Shown in pieces: positions 1-64,000 of a stretch of 64,000 bases of DNA. This DNA is from Thelonectria olida (Eukaryota > Ascomycota > Sordariomycetes > Hypocreales > Nectriaceae). Position 1 is the first letter of the stretch. The number at the start of each line of letters is the position of its first letter. A program made the translations under genes and the position numbers. Under the pieces are notes generated by a model. It saw nothing but the letters and a program-made list of their open reading frames with translations, was not told the origin of the DNA and did not search any database. The stretch spans positions 186,001-250,000 of the forward strand of contig JAGPYM010000014.1 of NCBI GenBank assembly GCA_020736575.1. The letters are read 5' to 3'.

Positions 1-2021
1 GACGTTGATCTAACCATCCACCTCATTGAACTTTTTTGCGCCCGAACCGTCACCCAATTCAAGTCGCTACTCCTCCCAAGCCAAATAAACGATGGCATTG
101 TACAAAAAATGATATCTCCGAGTCTCTTGTTCGCAATATGCGCTTCAAGCATGAGGTTCTCTGTCCACCCAGCAGCGAGACGGCCGCATTCTAAAGGACT
201 TGCCTCGAAGCTTAGCGAGTCAGCTCGGAGAGGCGTATATGCTGCGACGGGCCAAAACGAAGAAATCGACAACATCCGGACACTGTGCATTCTCATAGAC
301 TTTGAAGCGAGCAGAGGCTGCGGCCGTAGTGCTTGGGTAGACATTGGTCTGTTCAGACCATCTCATTTTGTCTTCTGGACGACGCTGACTTAAGAAGCAT
401 TTGCACAGAGTCTGGTACAGCTGGCACGATCGAAGACAGAAACAGGCGAGGGGACGAGGGACGCTTTAGACTCGGCGGAGAGGTATCTCGTCATCGCGGA
501 AATGGCTCACTCGATCGGCCATTTGTCACTCCAACCGCGATGTGCCCAGAAAACGAGACGGCCCAGAGTCAACAAGTTCACTTCGATCTCCGATGGCACT
601 CAGAGTTTATTAGACGTGCTCAATATCTTGATCCGCATCAATCAGTTGTGCTCAACGCCCTTCCAGCAGCATCACCCAGCACCATGGACGACCGAGTCGG
701 AATTTCGTGCACTTCAAGACGAATTGGAGGAGCATCTCCTTCGCGATCCATCAATATTCCGCATTGGCCGCCAGAAGCCTCCCGACGAAAACGTTGATGA
801 CGATGTCGATGACTTAATGGCATCGCTCATGTGGCATTGCTGTGCGATTGTGCTTAATCGCACATTCCTCCCAATACCAGAACGGTCCAGGTCAACAACA
901 GAAAGCCATGCGCCACTGCTGCGATGCGTTGACTTTCCTGACGCGCCACCTTTGTTTTTGAAAGAGCGAGCTCATCGCTGTGAGGCGAGCGCGAATGCGA
1001 TATGCGACATTGTGCAAGACATCATCAGTCGAGGAGGTTTCTTCAGCGTAAGCTTCTACCGTACCCATCTCACAATTGATCTAATGATGTGTCGCAGTAT
1101 ACACTCCTCCTCGGTTATTCGTGCATGCAAAGCGCTTTGGTCCTTATCAATCGGTTGCACCGCTCCTCCAAGCCTTACAACCAGCAAGTTGTCGAGAATC
1201 TGAAATTGATCTTCGTTATCCTGGGGGCGGTGCGAACGTTTTATTCCCCAGCACAAGCGTGGGTGAGTGTCTGGCCCCCTTTTTTTATCATGACCACACT
1301 GGCTGACTTGATTCGACCATGTGATACACAGATCGATGTGCTATTTAAAGCGCACGACATCAATACTCCCTTACGGCACGCTTCAGGAGACGTGAATATC
1401 GCGTTTGAAAGCTATTTTAGCCGGTTCATTGATGTGGAAGAGCCTGCTTTCGTTCCCTTGCATCCAGCCGAGGCTCAAGATGGTTCCGATACCGCTTCCA
1501 GCCAGCCAAAGACTCCAAGAAATGAAGGCAGCCAAATTGGAGACAAGGGTGCAGAGCTTGGCACGACAAAGGAGTCCGCGGGATGGCTTCAGACATATGT
1601 GAGTCATCTTTCTGGAGATTTCCAGGAGGATGAGGACGTGAACGGCTCTGGCTCACTTCCTGGATCACATGAACCTAGTCTAGTGGCCGCCTCCGTCACA
1701 GATGCAGAGCCCAAAGGGAGCAGTCTTAGGGAAGTGGATGGCACACATCCATCGGCACAAGTGACTGACATTGCCGTCATGAGTAACGGACTCACATCAT
1801 GTGCGGGACCATCAGACTTGATCAATGGGGACTTGCATGGGCGAAATCCGCTGCCGGAGGAGGTCGATGACTTTTATCCCGAGCTGTTCAGTCAGATACC
1901 GTCCCTGGGAGACTTTATTGGAATGGGCTATGAGATTCCCGTATTCCCCGGCCTCGGACAGCTGATGGATGGCGAGGATATCTGGTCTGATGCATTAAAT
2001 AATGGTACTTCTATGCTATAG
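1..2021 (+). CDS. Zn2Cys6-family transcription factor, 3' part (5' end outside window)
   Basis: Reads as the middle and C-terminal part of a fungal-specific transcription factor; the zinc cluster lies left of the window. The exon from base 1 carries the fungal_trans-type stretch ending at GCGRSAW. Likely introns are 337-408, 1048-1097 and 1263-1331, all phase 0 with GT-AG ends, which restore one frame to the TAG ending at 2021. The last exon is acidic and Ser/Pro rich, as in activation domains. No target can be inferred. The next gene is convergent. Confidence 0.82.
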
Positions 2022-2468
2022 CTACCTAGTCACCGGTAGAGTGCGTTTGAATTCTACGCGGTACTTCCTTCAGGTGCGTTGCTTGTCGCAAAGTTGAACT
2101 CAATGCCATGGAAAGAAGTAGGTTGTTGGTTGTACCTCAAACCACCTGCTAAGGTTGCCGCTGTGCTTTTGATTCGCCCTTGAGATATCTCACCGAGCAT
2201 CTAATATGCAGCGCTGAAGTACGTAAAATGAGTAGAAGGAATAACAACTTCTGATCCATTGGCACCAAAGGAAGCCTAGTATCTAGATTGGATGTAAGAT
2301 CCCTATTCACCAGTGAAGGCACAACGAGGTGAAGAGGTTGAGAAGTCAAAGGCGTCGAATAAATGAATAATAGAAGAGAAAATAGCTATGTCTATAGGTA
2401 CAGAACTGAAAAATAATTGTCTAGGATTCAAACCAGTCGGCTTTCTGCTTTTGCTTGGTGCGCCAAGA
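2022..2468. other. Convergent 3' intergenic region
   Basis: The 3' flanks of the regulator and of the ZIP transporter meet here. I see no further gene or clear repeat. Confidence 0.6.
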
Positions 2469-3551
2469 CTATGCCCACTTGCCCAGAAGTGCCATAATAC
2501 CAGTGCCAAGATACAGAGAACCAAGCATGAAAGCCAGACGCTTTTTGTCGTTTGTGCGCTGTGGGTTGTAGAGGAAATCCCGAGCAAGCATTTCCACGAA
2601 GCCAGTGTAAATCAGAATACCCGCCGAGATGGAGTCCAGAACACCAGACACGACATTTGCAGTGAACGACCCGCTGTTGTACGTTGTTCGCAGGCCCAAG
2701 CCGATGGCAATGGCAATGGGCGTCGTCAGTCCGTACGCCAGGCATAAGGCCCAAGGCATCCAGCGGAGGCCGCGTGGGAAAGGGATCACGCTGAGACGAG
2801 CACCGATACCCAGGCCTTCGAAGGACTGGTGGAAAACAAGAACTGGGTATAAGGTCTTGAATTCATCGCCGACAACGCCGAGGTTGAGTCCGATGATGAC
2901 ACTGTGAAAGAGTACACCGAACTCGAGGATGAGGAAAGCTGCAATCTGGGACCGGAAGCTGTTGGCTGCTTTCTCGGAATCGTTCTCAAGAACCTTCAAT
3001 TCGTCAAATTCGTCAACTGAGGCGCTGTTGCTTTTTCTCTGTTGCGCGTCCTGGTCATGCGAGTGAAGATCCTGGTGAGTGCCGGTGACGGTATCCTCGA
3101 CATCGACGTGTGCCATGCCATAGCGCATCTCGACGTAGTATTCCGCAATGAAGTCCAAGAGGAAGATGATCATAGCTGACGTAAGGGCAAGCGCGGGCGG
3201 CCATGTGTATTCGGCCCAACCGCCCGTCATGCCAATGCAGCTTGCCGGACCGATCTCGTCGTAAGCCGGGTCGAGAAGATGAATGAAGGCGGTAGCTATG
3301 ATGACACCGGCGCCAAAGTAACGAGCGAAAAGGTATACGTAGAGAGGAACCCGGAGACGGCGGACTCGGGTTGCAACGACAGGGAAGAACGTGGTGGCAG
3401 TTGACACGATCAGGATGACGAAAAGTGCCGAAACGCGTGCGCCGAGGCGCCCATCGTATTCGTTGCCGCCTGCATTGAGATAACAGATAATATCTCGAGG
3501 GTCGGCTGTGTCGAGGTCAACTGACTGCGGATTGAAGGAGCTGTCAGACAT
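2469..3551 (-). CDS. ZIP-family zinc/iron transporter (Zrt1/Zrt2-like)
   Basis: Intronless, 360 residues. Plasma-membrane metal uptake permease of the ZIP family. About eight hydrophobic segments are visible. The long cytosolic loop between TM3 and TM4 is His/Asp rich (HQDLHSHDQD). The family signature is present: HSVIIGLNLG in TM4 and HQSFEGLGIG in TM5, whose His/Glu side chains form the metal path. The ATG at 3549-3551 (MSDSSFNPQ) is chosen because upstream codons lack the usual N-terminus and no earlier ATG fits. Zn2+ is the likeliest substrate; Fe2+ cannot be excluded. It is not obviously linked to its neighbours. Confidence 0.94.
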   Translation of the reverse strand: MSDSSFNPQSVDLDTADPRDIICYLNAGGNEYDGRLGARVSALFVILIVSTATTFFPVVATRVRRLRVPLYVYLFARYFGAGVIIATAFIHLLDPAYDEIGPASCIGMTGGWAEYTWPPALALTSAMIIFLLDFIAEYYVEMRYGMAHVDVEDTVTGTHQDLHSHDQDAQQRKSNSASVDEFDELKVLENDSEKAANSFRSQIAAFLILEFGVLFHSVIIGLNLGVVGDEFKTLYPVLVFHQSFEGLGIGARLSVIPFPRGLRWMPWALCLAYGLTTPIAIAIGLGLRTTYNSGSFTANVVSGVLDSISAGILIYTGFVEMLARDFLYNPQRTNDKKRLAFMLGSLYLGTGIMALLGKWA

Positions 3552-4783
3552 GATGATACCGACTAAGAGCCTGCGGGCGAAGATGGACCAGAAGTACACG
3601 CGCACACTAGGGGACCGAGGAGACTGCACAGAGCTTTATATTCTTCTTTAGATGGCCTTGAGAACTATAAAGGTTCTCGCTGTTGACGAATAACACCGAG
3701 CAATACTCCTCTTCTTGAGAACATGCATCCAAAACAGCGCCTCACTCGGATCTGAGCTGCCGAGACATCAGGTTGCTTGTCGATTTTACACTCCTCCGCG
3801 TCCATCAGGGTTCTCAATACTCCAGTTCTTCTTCAGCTGGCTCCATTCCCGGCAAAAACAAGCCGAAGGGGGGACGCCCGTTTCTCAATAACGGTCCTTT
3901 CATAGGTCAACCGTTGGACATGAAATAATTTTGTCATGTTTTGCATCTTGATGCGTACTATCCAAGTACAAAATGCTCGGTGCGGGTGCATCTGCCAATC
4001 TGTCGCGTGGGGGCTTTACGAATCAGCGGGCTATGATCGTGTTCTCATATTCCATGATTAATCGATACTTAACTTAGAATAGCCCGCGACCCATGATTCC
4101 GATTTGCAATGAAGAGCCTCATTATCGGTAGTAGCTTCTTTGGCCAATATGCGTCGCTTTCGTGTGAATGTCGTGATTATTGCTTGGCTGGTATAGCGAG
4201 GGTTGGGGCGTGATGTGTGTCTAGGACCTTGGAACTGGTGGATATTCAATTCGATATGATGAACGATATTGAATAATAATAATGGAGTGTCTCCTATAGG
4301 TAGCGAGGGACACAAGTGAAGTATCGTTACGACCTTTCAAAAGTCGTACCAACACGACGCTTGGTGAAGTGCTTTTGTGGACATGACTCGGAATCTCGGA
4401 GCGCATCCGGCGAACCTCCCTCGGCGCCCCGTTAACTAAATACATATCTCGATGCTGGCTCCTTTCACCCTTGCCTGCATCATCTCTAAGTTAGCACCCC
4501 TCAAAGGACAAGATCCCAGTCACCCCACACGAGCTAATGCTTCCCTCCCCAGCTGCGTCCTTGTCTCCTCGTCCCCCTGATCCACCTCTATCGCCAACAG
4601 GCTCGTGAGTGGCGGCCACTACGACATCTTTGGGGGAGATAAGCGTCCTCTGTGAACTCCGAACCCCGCTGCTTGTCCTTGGAGTTCGGCTTCCCGCCTG
4701 CCGTACGCATTCCTTCCCCTCATCAACCAATGTTTGGCCAAACGGCACGACGTACAATACCACCAAGACGAGCTTGAATCACA
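3552..4783. other. Divergent intergenic region, 1.2 kb
   Basis: Upstream of both the ZIP transporter and the next regulator. There is a short imperfect dyad (AGAAC...GTTCT) near 3661-3680 on the ZIP side. I see no convincing gene. Confidence 0.5.
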
Positions 4784-6466
4784 ATGGAACGAAATCTTCC
4801 CCGTGCGGAGCGACAGAATGATAAAGGCGCCTGTTGGACGTGTCTGGACAAGAACCGTCAGTGCGATGGAGCATTGCCCCGTGAGTACCCCGTCTTTGCG
4901 GCATCGGAGTGACGGGAAACTTGCTGACAAACGGTGTCATGATGATCAGGTTGCAAGGTCTGCTCACAATGGGGAGTGCGATGTCGCGGCTACGGAGTCC
5001 GTATGCAATGGCCGACAGGCGTAACGAATCTCAAGACGCGATCCAAATGGCGACAGACGAGATCACATTCAACGTCAAGTTCCATCTCGCCAATGCGGAT
5101 TGACCAAGGCATGGGCGGACCGGGAAGCATGTCATCTCTGGGTCTTCCGGCAGAAGAAAGCTTCCTTATGCAACATTTCATCCGTGAGCACCCAAATCCT
5201 CTTCCAATTGCTCACACCTAATCCCCTGTCTAGAGAACATTGCCCGAATAGCTCTCGCCATTGACTACAACGGAAATGGGTATCGGTCACTCCTCCCTAT
5301 GGCCATGGAAGAACCAGCACTGATGAATGCTGCCATGGCCGTTGCCGCATCACATTACAGCCGCTGGCAGCACACGACCGATACCTCGTCCCGCAAATAC
5401 CTGCGATCTGCTGCAAAAGCTCTCAGCACTCGATTCTTGACATCGGAACTCGTCAACAACCAGATTACCCTTGCATCTATGCTTTTATTAGTGTCATACG
5501 AGGTAGTGACATGTATCTCCCTTTTCCGGAATGGCTGCTGATCCTGCCCAGGTGTTTTCCGGCTCATCGCGATGGAAAGGTCATTACGATGCAATCCGTG
5601 GGTGGATAAGGTCCCGGGGCGATTGCTCCGATCTGGATCCGTTTCTGAAGACGTGGGTTTGTCTTCTCGATACGCAAAGCGCATTGAACTTAGGATCACC
5701 GGCAATGGACGAGCTTGAATCATGGCTGGACATGACCATGGGAGGAGATGGGGAGTCCTCAGTCGATGCATTATTTGGATGCTCGTCTAGGCTTCCAAAA
5801 CTTATGGTAAGTCTTCTTTCACAACTTAAACATGGAACTTCTACTAATGTTGGTTGCAATCAGTGGGCGGCTTCTCGATTATATGCGGCTTCCAAATCAA
5901 CCGATCTTAGCCAAGACGAGCTCCAAGAGCAGGCAGAAGCCCTACAGGCAGAAATCAGATCTACAGAGATCGCTCTCGACTCACATCCGCACGTTGGCAT
6001 CTCGTGCCATAGCACGTTGGAGCCATTTTCAACAGCCGTGGGCGTCGATCAAGAAGAGTTGCGCAGGAGGATGGTGGCCACTGCCGAGATTTTCCGCCAC
6101 GCTTCACACATTTACGTCTTCCGAATCGTCCACGGCCCAGAAGAGCCATTGACAGAAGAAATGCGAATCTCACTAGACACAGCTCAACACCTGTTGACTG
6201 TGGTCCCAGATGCGCTCGGCCCCGGGGCTAACTTGGGATGGTGCCTGGTGGTGCTTGGAGCCGAGATGGATCTGTTGCATGAGAGAGACTACATTCGATC
6301 AAGGTGGGCTGGGCTTCATCTTTTGGGTATCTACAACACCAAGAATGGCCACAAGATCTTGGAAGAAGTTTGGTCACATCGGGATTTGGTGGTTCAGGGC
6401 CAAGCCAGTCCCGAGAGGTGGCAAGATATTATGCAGCGGATTGGCCAGTCGCAAATATTAGTATAA
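4784..6466 (+). CDS. Zn2Cys6 transcription factor
   Basis: Complete regulator starting at the ATG at 4784. The zinc cluster is split by intron 1 and reads CX2CX6CX6CX2CX6C (residues about 17-44: CWTC ... CDGALPRC ... C). Introns inferred: 4881-4949, 5184-5233, 5503-5551 and 5807-5863; splicing gives one frame to the TAA at 6464-6466. No coiled-coil linker is evident. The C-terminal part resembles the generic fungal regulator domain of the SPT/sterol-uptake type (LASMLLLVSYEV, HYDAIRGWI). It lies 33 bp upstream of the convergent NmrA-like gene and is the natural candidate regulator of the 6.5-15.4 kb block. Confidence 0.9.
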
Positions 6467-6498
6467 TAATCTATGGCAAGGACACTCTTGTGTAGCAA

Positions 6499-7563
6499 TC
6501 AGCTGCCCTTCCAGCCTGTCTCGATCATTTCTTCAATTCTCATCGGCGCAGATGTCTTTTCAGCAAAGTGCTCCACCAGGTTCAAATGTTCGGGAAGATT
6601 GTCGAAGTCATATGCTCCAAGACCAATAGAAGCCTCAAGATCAGCAGTCAACGCCTTGAGTTGCTCCAGGCCCTCTGGGAAATGCTCCGCAATCGGGATG
6701 TTTCTCGGCAGGACCATGTTCTCATGGTTTCGCAGCACCGAAATCGGTTGATATACGACCTTGAGCTTGCGGCCTAAAGTCTTCTCAGTGAAGGCGACTA
6801 GGTCATTGAGACTCATCGTGCTGGACACAGTTGTCATTACTCTGGGCCAAGCTTCCAGCTCAAGCGCGAGAACTGTATATTTTGCGACATCCTTAGTGAA
6901 TGACATGGCCATCTTCGCAGTACCGTCGCCAGGCACTGCTGCGATACCATTCGTGGGGTCGATAATGACACAGAGCTCCCGAAGATGAGTGGAAATGTTC
7001 GGCATGCCGAAATAGTCCATAAACATGCCGGGGTAGATGTACGTGAATTCGAGCGCCGTTTTCTCAAGCTCACGTCTTGCGACGGCATGGAAGCGTTTAT
7101 CCGGATATGGCAGGACGTCGTCTCCCAGGTCGTAGTCCACATTGAACTCGGACGGGATAAACCGCTTTACGCAAGATGCCCGATCGGCCGCCCGGATGAG
7201 ATTCAGTTGAGAGTTACTGGGGGCATCAAAGTCCAGGGAAAAGGTGCAGATGACTGTGTGAACGTTGTGTCTCTCCAGGAGAGTAGTGACTTCGGCCTCA
7301 GACTTGTAGTCGGTTTGAAGGAGGGGAAGGTATGACTTTCCAGTCAGTGGTGAGGTGCGAGTCGGGAAGCCTTCTGGCATCTGTTGACATTCAGCTTGTG
7401 CCAACGGAACCAATGTGTTTCACCGAAGCAGAAATTAGACGGCAATGGTAGGAGATACCTTTCGAGATATGACATATACTTCATATTTGCCGGTTTGAAA
7501 GAGGGCCTCGGTGATGAGACGACCCATGTCACCCAGGCCGCCAGCAACTGCGACGACAGACAT
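6499..7563 (-). CDS. NmrA-like / isoflavone-reductase-family NAD(P)-binding protein
   Basis: Two exons with one 78-nt intron (7381-7458). Exon 1 encodes the Rossmann dinucleotide motif AVAGGLGDMGR near residues 5-15, from the ATG at 7561-7563. Exon 2 continues with a VICTFSLDF strand, the ERFIPSEF-like motif (KRFIPSEFNVDY) and YIYPGMFMDYFG typical of NmrA/PCBER-like atypical short-chain dehydrogenases. About 339 residues, normal for the family. Members are either NAD(P)H-dependent reductases of phenolic compounds or redox-sensing regulators; the substrate is unknown. It sits next to a Zn2Cys6 gene and near an aromatic-ring hydroxylase candidate, which fits an aromatic or secondary-metabolite role (inference). 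Confidence 0.87.
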
Positions 7564-8114
7564 TTTGTTCTTTGTTGGGGTTGATGACAGGTTTGAGTCT
7601 CCAGTGAATTGAAGGGCTTAAAGAGACATTCTTAAGCTAGAGCCTTTTGAAGGTCGAAAGACTTAAATGTATGCAATGTGTGTGGGCGGGTAAAACAAAG
7701 ATGCATGTAGCATAGTCTACTTGGATGGGTCAAGCTTGAACGCTGAGAATGCCATCTCTAAGCCTGTAGCTATGGATCATCTTCCAATTGGTGCCCGCTT
7801 TCGCATTTTATCTGCGGAAATAGTAATCGGATCGAGTTTAGGAATAATAATTCGGGCAGCGCCGACTCTCCAGTGATACGAGTGAAGGGAGCTATCCGCT
7901 TCATAGCAGAGGGGGGTCTCATTATCTCTATCATGACGGGCCAGCAAGCCAACGGCTTCGATCATGCAGTGGACTCAGTCAATCACTTAGTTGTGCGGTT
8001 TCGTCCCAGGTGTCTAAATAAACGTCTCGATTGCTCTCGATTAAACCACAAATGTAGCTTAGAGGAAGCCTAAAGGATCCTTGCAGTCTAAGAGTGAAAT
8101 GCAGCCGTTTTATC
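7564..8114. other. Intergenic, no gene seen
   Basis: Upstream of the NmrA-like gene and downstream of the permease gene. No gene or motif that I can support. Confidence 0.5.
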
Positions 8115-10068
8115 TCATTTGCCACCCTCCAATCCCTGGTCGACCTCAGGAATGCCTTCGACAGGGAGAAAGTCAACGGGGCCCTCATATCGCTTTCTTC
8201 CATAAAAGATCCATAAGAAAAGTGCTAGGATGAATACAGCTCCCACGATGAGCGATGCATAATTCCTTTAGACGGGTTAGTTCTACCTTGCGTAGGGAGT
8301 TTGGGCCAGACGATCCACTTACATGTTGGCTGCTGTGACCGGATAGTAGACCGGGAATGACATGAACAAGACCATGAAGCATCCAAAGAGAAATGCAATC
8401 CCGTGAATGAAGGGGGAAGCTCGACCCAAGCTGAATGGCCCCTTAACGAGGTCTTTCTTCCACATGGCGTAGAAGATGTTAATGCCCAAAGGCAGTACGT
8501 AAGAGAGCTGAAAGGCCACCAACACGCCAGCCATGATACCGTAGAACGCAGTCGTGTTCCAGATATAGATCATAAATACCACAATCGACGGCAAGATCAG
8601 AACAAGGTTAGCAAGAACTGGTACCTTCCACCGCTCATCCAGCTTGGCAAAGGCTGGAGGCAAAGCATTGTCGCGAGCCATTGACCAAATGGCGCGGGCT
8701 GCAGCGCCCCAGAGATCGAACCCAGCAGCCATAGCGACAGAGGTGCTAATCAAGTTCAAGAAAACGGATGCGCCGACCTTTCCGGTGCTGTTGATTAATA
8801 TCTGAGTGAAGGGACTCATCAGACCGATGGGAGAGCTGAGAACAGCATCGACATCACCGATACAAAATAGGACGGTGATGACAAACGGGATCGTCATCAG
8901 TGCTGTAGCTCCAGCTTGCAACACCACTATTATGAAGGTTCGCCATTAGCCCTTGAGTCTGATTGTATTAAATATTGCATCGTGGACTTACTAGCTCTGG
9001 GAACAAGAACACTGGCGTTTGGAATTTCCTCGCTGAAATGAGTTGCCGTATCAAGGGAGAAATATGCGTACAAGGCAGCGAGAAGTGAGACGCTCCAAGA
9101 CACAAAGTCGCTATCCCACCCGGTCGAGTTTTGAAAATGGGTGAAGACGAATTCAGCATCGTGCTTCTTCTCGGTACAGCCGGCCAGAACGCCAATGACA
9201 ATGAAGTAGCCGACAACGTGAATCACAAGAACTATACGTTTTTAGATATGGACAGGATTTCGGTCGATTTAAGGGGACATACTGCCAGTATTCATGTGAT
9301 GAAGAGAATTGACGGCGAAAATGTTCACTAGTATCCAGCAGACCATGCACGCAAGGCAGATCTAGTCTCATATTAATGCCCGTACTAAATGTATAGATGA
9401 ACGATGAGACTCACGAGAAATGCGTGCCAGGTTTTGGGCTCATAGTCTCTTGTGACTGTGATGTACGACTGCAGCTGGACGGCAACACCCATGCCACAGG
9501 ACAAGGCTCCAAGCCAAGAACCACAGAGACCGCACCAGGCAGTGAACCAGCTCTAAAGAATCGAGAATCAGTTGGTTGTACTTCGATCGAAGCGACAGAC
9601 AGTTCGACGTACCAGAGAGGAGGCATATCTTTCGGGGGCGAGATTGGCGACCCAGACGTACTGGCCGCCGGCAGACGGCCACATGCTTCAAAAGGAATTC
9701 CGTTAGTCGTGACCAGAGAGAAATTTACACCTTGTAATGAGTATCATACCTTACGAATTCGGCCAAAGCACACGCCATGCATGTGATTCCAACTGAAACG
9801 AAGATCCATCCCCAGATGAGGCCAACCGGGCCACCTCCAGTCAGACCTTGGGCAATAGACGCGGTCCAACCCTCCCACTGAGTTGATATGGTTAGCATGT
9901 GCTCGAGTTGACGGATGCGAGATGTCTCACGGCTCCAGATGTGCACACGGCAATGCCAAAGGCAGTCCAAAAGTTGAACCGCTTTTGGATAGTGGTGCCC
10001 GGAACAGGCTCGGTATGGGAGGGAGCCTGCGCGAGGCTGACTTCGGATTTCTTGTCGGACGTCGACAT
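8115..10068 (-). CDS. APC-superfamily permease (choline/GABA/amino-acid transporter type)
   Basis: Multi-exon gene from the ATG at 10066-10068 (MSTSDKKSEV) to the TGA at 8115-8117. The largest exon (about 8330-8927) carries TM helices including FDLWGAAARAIWSMARD. Earlier exons contain the APC start NFWTAFGIAVC, the GGGPVGLIWGW helix and SMWPSAGGQYVWV, a hallmark of fungal Hnm1/Bat-type permeases. DTATHFSEE...VPR in the exon at 9000-9226 also matches. At least six introns are needed and I did not place all of them. Substrate likely choline, GABA or another amino compound. It carries paired CGGAAC half-sites upstream, as does the monooxygenase. Confidence 0.88.
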
Positions 10069-11282
10069 TGTGGCCGATTATATTGGATTCTCTGCGTACT
10101 GGGAGCAGAAAGAATTCTCGTGGTTGTGTTGTATGAAGCACCAGTTGACAAGACACACGTAGCGAGTTCGCGGTTCCGAGTCCCTGCCTGGGTTATATGC
10201 TGGAGTTCGGAACGCTAGGGGTCAAGCCACCACCACACCAGATAAACGCACTACCTAGGTGGTCTAAGCAAGCTCTGTCAGTGTTGCAACCGGCGTCACT
10301 GATCTGGGTATCTTGGAAGCCTATCTCCCCCTTGCGCTGTTAGCCGGGGCGGGGGCAGGGACATGGGCGGGGATGCGCTTGTTACCCAGATAGACGATAG
10401 TCAACCGCCAATAGGTGGTTATTGCATGAGAGATGATATCGGAACGAGAAGATATGATATAATCTGTCTATCTCCTGCAAGCAAACATATTTGTTGTGCC
10501 AAGTTGCTATCTTGAATTTGAGGATGAAACGAAGTAAAAGACTTCAATATCTCAGCTTTGCTGTACAGCTTGCACATTCCCCAACTCGGAGTCCAACAAA
10601 TGTGTTGACTGCGAAACGTTCCAAGTTGAACCCTCTGCAACCAACATCACGGCAAGTATCGACAATTCGATTAAACGTAAAATCTCAGCCCCGGTTGTCG
10701 GATTGGCGGCAAGCCCGCATCTCGTGACAGGAACCGCATCAGGTCACGCATTCATCCTCCTCGACTAAGGAATTAATCCACAACCCCGGCGCCAGCAACC
10801 TTGTCCCAGTAGAGATACGGACCTTGCCTAGAGTGCGGGGAAGTGGACCATCCATGGGGCGATGCAGTGTGAATGGATCAATCGAGGAGACCCGTATGGT
10901 AAGCTTTGACAGGCAGATCTGTTGTGGTGTTGCCAGGTGATGCGTTTTTGGCTGGTCGATGCGCATCGAAGGCTCTATCTGACACCACATCGTAACATGG
11001 CCAGGATAAACCGGCTCTGGAGACTCCGGTTATCGGCTGTCTGATTCCCAAATTGTGGTGCAAGATAGTGCGGCGGCATCAAGGCAACCGAGATCAGATT
11101 GGACAGGATTGCTGGCGATTTGATTACAGCTACAACAGAAAGGACACAGAGGATGCGTGGTGTTCAGAGACAAGGCTACGACAACACTCATGAGAATGGA
11201 AACTCCCTTGACATCATTGCAATCGGAGACTGGCGAGATTTTAAAAACGCAAGTTACATATCTTTATCTATCAAGATATCGG
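10069..11282. other. Intergenic, 1.2 kb, permease promoter side
   Basis: Contains the permease promoter (GTTCCG at 10173-10178 and CGGAAC at 10208-10213) and a short GC-rich stretch near 10330-10380. The right half is the 3' flank of the monooxygenase. No gene seen. Confidence 0.5.
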
Positions 11283-12706
11283 TTACCTAACTGCCACTGT
11301 CTTGGGCTGGCCAACCTTTCTACTTTCTGGCTTGTAGTCTCCTCCGGCGGGAAGCGCCAGCTCTTCTATCGTTCCGGGCTTGTAACTCTTAACATCATCA
11401 GCCAAATGGCCAAAATGCTCCTCTGCCTCTTTTTCAATGTCATGTTCAATCACCCACGAGGGTCGTGGAAGGTTGAGAATCTGGGGGTTCTTTTGAAGCT
11501 CCTCACCCTCCCAGTCCACATTGTGATAGCCGTCTCGGATAGTGATGGAGGCCATGTGAGTGACGTGAGAGCGGTTGAATCGGATCCTCTCGAAAACCCG
11601 CAAGCCAAGCGGGACGTCTCCGTTGGCTCTCTTGAGGGCAATAGCAAGTGCCACGCCATCTTCCATAGCCTGAGACCCTCCTTGGGCGGAGGTGGGAAGA
11701 TGACAATGTGCGGCATCTCCAATCAAGGTGATTCGAGCCGAAGGGCTGAGCCACGTCTTGAGAGGGTCTCTCCAAACGAGTTTGTAGTCAACCAAGTTCT
11801 TCTCTGGCGTGGCCTTAACAATCTCTACAAGTCTCTGCTCAAAGCCACCTTCCGCAAGACAAGCCAGGACGTCCTCCTTTTTCCCGGGAAATGACCAAGA
11901 CTCGCCAATATCAGCGGTATCCTTGCAAAATAAAGTCAGCTTACTATTCTCGGCACTTCTGTAGAAGGGTTCCTGCTCACCTTGTGTGTCAAGACCCAGC
12001 CCAAATCTTTGCCCTTGTTCCAGGTGTAGACTATCATGTGAAGATCTTTGGCAATCCACAAGCGAGTGATGTCAATAGTGGGATCGCAAAACTCTTTCAA
12101 GAGGGGATTCTGTTGATGCTCCTCGGTCAGGGTGAAGTATGCGCGGAAGATGGCATAGCCACTGTTGACTTTGTGATCCGGTAATCCTAGAACTTGGGCG
12201 CGGGCAATTGAACGAGGACCGTCTGCTGCAACCACCACATCGGCAGTCAGTGTCTTGCCACTCGCAGTCACGACACCGGGTTTCTCTTGGTCAAGATATT
12301 CCGTGACGCGATCTCCAAACTCGAACTTGACGCCAACTTCCTCGGCATAGTCCAAAACGACTTTATGCATCTGCCCTCTGTGGCCAGCATATTGCTTCCA
12401 GTAGTGATGAGGTTCGAGGATCCAGTCTTCTGCCCAGATGACAGTTCCGTCCGCTTTGCAGTATTGGAAGCCGTCGCCCTGGTTGATGCAAATCTTCATG
12501 AGATCGCGACCAACACGGCCATTGTCCCACTTCTCAATGATTCTTCCACCATTTGGGAAGAAGTCAATAATATCGCCGTAAGCTGAACTCGTGGGATAAG
12601 TCTCCACGATGGTGACATCCATGCCTCGTAGGCGACATTCGATGGCGGCTGTGAGGCCCCCAAAGCCCGCCCCAACAATGAGAACGTGCAGAGAGTTACT
12701 AGTCAT
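11283..12706 (-). CDS. FAD-dependent aromatic monooxygenase (salicylate-hydroxylase-like)
   Basis: Class A flavoprotein monooxygenase of about 455 residues, two exons, intron 11922-11980. The N-terminal FAD-binding GxGxxG is LIVGAGFGGLTAA (residues about 9-21). The DG motif reads VVVAADGPRS (about 165). The GD motif LIGDAAHCHLPTSAQGG, which contacts the FAD ribose, is in exon 2. The ATG at 12704-12706 directly precedes the Rossmann strand. The family hydroxylates, and may decarboxylate, aromatic acids with NAD(P)H and O2. No signal peptide, so cytosolic. It is followed 420 bp upstream on the same strand by an acid-type MFS transporter, with a cupin beyond: a plausible uptake-oxidation set. 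Confidence 0.9.
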
Positions 12707-13126
12707 GGTAGATTTGGCTTAAAGTGGTTGAGCGATGGCCAGGGTGGAAATTGATGTGAGTGAAGTGCTTGACTTTTAGTCGATTGAATGCTCGGGACCT
12801 TACAGAAGATGATATCTTCAAGATCTTGATTGATAATGAGATGAGGCTAAATGACACCCCGTCGATGGACAATCGGAGCTTCTCGCCCGAACGATGATAC
12901 TAAGGACGGATAATACTGCGGGACTTCATTCAGTTGATCCATTGACAACCTCTCGGAACGGGTTCGGAACCGTTCCTTCATTACACCGGATAATAGCATA
13001 CGCTTGGATGAACTTCTTTATTCCTATCGGGTCCATCCAGCATCGTCCAATAACATGTTATTCCTTAGCAGCAAGGATTAATTCATGATTGGTTCAGTTA
13101 CCCCTCAACTCCCCATCTCCCTAGTC
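12707..13126. other. Monooxygenase promoter / MFS 3' flank
   Basis: 420 bp holding the monooxygenase promoter and the strong inverted repeat listed separately. Confidence 0.55.
12955..12976. promoter_or_regulatory. Inverted repeat GGAACGG-N8-CCGTTCC
   Basis: Perfect 7-bp arms (12955-12961 and 12970-12976) around an 8-bp spacer that contains another CGGAAC. It lies 249 bp upstream of the monooxygenase ATG. The CGG/CCG ends fit a Zn2Cys6 dimer site. CGGAAC half-sites also occur in the permease promoter. Confidence 0.5.
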
Positions 13127-14512
13127 TTAGAACTTACTCGTCTTGGCAAACCCCACGCTTATCACACGAACGGCGATGAAGCTAGCCAAGCCAATGGTAT
13201 ACGCGACTCCGACGAAGAGAATGAGGCCGAGGTACTTGTGGTGGGACGCTTGGAGGATCTGGCCGCCGAGAGGGATACCAATCAAGGATCTATCATGCAA
13301 TTCACATCAATAAGCCGTGCATACCGCGAGTTTTGCGGGCGAACGGATGTCCACTTACCCAAAGCTGCCAACACTGTACACGGCCGTAAATGTCTTTCCG
13401 TAGTCCTCTGTCTTGCACAGCTGTCCAATGCACACCGGCACCAGGCTGATGCCACTGCCGCTTCCAAGACCGAAGAGCACAACGAATGCAGTCAGGCCTG
13501 CCGTGTTGTGTCCAAACGGAAGCCACACCGCCAGCACAGACACTAGACAAAGAGTGAGAGCCGCAATCTGGGCATTGAATCGACCCAATTTGTCTCCAAA
13601 CCAACCTGGCAGCCAGCGACCTATCAATGACCCGACGTTGAGCAGCATCACCATCCGATACGCTGTTTCAGTGGACATTCCGTGCGATGTTGCGTAGGAT
13701 GTGATGTAAGTCATCGGGATAAAAAGGCCAAGCTCGATGAAGAGAGCGCCAGTCGCCAGAATAGCCATCCGCGGTGCCATTAAAATGCGAAAGTCTGGCA
13801 AAACGCTCGACTTTGAGCCTTTGCTTGGCGGAAGGCGGCTGCGTAACAGACAGACTCCGACGACAACGAATGGAACCATGATCAAGGCCATTGCTCTCAT
13901 GGCCCAGCCAAAGCCAATCTTGGGAAACAGCGCTCCAAGAATGAGCGGCGAGACAATCCCCCCAACGCTGCCTCCCGAGATGGCCATCCCGGTAGCGAGT
14001 CCTCGACGTCGCAGAAACCAATGCTGAACGGTTCCAATGGCGGATGTAAACAGCATACAAGTGGCCAAGCTGCCGAGCAAGCCAAAGCAAAGGAAGAAAT
14101 GCCAATACTGCTCGCAAAATCCGAGAATGATGTAAGTTGCCAACAAGAGAGCAGCGCCGCACAATGATAGCACTCGAGGGCCCTTGGCGTCGAAGATTGG
14201 GCCCATGGGAAGTCCAGCAAAGAAGCTAAAGAAGTTGTAAAAGCCAAATATCCAGCCAATGTCGCTGGCAGTTTCGTTTTTTAGCTGATGTTGCGAAATC
14301 CAGCTTTGGTAGACTCCGACTGAATTCATCATGGACAGAGCCGCGAAGAAGCAGCAAAAACAGCCAAACAGGGTCAGCCAGGCTCGTTTGCCGCCATCCG
14401 GATACTCGTCGTCGATATCTCTGCTGTGCTCTTGATCTTGCTCTGTACGCTGGCGATTTCCGGGCGTCGTAGCTTGTTGTTCTCCCATTGTCTTGTAATT
14501 TGGCTCTGTCAT
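13127..14512 (-). CDS. MFS transporter, monocarboxylate (MCT/SLC16-like) type
   Basis: About 438 residues, two exons, intron 13290-13358 (GTAAGT donor). The conserved MCT-type start D-x-G-x-x-x-W (YPDGGKRAWLTL) precedes TM1. Twelve hydrophobic segments can be traced; RRRGLATGMAISGGSVGG is the typical TM4-5 loop and GDKLGRFN the second-half loop. The ATG at 14510-14512 (MTEPNYK) is preferred; an ATG at 14488 is possible. Likely proton-coupled uptake or export of an organic acid. Divergent from the cupin gene across 381 bp. Confidence 0.88.
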
Positions 14513-14893
14513 CCTGGCTATTGTGCGTTGTGGTTTCTGGGACTCGATGAACGGTGTCGGGCACAGAGAGGTCTGACGTGTAAATCCAGACAAGAATTTT
14601 CCAAACAGAATTCTTCTTCTCTAAAACTTCAAGGAAGCAATTCCGAGTTCCTTGGTCTATATCCGACACCGACTTTCCTCCGAATGACGCCAGCCGATCT
14701 GGCAGAGGATCAATCCTCGATTGGTCCTTTCACAGCTCCGCATTTAGGAGCGTTCAGTTACAGCTTCGAATTCCAAACTACATATAGAGCATATGATGGG
14801 GCGTAATATCGCTGTTTCTTTATCACAGCTTAAAACAACAACTTGCAGTTACATCTTCAATTTCTTTCAATACAATTCAACTCAAGCATCACC
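14513..14893. promoter_or_regulatory. Bidirectional promoter region between MFS and cupin genes
   Basis: The 381 bp between divergent starts. A TATA-like element (acatatag) lies near 14780, and a pyrimidine/CAA-rich leader precedes the cupin ATG. No shared palindrome found. Confidence 0.45.
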
Positions 14894-15375
14894 ATGGTTT
14901 TCGAGTGGAAGGACGAGGGCAAGCTCCACCGCGTTCCCAAGTTGGAGCCTGGCCCGCCCAATGTTTACTTCGGTATGTATATCAATGAGGGCGACTTTGT
15001 CTCCGACATTCATGCTAATTCAGATTGCACCCAGGCGACGTGTTTACGACTGCCTCCAAGGATAGCCCCAACCCCTTGACTGGATCATTCTTCCTCCTTG
15101 AGAAGATCGAGTCTCGCGAGCCTGCTCCAAAGTATGACTATGACGAGAGTGGTGTAGTTCTAAAGGGTGAGTTGACCCATGAAACAGTAATGGTTGCATT
15201 GAAACTGACGAATGCATTCAAACTAGGCGAGCTACACATTGAAGATGAGGCGGGAAACACGGCTAAGCTATTGCCTGGTGACACCTTTTTTGTCCACCGG
15301 GGTAGTACTATTATTTTCTCAACTCCTCGATATGCAGTCGCCTACAAGGTAGCCGCTCGCCAAGGAAAGTTGTAA
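14894..15375 (+). CDS. Small cupin protein (EutQ-like)
   Basis: Three exons, introns 14973-15034 and 15167-15226, encoding about 120 residues. The first intron ends at the CAG before GCGACG, so NVYF joins GDVFTTASKD in one frame. The C-terminal exon shows the beta-barrel pattern of the RmlC-like cupin fold: VVLKGELHIEDE, LLPGDTFFVHRGS, then AYKVAAR. The usual metal-binding histidines are largely missing, as in many EutQ-like cupins. Fungal members occur beside monooxygenases in catabolic and secondary-metabolite clusters; the role here is unknown. Divergent from the MFS gene. Confidence 0.84.
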
Positions 15376-16324
15376 GCGAGGCTGGCTGTATGGTAAAGCA
15401 GACTAGACGAGATCTGATGGAAGCGACTAGCCAGACTGTTGTATTGCAATCAAACGCGTGTTCGCCCTGGTCACTTAAACATTCTGTAGATTATTAGTTT
15501 ACAGGACGTTATGCAAACTTCTCATCATCTCCCATACATATTATCTCAATAAATATTAATGGGGAACCAAGCATCAGCCCTTTGCATGTTTGATCTACTG
15601 GTGTCAAAATTAGATGCTCAACGCCCACGGTCTCCTTGTACCAGGACGCAGCGCCTTCCTTTGCTATAGTACCTATTTTATCACACAACACTTTATGATA
15701 ATAAACATACTCTTACGTAAGAAAACCTTTTACTGAAAGAAAGAGTTAACTTTGAAACCGAGAGAAGTCTAATAGGAATCCCACCGAATCGAATTTCTAT
15801 TGCTTTAGGGTAGACTGTCTTCCACTTCATTCAATTTCTCACCCTCTCAAATTGGAGTGCAAGTGATGATACTATACGCTGGACCTTGTGAGATTCTGCC
15901 GCAAGTTAAGCTTACGAGTTTTGGATTCATTATCCGGCCTTTTCTTGCGAGTCGAGCTGCCTGACTTCAACAAAACTCATGGTTGTCAGATCACCCACTT
16001 GACTCAAAGGTGACAGCTTTCGAAAGTGATCTTTGGATGCGAGAGTTATCAGATTAAGCAATTCGTTAACAGTTAGACGATAACCCATCCAAGAATTCTC
16101 CCTTAATCGTGCATTGAAGACTAATGTAGTTAATCAGAATCATTTGTCCCTCCTTCAGAGCTTGGAAGGAGAAACCAAATCTGGCATGGGGAGATTGGTG
16201 GCTGACTAATCGTTAGATAGGGATCCATGCTCGCAAAAATCTCACATCTCTTCGCGGTCAGAGGTTAGAAAAACTCTTGGCCGTTTGCTGCAGCCTTCAC
16301 TTGGTACATCTCGGCGTCAGCAAG
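15376..16324. other. Intergenic, about 0.95 kb, no gene seen
   Basis: 3' flank of the cupin and promoter of the membrane-protein gene. AT-rich around 15490-15750. No gene, RNA or repeat that I can support. Confidence 0.5.
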
Positions 16325-17493
16325 ATGGCGTCTGCTCAGGTACAAGAAATATCCAACAATGACAGCCGACTTCAGCGAGCCCTGCTGGGCCTTCCGATGC
16401 TCGCATTGTCCGGCATCATGGCCAATGCATTTGCCATGGGCGAACCCCTCCCCTCAATCCTCCAGAAGATGCTCGATAATTCGATGTTTGACTGGAAGGA
16501 CGTAAAGGCGCCTCTCTTACGCGAGTTTTACGGCATCAAACTGCTGGACGACGTGTTTGCGCATATCACAGTCGCCTTTGCCCAGTTGCAATTCTTCAGC
16601 GACGAGCGAGCATATTGGCACTCGCTCGTCTTTCTCACCGAATTTGCTGGAATGTATGCAATTCTGTTCCTTGAGTCGCTGAGGCCAGCGAATCGCCGCA
16701 CTCTATTCGCATTGTAAGCTTTCTCTGTCGTGGCTTTGACTCGTTATGGTCTTCTAACCTCATCTCTAGTCCCTTTCTCCTCGCATTTCCCGCGCAGTTG
16801 GGAGGAATAGGCTTCCTCGCTCCTCTGTACTTTTACTTCTTTTTCGTCTTTACCCCTGTCGAAAAACTTACTTCTGGTAACTTTCTCTTGACGAATTGCC
16901 CATCTTGTGTTGCCGTCTTGCCTACGGTGTTCCTGACCTATCTCGTACCCCATTTACCTTCATACTTTCATCAAAGCCTCGAGGCTAGAAACTGGTGGAA
17001 CTGGGTATGGCAGCTTTTCCCCATTTGGGGCTCCGTGTGCTTCTTTGTTATTTCAAATGCAATGGCTATTCTGTTCCGACAAAATACTAGTGCTCCTCCA
17101 CAGACTTCACCGCTCAATACCGTCAGGATAACCGTCATTATCCTTGCCTTGATCAACACGGGCATTTGGTGGTACACCATGTACCATTCGACCTTTTCAT
17201 TGCCGGAATTATTCATCCCGAAATATTTCTCCGAGAAGCCGCAAGAAGCCGATATTGCACTTCGAACAATTCTCCAGTACGACTATATCTGCACCTTTGG
17301 GGCGGCATTCCTATGGCTGGCGCTGCATTTCAGGGATCTTGAAGCTGAAGGTATCTGCAAACTTCGACATGGAAGAACTCTGTTCTTGGTTGCTGCTATC
17401 GGGTGGGCTTTTGGCCCAGGAACACTCTTGCTTCTCGCCTGGCTCGTCAGGGAGGAGATTCTTGCAGCGCAGGCCAATGATGACGAGCAGTAG
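16325..17493 (+). CDS. Polytopic membrane protein of unknown function
   Basis: Two exons, intron 16714-16769. The ATG at 16325 (MASAQVQEI) is preferred over one 48 bp upstream because the intervening codons give no recognisable leader. About 370 residues with roughly eight to nine hydrophobic helices, an acidic loop (GIKLLDDVFAHITVAF) and aromatic-rich segments (YFYFFFVF). It resembles a fungal family of uncharacterised integral membrane proteins often found near secondary-metabolite genes; some polytopic proteins of that look are terpene cyclases, but I do not see their Asp/Glu signature and do not assign the role. Convergent with the pectate lyase at 78 bp. Confidence 0.75.
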
Positions 17494-17571
17494 AATCACG
17501 AACTTGTATATACTAGGGCATGATAGATAGAGTAGATATGTACACAGAAGGGTAACGCGATAGATCAAAAC

Positions 17572-18805
17572 CTACCAGTGGGTAGTGGCACCGATGGCCT
17601 TCCCGCTGGTCGGAAGCAAAAAGCTGCTGGCCACAATCTTTCCACTCGACTGTCGAGCCTGGGTGACGAGACTCGTGTCGACGCTGCTGAAGCTCGAGTC
17701 CTTCCAGGTAGTGCCATCCTGCCACGAGTTGCCCGATGCCGACTGGCTGCCCTGAAGCGTGATTTGGGAAGAGGACGTGGTCGTTCCCTTGTTGGATGCA
17801 GCGATGCAGTTTTTAATGGTCGAGGTGCTTGAAGCCAGCTTGAAGCCAACGTCGCCGTTGTTCCAAGCCGTGTTGCGGGTCAGCGTGAAGCTGCCTGTTT
17901 GGCTGTTGTCGGTGAAGCCCTTGGCAGCGTTGTTGAAGGCGAAGCAGTTGGTAATGACGTGGTTGGCAGCGCCAATGTCAGCTGCGTCGCCGCCTCCGAG
18001 CTTGAAGCCGTTGCCGTCACCCTCGAAATCGGTGAAACCCCAGCGGTTGACACCATTGCCCCATGAAAGAGTGTCCTTGATTGTGATGGCCGATTTGAAC
18101 TCCCTGCAAAACCGTTAGAAGGCGAATTAGGAAGGATGGGGATGCGACATACCAGAGGTCCAGGCCGTCGTCGACATTGTTCCACAAACGAGCTCCCGAG
18201 AGAACGTTGCCCGTGCCAGAACCTTCCTTGCAGGCGAAGCCATCGGCACTTTCACCATTCTTTCTGGGATCACGGTTCAGGTACGAGTCCAGGTACACAA
18301 CCTGGTTGTTGGCACTACTTCCCTGCATGTGGAATCCCGTCTCGTAGTTGTCATGGGTGACGATGCGCTCGTAGTAGTTGTTTGACGAGTCACGGTGATA
18401 GACACCATAGGGGCCATTGATAAGCGTGATGCCGTAGAACTTCCAGTAGTTGGCCCCCTCAATGTGCAGGATGCCACGGTCCGAGTTGGCGAGGGATGCT
18501 CCGACCGCCGCCGGTGTGCCTGTGAGTGCTTCACCATCGATGATGGGCACTTCAGTGCTGTATGCCTTGATGGTGTAAGGCTTAGACGAGGTACCGCTCT
18601 TCTTGATCTGAATGTTGGTCGTGGGTGAGTATGTTCCTCCTCGGAGATAGATGGTGTCTCCAGCGACGGCCTTGTTCACAGCCGATTGAATCGACTTTAG
18701 GGGAGAAGTGAGGGATGCATCACCGCTGTCAGAGCCAGTAGGAGAGACATAGATGTCTGCTGCCAGAGCCACGTTGGAGAGGAGAAACAACGCAAGCGAC
18801 TTCAT
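17572..18805 (-). CDS. Secreted pectate lyase, polysaccharide lyase family 9
   Basis: Two exons joined across an intron at about 18105-18150 (GTATGT donor; LDLW joins EFKSAIT). The ATG at 18803-18805 starts a signal peptide (KSLALFLLSNVALA, cleavage about residue 16-18). The mature enzyme is a right-handed parallel beta-helix. DIYVSPTGSDSGD begins the first coil, NVDDGLDLWEF carries the calcium-binding aspartates, and GDGNGFKLGGGDAAD contains the lysine expected as catalytic base in PL9. About 390 residues, full length. It cleaves pectate by beta-elimination outside the cell. Not obviously part of the neighbouring clusters. Confidence 0.92.
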
Positions 18806-19489
18806 CTTGATCTTTGGTTGACAATCCGAGAAAGCCTGGAGTAACTTGGCCGTGAACTTGCTTACTGCCACGCCATTTATAGTGCAACATATCAACATCT
18901 CCTTTACATCCACCACGGCAGAGCCTGCGCAAAGACCACTCCCGGCCACCGAACATGGTTGGTGGACAATCGGTCGCCGGAGTCGAAACATCCGCTATTT
19001 TTGCCGTAGGGTTTCATCAGCTTCCGCCTATCACCAGCTTCGACCCGAGACGAGATCCTTGTCTCGGTGATACTTGTGACGGGAAACAACGCTTTTTTAG
19101 GTTTGCCGTCTCCATCTGGAAATGGCGGAGTAGTTAATGCCGAATAAAGCCCCTGGATGGAAGATTTAAGGTGCGTAGGGTCCAGTCCGCTGAGATGATC
19201 ATACGTGTTGGAAATTGCCAGGGTCAGACCGGGGTGAGTGACATTCATTATCCGTCAGCCTGGGTCTGTTCCGTGTTATTTCCCGTTGAGCTAATACGCA
19301 ACAGTCATTGAAATATTGTTAAAACATAGAAACTATTTTGTATTTCTTACTAAAGAATGGGTTCTGCCTTGCAGCGTGAAAGTTATCGGCCCTGACTAGT
19401 TCACACCTACCTACCTATATCAAGACTCTTCAGATGGCCCTTCGGCCACCGTATCCCCCAAAGTAAAAACTGACTCAACCAAGAAGGTT
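18806..19489. other. Intergenic, pectate lyase promoter side
   Basis: Promoter of the pectate lyase and 3' flank of the Ldi-like gene. No additional gene. Confidence 0.5.
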
Positions 19490-21865
19490 TTAAGCCACGG
19501 GGGCTAGGATGATCTGAGTACGCCCTTTGACGTTGACCCTGGTGCTGGCAGTTCCGGCAGCGTCGGCAGTGATGGAGCCCCCAGTGCTCAGAGTATACTC
19601 CTGGCGGGGCACAAGTCGCTCAAAGCCAATCTCGAATGATCCAGCCTCCTTTCCATTGTACAGAACCAGGTCGAGTTTCTTGCCGTCGCTGCTGTAGGCC
19701 TTGGCGACCAAGACCTCCGGGAACGGCGCCTTCTCGAGGAGAGGGCCCTCGAGCGCCTTCTTGGGGGGTCCGTGAAGAGTTGCGTTGGCAAGGTCGCGGG
19801 TCTTGACGAGACGGGCCATCAGGGCAATGACCTGAGAGGTAGCCGAGAGGCCCTTGTTGTAGAGACCGCCGGTCTTGGTGGCCTCGATGGGGAAGTAGAC
19901 GTTGTCCAGTTGATCAAGAGCCTCCTTCCGAACCTTCTCGTCACCAAACTCGGCGGCAGTGGCGGCCAAGAAGGCACGGAGGGGACCGTCGCTGGCTCTG
20001 TAGTTGCCGGGATCCATCTTATCGGCGCCCTTGAGGTCGCGAACCTGCAGTTGCCCCTTGTCATCGTAGGTGATGAATTCCTTGCGGATCATGGCCCAGT
20101 TGCGGTGGGCGAGATGAGGGAGGTAGGCAGTGAGAAGCATGGCGTTGATGCAGTCAGTCAGGGTTCCGCAGAGGCCGGGCAGCTAAGTGAGTCAATTGTT
20201 AGAAGGAATCCAGGCAGTTAATAGGCAATTCAGGGGAGGTATCTCCTTACAGTAAGACCAGTGAACTCGCTGCGGATAGGGAGGATGCGGCCGTCACACT
20301 CGGTGAACTCTTCCTCGAGGGATCGTTCAAAGCGGTTTCGCAGCTTGAGACCGTAGTCGCGACCAAGAATTCTATCCGAAATGACAAGTCCAGCCATGCC
20401 AGTCAAGCTAAAGGGGACGTTAGATTGCCAACTCAAAAGTTTGTGCAGTGATGAGTACATACTTGCAGAGGGAGTAAGTCCAGTTGGGCTCGCAGGGGTA
20501 AAGCGTGTAGGGGTTCTCAGTCATGTTGTTGTTAAGCGCGTCGGCGAGTCCTTCGTAGTTTGTCTTGTAGTGCTTTCCATCATCAATAACAAATTCCAAG
20601 GAGTTCTTCTGGTGGTACTGTCGGTCGCCGGAAGCCTGCTCGTACAAGCCGATAGCAGCACTCAAGTAGCCAGTGACCATCTAGATTTCTGGTTAGAACC
20701 TCAGCACACTATACTGTCTAAAGCGATACTCACGATGTTGTCTTTCTTGATGGGGTCCCAGTCGCTGAAGGTGAATCTTCCGAAGATGGACTCCCACTTC
20801 CAGTATCTAAGACGGGTTAATATTATGCTCCATTGGCTTCGAAAAAATCTGTACATACGACATGATGCGCTTCTGCAAGCTCTTCTCAATTGAATTCTGC
20901 GAGGCCTTGGACAGGTAACCATGGAAGTTGGGGGCATAATGGCACTGGTAGAGACTCAGAGCATCAACGACTCCGTACAGTTGGTAGCGAACAGCACCAG
21001 TCTGGAACTGGTCAATAACATCAAAGTAGCTAAAGTCACTGCGGGGGCTGAGACCGCGCTCGAGCATATGCTGGACGTGGCGGAGCGTCTCAAGGGAGAG
21101 TTCTCGAGACTCGGGAGAAGGAATTGGGGCAGCGTTGGCTTGTTGCTCGCGGACGGCATCAACCAGGTACTTGTTTCGCTCCTGAGCCTTGGAGTATCCG
21201 GCGGCGTTGAGGGAACGGGCATTACTCATCAGCCAGAAGATGCCGCTGTAGCAGAAAATGGCCCAGAACCAAGCGCTCGATTCGAAGAGGGTGTCCTTTG
21301 CCATGATGCCGGCGCCAACACTAGAACCGACCCAGAGAGCAATGGGGAAGAAGATTCCGCCCATGGCAAACCATGCGAAAACAGTGACGGGAATTAAGAC
21401 GACAGTCAATAGGAATGCTCCGAGGGAAGTCAGTGTGGCGACAGCAGTGAAGCCAGCTCCAGGGAACAAGAAACCGAGAGCGGCAGCACGGTAAGCTGTG
21501 TTGTTGAGGTGGTAGAAGGACCAAAGACCTCCACCTGAGAGGGCCAGGTACTGGTACAAGGTGCGTCTCTGATGATACTTCTTGATGAGGCCTCGACCGG
21601 CATGGGGAGGGATCAAGACATCTGGACGAAGTCAACTTTTTGATCATAGAAAAGATTGTCATTCCTTGACTAAGGGTACTATACCTTCAACGGTCCATGG
21701 TCCCCAGCCGAAGTCGCCCACCGGCTCAGTGTCTTTCAGAGGCCTGGGCTCCTCAGCTTCCACCCGAGCATAGCCATTCATGCCAATTCCCTTGGTCTTA
21801 GCCGGGGGAGGGTGATGGTGTTGGTGATCATCCACGAGGGAGTGGATCCCATTCTGTGTCGGCAT
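19490..21865 (-). CDS. Membrane-anchored linalool dehydratase/isomerase (Ldi)-domain protein
   Basis: About 700 residues in six exons. The ATG at 21863-21865 (MPTQNGIHS) is used; the codon eight positions upstream is TTG. A soluble N-terminus of about 75 residues is followed by three to four TM helices (about 85-190) and then an alpha-barrel domain. DPIKKDNIM (near residue 330), GLYEQASGDRQY and CEPNWTYSLCN (near 400) align by memory with the bacterial enzyme of Castellaniella (DPIxKxNIM, CEP...QCN), keeping both active-site cysteines. The Gly-His just after NIM in that enzyme is Gly-Tyr here. Bacterial Ldi interconverts myrcene, linalool and geraniol. The membrane part and the His to Tyr change mean the substrate may differ. 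Divergent from an alcohol dehydrogenase. Confidence 0.8.
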
Positions 21866-22093
21866 AACTTTTGTAAGCTTGATGTTCAATGTTAGCTCGA
21901 GTCAGTCATTTGGAGGCGGTTTGATCATACTGTGACCGACATGGTTGCAACTTGTCTCTGTTCAATTGATGATGGCACTTGTTTCAACTCAAGAGCGTGA
22001 TGGAGTGTGTTTGAGTCTTAATCAGTATTCCTTCGAGATTCCACGGTCATATATGCCCCGTGACAGCTCGCAGGATCATGATTCAAATGCAAG

Positions 22094-22100
22094 CGGTCCG
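22094..22100 (+). promoter_or_regulatory. Cluster motif CGGTCCG
   Basis: Embedded in the 9-bp palindrome GCGGTCCGC. It lies 229 bp upstream of the Ldi-like ATG and about 394 bp upstream of the dehydrogenase. Confidence 0.6.
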
Positions 22101-22353
22101 CCGTCTTGCCGGCCCTACCGACGGAAGCTTTTTCCTCTCCGCAGTCTATCCCCCACGGGGTATCCTGGTTACCAAGTGCGGGGAATGTTGTATCTCTAGA
22201 GTTTTTTTTTGATCGACTCAGTTGCTTCCAAGCTGCACTTTGGTCTCCTGAACTCTTCCATTGACGCGGGTCGGGGACGGTCGGAGGCATTCGGGGAGGA
22301 CGTGGCGACGCGGGGCGTAGTAGGACCGTGTCGGGAGTGAACGTATCTAAAGG

Positions 22354-22360
22354 CGGACCG
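22354..22360 (-). promoter_or_regulatory. Cluster motif CGGTCCG (complement strand)
   Basis: CGGACCG on the + strand, about 134 bp upstream of the alcohol dehydrogenase ATG, an expected operator distance. Confidence 0.6.
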
Positions 22361-22493
22361 TTGTTGTAGCAATTGAGTGCCCAAGGAGATATTTTTACTC
22401 TAAAAACTGTCCACGAAGGCGCAGTTGGCTGAATTGCGCAACCTAATACCGATAACACCACATTCTTCATCTAAGATAAACACGGTCATCACA

Positions 22494-23987
22494 ATGGCAG
22501 CCAAGCTCAGCCGCGCTCATGCAATCGTATCTCACCCACCCGTGGATGGAGAAAGGCAGTGGGTTCTAGAAGAGGTCTCCATTGGAAAACCTGGTGACAG
22601 TGAAGCCATTGTTGAGATTGTTGCATCTGGAATATGTCATACCGACCTTGGTTGCGGAACCGCTCCAGATGGAACACCCGGATTTCCAGTCCCCCCATAC
22701 CCACGCATTCTCGGACACGAGGGTAAATAATCCAGCGATTCAGAGACTTTTTGCATCGGTTCTAACAAGATACAGGCGCCGGCTACGTCAAGGCTGTCGG
22801 ATCCAAGGTCACCAAGGTGCAGCCTGGAGACGCCGTCCTGCTCTCCTTCGCCTTTTGCACACAGTGTCATAATTGTCAGTTTGGAGCGCCAGGCTACTGT
22901 CACAAATTTTCCGAGCTCAATTTTACCGGGAACAAGAGCGGTTTCACGGTCAAAGAGAGATCAGGCCAGCAAATCGGCGGTTCCTTTTTTGGCCAGTCCA
23001 GCTTTGCTCGGTTGACCCGTGTCCAAGAAACGTCCATGGTCAAGGTCAATGGGTTGGTGAAGAATAAGGACGACCTCAAGTATCTAGCGCCTCTTGGATG
23101 CGGCATCCAGGCAAGCTTTCCCGCTGCAACCTACGAGATATACCTCTGACACATTTTCAGACTGGAGCGGGGACAGTTACCGAGCTTGCAGGTGCCAAAC
23201 CGGATGACAAGGTTGCTATAATCGGTCTCGGTGGTGTTGGCCTTGCCGCCATTATGGTAAGAAGTGCCTTTCTTTAGTCTTAGCCCATGACTGCAATGAA
23301 CGAAGCAGACTAACAGTATGGCAGGCTGCAAAACTAAAGGGTTGCCGTACCATCATTGGTATTGATCGCGTGCCTTCGCGACTCGAACTGGCCAAGAACC
23401 TTGGAGCTACACATGCTGTCAACACGACAACAATATCGGGAAGCTTGATAGATGAAATCCGCAAGCTGACTGGTGGCCCTGGAAGCACCATCACCATTGA
23501 CGCCACAGGAGTCGTGCCTCTTATTCAGCAGGGTCTCGAGTTTACTGCCAACCAAGGCAAGATGATCCTCCTGGGAGTTGCTCCGATGGACGCTGGTTTG
23601 GAACTGCAAGTTGTTCCGTACATGGTTGTACGTGGGAGTGCTTGAACATGGCAAAAACATTAAGGTACTGACTTCGTGCTAGACTGGCAAGCAGCTCATG
23701 GGTAGCATGGAGGGCGGTGTCTATCCCGAGGATGTAAGATGGGCCAACCTCCATGTATTAGATGCGTGGCTTATTTGACATTATAGTACATCCCTCAGAT
23801 GATTCGGTGGTATCAATCCGGCAAGTTTCCAATCGACAAGCTGATCAAGTTCTATCCGGTAACACATCTACCTGTACCCAAAGAGTTTGGCCAATACTGA
23901 CTAAATGATAAAAAGGTCGAGGATTATCAACAGGCCATCAAGGACATGGAAGAGGGACATACAATCAAGCCGATTCTGATTTGGTAG
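22494..23987 (+). CDS. Zinc-dependent aryl/allyl-type alcohol dehydrogenase (MDR family)
   Basis: Seven exons, about 380 residues, ATG at 22494. Catalytic zinc ligands: the Cys of GICHTD (about 46) and the His of GHEGAGYV after intron 1. Structural zinc: the cysteine array CTQCHNCQFGAPGYC. Cofactor motif GLGGVGLAAI in the middle exon, continuing with IGIDRVPSRLELAK, whose Asp points to NAD. This pattern matches benzyl-alcohol/geraniol-dehydrogenase-type MDR enzymes. It should oxidise a primary allylic or aromatic alcohol to the aldehyde, the substrate class of the convergent aldehyde dehydrogenase. No signal peptide. The exon ends before 23157, 23259 and 23630 each need a GT-AG intron to hold the frame. 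Confidence 0.9.
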
Positions 23988-24171
23988 TACAGCAAGATCT
24001 AGTTTAAAAGCCGTTGATCAACATCGAATATCATTTTGTTTTTCACAGCATGTAGTATCTTACATTGTTGAATCTTTGGTAACGTGTGCCTAAGGCACTT
24101 GAAGCTCCTCGTCTCTGCTTGCACAACTTGAAGTCATATAACTTGATGACCAATAGGGTGCTGCCGTTGAG

Positions 24172-24178
24172 CGGTCCG
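24172..24178 (+). promoter_or_regulatory. Cluster motif CGGTCCG, first of a tandem pair
   Basis: In the convergent intergenic region, about 185 bp past the alcohol dehydrogenase stop codon. Confidence 0.5.
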
Positions 24179-24184
24179 AACAGG

Positions 24185-24191
24185 CGGTCCG
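24185..24191 (+). promoter_or_regulatory. Cluster motif CGGTCCG, second of a tandem pair
   Basis: Forms the full palindrome GCGGTCCGC and starts 13 bp after the first copy. Confidence 0.5.
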
Positions 24192-24490
24192 CTAGTAATT
24201 CATGATTGTGATTGGTTCACCTACTAGCATTAAGACCGTTGATTGCGCATGGAATGAAGATCCCGCTAAGCAATACATGGAAAAGACCCGACGTCCATTA
24301 TTTACCCTTACCCCAGCTGACTCATTGAGGGAGAGTCATTACATCAGACTGTGACACGCGTAGTAGCCAGGTATTGCAGCTCTCAGTAAATCACAAAATA
24401 TGAGAACTTTGGTCGTAACGAGTTGAGTGCATCAAAGGATAAGTCAATTGATCATCCTTGTCGTACCAGGACGAACAGTAATCTTGCTTA

Positions 24491-26248
24491 TTAGTTTACA
24501 ATGTCCTTGTTCAAGAACAAAGTCTGCACGTTGCAGAAGCCCTTCAGTCCATTCGCGCCCCATTCTGTTCCGATTCCACTCTCCTTATGGCCTCCAAATG
24601 GAGCCATGGGCGACAGGTCAAAGTGCGTGTTAACCCAAACGGTTCCAGCTTGAATCTCTCTCGCGACTCTTCCGGCCTTCTTCAAATCGTTGCACCAAAC
24701 CGAGGCGCCCAGACCCATTGTGGTGTTGTTTGCTCGAGCAAGGACCTCCTCCTCGCTCTTCCAGGATAGAAGTGGTACGATGGGGCCTGGTAAATTGAAT
24801 TAGCCTTTGTTATCTGTGATGGAGAGAAGAGATTATCCATACCAAAAGGCTCCTCGACGACGATGCGGGAATCCTCCGCAGGGTTGTCAATGATGGTGGG
24901 AGTGATGAAGTAGCCCGACGAGGGCTCAATCTTGCCCCCAACTGCTACCTTCCATCCTTGCTTTTCAATATCGTCGAAGAAGGTCTTGACACGTTCGTAC
25001 TGCATCGAGTTTTGTAGAGGGCCGTGGCTGATTCCCTCCTTTGAGCCATCTCCAAGCACGTAGGATTTGACGTGCTTGACCAAAGAGTCTCTGAACTGCT
25101 CATAGATCGATTCGTGAACGTAGATGCGCTTCAGATTCAGGCAGATCTATTGTTTGGTTGGCTCAACGTTTTCTCAGTACGATATACGGAATAATTACGC
25201 ACCTGGCCAGAGTTTAAGAAGGCGAAGAAGGCAACCTTTTCCGCAACCTTGTCAACATCAACGTCTGGGAAGACAATTGCTGGGTCGTTTCCCCCACTAT
25301 TTCAGGATTAATATTGTGATTCTTCTGAGAACAATCGCTAGGACCACTCACAGCTCCAAAGTCACACGCTTCAGTGTCTTGCTAGCACTCTGTAGAACGA
25401 GCTTGCCGGTCGTCGTCGAACCAGTGAAGCTGATCTTGTCGATACCAGGATGGCTGGTGAGCCACGGTCCGAGGTTGTCATCTCCGCTGAGAGACTGCAC
25501 AACGCCAGGGGGGAAGAATTGCTGCGCCAGCTCGACGAGCTTTAAGCCGCAATAAGGAGTAAAGGGCCTAAACATCATTGGTAGTCAGTCCTGTTCGGAA
25601 ATAAGCCTTAACATTAACTTACGAAGGCTTGACGATGATGACATTACCCGTCAACAGAGCAGGGGCAATCTTTCCCGTGGCCAAAAGCAGAGGAAAGTTC
25701 CACGGAATGATAGCACCAACTACTCCTATAGGAGTGTATCGTGTGACAACCTGGCGTTTCTCGTTCTCCTCAATGACGTCTTCGGGCAGACTAATATTGG
25801 CCATGCCCCGCATCCATTCGATCGCTGCCTCGGTTTCGCCTTCGGCTTGGGGAATCTGGCGCAGTCAACACTAAGCAGATGCACCATGTTTGTGTGGATT
25901 ACATGAGAAACTTACAGGCTTGCCCTGCTCCGAGGTCAGCAAATTGCGGAAATCATCTCGCACTTGGGCAACAGCATCGGCATACGCCAGGACGGCGCTG
26001 CGTCGTTCCTCGTATGGCACCTTCGACCAGGTGCTGAAGGCCTTCTTGCCGGCTGCAATGGCCCGGTCGAGATCATCCTTCGTACACAGCGGCACCGAAG
26101 CCTTTGGCTTCAAGTTGGCGGGATTGACTCCATGGCGGGATTCTTTAGTTGGTGAGCTCTTCCCATCGATGATCTGGACAAAGCCGTCCTCAAAGTTGAG
26201 CGAGTCGGGTCGTTGATGGCCGTTGACTACCGCTGTCTTGGAAGCCAT
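24491..26248 (-). CDS. Aldehyde dehydrogenase (NAD(P)+-dependent, ALDH superfamily)
   Basis: Six exons, roughly 480 residues, ATG at 26246-26248 ([10 protein letters not shown]). Exon 2 has [21 protein letters not shown], the cofactor-fold signature. Exon 3 has FTGSTTTGK and ends in the glutamate motif VTLELGGND, completed across an intron. The catalytic Cys lies in FLNSGQICL. EEPFGPIVP and [11 protein letters not shown] complete the family pattern. The residues after the Cys (LNLKRIYV) are typical of fungal ALDHs. It oxidises an aldehyde to the acid. Convergent with the alcohol dehydrogenase; two cluster motifs lie within 250 bp of its start. Together they would turn an alcohol into a carboxylate for the CoA ligase. 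Confidence 0.92.
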
Positions 26249-26423
26249 ATCGATGGTGTCAAAATGGATAAAGCTGAGGATTTGGGGGCGAGAGAAAACG
26301 GTTGCGGATAGTTGCTGATACTGTAGCCAAGGCAAGCAAAGATCCTCAATGAAGCATAATATGTAAATTCTAAAAAGGCGGGGTAATGGACTCTGGGCTA
26401 TGACAACTTCAGTTAACCCTCAC

Positions 26424-26430
26424 CGGTCCG
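26424..26430 (+). promoter_or_regulatory. Cluster motif CGGTCCG
   Basis: 176 bp upstream of the aldehyde dehydrogenase ATG. Confidence 0.6.
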
Positions 26431-26493
26431 ATGCCGTGCAACAACGCTTCGGATCATTGTGAATTCCGCTGCATGTCTCACGCCCGCGGCGTA

Positions 26494-26500
26494 CGGACCG
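26494..26500 (-). promoter_or_regulatory. Cluster motif CGGTCCG (complement strand)
   Basis: 246 bp upstream of the aldehyde dehydrogenase ATG, 70 bp from the previous copy. Confidence 0.6.
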
Positions 26501-26954
26501 TCTTGTAATAGGATGCCGGGAGGGAAATGCGGGGAAGAGGGCGGGCAAAACTGTTGACCCGTGGTTGCATCTCCGCGTCGGATGCGGGGAGGAAGAGAAA
26601 CGAGGTGGTCCGGGGAGTCAGGATAGGATCTCGGCATCTGGGTTAATGGGCCATCAGGTATGTCGTGAACGTGGTGGTGAGAGGAGATGGGACAAGTGCT
26701 GACGCCACACGAGAGAGGCTTGCTACCCTATCTCTTGCGCCGATGAAGAGAGGGAGCAATAACTAGGACAAAAGTTGAACGGAATCTATTGACACTCTCT
26801 ATTTTCAAGTAATTACCGATGTGTACCTCTGGGCACTTTATTGTGATCTTTAGCACGGTTGACTTCTTACAGACTTGGAAATTTTCTACTTTGATCTGAT
26901 AAATAGGCTGCTTTGTGATGAGGCAAAGTTGAGGGCTATTGCATGCACATGATT

Positions 26955-26961
26955 CGGACCG
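26955..26961 (-). promoter_or_regulatory. Cluster motif CGGTCCG (complement strand)
   Basis: In the distal part of the same intergenic region, about 0.7 kb from the start codon and 208 bp past the transporter stop. It could be a chance copy. Confidence 0.4.
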
Positions 26962-27168
26962 ACATGAACATTGTGCGGCTAAGAACGCGTACGATATTTT
27001 GCACCAAAACGTTCTATCGTTTACCATCCATTGTTCGTCCAGCCTCTCCGTTTGCCATTGTCACTGACATTAGAACTACTACACTGTTTTTCCGCTCACG
27101 CCTAACCGCCTGACCCTGATTGATAACTTTTGTTACCAGATGCAACAAAAGTCAGTCTTGTTTCAGAG

Positions 27169-28248
27169 TTAAACCAAATTGGCCTTCTCACTTGCCCCCT
27201 TGACGACACTAGACAGGTCTCCGACGGGAAGCTGGATGGGGAAGTCAATAGTAGCGAACAAGATGGATAGTAGAATGTACCATCCGGCAAAGCAAGTCGT
27301 GAAGAGGCATGCCCCAGCACCCTGTATAAATCCCCATGTCAGCGTTTCTTGGGCATGAGGCGGCAAGATACGTACCACAAAGAGCCTGTTAACAGTTTTG
27401 GCATTCCCGGTGAAGTCCTCTGCTTGTAACCAAAATGCTGCAGTCAACATGGCAAAAGTTGGAACCAGACTGAAGAAGATGTACACAAAAACAATATTCG
27501 TTCGGAGGGCGCAAACGAGGTAGACAATCGCGAGGATGCCCATGGTAAGGAGCCAAAAGCCTGAGAGAAACCAATAGTCAGATCCACCCTGTATAGAAAT
27601 TGGTACATAGTTTGTCTTACCTAAACTCGCGTTAAATCCTGGGGTTGTGAGGCCTACAGATGCGGATGTAGCATCAGGAGGAGCGTAGAATGCGTATGCT
27701 CCGAAGTTAGGGCTAAGAACTCCGCCAAAGGAGAACCAGAAGCAGCCAAAACTGCAGAAGACGGTGGACGGGAAGGTATTTCCAAGGACCCATTCTAAGA
27801 TTCCGCTTAGGAACATTAGAATACCTCCCATAAAGAAGTACACGGGGCTGTAAGGACGCTGGATTAGCATCAGAGGGGAATCATAGGGATGGGATGAGCG
27901 AACATGATTGCGGCGTTGAAGTTCCCGGCTCCTCTCCAGCCCATCAGAGCGCAAGATAGGGGCATTAAAGCCAAAAGGAACCCAACCAACGCCCTATCAA
28001 ATATTAGCAAACACATTCATTGTATCGTTAATAATTAGAAGTTCTTACATAGGGGTCGGGTTGCCAAATGTCTTCCTGAGGTCTCCTTTCACCTGGTTTG
28101 GCGGAGACAGGTAGAGCTTTTCGAACAGCTCCGAGCTGATAGTGACGCTCCCGGCCGTGCGGATCTTGTCGAGGGTGTTGACACGACCCTTTTCGGGGTC
28201 GGAGAGGTCATTCTGGGTGCTGATGTCTTCGTAGTCAGGAGAAGCCAT
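27169..28248 (-). CDS. GPR1/FUN34/YaaH-family acetate/organic-acid transporter
   Basis: ATG at 28246-28248 (MASPDYEDI); about four introns. The family signature NPxPxxLxxF (NPTPMALVGF) is rebuilt across intron 1. GWRGAG, FMGGILMFLSGILEWVLGNTFP and the six-helix pattern follow. About 275-300 residues. One internal donor (near 27905, GTTCGC) is weak, so that boundary is uncertain. Members carry acetate or related acids, or ammonium, across the plasma membrane. Two cluster motifs sit 168 and 377 bp upstream of the ATG, tying it to the dehydrogenases. A role in handling acetate or acid intermediates from terpenoid or side-chain oxidation is inference. Confidence 0.88.
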
Positions 28249-28415
28249 TGTTGGTGATGCTCAAAGATGCCTTCGTTGCTGTGAGTTGATGAGTGATGTA
28301 GGCCTCAAAATAAGCTTGTCTTGGCTGCAGAGCTCCCACTCTTAACACATTTATCACTTATATCGCCCATTGAACGCGTGTCGATCTTAGTCCAATCGAT
28401 GTTAGGGTAATCGGG

Positions 28416-28422
28416 CGGACCG
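28416..28422 (-). promoter_or_regulatory. Cluster motif CGGTCCG (complement strand)
   Basis: 168 bp upstream of the transporter ATG. Confidence 0.6.
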
Positions 28423-28624
28423 GACGTCTTCGTGTCCAAACACCCTACCGCGAAGCACCCAGCCCCAAGTCAACCGACTCCTTCGTTCCCAACAAGTCAT
28501 GACCGTCATAGCGACGAGCCTCGCAAAGGTTAGACTGGGTCGATCGAACCTACTGACAAAAATCTTTGTGCGGAGAGTGCGGAGAGTCAGGGATGCTATG
28601 CTTCCCCGGACTGATGGCACCAAG

Positions 28625-28631
28625 CGGTCCG
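28625..28631 (+). promoter_or_regulatory. Cluster motif CGGTCCG
   Basis: 377 bp upstream of the transporter ATG. The flank AAGCGGTCCG matches the copies at 22094 and 34166. Confidence 0.55.
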
Positions 28632-29016
28632 AGATCAAAACGCGGGGGAAGCCAGCGGGAACCACTTCAGGAGGCACGGCACCGACTCAGGAACCTTGTC
28701 ATGTTGACTCCTTCTCATAACAAGCTTAGTGCCATGATGATTCGACTTGTAAAAACAGACTGCCTGAGTCATTACTCCGGCCATAATTTCATAAAGACAG
28801 TGGTCGGTCGAGTTCCGTGAGAGAACCCCGCATCTACTATCATTTCTTGACCAAGGTGTGTTACGCATCTCATTTGTGCAATCTCTGATTTTCAGGTGTA
28901 TCTGCACTTCATCTTGTATTAAAGGCTTTTTGCTAATTGACTATGCAAGGATGAAAATTTGAATCCCTAGTATTAATGAACATGCCATGGCCGATCCGTA
29001 CCTCCCACGATGTCTC

Positions 29017-31434
29017 TTACAACGAAATGAAAAACCCGGGACTTCTGCCGTTGGCGTCGGGGCCCAAAGAAGAGTAATCGCCATCATTGGTAAAGTCCAT
29101 GTCAAAGTCTACTTGTTCCGGGCCAGGCACTTCCGATGCAAAGGACCCAAGCAATGAGTCTGCTGAGGTGGGATTACTACACATGGTGTCGTAGTTGACC
29201 ATGGACCAGAATATAGCTTCTAATTTCGAATCTATCTTCGATCCTCTCTGAGGGTCCAAGATCTTGGCCAATTCGTCACCCTGAGCATCAAATAGTAACA
29301 GTTGAATGTGCTGTAGTTTTGTCGCTTTCGTTAGCAAACGGTAGGCGACATGTGAGTAGGAATAAGGAAAATCTAATACATACCATTTTCGACGCATGCT
29401 CCCAAGCCTGTCCCATTCTCTCTAATATCTGGAAGGCCTGTTGACTGCCCTTGCGTAAATCTGCGCCAGGGTCCTGATGCGCGTGGACAGCCAATAACAG
29501 GATACTCCCAGCCACAGAGGTCGCATAGACATAGAATGAGGATTGCACATGACAGCCAGCAGCGGCAGCGCTATCCAGGAGTTCCGCGATTTTGAGAGCA
29601 TGACTTTTGCTTGTCTGCTGAGCACCAGCCCAGAAGTTCGGAGGCATCCTGCATCTCGACTTCTGCAGGCGCAACTGCAGCAGGAAGGGGTGATTCAAGA
29701 GACAGTGACATAGGTGAAATATTGTGCGTGCAAAGATGACATGTGAGATATCTTGGTGGTCGAGCGATCCATCGGGCTTCTTGTATCTGTCCACGATTTC
29801 GTTGATTGGTGATGTCTGTGGTTCGAGGTGATGTTCGACGAGGAGCAAGTCTGAGTTAAGAGAGGTGAATTCGGACTTGGAGTCCCACGGTAAGATGTCG
29901 TCTGTCTCGCATTGGTGCAAGACATGGCGCGCGCATCGCCCCAACGTAGACGCAGCGAGGATTGTGAGCGCAAACGTCCCCGTGACACCTTCCGAATCAG
30001 AACCCCAGTTAAACAATTCGTGCAAGGTCATCGTCTTCTTCGTTGAGCCCGTGCGGAATGTCTGCTGATCGCACGGGAGCTGCACATGACAGTCGTTGTC
30101 GGATATAGCGGGTGGACGGCCTTGCCCGCAAGATACCAGCTTGTCGAGCAGGTATATCGACCAAAAGGCTCGTCGGCGCTCTTCTTGCTCAATGGCAGAT
30201 AGTGTGCTCTTCGGTTCGGTCTGGAGCTGTAGGTCTTGCGCAATGCGAACGGCGAGGCCGATTTTCAGCCATCCTGAACTTGTGCGACCAGCTATTGCAC
30301 CAAAGTTAGCATTGCGGCAGAGCAACTGCTTAGAGCAACGCACCAGTAAAGTCAACGATAGCAAGGATGTTTGTAGCTTGCGCAACATGCAGGTTTGGGC
30401 AGTTCTCTGTCGTCATATGATCATTGAGGACAGATAACCAGGCTTCTCGAGCATAAGTTTCGATGGCCTCATGGATGGCTCCTCTGAAATATTCATTGTT
30501 CGAGAAGCGCAGGGCCGAGGCCAATACGGCAAAGACCAAACATTTTGGGAGTAAGCCGTAGGCTAGTCTGTCGCGAAAGCTCGCCTCGTGGAAATAAGAA
30601 TAGGGCTGGTTGTGTGAGTGAAGGAAGTAGGCGTCGATGAGAGATTGCATCACTGAGTGTGGGGGGAGCGTATTGAAGGGTCTGTCAGAGAAGTTTGGTT
30701 AGAATAAAGAAGCTATACGCGACTTTGATTGCCGTAGTTACGTACGACATGTTGGAACCTTCGGAGTCCGAGGTCTGTGGCATAGATGAGGAGAATCGAC
30801 GTTGGGGCCGACAGGGCTCTGATGGTAGTTGGCTTGAAAGCTGGTCTTCAAAGCCAAATGACGACGAGGCATCTTGGAGGAATGGCTGATGCTCACTTTG
30901 GATTTGGCTGGCGCAAGTCTCAATGTCAGACACTTTGTAACGAATGCAGCGGAAATGTGTCAAACCTGGCATTTTGGCCACTTAGTCGCGCGAGCTGCGA
31001 CTCAATTGTATTGATTCGCTTCAGCAGATCCGGCTGGGAGGTGGTCAGCGACGGATGTTCCCGAGCAGGGTGCCATCCTCACATTGATCGCGCCGAGTTT
31101 GGACGACGATAGGGAAGAATTATTCTGTGATCCAGTGCCACCAACGGTCGAGACGGTGGCAGAGTACGGCTCATATTGGCAGACGCGGTCGACTCGACGG
31201 CAGTTGATGCATCTCGGGCGGTCCCCGGAGCACTTCGTCTTGCGATGGCTGCGAAGGGAAACGTTAGCCGAAGTCTGCATTTTCTTTTGAAGCCATCAAT
31301 GGTCGCAAAACCCACCGGCAATTCGTGCAGGCCTGTCGGATGCGACGAATATTACTCCTCGATTGCCCGTGGTGATGTTGCCAGGGCTCGCCCGCTGGTT
31401 CGAGGGGGCGCATCGAAGTCATCATGTTGGACAT
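29017..31434 (-). CDS. Zn2Cys6 transcription factor, candidate regulator of the Ldi cluster
   Basis: Multi-exon regulator, ATG at 31432-31434 (MSNMMTSMRP); the in-frame codon further upstream is TTG. The zinc cluster is split by intron 1. CTNC plus RHRKTKCSGDRPRCINCRRVDRVC gives CX2CX6CX6CX2CX6C. A second intron joins SKLGAIN to PDLLKRINTIESQLARL, the short coiled-coil linker. The fungal_trans domain includes GRTSSGWLKIGLAVRIAQDL and ERRRAFWSIYLLDKLVSCGQGRPP. The final exon is acidic (FDMDFTNDGDY). It lies between the transporter and CoA ligase genes of the segment rich in CGGTCCG, so it is the obvious candidate to bind that motif; its own upstream region has no copy. Confidence 0.9.
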
Positions 31435-32005
31435 GGCAATGAGCTTGGACAATCGAACTTGGGGGTGAAGCTGCTCCTTGCTTTGCTTCGGCAGTCAACG
31501 TAGGGGGGAAGATTACGCCAGTTCGTGCGGGGTTCGTCCAGGTCACGAGCTCGTCCTTGGCTCTGGCTCCTTGCGAGTCCGGGGTCTGGGGGAGTTGTTC
31601 GCCTCGTCAAGGAGTCTGGGGATGTGAGTGCGGGGGAGCATGGCAAACATGGCCGAACTTGCAAGGATTAGGGGTATAGGGGCGCAAGCATTTCGTGTGA
31701 TTCGTCACCTTTCCCGACCCGAGCTGGACCATGCAAAGTCTATTGCGGCATCGTCTTGCTTGGGCTGTTTCTCAAGCTCGGGGAGCTTCCGATGGAGATC
31801 CTTCGGACTGATGGCTGAGCTCCGGCGTGGTTATGAGCTGACTTGTGAGCAGAACGAGACCAAATCTGAGTTAGTACGACATTCCGAGGCATATACCATC
31901 TTACATAATACTGGAAGAACAAGATACAGGCACGCGGAGTGTGACGAAGTCTTTACTATTAAACAAACATGGCCCTCTCGATTGCCAGACAAGCCAATTG
32001 ACACT
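31435..32005. other. Regulator promoter / ligase 3' flank
   Basis: 571 bp without a copy of the cluster motif. A + strand reading frame runs across it into the ligase 3' end, but I regard that as antisense noise. Confidence 0.5.
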
Positions 32006-33981
32006 TCAAAGCTTTGCCATCCTCCGCTTGACAAGAGAATTGCCAAGAGCCCGTACCAAATGCTTCTGATACTTCCCACTCCCAGTCTTTGGAATATCCG
32101 AACCAACGTCCGCATCACCAACCCAGAAGACGTACTTGGGCTCCTTGATGCGATCCAGTTTCTGCGAAATCCAGGCGCGCACTTGCTCATCCGAGAGCCT
32201 GGTTGAGGAATCGTTCGCCGCTGCTCTGAGAAAACATGCCACGACTTCGCCGTACTTCTTGTCCTCTAGTCCAACGACGCAACATTCGCCTACAGCAGGG
32301 TTCTTAAGGAGTCGGTCCTCAATCTCACCCGGTGAAATATTCTCGCCCCCTATAACATATCAGTCGTCCAGTGTCTCGTTTAATAAAGCGGCGCATGTGC
32401 GACTTACCGCGAATAATCAAGTCCTTGATTCTTCCAGTGATGTGTCCGTATCCCTCTGCATCAACGAACCCTTCATCCCCAGTATGCATCCAGACCACCC
32501 CGTTTTCATCTTGCTTCATCACCTCGCTTGTTTTGTCGTCGTCATCCCAGTACCCTTTCTGCAACGCAAATCCAGACGTGCAAATTTCGCCTCGCGCGCC
32601 AACAGGCACAGGCTGACCATTGCCGTCAATGACCTTGGCTCCGGTGTGCGGGAGCACTCTACCGATGCTGTTGAACATTTTATCCGTCGAATCGTCAAGA
32701 GACGTAATGAAAGTGACTGGGCTGGTCTCAGTCATCCCGTAAGCAATAAGCATCCCTGGAATATTCATCTTCTTCCGGATGCTCTCCATCACAACAGGAG
32801 AGACAGGCGCGCCCGCGATCAAGCCGGTGCGGACTGTGGTAAGCTGCTGCTTGGTCTTTTCGAGAGCCTCCAGTTCAGCGAGGAACATTGTGGGTACCCC
32901 AAGAAGTGCCGTCGCCTTGAGCCGGAATACGGACTCGAGAGTCTTGTGAGGATTGAAGCTGTCCGAAGGGAACACGATGGAGCTCCCATGGCAAAAAGCC
33001 GCCAGGAAGCCCATAACTAACCCGAAACAATGGAAAAGAGGCGGCGGGCAGCATATTACGTCGTTTTCAGTCAAACGCATTGCTCTTCCCACAAATCTAC
33101 CATCGTTGAGTAGGTTCCTGTGAAAATGGTTAGCATAGTCTGGAGTCGAGGCCACAATGAGTCGATACCTATGAGTCAGGGATGCCGCCTTGGGAAACCC
33201 GGTGGTTCCTAGCATGTTGAGTCAGTTTTAGTCGGCGAGCGAAGGATTGTGTTTGTGTCACAAGGTACCTGAGGTAAACTGAAGGTTCAATACGTCAGAG
33301 TTCTCAACCTTTTGCTCTGCCTCTTCTAGTATCGCCTCATTGATCGAAGTCAACGAGTCGCCAGAGATGAAGGACTCGTAGGCTTGCATCCTATCTGCCT
33401 TCTCTCTGGTGATTTCCTTGCCTAGGAAAACAAGATGACGAAATTGACGGCTCGACCGGAGCAGTGAGTCGGCATGCCCTCTGAGAGACCTGGATCCTAC
33501 ATTCCGGGCGATGAATAGCACCTTGCATTCTGAAAAACGTGAGTTTATTACAATGACAAAGTTGAAGAGGGGAAGAGCACTTACTGACTCTAGAAATGGC
33601 CTTTTGGAGCTCCCCGGGAGAAAAGGTAGTATTCAGCACCACAACCGGGCATCCAATCCGAGCACCGCCCAAGAAGATCTCAACGTATTCGTAGCAGTTG
33701 CCTGCCATAATGGCCACGCAATCACCGCGCTTCAACCCAGCACCAAGCAGAGACTTGGCTACCAGTTTGCTTCGATCTGCCAGATCTTGGTATGTACGTC
33801 GGGCTGACTGCCATGGCACGATGACGGCATCGTGATTTCTATATCGGGATACCTGTTCCTGGATGAAAGCCCCGAGAGTCGTCTCCAGCAGTGGAGGGTC
33901 TGAGGGTCCAAAAACGACCGAGAGACGTCGCCCCGATTGCTCAAAGGGAATGTCTGTTGGTGGAGCTTGCGGTACTTCCAT
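32006..33981 (-). CDS. AMP-binding acyl-CoA ligase (medium-chain/terpenoid-acid type)
   Basis: Five exons, about 560 residues, ATG at 33979-33981 (MEVPQAPP); the upstream in-frame GTG is not used. The adenylate-forming P-loop is split by an intron: NLQFTSG joins TTGFPKAASLTHR. A5-like motif AYGMTETSPV, then [39 protein letters not shown] and the C-terminal PKTGSGKYQK lysine motif are all intact. This is the layout of medium-chain and branched acyl-CoA synthetases. In this cluster it would activate the acid made by the aldehyde dehydrogenase. No signal or peroxisomal SKL tail; the C-terminus is RRMAKL, and AKL is a plausible PTS1-like tripeptide. A cluster motif lies 185 bp upstream. Confidence 0.91.
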
Positions 33982-34165
33982 CGTTGTAGGTCCAATTAGT
34001 GGAAGAAACACGAGATGACGACTTTCTCTAACGATGAGATCAAAAGGAATTCATAAGTAGACAAGAAGGCCAGACGATAAATGGGATAGAGTACGTATCT
34101 TCATCTTTTTAATCGATTACTTCTCCAATGGCTTTCCCATGACCAAGCCGTTACAAGGCTTCAAG

Positions 34166-34172
34166 CGGTCCG
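34166..34172 (+). promoter_or_regulatory. Cluster motif CGGTCCG
   Basis: Full palindrome GCGGTCCGC, 185 bp upstream of the CoA ligase ATG. Confidence 0.6.
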
Positions 34173-34389
34173 CTCTGAGATTGTCAGTCCCTCCAGTGCC
34201 TCCACCAAGGGCTCCCCTCCCAGCCTGCTTTACAGCGACCACAATATGAGTTGGAACTAAAAACAGGACGATTTTGGCTGTCAAACTCGTCTAAAATTCA
34301 CCCATTAGCTCTGTGAATCAATATCATGGCCGTTCCTGAGCAATCCCTCTGGTCGAATGTGCGGACACCTCCTTGCGGTTAGTCCTGAG

Positions 34390-34396
34390 CGGTCCG
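34390..34396 (+). promoter_or_regulatory. Cluster motif CGGTCCG
   Basis: Full palindrome GCGGTCCGC. It lies 409 bp from the ligase and 301 bp from the copper ATPase start, so it could serve either. Confidence 0.5.
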
Positions 34397-34431
34397 CCCT
34401 ACGGAACGAGCGGAGGGCCGCCTGTCCGCAT

Positions 34432-34445
34432 CCCCGCGCGCGGGG
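34432..34445. repeat. Perfect 14-bp palindrome CCCCGCGCGCGGGG
   Basis: Reads identically on both strands. GCGGGG on each strand fits the CreA carbon-repressor consensus (SYGGRG) back to back. Confidence 0.5.
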
Positions 34446-34696
34446 TTTGGGCGGGCTGATCATTTCCTGCAGCGGAATGACGAGACGGAGCGGATGGCTT
34501 CCAACGTTGGCTGGATTGACCCCTCCTGCAGGTGCTGTCGCCCCAGTTCTACCGATGTTTGATGAGATGGCCATTCCGAGACCGCTTGCAAGATGCTCCA
34601 ACATCCTTGTATAATACAGCTACAACTGGAGACCTCCATATGGGCCTTTTTTGACCCTCACATTTGACCGGGAAATGTACCGACCTCACTATCATC

Positions 34697-37489
34697 ATGG
34701 CCTGCTGCTACATAGCTGCCTTTTGCGTTGGGCAACTGGTTAAGGCATCCCAGTTTCTGGACCTTGACGAAGGCATCCGCTACAACGATGGCGAGGGCTT
34801 CGACCCCACCGATACAAAAGATCCAGTGGCACAGAATCACAAGTTTCATTCCGATGCCTTGATATTGTCGCTCAACGGCCTCACGTGTTCCGCCTGCACT
34901 TCTGCCGTCGAGAAGGCAGTGTCCAGCCTCAAGGGCGTGGATAAAGTGCGAGTCTCATTGGCGCTACAGCAAGCGACTGTCATTTCAGACGGTGACATCT
35001 TGGACCAGCAATTGGTCTTGACGACGATTCGTGATCTGGGATACGATGCTGAACCGGGTCCTCGAACCCCAAAGCAAGTCGTCGACCTCCTACGAGCCAA
35101 GGAACACATATCACATCTCTCATCCACCTTTTCTAAATTGGCTCGCGGTGTCGCAGTTCTTCAGGTTCTGACGTGGCTCGCATCAACCCTCAAGGGCTCA
35201 TCCTTAACGAGTTGGTCCTTGCTCTGGCTCTTTCATGTTGCTTCCATGGCTGTCACTTTTTACATCCAATACTTCCATGTTGCTTGGATTCACGCCAATG
35301 GATGGAAGTGGCTCAAAGCCGGGAGCATTAACATGAACACCCTAATCTCCTTATCTATGGGTCTGGGATCTCTGCTGTCCTTCACAGACCTTGTTTTCAG
35401 AGGGCCAGCAGACTCAAGTGCTTACTACAGCACCACGGTAGGCCTCGCCCTTGTAGTAGTCGCCGGTCGATACCTCGACGCTCTATCTCGAAGATCCGGG
35501 TCCAAGTACCTCATCAACCTGTACAAACCGATGCTAAAAACTCAGTATGCAATGTTGCATCCAACAAGACAGGCAAGTCTCACCCGCAATGCCAACTTAG
35601 ACCTCATGTTAACCATTCCGTGACAACCAGCTTGTCCCAAGCAATTTCTTAAGACCATCCGACGAAATTATTATCGAGCCTTTTTCCGAAATACCTTGCG
35701 ACTGCTACGTCTCCGAAGGCTCATCCTTCGTCAATCAGTCCATCGTCACGGGAGAATCCCTCCCAGTCAAGAAGACTGTCGGAGGCTGCTTACTCGGAGG
35801 CACCCGCAATCAGAACCATCGTCTTATTTGCGTCGTGCAAAAAGAAACGGCCGAGTCCTTCTATACTCGACTCGTGCAGCTCTCCACAGAGTCTACGTCG
35901 ACTGATTCTGGCGGATATAACTTTATCGAGCTTGCTATGAGATACTTTGTCACATTTGTTATTGTTTTTTCCTTCACAGTTCCCATTTTGACAACGTTTC
36001 GCGTTTGGCACGATTCACCGCCGTACGAGGTATTTCGCCATTGCGTGTCCCGAGCCACCACGATACTCACGAGCGCATGCCCATGTGCTTTGGGACTCGC
36101 AATGCCATCAGCAGTTGTTGCTCTAGTTTGTAAGTAAAACACATCACGCACGGGTCCCAACAGCATCAGCTAACGCCCACGGTAGCTTCCGCTGGGAGGA
36201 AAGGCATCTTAATTACTGGAGGCATTCAGACTATTCAGAAGCTCCAAAATTCTCGGTCGGTTGTTTTTGACAAAACCGGAACCCTGACAGAGGCAACACT
36301 GGCAGTTGAGAATGTCGTCGTGGCACCCCAATGGATTGAATGCAAAGACATTCTCTGGCAGTACGTTTGTGCCCTTGAGGAGCATGTGACCGCGAGCCAT
36401 CCCATTGCTAGGGCTATTTTCAGCTCGGGACTTCGAGAATTGGGCCCTCTCTGGGCGTCAAAACAACCATATCGTCGCTGTAAATCCTTGACCCGAGACA
36501 CTGGACAGGGCATCTCAGCTCAAGTCCGGCTCGAGAATGATACATGGCGCCATGTCAAAGTTGGCAGTGGCCGGTATTTCGGACAGTTGGGTATTGACGG
36601 TATGCCAGAACAGGTTCGATGTCCAATCAACGGCATGATTTCAGTACACATTGCTATCGACGGAAAATACGCCGGCACTCTCTATCTCGGAGTAAGTAGC
36701 TCGGGCTTTTGGCATAAGGACTTTCACTCATGAGACACAGGACACTGTTAGGGGCGAGGCGATAAGCGTGATCCAAGACCTGAAGTCCATGGGATATGAA
36801 TGCGGAATGGTAAGATATATCATCTTGCGTCGTTTTTATTCTCTATTCTGACACCATTATTCTAGCTCACAGGAGATACCACAGAGTCGGCGCTCCGTGT
36901 GTCCAAGATGCTGAGGATCCCCGTCTTGGGCTCAGAAGCAACACCCACTGACAAGCAAGACTGCATAAAGTCCTTACAGACAAGAGGCAAGATTGTAGCT
37001 ATGGTCAGTCTCGCACGCTTTCTTTGCTTCATTCACTCTTGTGCTCCTGAAAGCTTCTTCTCATACGGCAACTAGGTTGGCGATGGGCTGAACGATGCGC
37101 CCTCTTTGTCGACGGCGGATGTTGGCGTCGCTCTGCACCGGGATTCCGCGTATGCTACCATGGGAGCCTCGATCATGATACTCAACTCTCGACTCGAGTC
37201 AATAGCACTGATGTATCAGATGGCTCAGCTGACCATGCGGCAAATCCATTTCAACCTCCTCTGGATATTCGCCTACAACATTGTGGGGTTGAGCCTCGCA
37301 TCTGGAATGGTGACGCCTTTTGGCTTTGAACTGAACCCGTATGCACTCACTATCCAAGTCTGGGGAAGCATGTAAGCTAATTGTCCAAGGCCCATTGCAG
37401 CGATGATGATGTCAATGTCATCCGTGTGCATAACGTTGCAGAGCTTTCGGCTCCAGCGTAGGCTTGAAGCGTTGTCATGTTGGAGATGA
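34697..37489 (+). CDS. Copper-type P1B-ATPase, one HMA domain
   Basis: ATG at 34697 (MACCYIAAF). One metal-binding domain, LTCSACTSAVEKAV (about 60-75). TGESLPVKK actuator, CPCALGLAMPSA metal site in TM6, DKTGTLT phosphorylation site, SHPIARAI, and GDGLNDAPSL. The last exon has MSMSSV, the TM8 motif of Cu+ pumps. Intron 35573-35630 is GC-AG (AG|GCAAGT donor). The final intron is best placed at 37339-37389 (51 nt). An apparent in-frame TAA at 37373 lies inside it. It exports copper from the cytosol. It shares its promoter with the CoA ligase and may use the motif at 34390; a role in the pathway is unclear. Confidence 0.9.
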
Positions 37490-37885
37490 ATCTTGGAACG
37501 GACTGGACCATGTCTTCACGTTAATTACCATATCCAAACAAGATGTCTCTGAGATGCGTGCCTGCGTCAGCCTGAGACTCAAACTTTGGTTCGCTTGGAG
37601 CTGCGCATGGCCCCTCGTTACACAGACACGTCAGCCTACATGTTGACGATAATTTCGAGGTTAAATTTCAAATTTTCAGCCTATGATGTGTTGTAGATTT
37701 AATGTACTTATGCCAGTTACGCCGAGCTGAAATGCAGGAAATTCCAATCAGGAATAGAGCAAGCGTGGAATACGAGGTTGTGAGGCTCTGTACTCGAGTA
37801 TGAAGCCCATGACCTGGACTGAATCTCCTGGCCAATTCATCCTATCCCACCCAGGCTTTTGCAGTCTCTACTGTGGTCTCTCATA
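37490..37885. other. Intergenic, no gene seen
   Basis: 3' flank of the copper ATPase. Confidence 0.5.
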
Positions 37886-38651
37886 ATGCCCGCCAGGAAT
37901 CTCGGCCTAATCAAGCACTTTGGCTTGAGTTGTCCAGACGGCGGCGATGCCTAGGTATGCGGGGGCTCATGGATCGAGTTTCTCGGATGCTGTACTTCCA
38001 ATCCATGCGCTGGGAACAATGGTGTCTGCCCGAAAGCACGCCTACAGCCACTTATCTACACACAAGGCGTCGATATGTTTTTTAACTAAGACTGTGATAG
38101 TCCACAGGGCACGAACTTGTGGTATAGATGCGGAAGAGAACAATTCCTTGGTTGCTGTGACTCTGGTGAGGAGGAATCTCCCTTGCCCTGATGCCGATTC
38201 TTCCCGAGACAAACTGGTGCCCGCTGTGTTGCTCCATGAAGGACTTATGCGGGAAGCATTATTCACTCCCGACCTTGTCACCCTCAGCTGGGTTGTCGTC
38301 ACTCCAACACCGATCAGAAACGGATCCGAATTGGCCATCCCTGCATCTACCGATACTACTCCTACTCTCACTACCGTCACCCCTACACTAGCCAACTCAA
38401 ATGCATCCATGCCTGATGCGAAAAGTCGAGATTCATGGGTTCTCTTGAGCCTCGAGATGTTCGGCATCTCCGTTGGCGTGTCGATCTTCAGCCTAGTTTT
38501 AATAGCCATTTTCTGGAAGCGTCTGTTGGTTCCTTGGAGAAAGAACCGGCATTTGGAATACATCGTCTTTTACATCCAATTTTACAAAGACATAAATGAC
38601 CCATCCAAGAAAGATTCGGGTCTCCAATCAATCGAAACCGTAAGCCTTTGA
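37886..38651 (+). pseudogene. Broken cysteine-rich, single-TM surface protein (copy A)
   Basis: The ATG at 37886 opens MPARNLGLIKHFG then SCPDGGDA and a TAG at 37952-37954. The same frame goes on with VCGGSW, EFLGCCTSNPCAGNNGVCP and a TAA at 38087-38089. The rest needs another frame: a second Cys-rich unit, a Ser/Thr/Pro-rich stretch, a TM helix (FGISVGVSIFSLVLIAIF) and a basic tail. The order and the motifs CPDGGD, GCC-S-PC, CP match copy B at 54217. Two stops plus a frame change make function unlikely. Its 3' end overlaps the convergent reading frame at 38582. Alternative: unusual splicing, but no plausible intron removes either stop. Confidence 0.7.
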
Positions 38652-39346
38652 GCCTTACAACCCAAGAAGGCTAAAGTGTTCAGCTGAGCGCGAACCTGAA
38701 CATCCAGGCCCAAATCCTCTGCGAGACAACCCGTGTCGGTTGGCACTTGCATCCCACGATGGTAACTGTAAGCTTCAGCGACTTCCCATAATTTCTCGGG
38801 CTTTTCAAGTTTCCGAGCATACTCGCTCGAAACCTCGTCTTGTCCTGTAAAGCTTTCCCATGCCTCGACCCAGCAGATCGATTGTGAGGAATGATCTGCA
38901 CCGGTGTTTCGGTGCTCTATCGACACATCGGCCAAGAGTACGAAGAATCCAGAGGGTTGATCGTCTCTCCAGAAAAAAAGAACCTCCCAAATGAAGTAAA
39001 ACTTGCCCATCATGTTGAATTTCGAAGAGCAATAATCTCTCTCCCCGTGCTTGCACAACACCTGGTCATCCAAAAGGGGAGGCTTTGTCGTCCCCGTTGC
39101 TATTAAGCGGTACGGGTTGCGCGCTGTTCCTTTCAATGCGAGAGAAATTTGCGGTGCATCTCTATAGCTTGGTTGTTGTGTTCTGCTTGGCTTGTCCCAT
39201 TCTCCCGGGCGGTATAGGATAGTTTGTGGCTTCGCCATGCGGAGATCAACAATTAGGTCCGAAACTAGAAGCATTATCATATTAGCCGTTTGCAAGCACG
39301 AGTCAACCAATTGCCATATGTCGTCAGCGGGTCTGCTACGAACCAT
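38582..39346 (-). CDS. Hypothetical 254-residue protein overlapping the HET gene
   Basis: Open frame from the ATG at 39344-39346. It starts inside the last codons of the HET-domain gene in another frame (11-bp overlap). I recognise no domain. Same-strand overlap is rare in fungi, so it may be the C-terminal half of the HET protein separated by a frameshift, or reached by an intron that I could not place cleanly. The tail overlaps copy A on the other strand. Low confidence as a separate gene. Confidence 0.4.
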   Translation of the reverse strand: MVRSRPADDIWQLVDSCLQTANMIMLLVSDLIVDLRMAKPQTILYRPGEWDKPSRTQQPSYRDAPQISLALKGTARNPYRLIATGTTKPPLLDDQVLCKHGERDYCSSKFNMMGKFYFIWEVLFFWRDDQPSGFFVLLADVSIEHRNTGADHSSQSICWVEAWESFTGQDEVSSEYARKLEKPEKLWEVAEAYSYHRGMQVPTDTGCLAEDLGLDVQVRAQLNTLAFLGCKAQRLTVSIDWRPESFLDGSFMSL

Positions 39347-40643
39347 TGAGTTTGAAGAGTCGTCGAAGACTACGATATCCCAGTCCTCTCACTTCCTCAT
39401 TAAGTTTTCGACCCTGCAAACGTATCTGGCCGTTGATCTTTGGGGCGTGGCCTGGACTTAGAGTGACGGTGAGCGTAGGAAATTCGCGGTAAAAAGTCCG
39501 AGCTGCAGGATCAGGAGAATCGACTTTGGCAACAAAGATTGCTTGTCGCTTGAGTACATTGCCATCGGCATGGCAGGCTAACACTGCTAGGAAACATGAT
39601 ATGCGCCGGGTTTGGGACGGCTGGCCTGGGTGCTTTATATCAACGTGGACTTGACAAGGGACAAGAATGACACCCATCTCTAGTCCGATGGAGTTTGCAA
39701 TCAGATTGCGCGTATGGGGCTCGGAAGCATTCTTAACCAGTGCACCGCTATTTCTGAACCAGGAAGGGTGTTGAGCGAGCGTTGGTGTGAATCCAGCAAA
39801 GTCTGCGCCTGGCGATTCGTGCCAGAGCAGTATCGATTGGTCGTCAGATGCGGTGATGATTTCTTGCTGTAGACGATAAAAGGCCTTTTCTGGGCCCTCA
39901 CCGTATAGAAGAGGCATGTTGACATCAAATATGCCCATGAGACAGTAGGCCATATCTTCCGGTCTCGTGGTCTCCCTCTTTTCAACCCATTGCATTCTTG
40001 TAGCAACTGATTCCTTTGCTAACAACGAGCCACAAGAACTTTTTCCCTCACAAGCCATCGGGCCACTTGGATCGGGCGAAGTCATGCTAGTTGAGGGTCT
40101 TGCGAGAGCCCAGTCGCAGTGATGAACATACATCTCGCCGATGCCGGTGATACTGGATAGTCTCTGCCAGATCCAGCTTGATGAGGACAAATAGTTCCAA
40201 TCACGATCAAAGAACTCAACATGGCATGGCGCAATGAGTTCCTGAAGCGTCCAGCCCCGTGTAAACCAGCGACTCGTGTCGAAGTTTGCAAAAGTGCCAT
40301 CTGGTTCAAGGGCCACATCCGATAGAAATGCTAAGCAAATAGACGAATGCTCGTACCATTTGAACATGGAGTTGATGGCCTCAGACAACTCGGAGCTGCT
40401 GGACTTGTCAATACAGCATGTATCAATCCAGATCCATTTCAGTTTAACTTTCCTCGCCACTTCGCACGCCTTTAGCACCTTGCGCAGGCCTTCACTAGGA
40501 TTTGGCTCCTTCGCCAAGCCGCGTCGAACATGTTCGAAGCGAATTTCTTCTTCGCCCCAAGTGTGAGACAGAATGGCGTAACGTGGAGTGATTGTGCCAA
40601 CAAAGGTTTTCAACTCGAGCGTGGAGGTGTTAAGAAGTCGCAT
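39336..40643 (-). CDS. HET-domain (heterokaryon incompatibility) protein
   Basis: Intronless, 435 residues from the ATG at 40641-40643 (MRLLNTSTL). All three HET blocks are present: YAILSHTWGEEE (about 22-33), WIWIDTCCIDK (about 70-80) and RWFTRGWTLQELIAP (about 125-140). They are followed by the usual TRPEDMAYCLMGIFDVNMPLLYGEG. HET proteins mediate nonself recognition and cell death on hyphal fusion; many copies are orphan or degenerate. The C-terminus ends abruptly at GYRSLRRLFKLNGS where the next frame starts, hinting at a frameshift. Confidence 0.88.
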   Translation of the reverse strand: MRLLNTSTLELKTFVGTITPRYAILSHTWGEEEIRFEHVRRGLAKEPNPSEGLRKVLKACEVARKVKLKWIWIDTCCIDKSSSSELSEAINSMFKWYEHSSICLAFLSDVALEPDGTFANFDTSRWFTRGWTLQELIAPCHVEFFDRDWNYLSSSSWIWQRLSSITGIGEMYVHHCDWALARPSTSMTSPDPSGPMACEGKSSCGSLLAKESVATRMQWVEKRETTRPEDMAYCLMGIFDVNMPLLYGEGPEKAFYRLQQEIITASDDQSILLWHESPGADFAGFTPTLAQHPSWFRNSGALVKNASEPHTRNLIANSIGLEMGVILVPCQVHVDIKHPGQPSQTRRISCFLAVLACHADGNVLKRQAIFVAKVDSPDPAARTFYREFPTLTVTLSPGHAPKINGQIRLQGRKLNEEVRGLGYRSLRRLFKLNGS

Positions 40644-40845
40644 TCTGGCGGAATTGCGGAGATCAAGTTGATGTTTCGTGCGGGGGCTCGAAAATGTCAC
40701 GCTTTCGTCGGGGCGGTTTATGCAGTAAGCACAGCTTCACTCTGACCATTGATCCAATCACATACTTCACGCTGCCCACTTCTCGTACCGGGCTGGAGGA
40801 ACATCGTAATGCCCTGCATTAGACGGACTTTACTCCGAAATGATA

Positions 40846-42964
40846 TCATAGGAGTAGGTCACTGCAGAAAGCCCCTCCCAAATCGAAGCCATGGTCGAAC
40901 AAATCGTTCCATGGCAAATCAATACTAGGTGTAGGTTCGCCGGGCTGGGGCTGGTTCTGACACTTGAGTCCGAACCACGACATGAACTCCGTGTCCACAT
41001 CATTATCCAGAACTGGGGTTGTGTCGAATACGGCGAGCGTGGCGTTCCCCAGTCTCGTGACGATCTGGGCGCTTCGCTCTCCAACTGCACGCCCGTTGGA
41101 GATGTCTCTGAGCAACGCCGTGCATGATCGAATGTTAGACTCGGCGACTTCCTTGGTAAGCTCAGAACGGAGTGTGAAGCTCGCCCGGAGACTGTACAGC
41201 ATCGTGACGGCTGCCATGAACAGGGAGTTCAGCGCGACGAATGTGTAGATCACTTTGTTTTTCGCATACAGTGCACTGTAACATGTGATGAGGCTGATGG
41301 ATGAGTCGGCGCAAAGCCGAATAGCGTCAATCGTTGCGACTGGCGACGCATGAGATGGTCGATATAGATTCAAGATGGCTTGGTGGTACGCAATCTGGAA
41401 CCATTCGGTCATCTGGTACATGGAAGCCGGAGCCAAGTATCGTGGTGCTGAGAACAGCCAGTCGTTGAGGCGAGCGTAGTACTGATGTCGAATCGCTTCT
41501 AGGTTGTATCCTTCAATGTTGGTGTTTCCAGCTGAATGTAGCGCTTTGTAAATGTCGGCATTTATGCGGCGGAGATTGATGACGTGGAGAAAGGTAGACA
41601 TGTCTTTGACATTGGGGATTAGGCTGACCATGGAGGCGCCGTCGGGGTTGGTGAGTTTGTCATCCGGGATTGACAGCGGGAGAGGCATCGTGATGTCGGA
41701 GTCATGTATTCCCAGGGGACGGCCCATTGCGATCGATATGCTTCGATCCATTGTGTACACACTCCAAAAAAGTCTCTTGCACATTTCTGCTTCGAGGAGA
41801 CTCTTGTTGACTACCGCCTCATGGCGATGCAGATCAATGCCGACGGCTAGACGCAGGGCCAGGCCAACAGTGTACCAGAGATTGACCAGCTGGGGCTCAT
41901 TGCTACCAAAGATGCAGAGCAGCAGCAAGCACTGGATGCAGTCAATGTCACTTGCGCCCATGACATTTCCCAGGTCGCGGATCGCAGCTTGGAAAAACTG
42001 GTGATGCGAAACAAGTGGTCTCGTCTTTGCTCGGGAGAGTTCAGAGGCACCAATGGCAAACACCATGTTAACTTGAAACGATGATAGTTTATGGTTCGCT
42101 TCACGGAGATTATGACCTGGGTTAGAGATGCGTTAGGACTCGCGTTAAGGTTGAAGATCGAGGTAGATTCCATACCATTCAAGAACGGCACAAAATGAGA
42201 CTCCATAAAGGTCGGTCGGTGGAGGACAGGGAACTGTGGCCAACGGCGGGCAAAAAAGACTTCGACCAGCTCCAACCCATAGTCATCGGGTGTTAGTGGT
42301 ATCGAGCTGGATACATCTTCGCATGGGCTGGCCTCGGCCAAGCCATTCCATAGGTGCCAAGGGCTGCTCAAGAAGCTGCCGTTAGGAGTGTCTGCAGCAC
42401 CAGTTTCTGGAAAGGTAGGCAGTAGAATTCGCCCAGGGTAATATATTTCTTCGTGGGTAGGATGAGCAGTACTGAGTGACAGCTGCGGGTCGTAGTTGGC
42501 ATCTAGACCAGGAAGATTCGACAGATCTTGCGCATCCAGAGACACATTGCACGTCTGGCTGGTGGAGCTTGACTGAGACTCGGTTGATCGCTGCGCTTGT
42601 AGACTTTCGACTTGTTCTTTGAGCTTCTGGACTTGATTTCGAAGCTGCTCGCATTCGCAGTTCGGGTCTACTCGCACGACGAGCCGTTCTGATGGGACGC
42701 AGGCAACACCAGCAAGCCCGCAAGGTCCACAGATCGGAAGTGCTCCATCGCACTGCAGTCCGTCAGCCCGACGCTCTACCCAGAAACAGCAGATTCGAGT
42801 ATTACCTTTTGCTTCCGCCGTCGGCATCTTTCACAGGCCGCAGAGTTCCGTTTCAAACCCCGACGGTGAGCCAGTCTCGGGCGATCAGGACTCGATCGGT
42901 CATCGGCCTGCCCCGATCCCACGTCTCCAGATGCTCTTGACCGCGGCATTGGTGTTTCGGCCAT
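40846..42964 (-). CDS. Zn2Cys6 transcription factor of the amidohydrolase/PrpF set
   Basis: Three exons, ATG at 42962-42964 (MAETPMPRS). Exon 1 ends in CERCRRRKQK, and the intron places CDGALPICGPC next to it, giving a complete zinc cluster. A coiled coil follows (CEQLRNQVQKLKEQVESLQAQ). The C-terminal fungal_trans domain includes LFWSVYTMDRSISIAMGRPLGI. About 640 residues. Divergent from the amidohydrolase; the shared 269-bp promoter contains the palindrome TCGGATGCATCCGA, which occurs again in front of the PrpF gene. A CGG-N6-CCG site is the class these dimers bind, so autoregulation and control of the set are likely (inference). Confidence 0.92.
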
Positions 42965-43106
42965 TTACAGCGCGGATAAAGGTAAACTCAGCTGTCGGAG
43001 TTGCCCCGGTTTGGCAGGATTCCAATGACAAACGAGCCGGGAGATGCGATGGTTTTCAAGGGCGAGGCCGTGGATGAATGGCCAGAATCGAGAGAGAAGG
43101 TGCGTT

Positions 43107-43120
43107 TCGGATGCATCCGA
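43107..43120. promoter_or_regulatory. 14-bp palindrome TCGGATGCATCCGA (CGG-N6-CCG)
   Basis: Lies in the 269-bp divergent promoter, 114 bp upstream of the amidohydrolase ATG and 143 bp from the regulator ATG. An identical copy is at 47304. Confidence 0.7.
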
Positions 43121-43233
43121 CGGGCGAAGACCGCTCCACCGAGAAGCGTACAAGAAGCCCTTTGGCCGCCTAACTCATTTGGTTGCTCAGTTCAAATATT
43201 ACTTGAAAGATCCAGATCGTTCCAGGCGCCAAC

Positions 43234-44322
43234 ATGGGTCAAATATTTGGAACTCTTCTGTCGAGGTATGAAAGCGTCATCGGAACTAAGCCGGGAAGGA
43301 GCTAATCTCATCCCCCAGGTCACGTGCCAGCCCGTCGTGGCGTCTCCCGTCCGGCGCTTGGGACACTCATGTTCATGTTTTCGACTCGTCAATTGGACCA
43401 TTTGCAGCGGGCCGAGCCTACACCCCAGCGCAGGCACTTCTAAGCCAGTTGAAGTCATTCATTTCTACCATCAGTCAAGATGGACGACCGCTGCGTCTCG
43501 TGCTCGTTCAGCCATCACCGTATCACACGGATAACAAAGTCTTACTTCACACACTGAGGCAACTACGAGATGAAGGCTCAGTTGCGGCACGCGGCATTGC
43601 GGTGGTAGATGTCCCTACTATTCAAGATGAGGAGCTCTGGGAGATGCATGAGCTTGGCGTCCGTGGCCTGCGACTGAATATGCAGGCAAATGGTCGTGGG
43701 GTAGACATTGACAAGCTCCGGGCTCTTATTCTTCAAGCCGCAGACAGGATCAAAGGACTCCCTGATTGGAAACTGCAGTTGTTTTGTCCTGCCCAAGTTT
43801 GGGATGGTGAGTATCTTGCGGGGCATCTTTCACATTTAATTCAACTGACAAGGTCAAGACCTTTATGCCACGATTCGCACACTTCCAGTCCAGGTTATTG
43901 CGGATCATATTGGAGGCTTGTTGGGATCATCCAAGCTGGAAGGGGCAAAGGAGGATCAGAATTTCGGCCATCAACTAAACCAACCTGGTTTCAAATCACT
44001 CATTTCCCTCGCCCAGGAGTCCAAGGTAATTGTCAAGGTTTCTGGTCTGTATCGTGCTTCAACCCGAAATGAGGAGGGGTTTGACGACCTCGAGCCCATC
44101 ATCAGGGCGTTGGCCACTAGCATACCTGACGGACTCGTGTGGGCAAGCGATTGGCCGCACACGGGAGAAGGAAAAGATCGGAAAAAGCGTAATCTGGATC
44201 ACATAGAAGATTTTAGACCGGTGGACAATGAGGCCATTCTCAAGAATATTAGAGCGTGGATGGGCGATGATCAGGCTTGGAGGAAGATGATGGTTGACAC
44301 TCCTGCGATGGTATATCGATGA
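43234..44322 (+). CDS. Amidohydrolase-2 family enzyme (2-pyrone-4,6-dicarboxylate-hydrolase type)
   Basis: Three exons. The ATG at 43234 gives MGQIFGTLLS, joined by intron 43266-43318 to SRASPSWRLPSGAWDTHVHVF, which carries the HxH metal motif. A second intron (about 43807-43855) restores VWDDLYATIRTLPVQVIADHIGG. The C-terminal exon has GLVWASDWPHT, the conserved Asp motif. About 325 residues, TIM-barrel metal-dependent hydrolase. Relatives hydrolyse lactones such as 2-pyrone-4,6-dicarboxylate in protocatechuate/gallate 4,5-cleavage routes. A PrpF/oxalomesaconate-tautomerase-type protein downstream fits, since its class acts just after that step. The substrate is inferred. Confidence 0.85.
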
Positions 44323-44721
44323 CGAATTCCGATCATTCATAAACCAAGGTTCTTTCAGTGGCATGACCAATCCCATAGTGGTTCAATTGCTAATTGGTCT
44401 ACCTTTTTTTTGCGATGTTCGTGAGCGATAGATATATCATTACATCACGATTTCCTTTTGGCCGCACCCTGGTTCTCCGTTCACATTCATTTGCAGCGAT
44501 TAGGTCAAATAAAACAAGGAACTGAATAAACATTGGGAGCGGTATTATCAATTCAAGCATTCTTGTTGGCTATGAAAGAACCAAGACGCATGGTCACTCA
44601 TCAACTCTGGGCTCCCAAGACGCCCTTCCTCCCTCGGATTAGACAAGGCCATGCCAGTTACCTCTCCTTCCTATCCACAATGATCCCGAACCACCAGATG
44701 TTCAAGGCTGAAGTGGTGGGA
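44323..44721. other. Convergent intergenic region
   Basis: 3' flanks of the amidohydrolase and the transporter; no gene or motif seen. Confidence 0.5.
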
Positions 44722-46387
44722 TTATTTGTGCTCAGAGTGAGTAGCAAACTGAGCAGCAAACTCCATCTTTTCAGCTGACAGGGTTGTTTCTTCATCCAGC
44801 TCCGACCGGTTTGGGAGAGGCTGTCGCAACTTGTAGATGGGACGCTGGAAGATGGCATCCATGTCATCCAGGCTCAGACCGCTGGTCTCGGGGACGAAGA
44901 ACAGCGTGTAAAGGAACGCAACGACGCACCAAGCGACGAAGAAGAAAAATGCTCCCCAGATATCCATGGAAGAGAGAATGCTCGGTGTAGCCTTGGTGAT
45001 GGCAAAGTAGAACAGCCAGTGGAAGCATTGAGATAGAGCTCCGCCAAAGGACCGAATGCGGTTGGGCCAAAGCTCGGCACCGAAGAGATAGGGCAGGGTG
45101 TAGAGTCCGACCGCCCATCCCAGTGCGTGGACATAGATAATAGCAATCGCCGCATCTGATGCTCCTGCAGTAACGGAGTCGGGATCTCTCGTATAGAACC
45201 TCAAGTACCCGCACAAATATGCATGGCAAACAGCTTGAATGGAAATGCCAATCATCAACGACCTGCGTCTTCCGAGGACATCAACAAAGACCAAAGACGC
45301 GATAACGCAGCAGATCAGCTTTGCAATCGAATAGAGACCGCTCGAGTACACCTTGACGTCCGTTCCAGTAACACCGACGAGGCCGAAGATGGTGGGAAGG
45401 TAGTTTGTGATGGAGTTGGCTCCCGAGAACTGCGCGAGGATATACGCAATAATCGTGAGCTGAACACGTCGAAGATTCGATCGAACGCAGAATGTTTCCT
45501 TCACGACGGAGGCGAAGCTCTGCTCCCCAAATTGGCTCGTTTCGTCTTCGATGTGTGACACCAGCTGACTATACTCGTCTTGGACGTAGGGGTGGCTCTC
45601 TGGGAGGCCTCGCAGTTTCACAAGGGCAGCAAGAGCCTCCTGTGGCCGTCCCTTGATAGCAAGCCATCTGGGGGATTCGCTTGCGAAAAAGGACAAAGCA
45701 ATGGCAATGACAGGCACAAATGTCTGAACAAACCAGGGCACTTGATTCTGGAAGGTTTTGGTTGACGAAATATGCATGTTGACTCCATAGACGGAAAAGA
45801 CGCCGATGGCTTGTCCGGAAAGCATACAAATGTTGAACCAGAGTGTCATGAGTCCTCGAACAGTCTTGGGCGCCATCTCGGCGATTGCCATTGGTCCGAC
45901 GACAGTGCATGCTCCAATACCAAGACCAGCGACGATGCGTCCGACGTACAAGGCTCCCTGATGTCCGTACGAGAAGCAAGAGATCAGAGAGCCAATTGCG
46001 TAGGTGATTTGATACAGTCTCATGGACCAGATTCGACCGATTCTGTCATTGAGGAAGAAGGACAAGAAGGCTCCAATGCCAGCACCAATATTGACAAAAG
46101 ACACAAGGTTCGAAATCGTGGACGCGTCGAGCTCTGCGTCAAGGTTGTATTCGTTTCGAAACGATTTCAGCTGAGTGATGGCTGCGGCCGCACCTTCATC
46201 CCACCCTATTAGAAACATTAGTAAGAGTTATCTCGTGGCAAATATGATGGTTTTGTTTACCTTTCGGGCATCCGGAAAGTGCGAAAGTGACGACTGACAG
46301 GATCAGGTGCCAGTTCAGGATCCCATCTGGTAAAGCCTTGACAGCCCTGACATATTTCATCAACGGCGACTGCTTGACGGAGTCCAT
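44722..46387 (-). CDS. MFS transporter, sugar-porter family (hexose/quinate type)
   Basis: Two exons, intron about 46205-46261, ATG at 46385-46387 (MDSVKQSPLM), about 535 residues. GWDEGAAAA in TM1, NDRIGRIWSMR (the D-R-x-G-R loop), PMAIAEMAPKTVRG (PESPR-region equivalent) and ASESPRWLAIKGR follow. VDVLGRRRSLM and FVPETSGLSLDDMD in the second half complete the sugar-porter pattern. Substrate could be a sugar, quinate or an aromatic/tricarboxylic acid; it sits between the amidohydrolase and PrpF genes. Its upstream region has a TCGGA-N5-TCCGA inverted repeat resembling the palindromes of its neighbours. Confidence 0.9.
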
Positions 46388-46615
46388 TGTGAGATGGGGA
46401 CAGAAGAATTTCTGTAAACTCCTGGAGCTCTGGTATGACTGCGATTGGGAGATATACGATATGGCACAGCATGATATTAGGAGTCCACAGTCGACTTTAA
46501 TACTCTTCAGGGTCATGGCAACTGACCAGTTCCCCAGAATCTTCCTCCCTTACCCCGCGTCGCTCCGCACAAGACTAGTCAGGAGTCCAGACCCCAAATC
46601 TTCCCCAGATCTAGT

Positions 46616-46634
46616 CATCGGAGAGGCTCCGATG
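46616..46634. promoter_or_regulatory. Inverted repeat CATCGGAG-AGG-CTCCGATG
   Basis: Perfect 8-bp arms, 229 bp upstream of the transporter ATG. Its core, TCGGA-N5-TCCGA, differs from the palindromes at 43107 and 47304 by one spacer base. Confidence 0.5.
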
Positions 46635-47303
46635 GCCGGTCGAGCAGAGGAGGGTTGAGTCAGTTCATATTGATACCATGCTGTCGGAGTTTCCGGCAGC
46701 GGTTGACCTCTCGTAGTGCGATGAACTGGAAGAGTGTTTATGGCGTACATGTAGCATCACAGGATGGTCCAGGTAGGCTGTAAAGGAGCTTCTAGGATTA
46801 TCAGTTCGTCTGTTAATAGTTTCTAGACAATTAATTCAACTCTCACGGCTTCGTCTTGTCGACTTGGTACCATGTGATCATGTGACAAGTGACAGACACC
46901 TCTCAACACCAAAAGGAGGGCTTAGGGTAAGTCATGCATCGAATGAGCAGAGAGGCATTTCTAACCGTCGCGGTCCAATCAAGGACTAGTACTAAGTCGC
47001 ATATAATTATTCAAGGGCCTTGGGGTAAACGTGAAAATTATGCATTATGGCTTTTCATTGTGTTCATGGTATTGAAGTTCTAGTTGGAACACCACTGTGC
47101 CCCCCAATGTGTCATTTGAAAACACCAGTTGGGGAACTATGCGATTGTTCCATCCACGTTGACTTCGGCCTCATAGTGGCAAATCAAAACTTCTTGTGTA
47201 CCACAGAAATTGAATTAAGTTCAATGCATTAGAATCTCGTGATAGGGATGTACTGGCAATTGGTGCGTGCCGTGTCGACCAAGTTGGATCATCGTTATCC
47301 GTC

Positions 47304-47317
47304 TCGGATGCATCCGA
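47304..47317. promoter_or_regulatory. 14-bp palindrome TCGGATGCATCCGA (second copy)
   Basis: Identical to 43107-43120, 217 bp upstream of the PrpF-type ATG. Confidence 0.7.
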
Positions 47318-47533
47318 AACCCCCTGCGCGTCAAGCCACTGATCAGGTGATTCCCTGAGCACCGGACGGTTGTCTCCGAAACCCAACCTTGTCATTCGGA
47401 TCACACATTATTATTTGTTGGAACTCTTCGAGGCTCGCATACTATATTGGACGAACTCGTGCGGCGTCGTTTATACTTACAAACTAATAAATCTTGAATA
47501 GCATCGAATTCAGGTCTGACTAGCTCTATCACC

Positions 47534-48781
47534 ATGTCTGCGCGAGTCCTCCACACTCGACTGGCCCGGAGTGCACGTATGAGAATGTCCAGGCCTCAAC
47601 TGTCCTCTGTTGTGCAACAGTCTAGGCCATGTCTCGGCCACACGCATAGGATTCGTTCAATCGACGGTTCTTGCACGATTTCCAGCATCGCGTCCAAGCA
47701 GAACAGCCTCACTGCCGCTTATTATCGCGGAGGCACTTCAAGAGCCATCTTCTTCAACAAGAAGGATCTTCCATTAGATCGTTCAAAATGGGACACCATC
47801 TTCCTCGGGTGTATTGGCAGTCCAGATACATACGGGCGACAGCTTGATGGTCTCGGTGGCGGTATCTCGAGTCTTTCCAAAGTCTGCGTCGTCAACAAAA
47901 GCGAACGTCCTGATGCTGATGTGGACTATACGTTCATTTCACTGGGCATCAAAAACACAAATGTCGACCTCTCTAGCAACTGCGGCAACATGTCTGCGGC
48001 CGTTGGGCCGTATGCGGTCGACGCTGGTCTTGTGACGGTCCCGCCAGGCGCCGAGGACGTGGCGGTCCGCATCAACAACACCAATACGGGAAAGATTATC
48101 GAAGCGCGATTTCCAGTGGTGGATGGCGAGGCGTCATCATACGGAGATTTCAGCATCGACGGGGTCGCTGACACAGCTGCTAAGATCGAGCTTCGGTTTC
48201 TCGACCCGGCTGGCTCCCGAACTGGGAAGCTCTTCCCTACGGGCGCCGTGGCGGAGGAGATCGAGGGTGTCAAGGTGACTTGCATTGATGCAGGAAACCC
48301 GTGCTGTTTTGTGCGGGCGGCAGATCTTGGGGTCGATGGCGGTCTTACTCCTCAGCAAATTGAAGACCATCCGACCCTTTGCAACAACCTGGAGAAGATC
48401 CGTCGCCAGGCCGCAATCAGAATGGGACTAGCTAAGACGGAAGACTCTGTACCTGGAAGCGTGCCAAAGATTGGGTTCGTCTCTCCTCCAACTGATGAGA
48501 CGCGAGACACCGTGGTAATCAGGGCCATGTCAGTCGGACAACCGCACAAGGCAATCCCAGTCACTGTCGCACTGGCTGCAGCTTCAGCCGCAAATGTTCG
48601 AGGAAGCGTGATTGCGGAGTGTCTTGACGGCGGATCTCTTGAGGGCTCGGAAGCGACTATTCATCATGCCAGCGGGAAGCTGGTTGTGGCAGCGGACTTT
48701 GACGATGCTGGTTCATTGACATCTGCGACGGTGTTTAGGACAGCAAGGAGGCTCATGGAAGGAAAGGTGTTCTGGAAGTAG
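47534..48781 (+). CDS. PrpF-family isomerase/tautomerase (oxalomesaconate- or aconitate-type), probably mitochondrial
   Basis: Intronless, 415 residues. The first 45 residues have at least eight Arg and almost no acid (RLARSARMRMSRP), a mitochondrial-leader pattern. The PrpF fold follows: YYRGGTSRAIFF, LDGLGGGISSLSKVCVV with the conserved Lys, and SSNCGNMSAAVGPYAV with the catalytic Cys. The second half repeats the diaminopimelate-epimerase-like topology (GNPCCFVRAADLG). Family members isomerise 2-methylaconitate, aconitate or 4-oxalomesaconate. Beside an amidohydrolase the tautomerase role fits; with a mitochondrial leader and an aconitase paralogue 10 kb away, an aconitate role is also possible. 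Confidence 0.88.
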   Translation: MSARVLHTRLARSARMRMSRPQLSSVVQQSRPCLGHTHRIRSIDGSCTISSIASKQNSLTAAYYRGGTSRAIFFNKKDLPLDRSKWDTIFLGCIGSPDTYGRQLDGLGGGISSLSKVCVVNKSERPDADVDYTFISLGIKNTNVDLSSNCGNMSAAVGPYAVDAGLVTVPPGAEDVAVRINNTNTGKIIEARFPVVDGEASSYGDFSIDGVADTAAKIELRFLDPAGSRTGKLFPTGAVAEEIEGVKVTCIDAGNPCCFVRAADLGVDGGLTPQQIEDHPTLCNNLEKIRRQAAIRMGLAKTEDSVPGSVPKIGFVSPPTDETRDTVVIRAMSVGQPHKAIPVTVALAAASAANVRGSVIAECLDGGSLEGSEATIHHASGKLVVAADFDDAGSLTSATVFRTARRLMEGKVFWK

Positions 48782-49233
48782 TGTACAGCGATGAGGAAAC
48801 ATATGAATTGAATATATATCAATATTTATCAAGATGCGACGAAATACTAATTGATATATACTGTTATATGCGATGAATCTGGATGCTTGCGGCTCTGGCA
48901 TATAGATATGACCACTTGCTTCTTTTACAAAGGCTAGCTTAAGCTAGCTTTAGTACTATCTTAAGCTACTTACTTTAAATATATTATTTAAAAGGGGTAG
49001 GGGGAGGTAAAAAAAGGGTATATATTAATTTAAAAAGTATTTTATTTTTAATTTAAATAAGTTTAACACTTTATATTAATTTCTTTTTTATAAAATTCTC
49101 TTTTTATAATTGCGCAAAAGGGAAGGCCGCGCAGAAAGGTGGGCCGCTACTCTAACAGTTCTTCCTCACCACCCAGATTTTAACGCTGACTCATTCCACG
49201 GCGTTTCTCACTCCTTATTCACCAACATGAGCT
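48782..49233. other. Intergenic with AT-rich relic
   Basis: Between the PrpF gene and the fused nuclease gene. It consists largely of the AT-rich tract listed next. Confidence 0.5.
48935..49117. repeat. AT-rich, RIP-like sequence relic
   Basis: About 180 bp of extreme A/T content with repeated CTTAAGCTA/TAGCTTTAG words and long TTTAAA/TATATTAATTT runs, abruptly bounded by normal-composition DNA. This is how repeat-induced point-mutated transposon fragments look in related fungi. No coding trace remains. Confidence 0.55.
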
Positions 49234-52200
49234 ATGCGAGGGCCCTCAGCCAGCAAAGTGCGATGGCTGCTCTTCAGCGACCTTCACTTCAAGCACCGTG
49301 ACTTGGACCGGGTGCGGCAGACGGCGCAGTGGATCGTGTCGGAGGCGGAGCGACACCAGGTCGGGCGGGTGGTGGTGTGCGGCGATTTGCTGACGAGCCG
49401 TACCATGCAGCCGGCCCATGTGCTATCTGCTTGTTACCGCTTCATCGGCCAGCTCAGCGACGTCGTGCCACGAGTAAACGTCGTGCTCGGCAACCATGAC
49501 CTCGCCTACCGTCGCGACTACCAGACCACGGCTCTTGACGCCCTCAACATCGGGCGCCTGGCCCCGTATGTGTCGTTGCACACTGACGTCGCCCATCATG
49601 AGTGGGATGGCCGGCGCGTCTTGCTGCTGCCGTTTCGCGAGGAGCAGAATGAGCTAACCGAGGCCGTGGCTGCTTTGGATCCCCTCGAGGCGAGCAAGAC
49701 GGTTGCCTTTGCCCATCTCGCCCTCAACAAGGCCGTCACACAGCGGTATGTGGTTGATGCAGGCGCCGACAAGCCTCGCGCAGCAAACTCCATAACGCAC
49801 CGCGGTTTCACGGGCCCCAATCGGTTTGCCTCGCTTGCCCGAACGTTTACAGGGCATTTTCACAGTCACCAGACCATCCTCCAAGAGCAATCTGACAGCA
49901 ACGTGGTCGACCTGAAGGGAAGCATCACGTATCTGGGCTCTCCCTTGCAGCTGAGCTGGGCCGACCTATACGACGAGCAGCGAGGCGTCGTGTTATTAGA
50001 TCCGGAAACGCTCGAGCACGAAATGCTCGTCAACCCGCATGCTGTCGGCTACACAACAGCTGACTTACGGCAAGTTCTCGACGGCCAGGTTGATGAGGGT
50101 GCTGTGATGGACAAGCATGTCATGCTCCTCAGTGACCTTACCCATCTCAAGTATGTCACGGCTCGTGACAAGCTCCTCTCACTAGGCGTGCGCAGCGTAC
50201 GGAACTGGACTCCCATGGGCTTTGCCTTGCAAGGCGACCGCCCATCATTCGGCGGTCTCGGTGCATCGGTGCCAGCGAGCGATGCCGCTGTCCAGACGTT
50301 GGAGGAGCCCGTCAAAGATGTGGCAGGTTCAAGCACAAGGAGCGACAGCGTTTCGGATTCTGAACCTGGCACCGAACCTCCGGCTGAAAAGCTCGATCTC
50401 GCCGCGGAAGCTCGCGAATATGTCGAGTCGCTGGAGCTGGACGAGTCTCTTCTCTTTCGACGAGACGAGTTGGTGCGGGTTGGCCAGCGAATGATTCAAG
50501 TATCTCGCGAGATTGCAGAGCAGGATGAAGAGGCCAAGGTTAACCACCAAGATTTCCTTGACAAGTCATCCCAAGCTGTCGGCACAAGGACCACCACAGA
50601 GCTGGTAGGGCCCTCTACCCACGTCTTTGTCGCTGAGCCGCGCACACTCACAATCACCAACTTCCTTGGCGTGAAAAGCACCATCACCATCGACTTTCGA
50701 CATGACTTTCCACGCGGACTGACATTCCTGATCGGCGACAATGGCTCCGGTAAGAGCACGCTCGTCGAGGCCATGGTTTGGTGCCAGTTCGGGCGGTGCA
50801 TTCGAAGCGGGCTGGCGGTCAACGATGTCGTCAACGAGGATGTGGGCAAGAACTGCTCCGTCACGCTTGAGTTTGCCAACGGGTACGCCATCAAACGGTA
50901 TCGTAAACACAAGAGCCACAGCAACCGCGTCGTCATCTCGTTGCATGGCGAGCCGCAGCCACATTTGGAGCACCCGGACGCGCGCACGACGCAGGCGGCC
51001 ATCGATGAGCTGCTTGGGACCGATTACGAGACTTACGTCAGGACGGTCGTGTTGAGTCACGAGAGTGCAGCAGGATTTCTCAACTCGACGCCAACGCAGC
51101 GGCGCGACCTGATCGAGACATCACTCGGGCTGTCCATGTTGGACCACTGCGGGCAGGTATCGAGACTGCTGCTCAAGGACGTTGACAACAACGTAGATGA
51201 GGTGAAGGGTAAACTGGATGGCTTGCTCCGGATGATCGAGTACATTGAACGACGGCTCGAAGATTTGAACCAGGCACGCAAACGCTGTGAAGAGGGGGCG
51301 GAGGAGGCTGTCGCATATTTGGAGGCTGTTATTCAAAACCATGCAGCTACCAGATTACGAATCAAGGGCCAAAAGCCTCCTGACGGAGAGCACATACAAT
51401 TTCAGCACGAGGGCCCCGAGACTGATACAGATGTTGCAGATCGCGAACACCAAATCTCGGTCTCAAGCAAGGGTGGCCAGGGATTACAGAGCCCCGCCGG
51501 GTACGCTGAGCTGACCAAAGGCTTTCGCGTTGAGATTTCGACATTGCAGGATCAAATCTACCATGAAAAGGAGAATTTGAAACAGCTGGAGAGCTCGTTT
51601 TCTCGAATAAAGGAGCAGAAAAATACCGAGTCGACGTCATGGCTTGGCCGACTTCAGCAAGAACTCAGTCAAAGGCTTGAAGATACGGCGGCGGCTCGCC
51701 CTGTAGGCCTTAGCAAGCTCTTTCACTCCGTAAAGACCTCCGACCTCTCTTTGCGATTGGCAATCGTTAGGGGTCTTTTGCGTATATTCGGGATTCCAAG
51801 GGACGCCCAAGCTCACGGCCAAGAAGTAGCTACCAACAATGTCCTCAAAAATATCGAGAGTAGCAGGTCACGTCTGGTCACGATCAAGGAACAGATAGCG
51901 CGGGCTATCCAGGCTCAAGAAGCATGCGAAACCCTACAACAGGAGGTCACGCTCAAGCGGCGTGAAGCTACTACCTACACTCACTTTATAGAAACAGAGC
52001 AGTCATCTTTGCAGTCACGACGCTTGGAACATGACACGCTGGCCAACAAACTTGAAGAGCTCGCTGCTGATCGCGAGCTCTTTGTCTTTTGGTCCTCGGC
52101 CATGGCGAAGCGCATCCGTCGCTCCTCTTCCTCTTCAACTAAGTCCGCAGCGAAAGTAACGACCAACTTCCGCGAGCACATCCTCGTAAAGTCGTTGTCG

Positions 52201-52734
52201 GAGCTCAACTCGCTCCTCGCGCAGGTACTTACGGTGCTGTACGATGACACGCGCCACGCACGTGGCATGGCCACGGGGATGCTGCGTTCGCTTTTCGACT
52301 CGGAGTCTAGCGACGCCATGATTAATGCACCATTCTCCTCGGGGTCCGTTCTCGATCGGTCACTTGCTGTCAACCCGTCGCTCGCCTATGGGAAACGCTC
52401 CGGGGGCGAGCGTAAGCGCGTCGATCTGGCTCTCTTCTTCGCACTGCTGCAGCTGGGGCTGGCTCGGAGTCCGCACCGTGCTCATTACGTACTCGTTGAC
52501 GAGGCGTTTGACAGTCTGGACGAGGCAGGTCAGGCGGCTGTAGTCCGGTGGTGCGAGGTCATGTCGCAGACGCTGGCCGGCCGGATCGTGGTGATCACGC
52601 ACAGCCGATACTTGGTTGAGCGAGATCCGGAAAAAGACGCGAGCCAGATCTTGTTTGTGAGGGCAAGGATGGGACGGGATGGTACGGAGCTGGTTGTCGA
52701 TGGACGGAGAATTGGTGTTCAAGAGGAGGCTTAA
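49234..52734 (+). CDS. Single-chain SbcD/Mre11 phosphoesterase - SbcC/Rad50 ATPase fusion
   Basis: Intronless, 1166 residues, ATG at 49234. N-terminal metallophosphoesterase: DLH (16-18), GD (50-51), GNHD (86-89), His161 in AFAH, and GHFHSH (207-212), all expected metal ligands. A low-complexity linker (about 340-400) leads to an ABC-type ATPase. Walker A is GDNGSGKST (501-509); then TVVLSHESAAGFLNSTPTQRR, coiled coil (about 640-970), signature SGGERKR (1056-1062) and Walker B VLVDEAFDSLDE (D1089, E1090). In canonical systems these are two proteins; Rad50 is about 1300 residues with a CxxC zinc hook, which I do not see here. It is likely a DNA-end nuclease. It lies beside an AT-rich relic, and its lack of introns is unlike most neighbours. 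Confidence 0.92.
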   Translation: MRGPSASKVRWLLFSDLHFKHRDLDRVRQTAQWIVSEAERHQVGRVVVCGDLLTSRTMQPAHVLSACYRFIGQLSDVVPRVNVVLGNHDLAYRRDYQTTALDALNIGRLAPYVSLHTDVAHHEWDGRRVLLLPFREEQNELTEAVAALDPLEASKTVAFAHLALNKAVTQRYVVDAGADKPRAANSITHRGFTGPNRFASLARTFTGHFHSHQTILQEQSDSNVVDLKGSITYLGSPLQLSWADLYDEQRGVVLLDPETLEHEMLVNPHAVGYTTADLRQVLDGQVDEGAVMDKHVMLLSDLTHLKYVTARDKLLSLGVRSVRNWTPMGFALQGDRPSFGGLGASVPASDAAVQTLEEPVKDVAGSSTRSDSVSDSEPGTEPPAEKLDLAAEAREYVESLELDESLLFRRDELVRVGQRMIQVSREIAEQDEEAKVNHQDFLDKSSQAVGTRTTTELVGPSTHVFVAEPRTLTITNFLGVKSTITIDFRHDFPRGLTFLIGDNGSGKSTLVEAMVWCQFGRCIRSGLAVNDVVNEDVGKNCSVTLEFANGYAIKRYRKHKSHSNRVVISLHGEPQPHLEHPDARTTQAAIDELLGTDYETYVRTVVLSHESAAGFLNSTPTQRRDLIETSLGLSMLDHCGQVSRLLLKDVDNNVDEVKGKLDGLLRMIEYIERRLEDLNQARKRCEEGAEEAVAYLEAVIQNHAATRLRIKGQKPPDGEHIQFQHEGPETDTDVADREHQISVSSKGGQGLQSPAGYAELTKGFRVEISTLQDQIYHEKENLKQLESSFSRIKEQKNTESTSWLGRLQQELSQRLEDTAAARPVGLSKLFHSVKTSDLSLRLAIVRGLLRIFGIPRDAQAHGQEVATNNVLKNIESSRSRLVTIKEQIARAIQAQEACETLQQEVTLKRREATTYTHFIETEQSSLQSRRLEHDTLANKLEELAADRELFVFWSSAMAKRIRRSSSSSTKSAAKVTTNFREHILVKSLSELNSLLAQVLTVLYDDTRHARGMATGMLRSLFDSESSDAMINAPFSSGSVLDRSLAVNPSLAYGKRSGGERKRVDLALFFALLQLGLARSPHRAHYVLVDEAFDSLDEAGQAAVVRWCEVMSQTLAGRIVVITHSRYLVERDPEKDASQILFVRARMGRDGTELVVDGRRIGVQEEA

Positions 52735-54216
52735 GACGCTCGAGGAGGATTACCACCCGATTTGCCACTACAGTAAAGAGACTAGTCAACGAACTGTCAT
52801 CTGCAGGCGTGTACAAGGTAGATGACACGCACGTGGATAAGCTTGGTTGATACATTTATAATTATCCTCGGAGCCAGGTCAATCTCAACATGAGCTCATA
52901 TGTTGCGAGACAGATCTGTTAGTGGTGCACGCTGGTTGTTGCACCCGCAGCCTTGATGCCGTCGCTTGGATGGTTGACTCATAGTGGGCCAAATACCTGG
53001 TAGACATTCGCAAATATACGAATATCATATAATCATAATATATATGACCTGTTTGCCCATGCATTTCTCTCCACCTTCAACCCGAAAACTGATGCCTATT
53101 TGTAACGCAACAAGAGACTATATCCCCCCGCTGGGCCGTCGCGGTACCGGCATATATCGACAGCGAACAGGACGCGATCATGTTTCCTAGCCGTAGAAAA
53201 TGCCCTTAAAAATATTCGAGGACAGAGAAAAGCGTCGTTTGCCATAGCATGGACGACACAGTCACGACTGTCATTGTGGCTGTTCTGGAGAATGTGATGA
53301 ATGTTGGAGGGGAAAAGTCGGGATGATGGGATTTTGTATCCGGTTTTGAGAAGACCTTGATAAAAAAAAAGGAGAGACATCTACTGATAAGAAACCGCTC
53401 ATGAGAACAAGGGATTAGGGTCCGGATTTTCGAACACGCGACCCTCAGCTTATGAGACCTTGTACAAAGAATACACAGAGTGGTAGGCTGGTCTTGGGTG
53501 AATCCTTCAGCTGGGGGAAGATAGATTCGGGTCGAGCTATGGCATGCGAAACTGACGAAATCGAGGATTTTGCAGCCATTAGAGATGTATGATAAAATCA
53601 AGGCCAAGTTTACATGGCCCCGGAGCGCTTATTTCTCACTCCCCAAAAGGCAAACAATTCGTGCTCACGTCGGATCTGGCCAAACTTGCGAGCCCCAGGA
53701 GAAGGAAGGAGGTGAATCCTAAATGGTCTCATAACCCACACAAGAGAAATAACGCAGCAATTAATGAACTGGAATGCAGTGTGTAAGATTGTTTCCCCAT
53801 TTCAACACAAGTTTGGGGATGCTTGCTGGACAGTTGGGTAGGGCATACTCCAAACAGGTTAAGGCAATGATTTTGGCCCCCAACGACAATCACAGACGAA
53901 TACCGGGAGAGCACGAAGCGCTGCAGACGACTGAGACAAGCAGAGAAGTGATAGTTGAGCCCAAGGCGTATTTCTGAGCACCAAGGGGGGAGACATTCCT
54001 GCGGCGAAGACCTTTCAGCTTTGCCCCCCTAAAGCACCTAAAGCACGATGACGGGGTAGTCGGTTCTTGGCGCTGCGGCCTGACAGAATGGATGACTCCA
54101 AACACATGCCCTGTTGACTGAGAATGTCGGCTCACTGCAGTTAATATACCCTTGCGAATCTTTCTGCTCTTTCCTAAACATCTTCCTCTAAACTCTTGGA
54201 GGGATCAATCGACAAC
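52735..54216. other. Intergenic, about 1.5 kb
   Basis: The longest gene-poor stretch. A 133-codon frame on the minus strand (53206-53607) has no recognisable features and I do not call it. There is a T/A homopolymer near 53360. Confidence 0.5.
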
Positions 54217-54933
54217 ATGTCCCGCAACCTCTCCGTCATTGACTACTTTGGCTTTGCATGCCCCGACGGCGGTGACTTCTACTCTGCGAAGGCGCTTGGA
54301 AGGAGTTCTTCGGCTGCTGCAAGTCCGACGCTTGCGCTGGTGATGTGGGAGAATGTCCCCAAAAGGATATCCGCGCGTCGACTTTCGATCGTGACCATTA
54401 CGAGGGAATCTCTTCACGAGATTGCGACATTGCATCATCAGACGACTCTGCAAAATTTTTGTACACGTGCGTGTAAACTGAGCCATCCTTTGTTGGGTGT
54501 TGCAAAGAGAATGCGTGTTCAAACGAGGGCGGATGTCCGCGACGCAATCTTTCCGCAGGGATACTTACCAGCGTGACGTCAAACCGTGAACAGCTCCTCA
54601 GCCTGAATGGTACTCTAGAATCTTCTACCTCAGCCACCATACAAACATCCGTGTCTAAGCCAACAGCTTCAGTCGACCCTGATGACGGCCTAGGAACTGA
54701 TTGGAGACCTTTCAGCACAGCGGAAGCGGTGGGCATTTCCATTGGAGTAACCCTGGTTGGCCTGATTCTCGTCGGACTTCTTGTTAAAGTTGTCTTGGCT
54801 TCCAAAAAGAGGCATCGGTAGGTCTAATATCTATCATCGCTAACATTTAGATCAGAATTTACAATGCTGATACCCATCTCGCAAGTTTTACTTTAGTCGC
54901 AGCTCATCCAAGCCCTTCTCACCTTCAAAGTGA
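54217..54933 (+). pseudogene. Broken cysteine-rich, single-TM surface protein (copy B)
   Basis: The ATG at 54217 opens MSRNLSVIDYFGFACPDGGDFY. The Cys-rich unit then continues only in another frame from about 54282 (CEGAWKEFFGCCKSDACAG), so one base is missing or two are extra there. That frame meets a TAA at 54474-54476, followed by a second unit (FVGCCKENACSNEGGCP), a linker, a TM helix (AVGISIGVTLVGLILVGLLV) and a basic tail, probably ending near 54933 after an intron at about 54820. Same family and order as copy A at 37886. Sequencing error cannot be excluded for the frameshift. Function lost is the simplest reading. Confidence 0.72.
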
Positions 54934-55103
54934 GGAAGGACAATCCGATGAGCCGGTTTCGAGGAAGCATCCGCCTGAAGCCAGTCCGGCAAGAATTCAT
55001 GTAGACTCTAGTGTCGCTCCGGAATCTTCGTCCGACATGCTGACCGGGGTTCCAACCCAATGGCACGGGGGTTCTAAGGGAGTTACATGCTAGAGGGCTC
55101 TCA

Positions 55104-56965
55104 TGGGTTCTTGAGTGGCTTTGGGATATCCTTTTGACTGTGGCACCCTTGATGTTCATTGGTAAGGAGTTGACGTATTTCTAATTATACACCAAATGCT
55201 AAACATGCTCTTAAGTCTTGTCAGTCCTGGTTCTACGTCTCGATGGTCAACTCCATTCCGACCACGGAGAAATGGTCTTTGATCTCGCCCGTCTAGGCCC
55301 TACTATTTATCCTATTCTTTTCGCCACTATTTCTAGCCGATTTTATAAGAACTTGGCTCGCTGGCGTCTCGAGCAACCAAAAGGTATCGGCCTTGGTGCT
55401 CTAGAGCAGATATCCGGGAGTCAGACCTTTGCAGGAGCTTTTGAACGACTCCTTTTCGTCCGAACGCATGTGCTAATCGGAGCTGCCATTCTGGTGGCAT
55501 GGGCGATGTCTCCCCTCGGCGGCCAAGGAACCTCAAGGATGCTCATATTTGGGAAGAGCACAACGTCCAGGACCGGAACTGTCTATTATCTTCATCCAAG
55601 CTATCAGTTTTCCTACACCACCCAGCAGTATACGACAGATATGGCTACAACTAACTGGGATGTACTGTATGCAGGGTCCTTGTTATCCTCGCAAAGCCAG
55701 AAGCAATCTGCGAGGGATCTGTGGGATTTACCGAGAATGCCCCCAAAGACTCCTCATACGACGTTGACAATGACCTCTTTACTAGCAACAGGGCCTTTTA
55801 CGTGTCACTGTTGGGCACTTAGATTCAGGGCCTTGATTTCGCCACTGGTGAAACCCAGTACAATTTCGATGTCGAAACCCCATATGTCGACTTTACTTGT
55901 CGTCTTATTGGAAGCAATTCTTCCGAGGCACCCCAGTCAATTCGGACTCTAACCTCTGGAAGTGGAGATGAAGATTCATTTACCACGTTTGGTGCAAACG
56001 TAACTGGGCCAAACCCATGGGGAGCATGGGGAGACCCGGATATCACGCCATCCTTGCACCTCATTTACGCCAGCATGCGCAAAAGCTTCGCGCCCAATAT
56101 ATCGTATGTACAATACCCAAGCTACTACGTTGTGTTCAACTGCACCATGGAGGTTATTGTTGTTCAAACAGAAATGCAATGCGGGCCTCGTCCTTCGTCA
56201 ACAAGCTGCTCTGCGAAGCGACAACGTCGTGTGAGCGACCAGCGAGCCGCGCACAACTATTTCTCAAATATCTTCAAGAACAGACCAATCCTGAACAACT
56301 TTCTCAATTCATGGCAGCGGTCATCTGGAATAGTCCCTGAAGCTATGATTACTCCTGCTGACAGCTATATCTCGGGAAACGCTCACCCGTACGCCGCCTC
56401 CGAGCTGACCACACCCTGGGGGGACGGGCTCGATGGACCAGCCTTCTCTAAGCGCCTTACCACCTCTTTCAACACCTTCTGGCAGGGAACCCTCGACCCT
56501 TTTGGCCACACTAACGTCTCCTTCAAAAGCGACATTAGCAGTAACCAGCAGAGCATGAAGTCGCCAAGCGACGAGCCGTTTATGAACTCCACCCAAGCAA
56601 GAGCAACGATGAGTCACAACGTGTATAAGGCAAACCGTTACTGGATCACAATCGTGTTGGTGACCACATTCATCCTGTAGATACTGGCTGTTATAGGCCT
56701 CGGGCTGAGACTTGTCATTCGCGGACCCGACGTCCTCGGGTTTGCAAGCTCGATGACCAGGGAGAACCCTTATGTGGCCCTGCCTCCGGGAGGATCTGGG
56801 CTGGACGGACCAGAGAGAGCAAAGATATTACGAGAGGTCCGAGTGCGACTGGCAGGTGTCCGCCCAACAGAGGAAGTTGGCTATGCCGCCCTCAAAGCTG
56901 TTTCTGCTGAAGGGGAGACCAAATCGAGTGAGGGACCATTTATTCGTAAGAGACTGTACTTGTAG
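55104..56965 (+). pseudogene. Broken large membrane protein, partner of copy B
   Basis: An exon at 55104-55165 (WVLEWLWDILLTVAPLMF) is joined by an intron to LVLRLDGQ near 55225. The frame then runs through PTIYPILFATISSRFYKNLARWRLEQPKG and AWAMSPLGGQ. A frameshift occurs at about 55690-55740. The continuing frame carries TAG at 55820-55822 and again at 56678-56680, the latter inside a TM helix that resumes directly after it (ILAVIGLGLRL) and ends at 56965. Intact fungal relatives of this uncharacterised membrane family run through such positions without stops. Both stop codons could come from CAG by a CpA to TpA change. The gene sits head to tail with copy B. Confidence 0.68.
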
Positions 56966-57207
56966 AGGGGGCCGAGCTCTGGCGATCAAATAGGATTAGA
57001 CGAAGAGGATTAGATAAATGGGATTTTCAATCGGCATCTGTGACATACCATCGATTAACAGTCGGCCGCACTGACTCGTCTTGCGTGTTCGAAGTCATCA
57101 CCATGCGGCAATAATAATTTCTGTTATTCAACTCCAGAAGGCGACTTGGAGACGTCTTTTCCTATTGAACTAAAATTTCTCAAACTGCCCGCGTGCCAAT
57201 GTACCGC

Positions 57208-59839
57208 TCAAAGGGTGACTTCTGGATTATTCTTCCGCTCTGCCATCAGGTTCAAAGCACTTCCAGCCTTGAAATACTCAATCTGTTCCTGAGTCATCGT
57301 ATGACTAACCTCCGTAGCCCACACGGAAGCCCTATCAGTCGTCGACGAAACCTTGATCGTCACCGGCTTCCCAACAGCCAGATCCTTCAGTTCTACAATG
57401 CTAATGCGGTCTGACGACTTGATGCGATCGTAATCGCTCTCCTTGACAAAAGTCAGCGCCAACACACCCTGCTTCTTCAGATTAGTCTCGTGGATACGCG
57501 CAAAGCTCTTTGCAACGATGGCAACGCAGCCGAGGTACCGCGGTTGCAGGGCAGCGTGCTCTCGGGACGAGCCCTCGCCGTAGTTGTGATCCCCAATCAC
57601 CACCCAGGGTTGTGCGAGTTGTCGATATGTCTTGGCCGTTCCCGGAACATCGCCCTCTTCTCCAGTGAGCCAGTTGCGCACCGTGTTGACCTTTCCAGTC
57701 TCGGCATTCACCGCGCCAATCAGGGTGTTGTTGGAGATGTTTTCAAGGTGACCTCTGTATCGGAACCAGGGACCGGCGGGGGTGATGTGATCTGTCGTGC
57801 ATTTCCCCTTGGCCTTGATGAGAATGACGCAGTCTTCGTGGTCGGATCCTGACCAGCGAGGGAATGGAGCAAGCCGCTGTAGGCGTTCTGATGTGTCGGA
57901 TATTTGAATCTCAACTGCTTCGCGTCCAGATGAGGGAGGACCGGAATACACATGATCCGTGTTCGCATACCCGTTCGATGGTAGGGACTCTCCAGATGGT
58001 GGCTGGAAACGGAATTCTTCTCCGTTGGGAGTTCGAAGGCTATCCTTTGTGGGATCAAACGACAGATCATCTGAGAAGATCTTTGCCATGACAATCTCTG
58101 GCGATGCTAGGAAGATGTTCGTCGCTGGGTTACCATCTAGTCTGCCAGTGAAATTGCGGTTGTATGAAGTGATGATGGAGTTTTCGGTTCCCTAGCCACA
58201 GTTAGCCCTCTGCAACGCATCGTATTAGGTGAAAGAACTGCACTATTGCTCACCTTTTTCATATCCTGACGATCCCATGATCCACAGCATGGTCCGCAGG
58301 CATTAGTGAGCAACGTGCTTTCTAGCTTAGCAAACGTCTCAAGAGCACCGCTGTCTTCCAACGTTTGTCTCGTTTGCTCACTACCAGGGGACAAGAGAAG
58401 GGGCATCTTAGGAGTCAACCCAGCATTCAACGCTTGCTTTGCAACGTCGGCTGCTCTCGTCACATCTTCAAACGAGGAATTTGTGCAAGAGCCGATCAGT
58501 CCGGCAGTCAGATTTCTCGGCCAAGCCTCTCGATGGACACTTTCTGCAAATTTTGACAGAGGCGTGGAAAGATCCGGAGTAAAAGGCCCGTTGATGGTCG
58601 GCTCGAGAGATGAAAGGTCGATTTCCACAACCCTGTCGTATTCGACACCGGAATCAGCGCGTAGCTCATGAGAGGCAAACCGGACGGCCTGCGCAATTTC
58701 GTCGCGGTGAGTTGCTTCCAAATAGCGACTCATGGCCTCGGTGAAAGGAAACACGGACGTCGTAGCACCAGTTTCCGCCTAAAGTTGCATCAGCACATGA
58801 CAAATCAAGACCCTCGGGCGTTTGCGTTTGCGATGCAGATGGTTCAGGGAGTACTCACGCCCATGTTGCAGATGCTCGCCATGCCAGTGCATGAGATGGT
58901 GTTGACACCAGGGCCAAAGAACTCGACTATAGACCCAGTTCCTCCCTTGACGGTGAGAATGCCGGCAAGAGTATTGATGATGTCTGAGGACATGAAAGTC
59001 AGCATCACGTATAATTGTGCGAGCCGATACATTGCGTACCTTTCGGTGTGGCCCATCCGCTAAGTCTGCCAGTTAGGCGAACACCAATAATCTTGGGTGC
59101 CGTCAGCTCAAAGTGAAGACCGGCCATGACATCAACAGCGTCTGCTCCTCCGACGCCAATGGCAATCATGCCCAAACCTCCGGCATTAGGAGTGTGAGAG
59201 TCAGTCCCAACCATAAGACCACCCGGAAAAGCGTAGTTCTCAAGGACTGTCTGATGGATGATGCCTGCGCCCGGCTTCCAGAATCCCATGCTATAGCGCT
59301 TTGCGGCGCTTGACATGAAGTCATATACTTCACTATGTGTATTTAGAGCATTTGGTAGATCCGTATCATGTCCATTTTTACCCACGATCAAATGGTCACA
59401 ATGGATGGTGGTCGGCACGGCCGTGGAGTCTAGCCCGGCCGACATGAACTGGATGAGAGCCATTTGAGCAGTGGCATCTTGACAAGCAATACGACGCGGC
59501 CTCAATTTAAGCTGCGTTTTCCCTCGCTGGAATTGCCCATCTCCCAAGTTGTCTGTGTAAGAGAAGAGGATTTTCTCTGCATAAGATAGAGGCCGTTGCA
59601 GGCTAGGAAAGTGAATATCAGCTTTCGTTCGTGTAACCCTTTACTTGTGATGCTTACATGTTGCGACTTTGCTCAATCTTTCGGACCAAGTCCGCGTAGT
59701 CGATGGTGTGGTTTGGCTCAAAACGGCTCAGTTTCGCAGTTGATGAGACATTGCTCGCTGTTGCAAGTGTTCGTCGACTGCATGCTTTCGAGCACAAAGC
59801 CTTTGTCCAGGCCGAGGACAAGCCGGGTCTAACGCCCAT
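57208..59839 (-). CDS. Mitochondrial aconitase paralogue
   Basis: Multi-exon, about 770 residues, ATG at 59837-59839. N-terminal Arg/Ala leader ([23 protein letters not shown]). Aconitase motifs: [36 protein letters not shown] and ACGPCCGSW, which supply the three 4Fe-4S cysteines, and [17 protein letters not shown] in the swivelling domain. Length and order are those of mitochondrial aconitase. The primary TCA enzyme is normally elsewhere, so this is probably a paralogue. It is divergent over 355 bp from a Yhm2-like citrate carrier, suggesting a citrate/isocitrate/aconitate shuttle for a specialised pathway (inference). Confidence 0.9.
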
Positions 59840-60194
59840 GGCTGCTTTCTTGGTCGTTAAAAAATAGAGAGGAGGGCAGGATAAGGCCTGGAGGTGGCCC
59901 AGATAGCTTGTATGATTACAATCGTTGAGGCCCTGATTCGCTTTCCGTTGCTTTTTAGATTGCTGCGTTTAGACGAGACTCGTCGGAAGGATCCGAGACG
60001 GCAATTTGGTGTCATCGGTTAGGGCCGACACTTTCGGGTTGACTCCGTGAGGACCCAGCCTCTTACCAAAGAAGTAGCAGTTATTTTGATCGACTGTCCT
60101 CAAGTCGGTGGTTCATGAGTTATCCAGCTGAAGAACTCTGCCCAATTCTAGTCTGCTCAAGTGAAATCCTGTCTCCGTGTTAGGAACTCCCAGA
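59840..60194. promoter_or_regulatory. Bidirectional promoter, aconitase / carrier
   Basis: 355 bp between divergent ATGs. No strong palindrome seen. Confidence 0.5.
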
Positions 60195-61467
60195 ATGGCA
60201 CTATCACCAGTCCGTGCCGCGCCCTCAATGGCGATTGAGAAGAGGGAAACGCCCTGGAGTAACCTGGCGGTGGGTGCATGCATGAACATATTCCAAGGTG
60301 AGGATTCTCTTTAGACTCTCCATAGCTGCCGCCAAGTGTCTTACTGATTTTGATAGTTACCTCTTTGGGACAACCGATGGAAGTCATCAAGACTCACGTA
60401 AGGGATGGTCACTTGCTTGAATGACCAGTACTGATATCCGGCAGGTCGCTGCTAACAGAGGTGATTTGCTATCTGATGCATTGAAGAAGACCTGGAACCG
60501 AGGAGGTGTCCGTGGTTTCTACCAAGGCCTCATACCATGGGTTTGTCTTGAAGTACCCTCAAATGTAGACAATATCCGCCAACTAATCACTGAGAAACAG
60601 GCATGGATCGAAGCCTCGACGAAGGGTTCTATCTTGATTTTAACATCTACCGAAGTTGAACACTATTCGAAAAGGTACCTTGGAGTCGGAAACAGCTGGG
60701 CGGGCGTCCTTGGAGGCGTTGCGGGAGGTGCCGCTCAGGCCTATCTCACAATGGGTAAGCAATACGAGTTCTTGTAGTGTGTAGCAAGTCGGCTAACATC
60801 TTCATAGGAATGACAACATGCATGAAGACCATCGAGGTCACGAGGTCAAAAGTGGCCCAAGCCGGAAGTCGTGTACCTGGCACAATGGAGACATTCGTGC
60901 AAATTCTAAAAACCAAGGGAATTCGAGGCGTCAACCGGGGGGTGAACGCTGTCGCCCTTCGCCAGATTACCGGGTGGTCATCACGAATCGGAATCTCCCG
61001 ATTTGCTGAAGGCCGACTCCGATCTATTCGTGGCAAGGCCTCGACAGAACGACTGAGCCTGACTGAGAAGATCTTGGCTTCCACATTTGGTGGTGCTTTG
61101 AGCTGTTGGAACCAGCCGTTCGAGGTAAGCAGACACCTGGTATCAATGTTGCTGTCGTTGACTGTTTCGTGAAGGTTGTCCGAGTCGAGATGCAGTCTCT
61201 AAAAACAGACCCAACGCGGCCGGCAGAGGTTACCATGGCCTCGGCAGCCAGGCACATTCTTCGCGAATCGGGTCCCAAGGGCTTCTTCCGCGGAGTGGTT
61301 CCCCGGATCGGCGTTGCAGCGTGGGCGACTATATGCATGGGTAAGTCTCCGGTCCCATTCCGTTCACGATGGCTTCTAACGCCCCTCTAGTCGGGTTTGG
61401 TGACACGATGAAGGAAGCAGTCTCGCAACATCTGAGCGGCAAGTCTAGAGCTGGAGATGCTCTGTAG
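60195..61467 (+). CDS. Mitochondrial carrier, Yhm2-like (citrate/oxoglutarate)
   Basis: Seven exons, about 300 residues, ATG at 60195. The first repeat reads LAVGACMNIFQVTSLGQPMEVIKTHVAANR, the variant carrier signature of Yhm2 rather than the standard PxDxxRxR. The second repeat has MTTCMKTIEVTRSK; the third has LSCWNQPFEVVRVEMQS. GLIPWAWIEASTKGS is also Yhm2-like. Yeast Yhm2 exchanges mitochondrial citrate for cytosolic oxoglutarate. Head-to-head with the aconitase paralogue, it could export citrate or an aconitate-type acid. The last intron splits AWATICM from VGFGDTM. Confidence 0.88.
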
Positions 61468-62336
61468 AGATTCTATAGATTTTGGAAGAGAATAGTTCTC
61501 CATTTCACCGCTAGTTGCGCACCTCGGACTTCATCCAACACCGAGGCCGAGTTTTCGTACGACTGGAAATACGGACCTCGCATCGCCAAGCTGAAATCAC
61601 CCGACTTGCGTACGTACTGGAAACAAGTAATTGAGAGAGTCTGGCCATTGGGAAGCAACGAATCCAAGTGAATGACTAAACGAAATTTCGGCTTTGCTCT
61701 CGGGCGAGGTCGGAACATCGAGTATTTGGAATTGCGGTGCCGTTCGGGATGTGTCGGGGGTGCATCGGGCAGCGTGAAAACGGCAACGCGCGAGATGCGA
61801 TGTGGAATCGTCACATGGGGGCTTAAAATAGGGAACAGTGTCATGCTACGCCCGTTTCATCTGCTTTGTAATGCACCGAGTTTCCGGGTGGCCAGCGAGG
61901 CATGGGGATATTTGACCTATGGCACTTCCGCGGAGATGCTCGAGGACGCACACCAACTCAGCAGATCTGGCAAAAGCGTGAGAGTCGACATCAAGATTAT
62001 TTTCAAAACTCGCTGCTTCGCCGAGAAATGTATCCCACACCGGGCGCTGATTGGACAATGCCTCTAAGACTTTGTATATACGAGCTCGTTCATGATGCGA
62101 CACGTCAGACCATCGTCAGTGACTTTTCCACGGAGGTGTAATTGCTGGACCCGGCGGAAGCGAGGGCGACGGACCATCTTATAGTAATCAATAAATGTCT
62201 ACCCGTTGTACCGGAACTATTGGATGTATAAAGATCTTGGCATGAATCTCGAATCTATCCTCGCTATCCAGCACCACAACAACCATCACTGATCTGAACC
62301 ACAACACCCAATCATTCGCACATTCTTCGAATCAAA
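61468..62336. other. Intergenic, P450 promoter region
   Basis: 869 bp. Small open frames on both strands lack any recognisable feature. Confidence 0.5.
62227..62233 (+). promoter_or_regulatory. TATA box TATAAAG
   Basis: 104 bp upstream of the P450 ATG, followed by a CA-rich leader, a normal fungal layout. Confidence 0.5.
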
Positions 62337-63968
62337 ATGGCAACTGAAACTCAAACCATCAGCGCGACCGAGGAAGCTCCTCAGTTTCCCTTTCAACGAG
62401 CCTCTGCTCTTGAACCTCCGGTAGAGTACGCAAAGCTCCGGGCTACCGAACCAGTCTCCCAGGTCAAACTCTATGATGGCAGCCTGGCATGGCTTGTGGT
62501 CAAGTACGATGATGTTTGCAAGGTTGCAACCGACCAGCGGCTCTCAAAGGTAAGGCTTGGCGTCCAGCCATTGACATCATGCTTGGCGACGACGACTTAC
62601 ACGACAACAGCAACGAACCCGATCTGGATTCCCCGAGTTGAGCGCTGGAGGCAAGGCCGCCGCCAAGAACAAGCCGACCTTTGTCGATATGGATGCGCCT
62701 GCTCACATGCATCAGAGGTACCTAATTGATGACGCTCCTTGTGGAAACTAGACTCTCAATTGCTAATGCCCCATCTCTCAGAGACATGGTAGAGCCACTA
62801 TTCGTCAAGGAAAAGGTCGAGGCCTTGAAGCCATACATCCAGAAGACGGCCGATGACCTTCTCGACGCGATGATCGCAGGCGGATGCGACGAACCGGTCG
62901 ACCTCATCGACAAGTTTGCACTCCCCGTCCCATCTTACGTCCGTTATTCCTCCCAAACATTATACATGGCCCAGACGTACTCATACTAGAGTAGATTATT
63001 TACACCATTCTCGGTGTTCCGTTCGAAGACTTGGAGTATCTCACTCAGCAGAATGCTATCCGAAGCAACGGCAGTGGAACCGCGCAGGAAGCCGCTGCTG
63101 CTAACCAGTAAGATCAATTTCTAACTAAAAGACAGTCTAAACTAAAGCTGACTCGACAAAGGGAACTTCTCAACTATCTTGCTAACCTCGTCGACAAACG
63201 CCTTGAAGAACCCAAGGATGATTTGATCAGCAAACTCGTGGTAGAGCAGCTCAAGCTCGGCAACATTGAGAAGTCGGATGCGGTGCAGATTGCATTCCTC
63301 CTGCTTGTTGCCGGAAACGCGACCATGGTCAACATGATTGCTCTCGTAAGTACATGGAAATTGGCTTCAGTCAGTAGATGTGACTAACTCTCGCAGGGCG
63401 TCGTCACTCTTATGCAGCATCCCGATCAACTCGAAGAGCTCAAGGCAGACCCGTCCTTGGTTCCCGATTTCGTGAATGAGCTGTGCCGTTATCATACCGG
63501 CTCTTCCATGGCCATGAAGCGTGTTGCCAAGGTCGATATTGAACTGGGCGGAAAGGTAAGCGCGAGAGTGATGAACTTGGAGAGACTTGTCTGACTGTGA
63601 ACACTCTTAGACCATTCGTGCTGGCGAAGGCATCATCGCTGCAAACGCGTCTGCCAATCGCGACGAGGACATTTTCCCCGATGCCGATACGTTCAACCTC
63701 CACAGGGAGCAAGTCCAGGGCCCCTACGATGCCTTGGGCTTCGGTTACGGTCCCCATCGCTGCATCGCCGAACATCTTGCTCTGGCTGAAATGCAGATCG
63801 TGTTCAGTAAGTTTCGTCGCTAAAAGTTTGGGAATGACAAACTAACATCACATAGCGACACTATTGACCAAGCTTCCCAGCCTCAAGGTCGCGATCCCGC
63901 TTGAGGAGGTTTCATATAGCCCTCTCCATCGGGATGTTGGTGTTCTTGAGCTCCCCGTGGTTTGGTAA
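62337..63968 (+). CDS. CYP55A: Nitric oxide reductase, cytochrome P450nor (CYP55)
   Basis: Eight exons, about 400 residues, apparently intact to the TAA at 63966-63968. It matches fungal P450nor throughout: FPFQRAS start, [38 protein letters not shown] and [16 protein letters not shown]. The I-helix is [13 protein letters not shown], with Asn where ordinary P450s have Asp/Glu. Heme loop [14 protein letters not shown]. The enzyme reduces NO to N2O with NAD(P)H directly, without a reductase partner. The B-prime helix reads SAGG where the Fusarium enzyme has SASG (from memory); Gly there is linked to NADPH acceptance. No mitochondrial leader, so likely the cytosolic form. Confidence 0.95.
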
Positions 63969-64000
63969 GGAGTGGAATGAATGAGAAGTACAAGCGAGAA

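Follow-up and report, generated by a model that had tools for sequence, protein, structure and literature searches.

A candidate catabolic gene cluster for tertiary allylic terpenoid alcohols, with a Lis-type isomerase gene, in the fungus Thelonectria olida

Within a 64,000-nucleotide stretch of Thelonectria olida DNA (the window), six intact, intron-bearing genes span exactly positions 19490-33981 and, judged from their sequences, look like a dedicated regulon with its own operator-like motif. We suggest, at roughly even odds (probability of ~0.5), that they may form a fungal regulon for the catabolism of tertiary allylic terpenoid alcohols in which a Lis-type isomerase, related to the linalool isomerase of Thauera linaloolentis, would act first. 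The most likely route would lead from linalool through geraniol, geranial and geranate to geranyl-CoA.

The six genes and their shared palindrome

A first-pass annotation had placed a linalool/geraniol catabolism cluster here, and its boundaries coincide with gene ends: the stop codon of the Ldi-domain gene ends at 19490, and the start codon of the ligase gene begins at 33981. With introns placed by hand, all six genes gave an uninterrupted reading frame after splicing, and one intron, the second of the alcohol dehydrogenase (ADH) gene (23111-23160), is of the GC-AG type. Pfam matches on the spliced models agreed with all six identities proposed earlier: the Ldi-domain protein (PF18566, 9e-82), the ADH (PF00107, 4e-27; PF08240, 2e-20), the aldehyde dehydrogenase (ALDH; PF00171, 2e-147), the transporter (PF01184, 8e-32), the Zn2Cys6 regulator (PF04082, 2e-31; PF00172, 3e-7) and the ligase (PF00501, 6e-84; PF13193, 7e-14). 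An Rfam scan of the window at gathering scores gave no match.

Table 1 Genes and CGGWCCG sites of the cluster, in positions of the 64-kb window
Feature	Position	Strand	Description and basis
Lis-type (PF18566) gene	19490..21865	-	6 exons, 694 aa; spliced model, Pfam, PDB Ldi match, Lis comparison
Lis-type gene exons	21685-21865, 20859-21621, 20734-20806, 20463-20680, 20251-20407, 19490-20182	-	spliced model
Zinc-dependent benzyl/geraniol-type ADH	22494..23987	+	7 exons, 385 aa; spliced model, Pfam
ALDH	24491..26248	-	6 exons, 491 aa; spliced model, Pfam
GPR1/FUN34/YaaH (acetate-type) transporter	27169..28248	-	4 exons, 304 aa; spliced model, Pfam
Zn2Cys6 regulator	29017..31434	-	7 exons, 684 aa; spliced model, Pfam
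AMP-forming acyl-CoA ligase	32006..33981	-	5 exons, 583 aa; spliced model, Pfam
CGGWCCG	22094..22100	.	divergent promoter, Lis-type gene / ADH
CGGWCCG	22354..22360	.	divergent promoter, Lis-type gene / ADH
CGGWCCG pair (24172, 24185)	24172..24191	.	between ADH and ALDH 3' ends
Two CGGWCCG (26424, 26494)	26424..26500	.	upstream of ALDH
CGGWCCG	26955..26961	.	between ALDH start and transporter 3' end
CGGWCCG	28416..28422	.	upstream of transporter
CGGWCCG	28625..28631	.	upstream of transporter
CGGWCCG	34166..34172	.	upstream of ligase
CGGWCCG	34390..34396	.	upstream of ligase; also faces next gene (heavy-metal-associated domain)

Beyond the earlier reading, we found a cluster-specific operator-like motif, the palindrome CGGWCCG, which is present in the promoters of all five structural genes. 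Positions 19490-34654 contain 12 sites, 11 of them intergenic, against 1.07 expected from the 3708 occurrences across 52.5 Mb of genome (Poisson P 1.8e-9). The palindrome was first spotted by eye, and as a control for that we scanned 1664 dyad counts (direct repeats being counted twice), among which CGGWCCG ranked first by six orders of magnitude. Because the motif is common to the five structural genes, we rejected a chance grouping of unrelated genes as the origin of this neighbourhood. Elsewhere in the genome, the stretches surrounding the 12 copies of CAAGCGGTCCG outside the window (L005-L016) hold at most two CGGWCCG each, revealing neither a wider regulon nor a second cluster of sites at those copies, and we count the latter against our preferred explanation. 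The longer form GCGGWCCGC occurs at 226 places genome-wide; individual places were taken from the first 50 of these and from the first 100 of the 3708 CGGWCCG among the matches listed. Two CAAGCGGTCCG copies lie 12 kb apart on contig C99, one inside a frame that by eye resembles a Zn2Cys6 gene, the other upstream of one that resembles a carotenoid oxygenase.

The Ldi-domain protein and its bacterial relatives

The Ldi-domain protein consists of a hydrophobic block at about residues 100-195, the Ldi domain at 272-574 and a C-terminal extension. Compared with 50 bacterial Ldi-family proteins, it matches the Lis-like ORF of locus L102 best (369 bits), whereas Castellaniella Ldi scores only about 44-45 bits. 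The L102 ORF encodes 644 aa and 71.8 kDa with GRAVY values of -0.115, 0.940 and -0.406, all equal to those published for Lis, and because of this agreement in length, mass and three hydropathy values we take it to be Thauera linaloolentis Lis; a 545-aa frame upstream of it has the published length of AtuC. In a two-sequence comparison the fungal protein and this ORF share 35% identity over 604 residues (E 5e-117), a level that does not fix the substrate. The alignment (residues 100-692 of 694 with 48-642 of 644 in Lis) extends beyond the Ldi domain, covering the C-terminal extension and a portion of the N-terminal block. Residues 85-200, with a GRAVY of 1.03, align with the hydrophobic block of Lis; a plain hydropathy profile of this fungal region does not separate it into four transmembrane helices.

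Both catalytic cysteines are kept, since C402 and C411 correspond to C170 and C179 in 5hlr, and alteration of the latter is described as inactivating Ldi (PMC6600392). With Lis of T. linaloolentis 47Lol (EC 5.4.4.4; PMC4791888, PMC4847356) the fungal protein shares the N-terminal hydrophobic block, the CEPNW motif, both cysteines and the lack of a disulfide cap. It shares with the Castellaniella defragrans system (Ldi, geoA, geoB, geoC; PMC4109377) the Pfam family and the order of the chemistry, but differs from Ldi, which has 371 aa in 5hlr, His128, Tyr44 and a C48-C101 disulfide, and which is described as periplasmic (PMC6600392). In our alignments, whose N-terminal columns, including Asp38, shift from one to another, the fungal protein has Tyr rather than His at position 128 and lacks Tyr44 as well as both disulfide cysteines, C48 and C101. 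The Tyr at the His128 position is not disqualifying, because Lis itself has Trp there. In the tree, the fungal protein joins the Lis clade and L086 with support of 94/82, just below the starred threshold, and stands apart both from Ldi and from the Ldi subfamily of loci L064-L066; its branch is long and its letter composition was flagged, so that this position is not certain. The bit scores, the Lis alignment and the tree together ruled out Castellaniella Ldi as the best model. Thus, while the gene identities, the extent of the cluster and its likeness to bacterial linalool/geraniol catabolism in the first-pass annotation stand, its choice of the Castellaniella Ldi-GeoA route as the model does not, and the Lis-GeoA route of T. 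linaloolentis fits better. Counted against our explanation is that, in comparison with Ldi, the fungal protein (4.5e-11) outscores Lis (4.4e-5).

The ADH adds to the likeness to bacterial catabolism. Among eight ADHs near Ldi-family genes, its best match (41.6% over 363) is the geoA-like gene of L103, a closely related lis locus. The ALDH and the ligase fall below the cut-off of every NCBIfam family among the best 25 for each, and their best relatives in the comparison (54% and 30%, respectively) are not known to use geranial or geranate, which also counts against our explanation.

Besides lis, T. linaloolentis 47Lol has geoAB and genes of the atu set (PMC4791888, PMC4847356), lis itself lying with atuCFE (PMC4847356). 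The fungal gene, by comparison, carries introns, adjoins a Zn2Cys6 gene and has none of atuCFE in its cluster. The Castellaniella ligase gene geoC lies next but one to geoA (PMC4109377), and a ligase gene is likewise part of the fungal cluster. With Pseudomonas Atu/Liu (PMC4847356), the fungal system would share the order from alcohol to acid, CoA ester and carboxylation, but its cluster is without atuC/F/E/A. Our explanation is weakened by the uncertain standing of Lis as a reference: its assignment came from enrichment combined with mass spectrometry, and the recombinant enzyme is reported as inactive in E. coli in both its full-length and its truncated form (PMC4791888).

The proposed route and its alternatives

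A membrane-anchored, cysteine-dependent Lis-type isomerase would shift the linalool hydroxyl from C3 to C1 to yield geraniol, which the GeoA-like ADH may oxidize to geranial and the ALDH to geranic acid. The ligase, which ends in AKL, presumably a PTS1-like signal, would then form geranyl-CoA, probably in the peroxisome, and genes outside the cluster would carry out its breakdown. The Zn2Cys6 protein may activate the five structural genes through the CGGWCCG sites. The cluster contains no geranyl-CoA carboxylase gene, which we count against this route; two carboxyltransferase genes on contig C111 are candidates for it, and the matches to PF07287 (AtuA) lie elsewhere in the genome. With somewhat less than an even chance, we consider that this may be a eukaryotic linalool-isomerase catabolon, using linalool or another tertiary allylic plant volatile as carbon. 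A 3,1-hydroxyl shift that needs no oxygen would then take the place of P450 hydroxylation, and a single dedicated regulator would control steps in the membrane, cytosol and peroxisome.

The same enzymes could serve another chain length, an unlikely but serious alternative as the order of functions suits any 3-methyl tertiary allylic alcohol. The substrate might be C15 nerolidol/farnesol, or C5 2-methyl-3-buten-2-ol passing through prenol, prenal and 3-methylcrotonate to 3-methylcrotonyl-CoA and leucine breakdown, with no special carboxylase. Bacterial tert-amyl alcohol degradation via 2-methyl-3-buten-2-ol offers a precedent, and a prenal dehydrogenase is described (PMC7176365). In addition to a likely ACC, the genome encodes two carboxyltransferases of the MCC/GCC type, both on contig C111, which would suit this alternative. 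However, the nearest characterized relative, Lis, was identified on linalool/geraniol, and the acetate-type transporter fits slightly better with the acetate released by AtuA (PMC4847356) than with a C5 substrate, a weak argument. We regard it as rather improbable that the cluster serves catabolism or detoxification of aromatic or unrelated alcohols, the Ldi-fold protein performing another dehydration or isomerization, for example of 1-arylallyl to cinnamyl-type alcohols. The solved structures nearest to the ADH, 5tnx and benzyl alcohol dehydrogenase 1f8f, and the Tyr in place of Ldi His128 point that way, as does L066, where the Ldi-family gene adjoins a haem-containing dehydratase (PF13816) and a carbon-nitrogen hydrolase; the Trp of Lis and the grouping with Lis, away from L064-L066, argue against it.

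Very unlikely in our judgement is an isomerase running from geraniol to linalool for detoxification or volatile release, with the oxidative genes serving separately: this direction is thermodynamically favoured in vitro and was the one used to assay Lis, but the motif common to the ADH, ALDH and ligase genes points to a pull towards the acid and CoA ester. Least credible is a part in a secondary-metabolite pathway. Gene clusters for such pathways often have a Zn2Cys6 regulator of their own, and the left flank of this one contains a FAD-binding-3 frame and an MFS transporter, but no terpene synthase, PKS, NRPS or P450 was found in the cluster or in the 20 of 29 outside frames of at least 170 aa that were scanned.

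Our literature search found no described fungal cluster of this kind, in line with the earlier annotation. In a yeast paper, the pathway figure annotates a geraniol isomerase, presented there without a cluster or an enzyme test (PMC7789178), and the short fungal section of a review names laccases and P450s as the fungal means of monoterpene transformation (PMC4097962). If our preferred linalool reading is true, the co-regulated Lis-type cluster would open linalool, an alcohol common in plant scents, to fungi by a route that needs no oxygen, and would supply a eukaryotic enzyme catalysing the linalool-geraniol shift.

Bacterial neighbourhoods place the gene set in a wider setting. At 8 of 47 bacterial loci, an ADH scoring 200 bits or more was found no further than about 10 kb from the Ldi-family gene, and at four of the 47 an ADH, an ALDH and a ligase all lay in that range, while 17 control windows had neither such an ADH nor the trio, one holding an ADH of 95 bits. 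The other 39 loci, without an ADH of 200 bits, are counted against our explanation. Three of the four loci with all partners, L064-L066, represent another Ldi subfamily, and the dehydratase at L066, which we scanned, belongs to what we take to be the aldoxime dehydratase family, so that an ADH-ALDH-ligase neighbourhood need not mean terpenes. A further Ldi-like stretch in the T. olida genome, on contig C36 (28.5 bits), has one internal stop, which may reflect an intron or decay. In a sample of one family around a Mycolicibacterium, 35 of 401 genomes contain an Ldi-family member, showing that the Ldi family extends well beyond the two enzymes that the cited papers name.

Gene content of the cluster and its surroundings

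The T. olida assembly comprises 52.5 Mb in 165 contigs, and the introns and Zn2Cys6 proteins of the window are of fungal character. The first-pass annotation had read the identities of the cluster genes from motifs, and these were borne out, since six genes splice into complete frames and each spliced model matches a named family (Ldi, ADH, ALDH, GPR1/FUN34/YaaH, Zn2Cys6/Fungal_trans and AMP-binding). Outside the cluster, no terpene synthase, PKS, NRPS or P450 was found in the 20 frames scanned among the 29 of at least 170 aa. The closest solved relatives of the fungal ADH are 5tnx and the benzyl alcohol dehydrogenase 1f8f, and the ligase ends in AKL, which we take to be a peroxisomal signal. 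NCBIfam assigned the Ldi-domain protein (the first enzyme) to no family, and for the ADH, ALDH and ligase the best 25 families each all score under their cut-offs, including the fatty-acid CoA ligase subfamily that is nearest to the ligase among them.

Coordinates of the cluster and of other features (window positions unless a locus or contig is named)
Feature	Position	Description
Six-gene cluster	19490-33981	Complete frames after splicing
Beta-helix protein	left of cluster	Domain match
Gene with a heavy-metal-associated domain at its start	right of cluster	Domain match
ADH gene intron	23111-23160	GC-AG type
CGGWCCG pair	24172-24191	Spaced by 13 bp where the ADH and ALDH genes face each other with their 3' ends; no promoter would be expected there
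Sugar transporter, PrpF-family protein and aconitase-type protein	44725-58191	Possible second small metabolic cluster
Open frame, 1167 aa	49231-52731 (+)	Metallophosphatase match first, SbcC/SMC-type ATPase matches after; by sequence looks like an SbcD-SbcC fusion, unexpected for a fungus
Carotenoid-oxygenase-like frame (by eye)	L006 4385-6716	One CAAGCGGTCCG upstream; another copy, at a distance of 12 kb, falls within a frame that by eye is Zn2Cys6-like
Weak second Ldi-like stretch, T. olida	C36:13733-14002 (L004, L017)	One internal stop codon (intron or decay)
Two Lis-type genes	L086 6761-13319 (bacterial genome G687)	About 2.5 kb between them
Ldi-family gene of another subfamily (CEPNCTFQIC)	L066 8989-14076	Near a haem-containing dehydratase (PF13816, presumably the aldoxime dehydratase family), a carbon-nitrogen hydrolase and an AraC-type regulator

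A palindrome shared by the structural-gene promoters

The palindrome CGGWCCG was first noticed by reading the cluster promoters, and the systematic count came afterwards. The 64-kb window contains 16 copies, against a mean of 6.0 and a maximum of 12 in 50 first-order Markov sequences, and 11 of the 16 fall in the 4.06 kb of intergenic DNA of the cluster. In a scan that paired each of the 64 triplets with its inverted or direct repeat across 0-12 nt (1664 counts), CGG-N1-CCG ranked first with a P value of 6e-10, the runner-up having 6e-4. The genome-wide total of 3708 copies predicts 1.07 for the region 19490-34654 (15.2 kb), which has 12, one of them within the ALDH coding sequence. The form GCGGWCCGC occurs 226 times in the genome and four times in this region (0.065 expected), and CAAGCGGTCCG occurs 15 and three times (0.004 expected), respectively; the P value of the latter is optimistic because this form was picked once the sites had been seen. 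The Lis-type and ADH genes have CGGWCCG in their common upstream interval, further copies precede the ALDH, the transporter and the ligase, and the upstream interval of the regulator has none. The motif counts suggest that the six genes form one unit, and we infer that the Zn2Cys6 protein of the cluster binds the CGGWCCG sites. No copy was found in the 9.9 kb examined around the Ldi-like stretch on C36.

Relationship of the fungal protein to Ldi and Lis

Databases probably assign the Ldi label to many fungal proteins. None of the papers listed in our literature search dealt with a fungal cluster of the Ldi or Lis kind. In the available text of a 2018 review (PMC6013536) and a 2019 paper (PMC6600392), Lis is called the only known relative of Ldi, and a yeast paper, in the part available, placed an annotated geraniol isomerase in a nerol pathway, citing the Lis paper (PMC7789178).

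Bacterial relatives came from a scan of genome contigs (4 loci) and from family searches around a Sterolibacteriaceae MAG (6 of 395 genomes) and Mycolicibacterium (35 of 401 genomes). Among the 50 extracted bacterial proteins, those of L102 (369 bits), L103 (360) and L022 (346) are the top matches of the fungal protein, and the Castellaniella protein scores 44 bits. The L102 protein, 35% identical to the fungal one over 604 aligned columns, can be recognized as Lis: from an internal Met it has 644 aa, 71.8 kDa and a GRAVY of -0.115 (0.940 for residues 1-139, -0.406 for the remainder), and the published length, mass and three GRAVY values are the same (PMC4791888). The computed pI is 6.72 vs 6.06 as printed there, which we put down to a difference of method, and the assembly has 4.2 Mb vs the 4.4 Mb printed for Thauera linaloolentis (PMC4847356), perhaps because it is another assembly. 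A 545-aa frame lies upstream of lis in L102; its L103 counterpart has 541 aa and matches PF01039, and L103 also carries a 366-aa ADH about 7.7 kb from lis. The published lis locus encodes a 545-aa AtuC and a 366-aa GeoA, with 7617 bp separating lis from geoA (PMC4847356). Because recombinant Lis is described as inactive in E. coli (PMC4791888), its gene-to-activity link rests on enrichment and mass spectrometry.

A tree of 49 rows (47 of the 50 bacterial proteins, the fungal protein and 5hlr; the partial L019 and L106 and the duplicate L026 were left out) joined the fungal protein with the Lis clade and L086 at a support of 94/82, its branch being long and flagged. Among solved structures, Ldi is the sole match of the fungal protein below E 0.1 (4.5e-11). 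Counting against the Lis-type assignment are the long, flagged branch and the lower score of Lis itself against the Ldi structures (4.4e-5). C-x-P-x6-C is present in 48 of the 50 bacterial proteins, the exceptions being L101 and the partial L106. With active-site residues numbered as in Ldi (PMC12455561, PMC6600392), positions C170 and C179 are Cys in all 17 aligned rows, C48 and C101 are not Cys in Lis or the fungal protein, and His128 is confined to Ldi-type rows, being Trp in Lis and Tyr in the fungal protein.

Proposed route and linkage in bacterial loci

Ldi and Lis are described as reduced, membrane-bound enzymes performing a Cys-supported acid/base isomerization (PMC6600392, PMC4791888). 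By analogy, the fungal enzyme, presumably also reduced and membrane-bound, would isomerize its substrate by acid/base chemistry aided by Cys, and two oxidations followed by CoA ligation would pull the reaction forward. Carboxylation of geranyl-CoA would then be required downstream; the genome carries two MCC/GCC-type carboxyltransferase genes and a likely ACC, and its 22 matches to PF07287, none on the contig of the cluster, were read as seven clear gene places and two weak ones. Were the substrate a C5 compound, leucine breakdown alone would suffice downstream.

Linkage was surveyed in 47 bacterial Ldi-family loci (L018-L021, L064-L106), with 17 windows 200 kb off 17 of them as controls. An ADH of at least 200 bits is present in eight loci, and the 39 without one count against the linkage reading; any ALDH match was found in 14 and any ligase match in 12. 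All three occur together in four loci, L021 (Castellaniella), L064, L065 and L066, and the controls gave no ADH, ALDH or ligase match save one ADH at 95 bits. Given the dehydratase and hydrolase neighbors in L066, such clusters need not all concern terpenes. Against the eight ADHs near bacterial Ldi-family genes, the fungal ADH is closest to the geoA-like gene of L103 (41.6%). The fungal ligase reaches at most 30% identity in long alignments, with one short 37% piece in L102, and the fungal ALDH shares 50-54% identity with its counterparts in L064-L066 and 34% with one near Castellaniella ldi.
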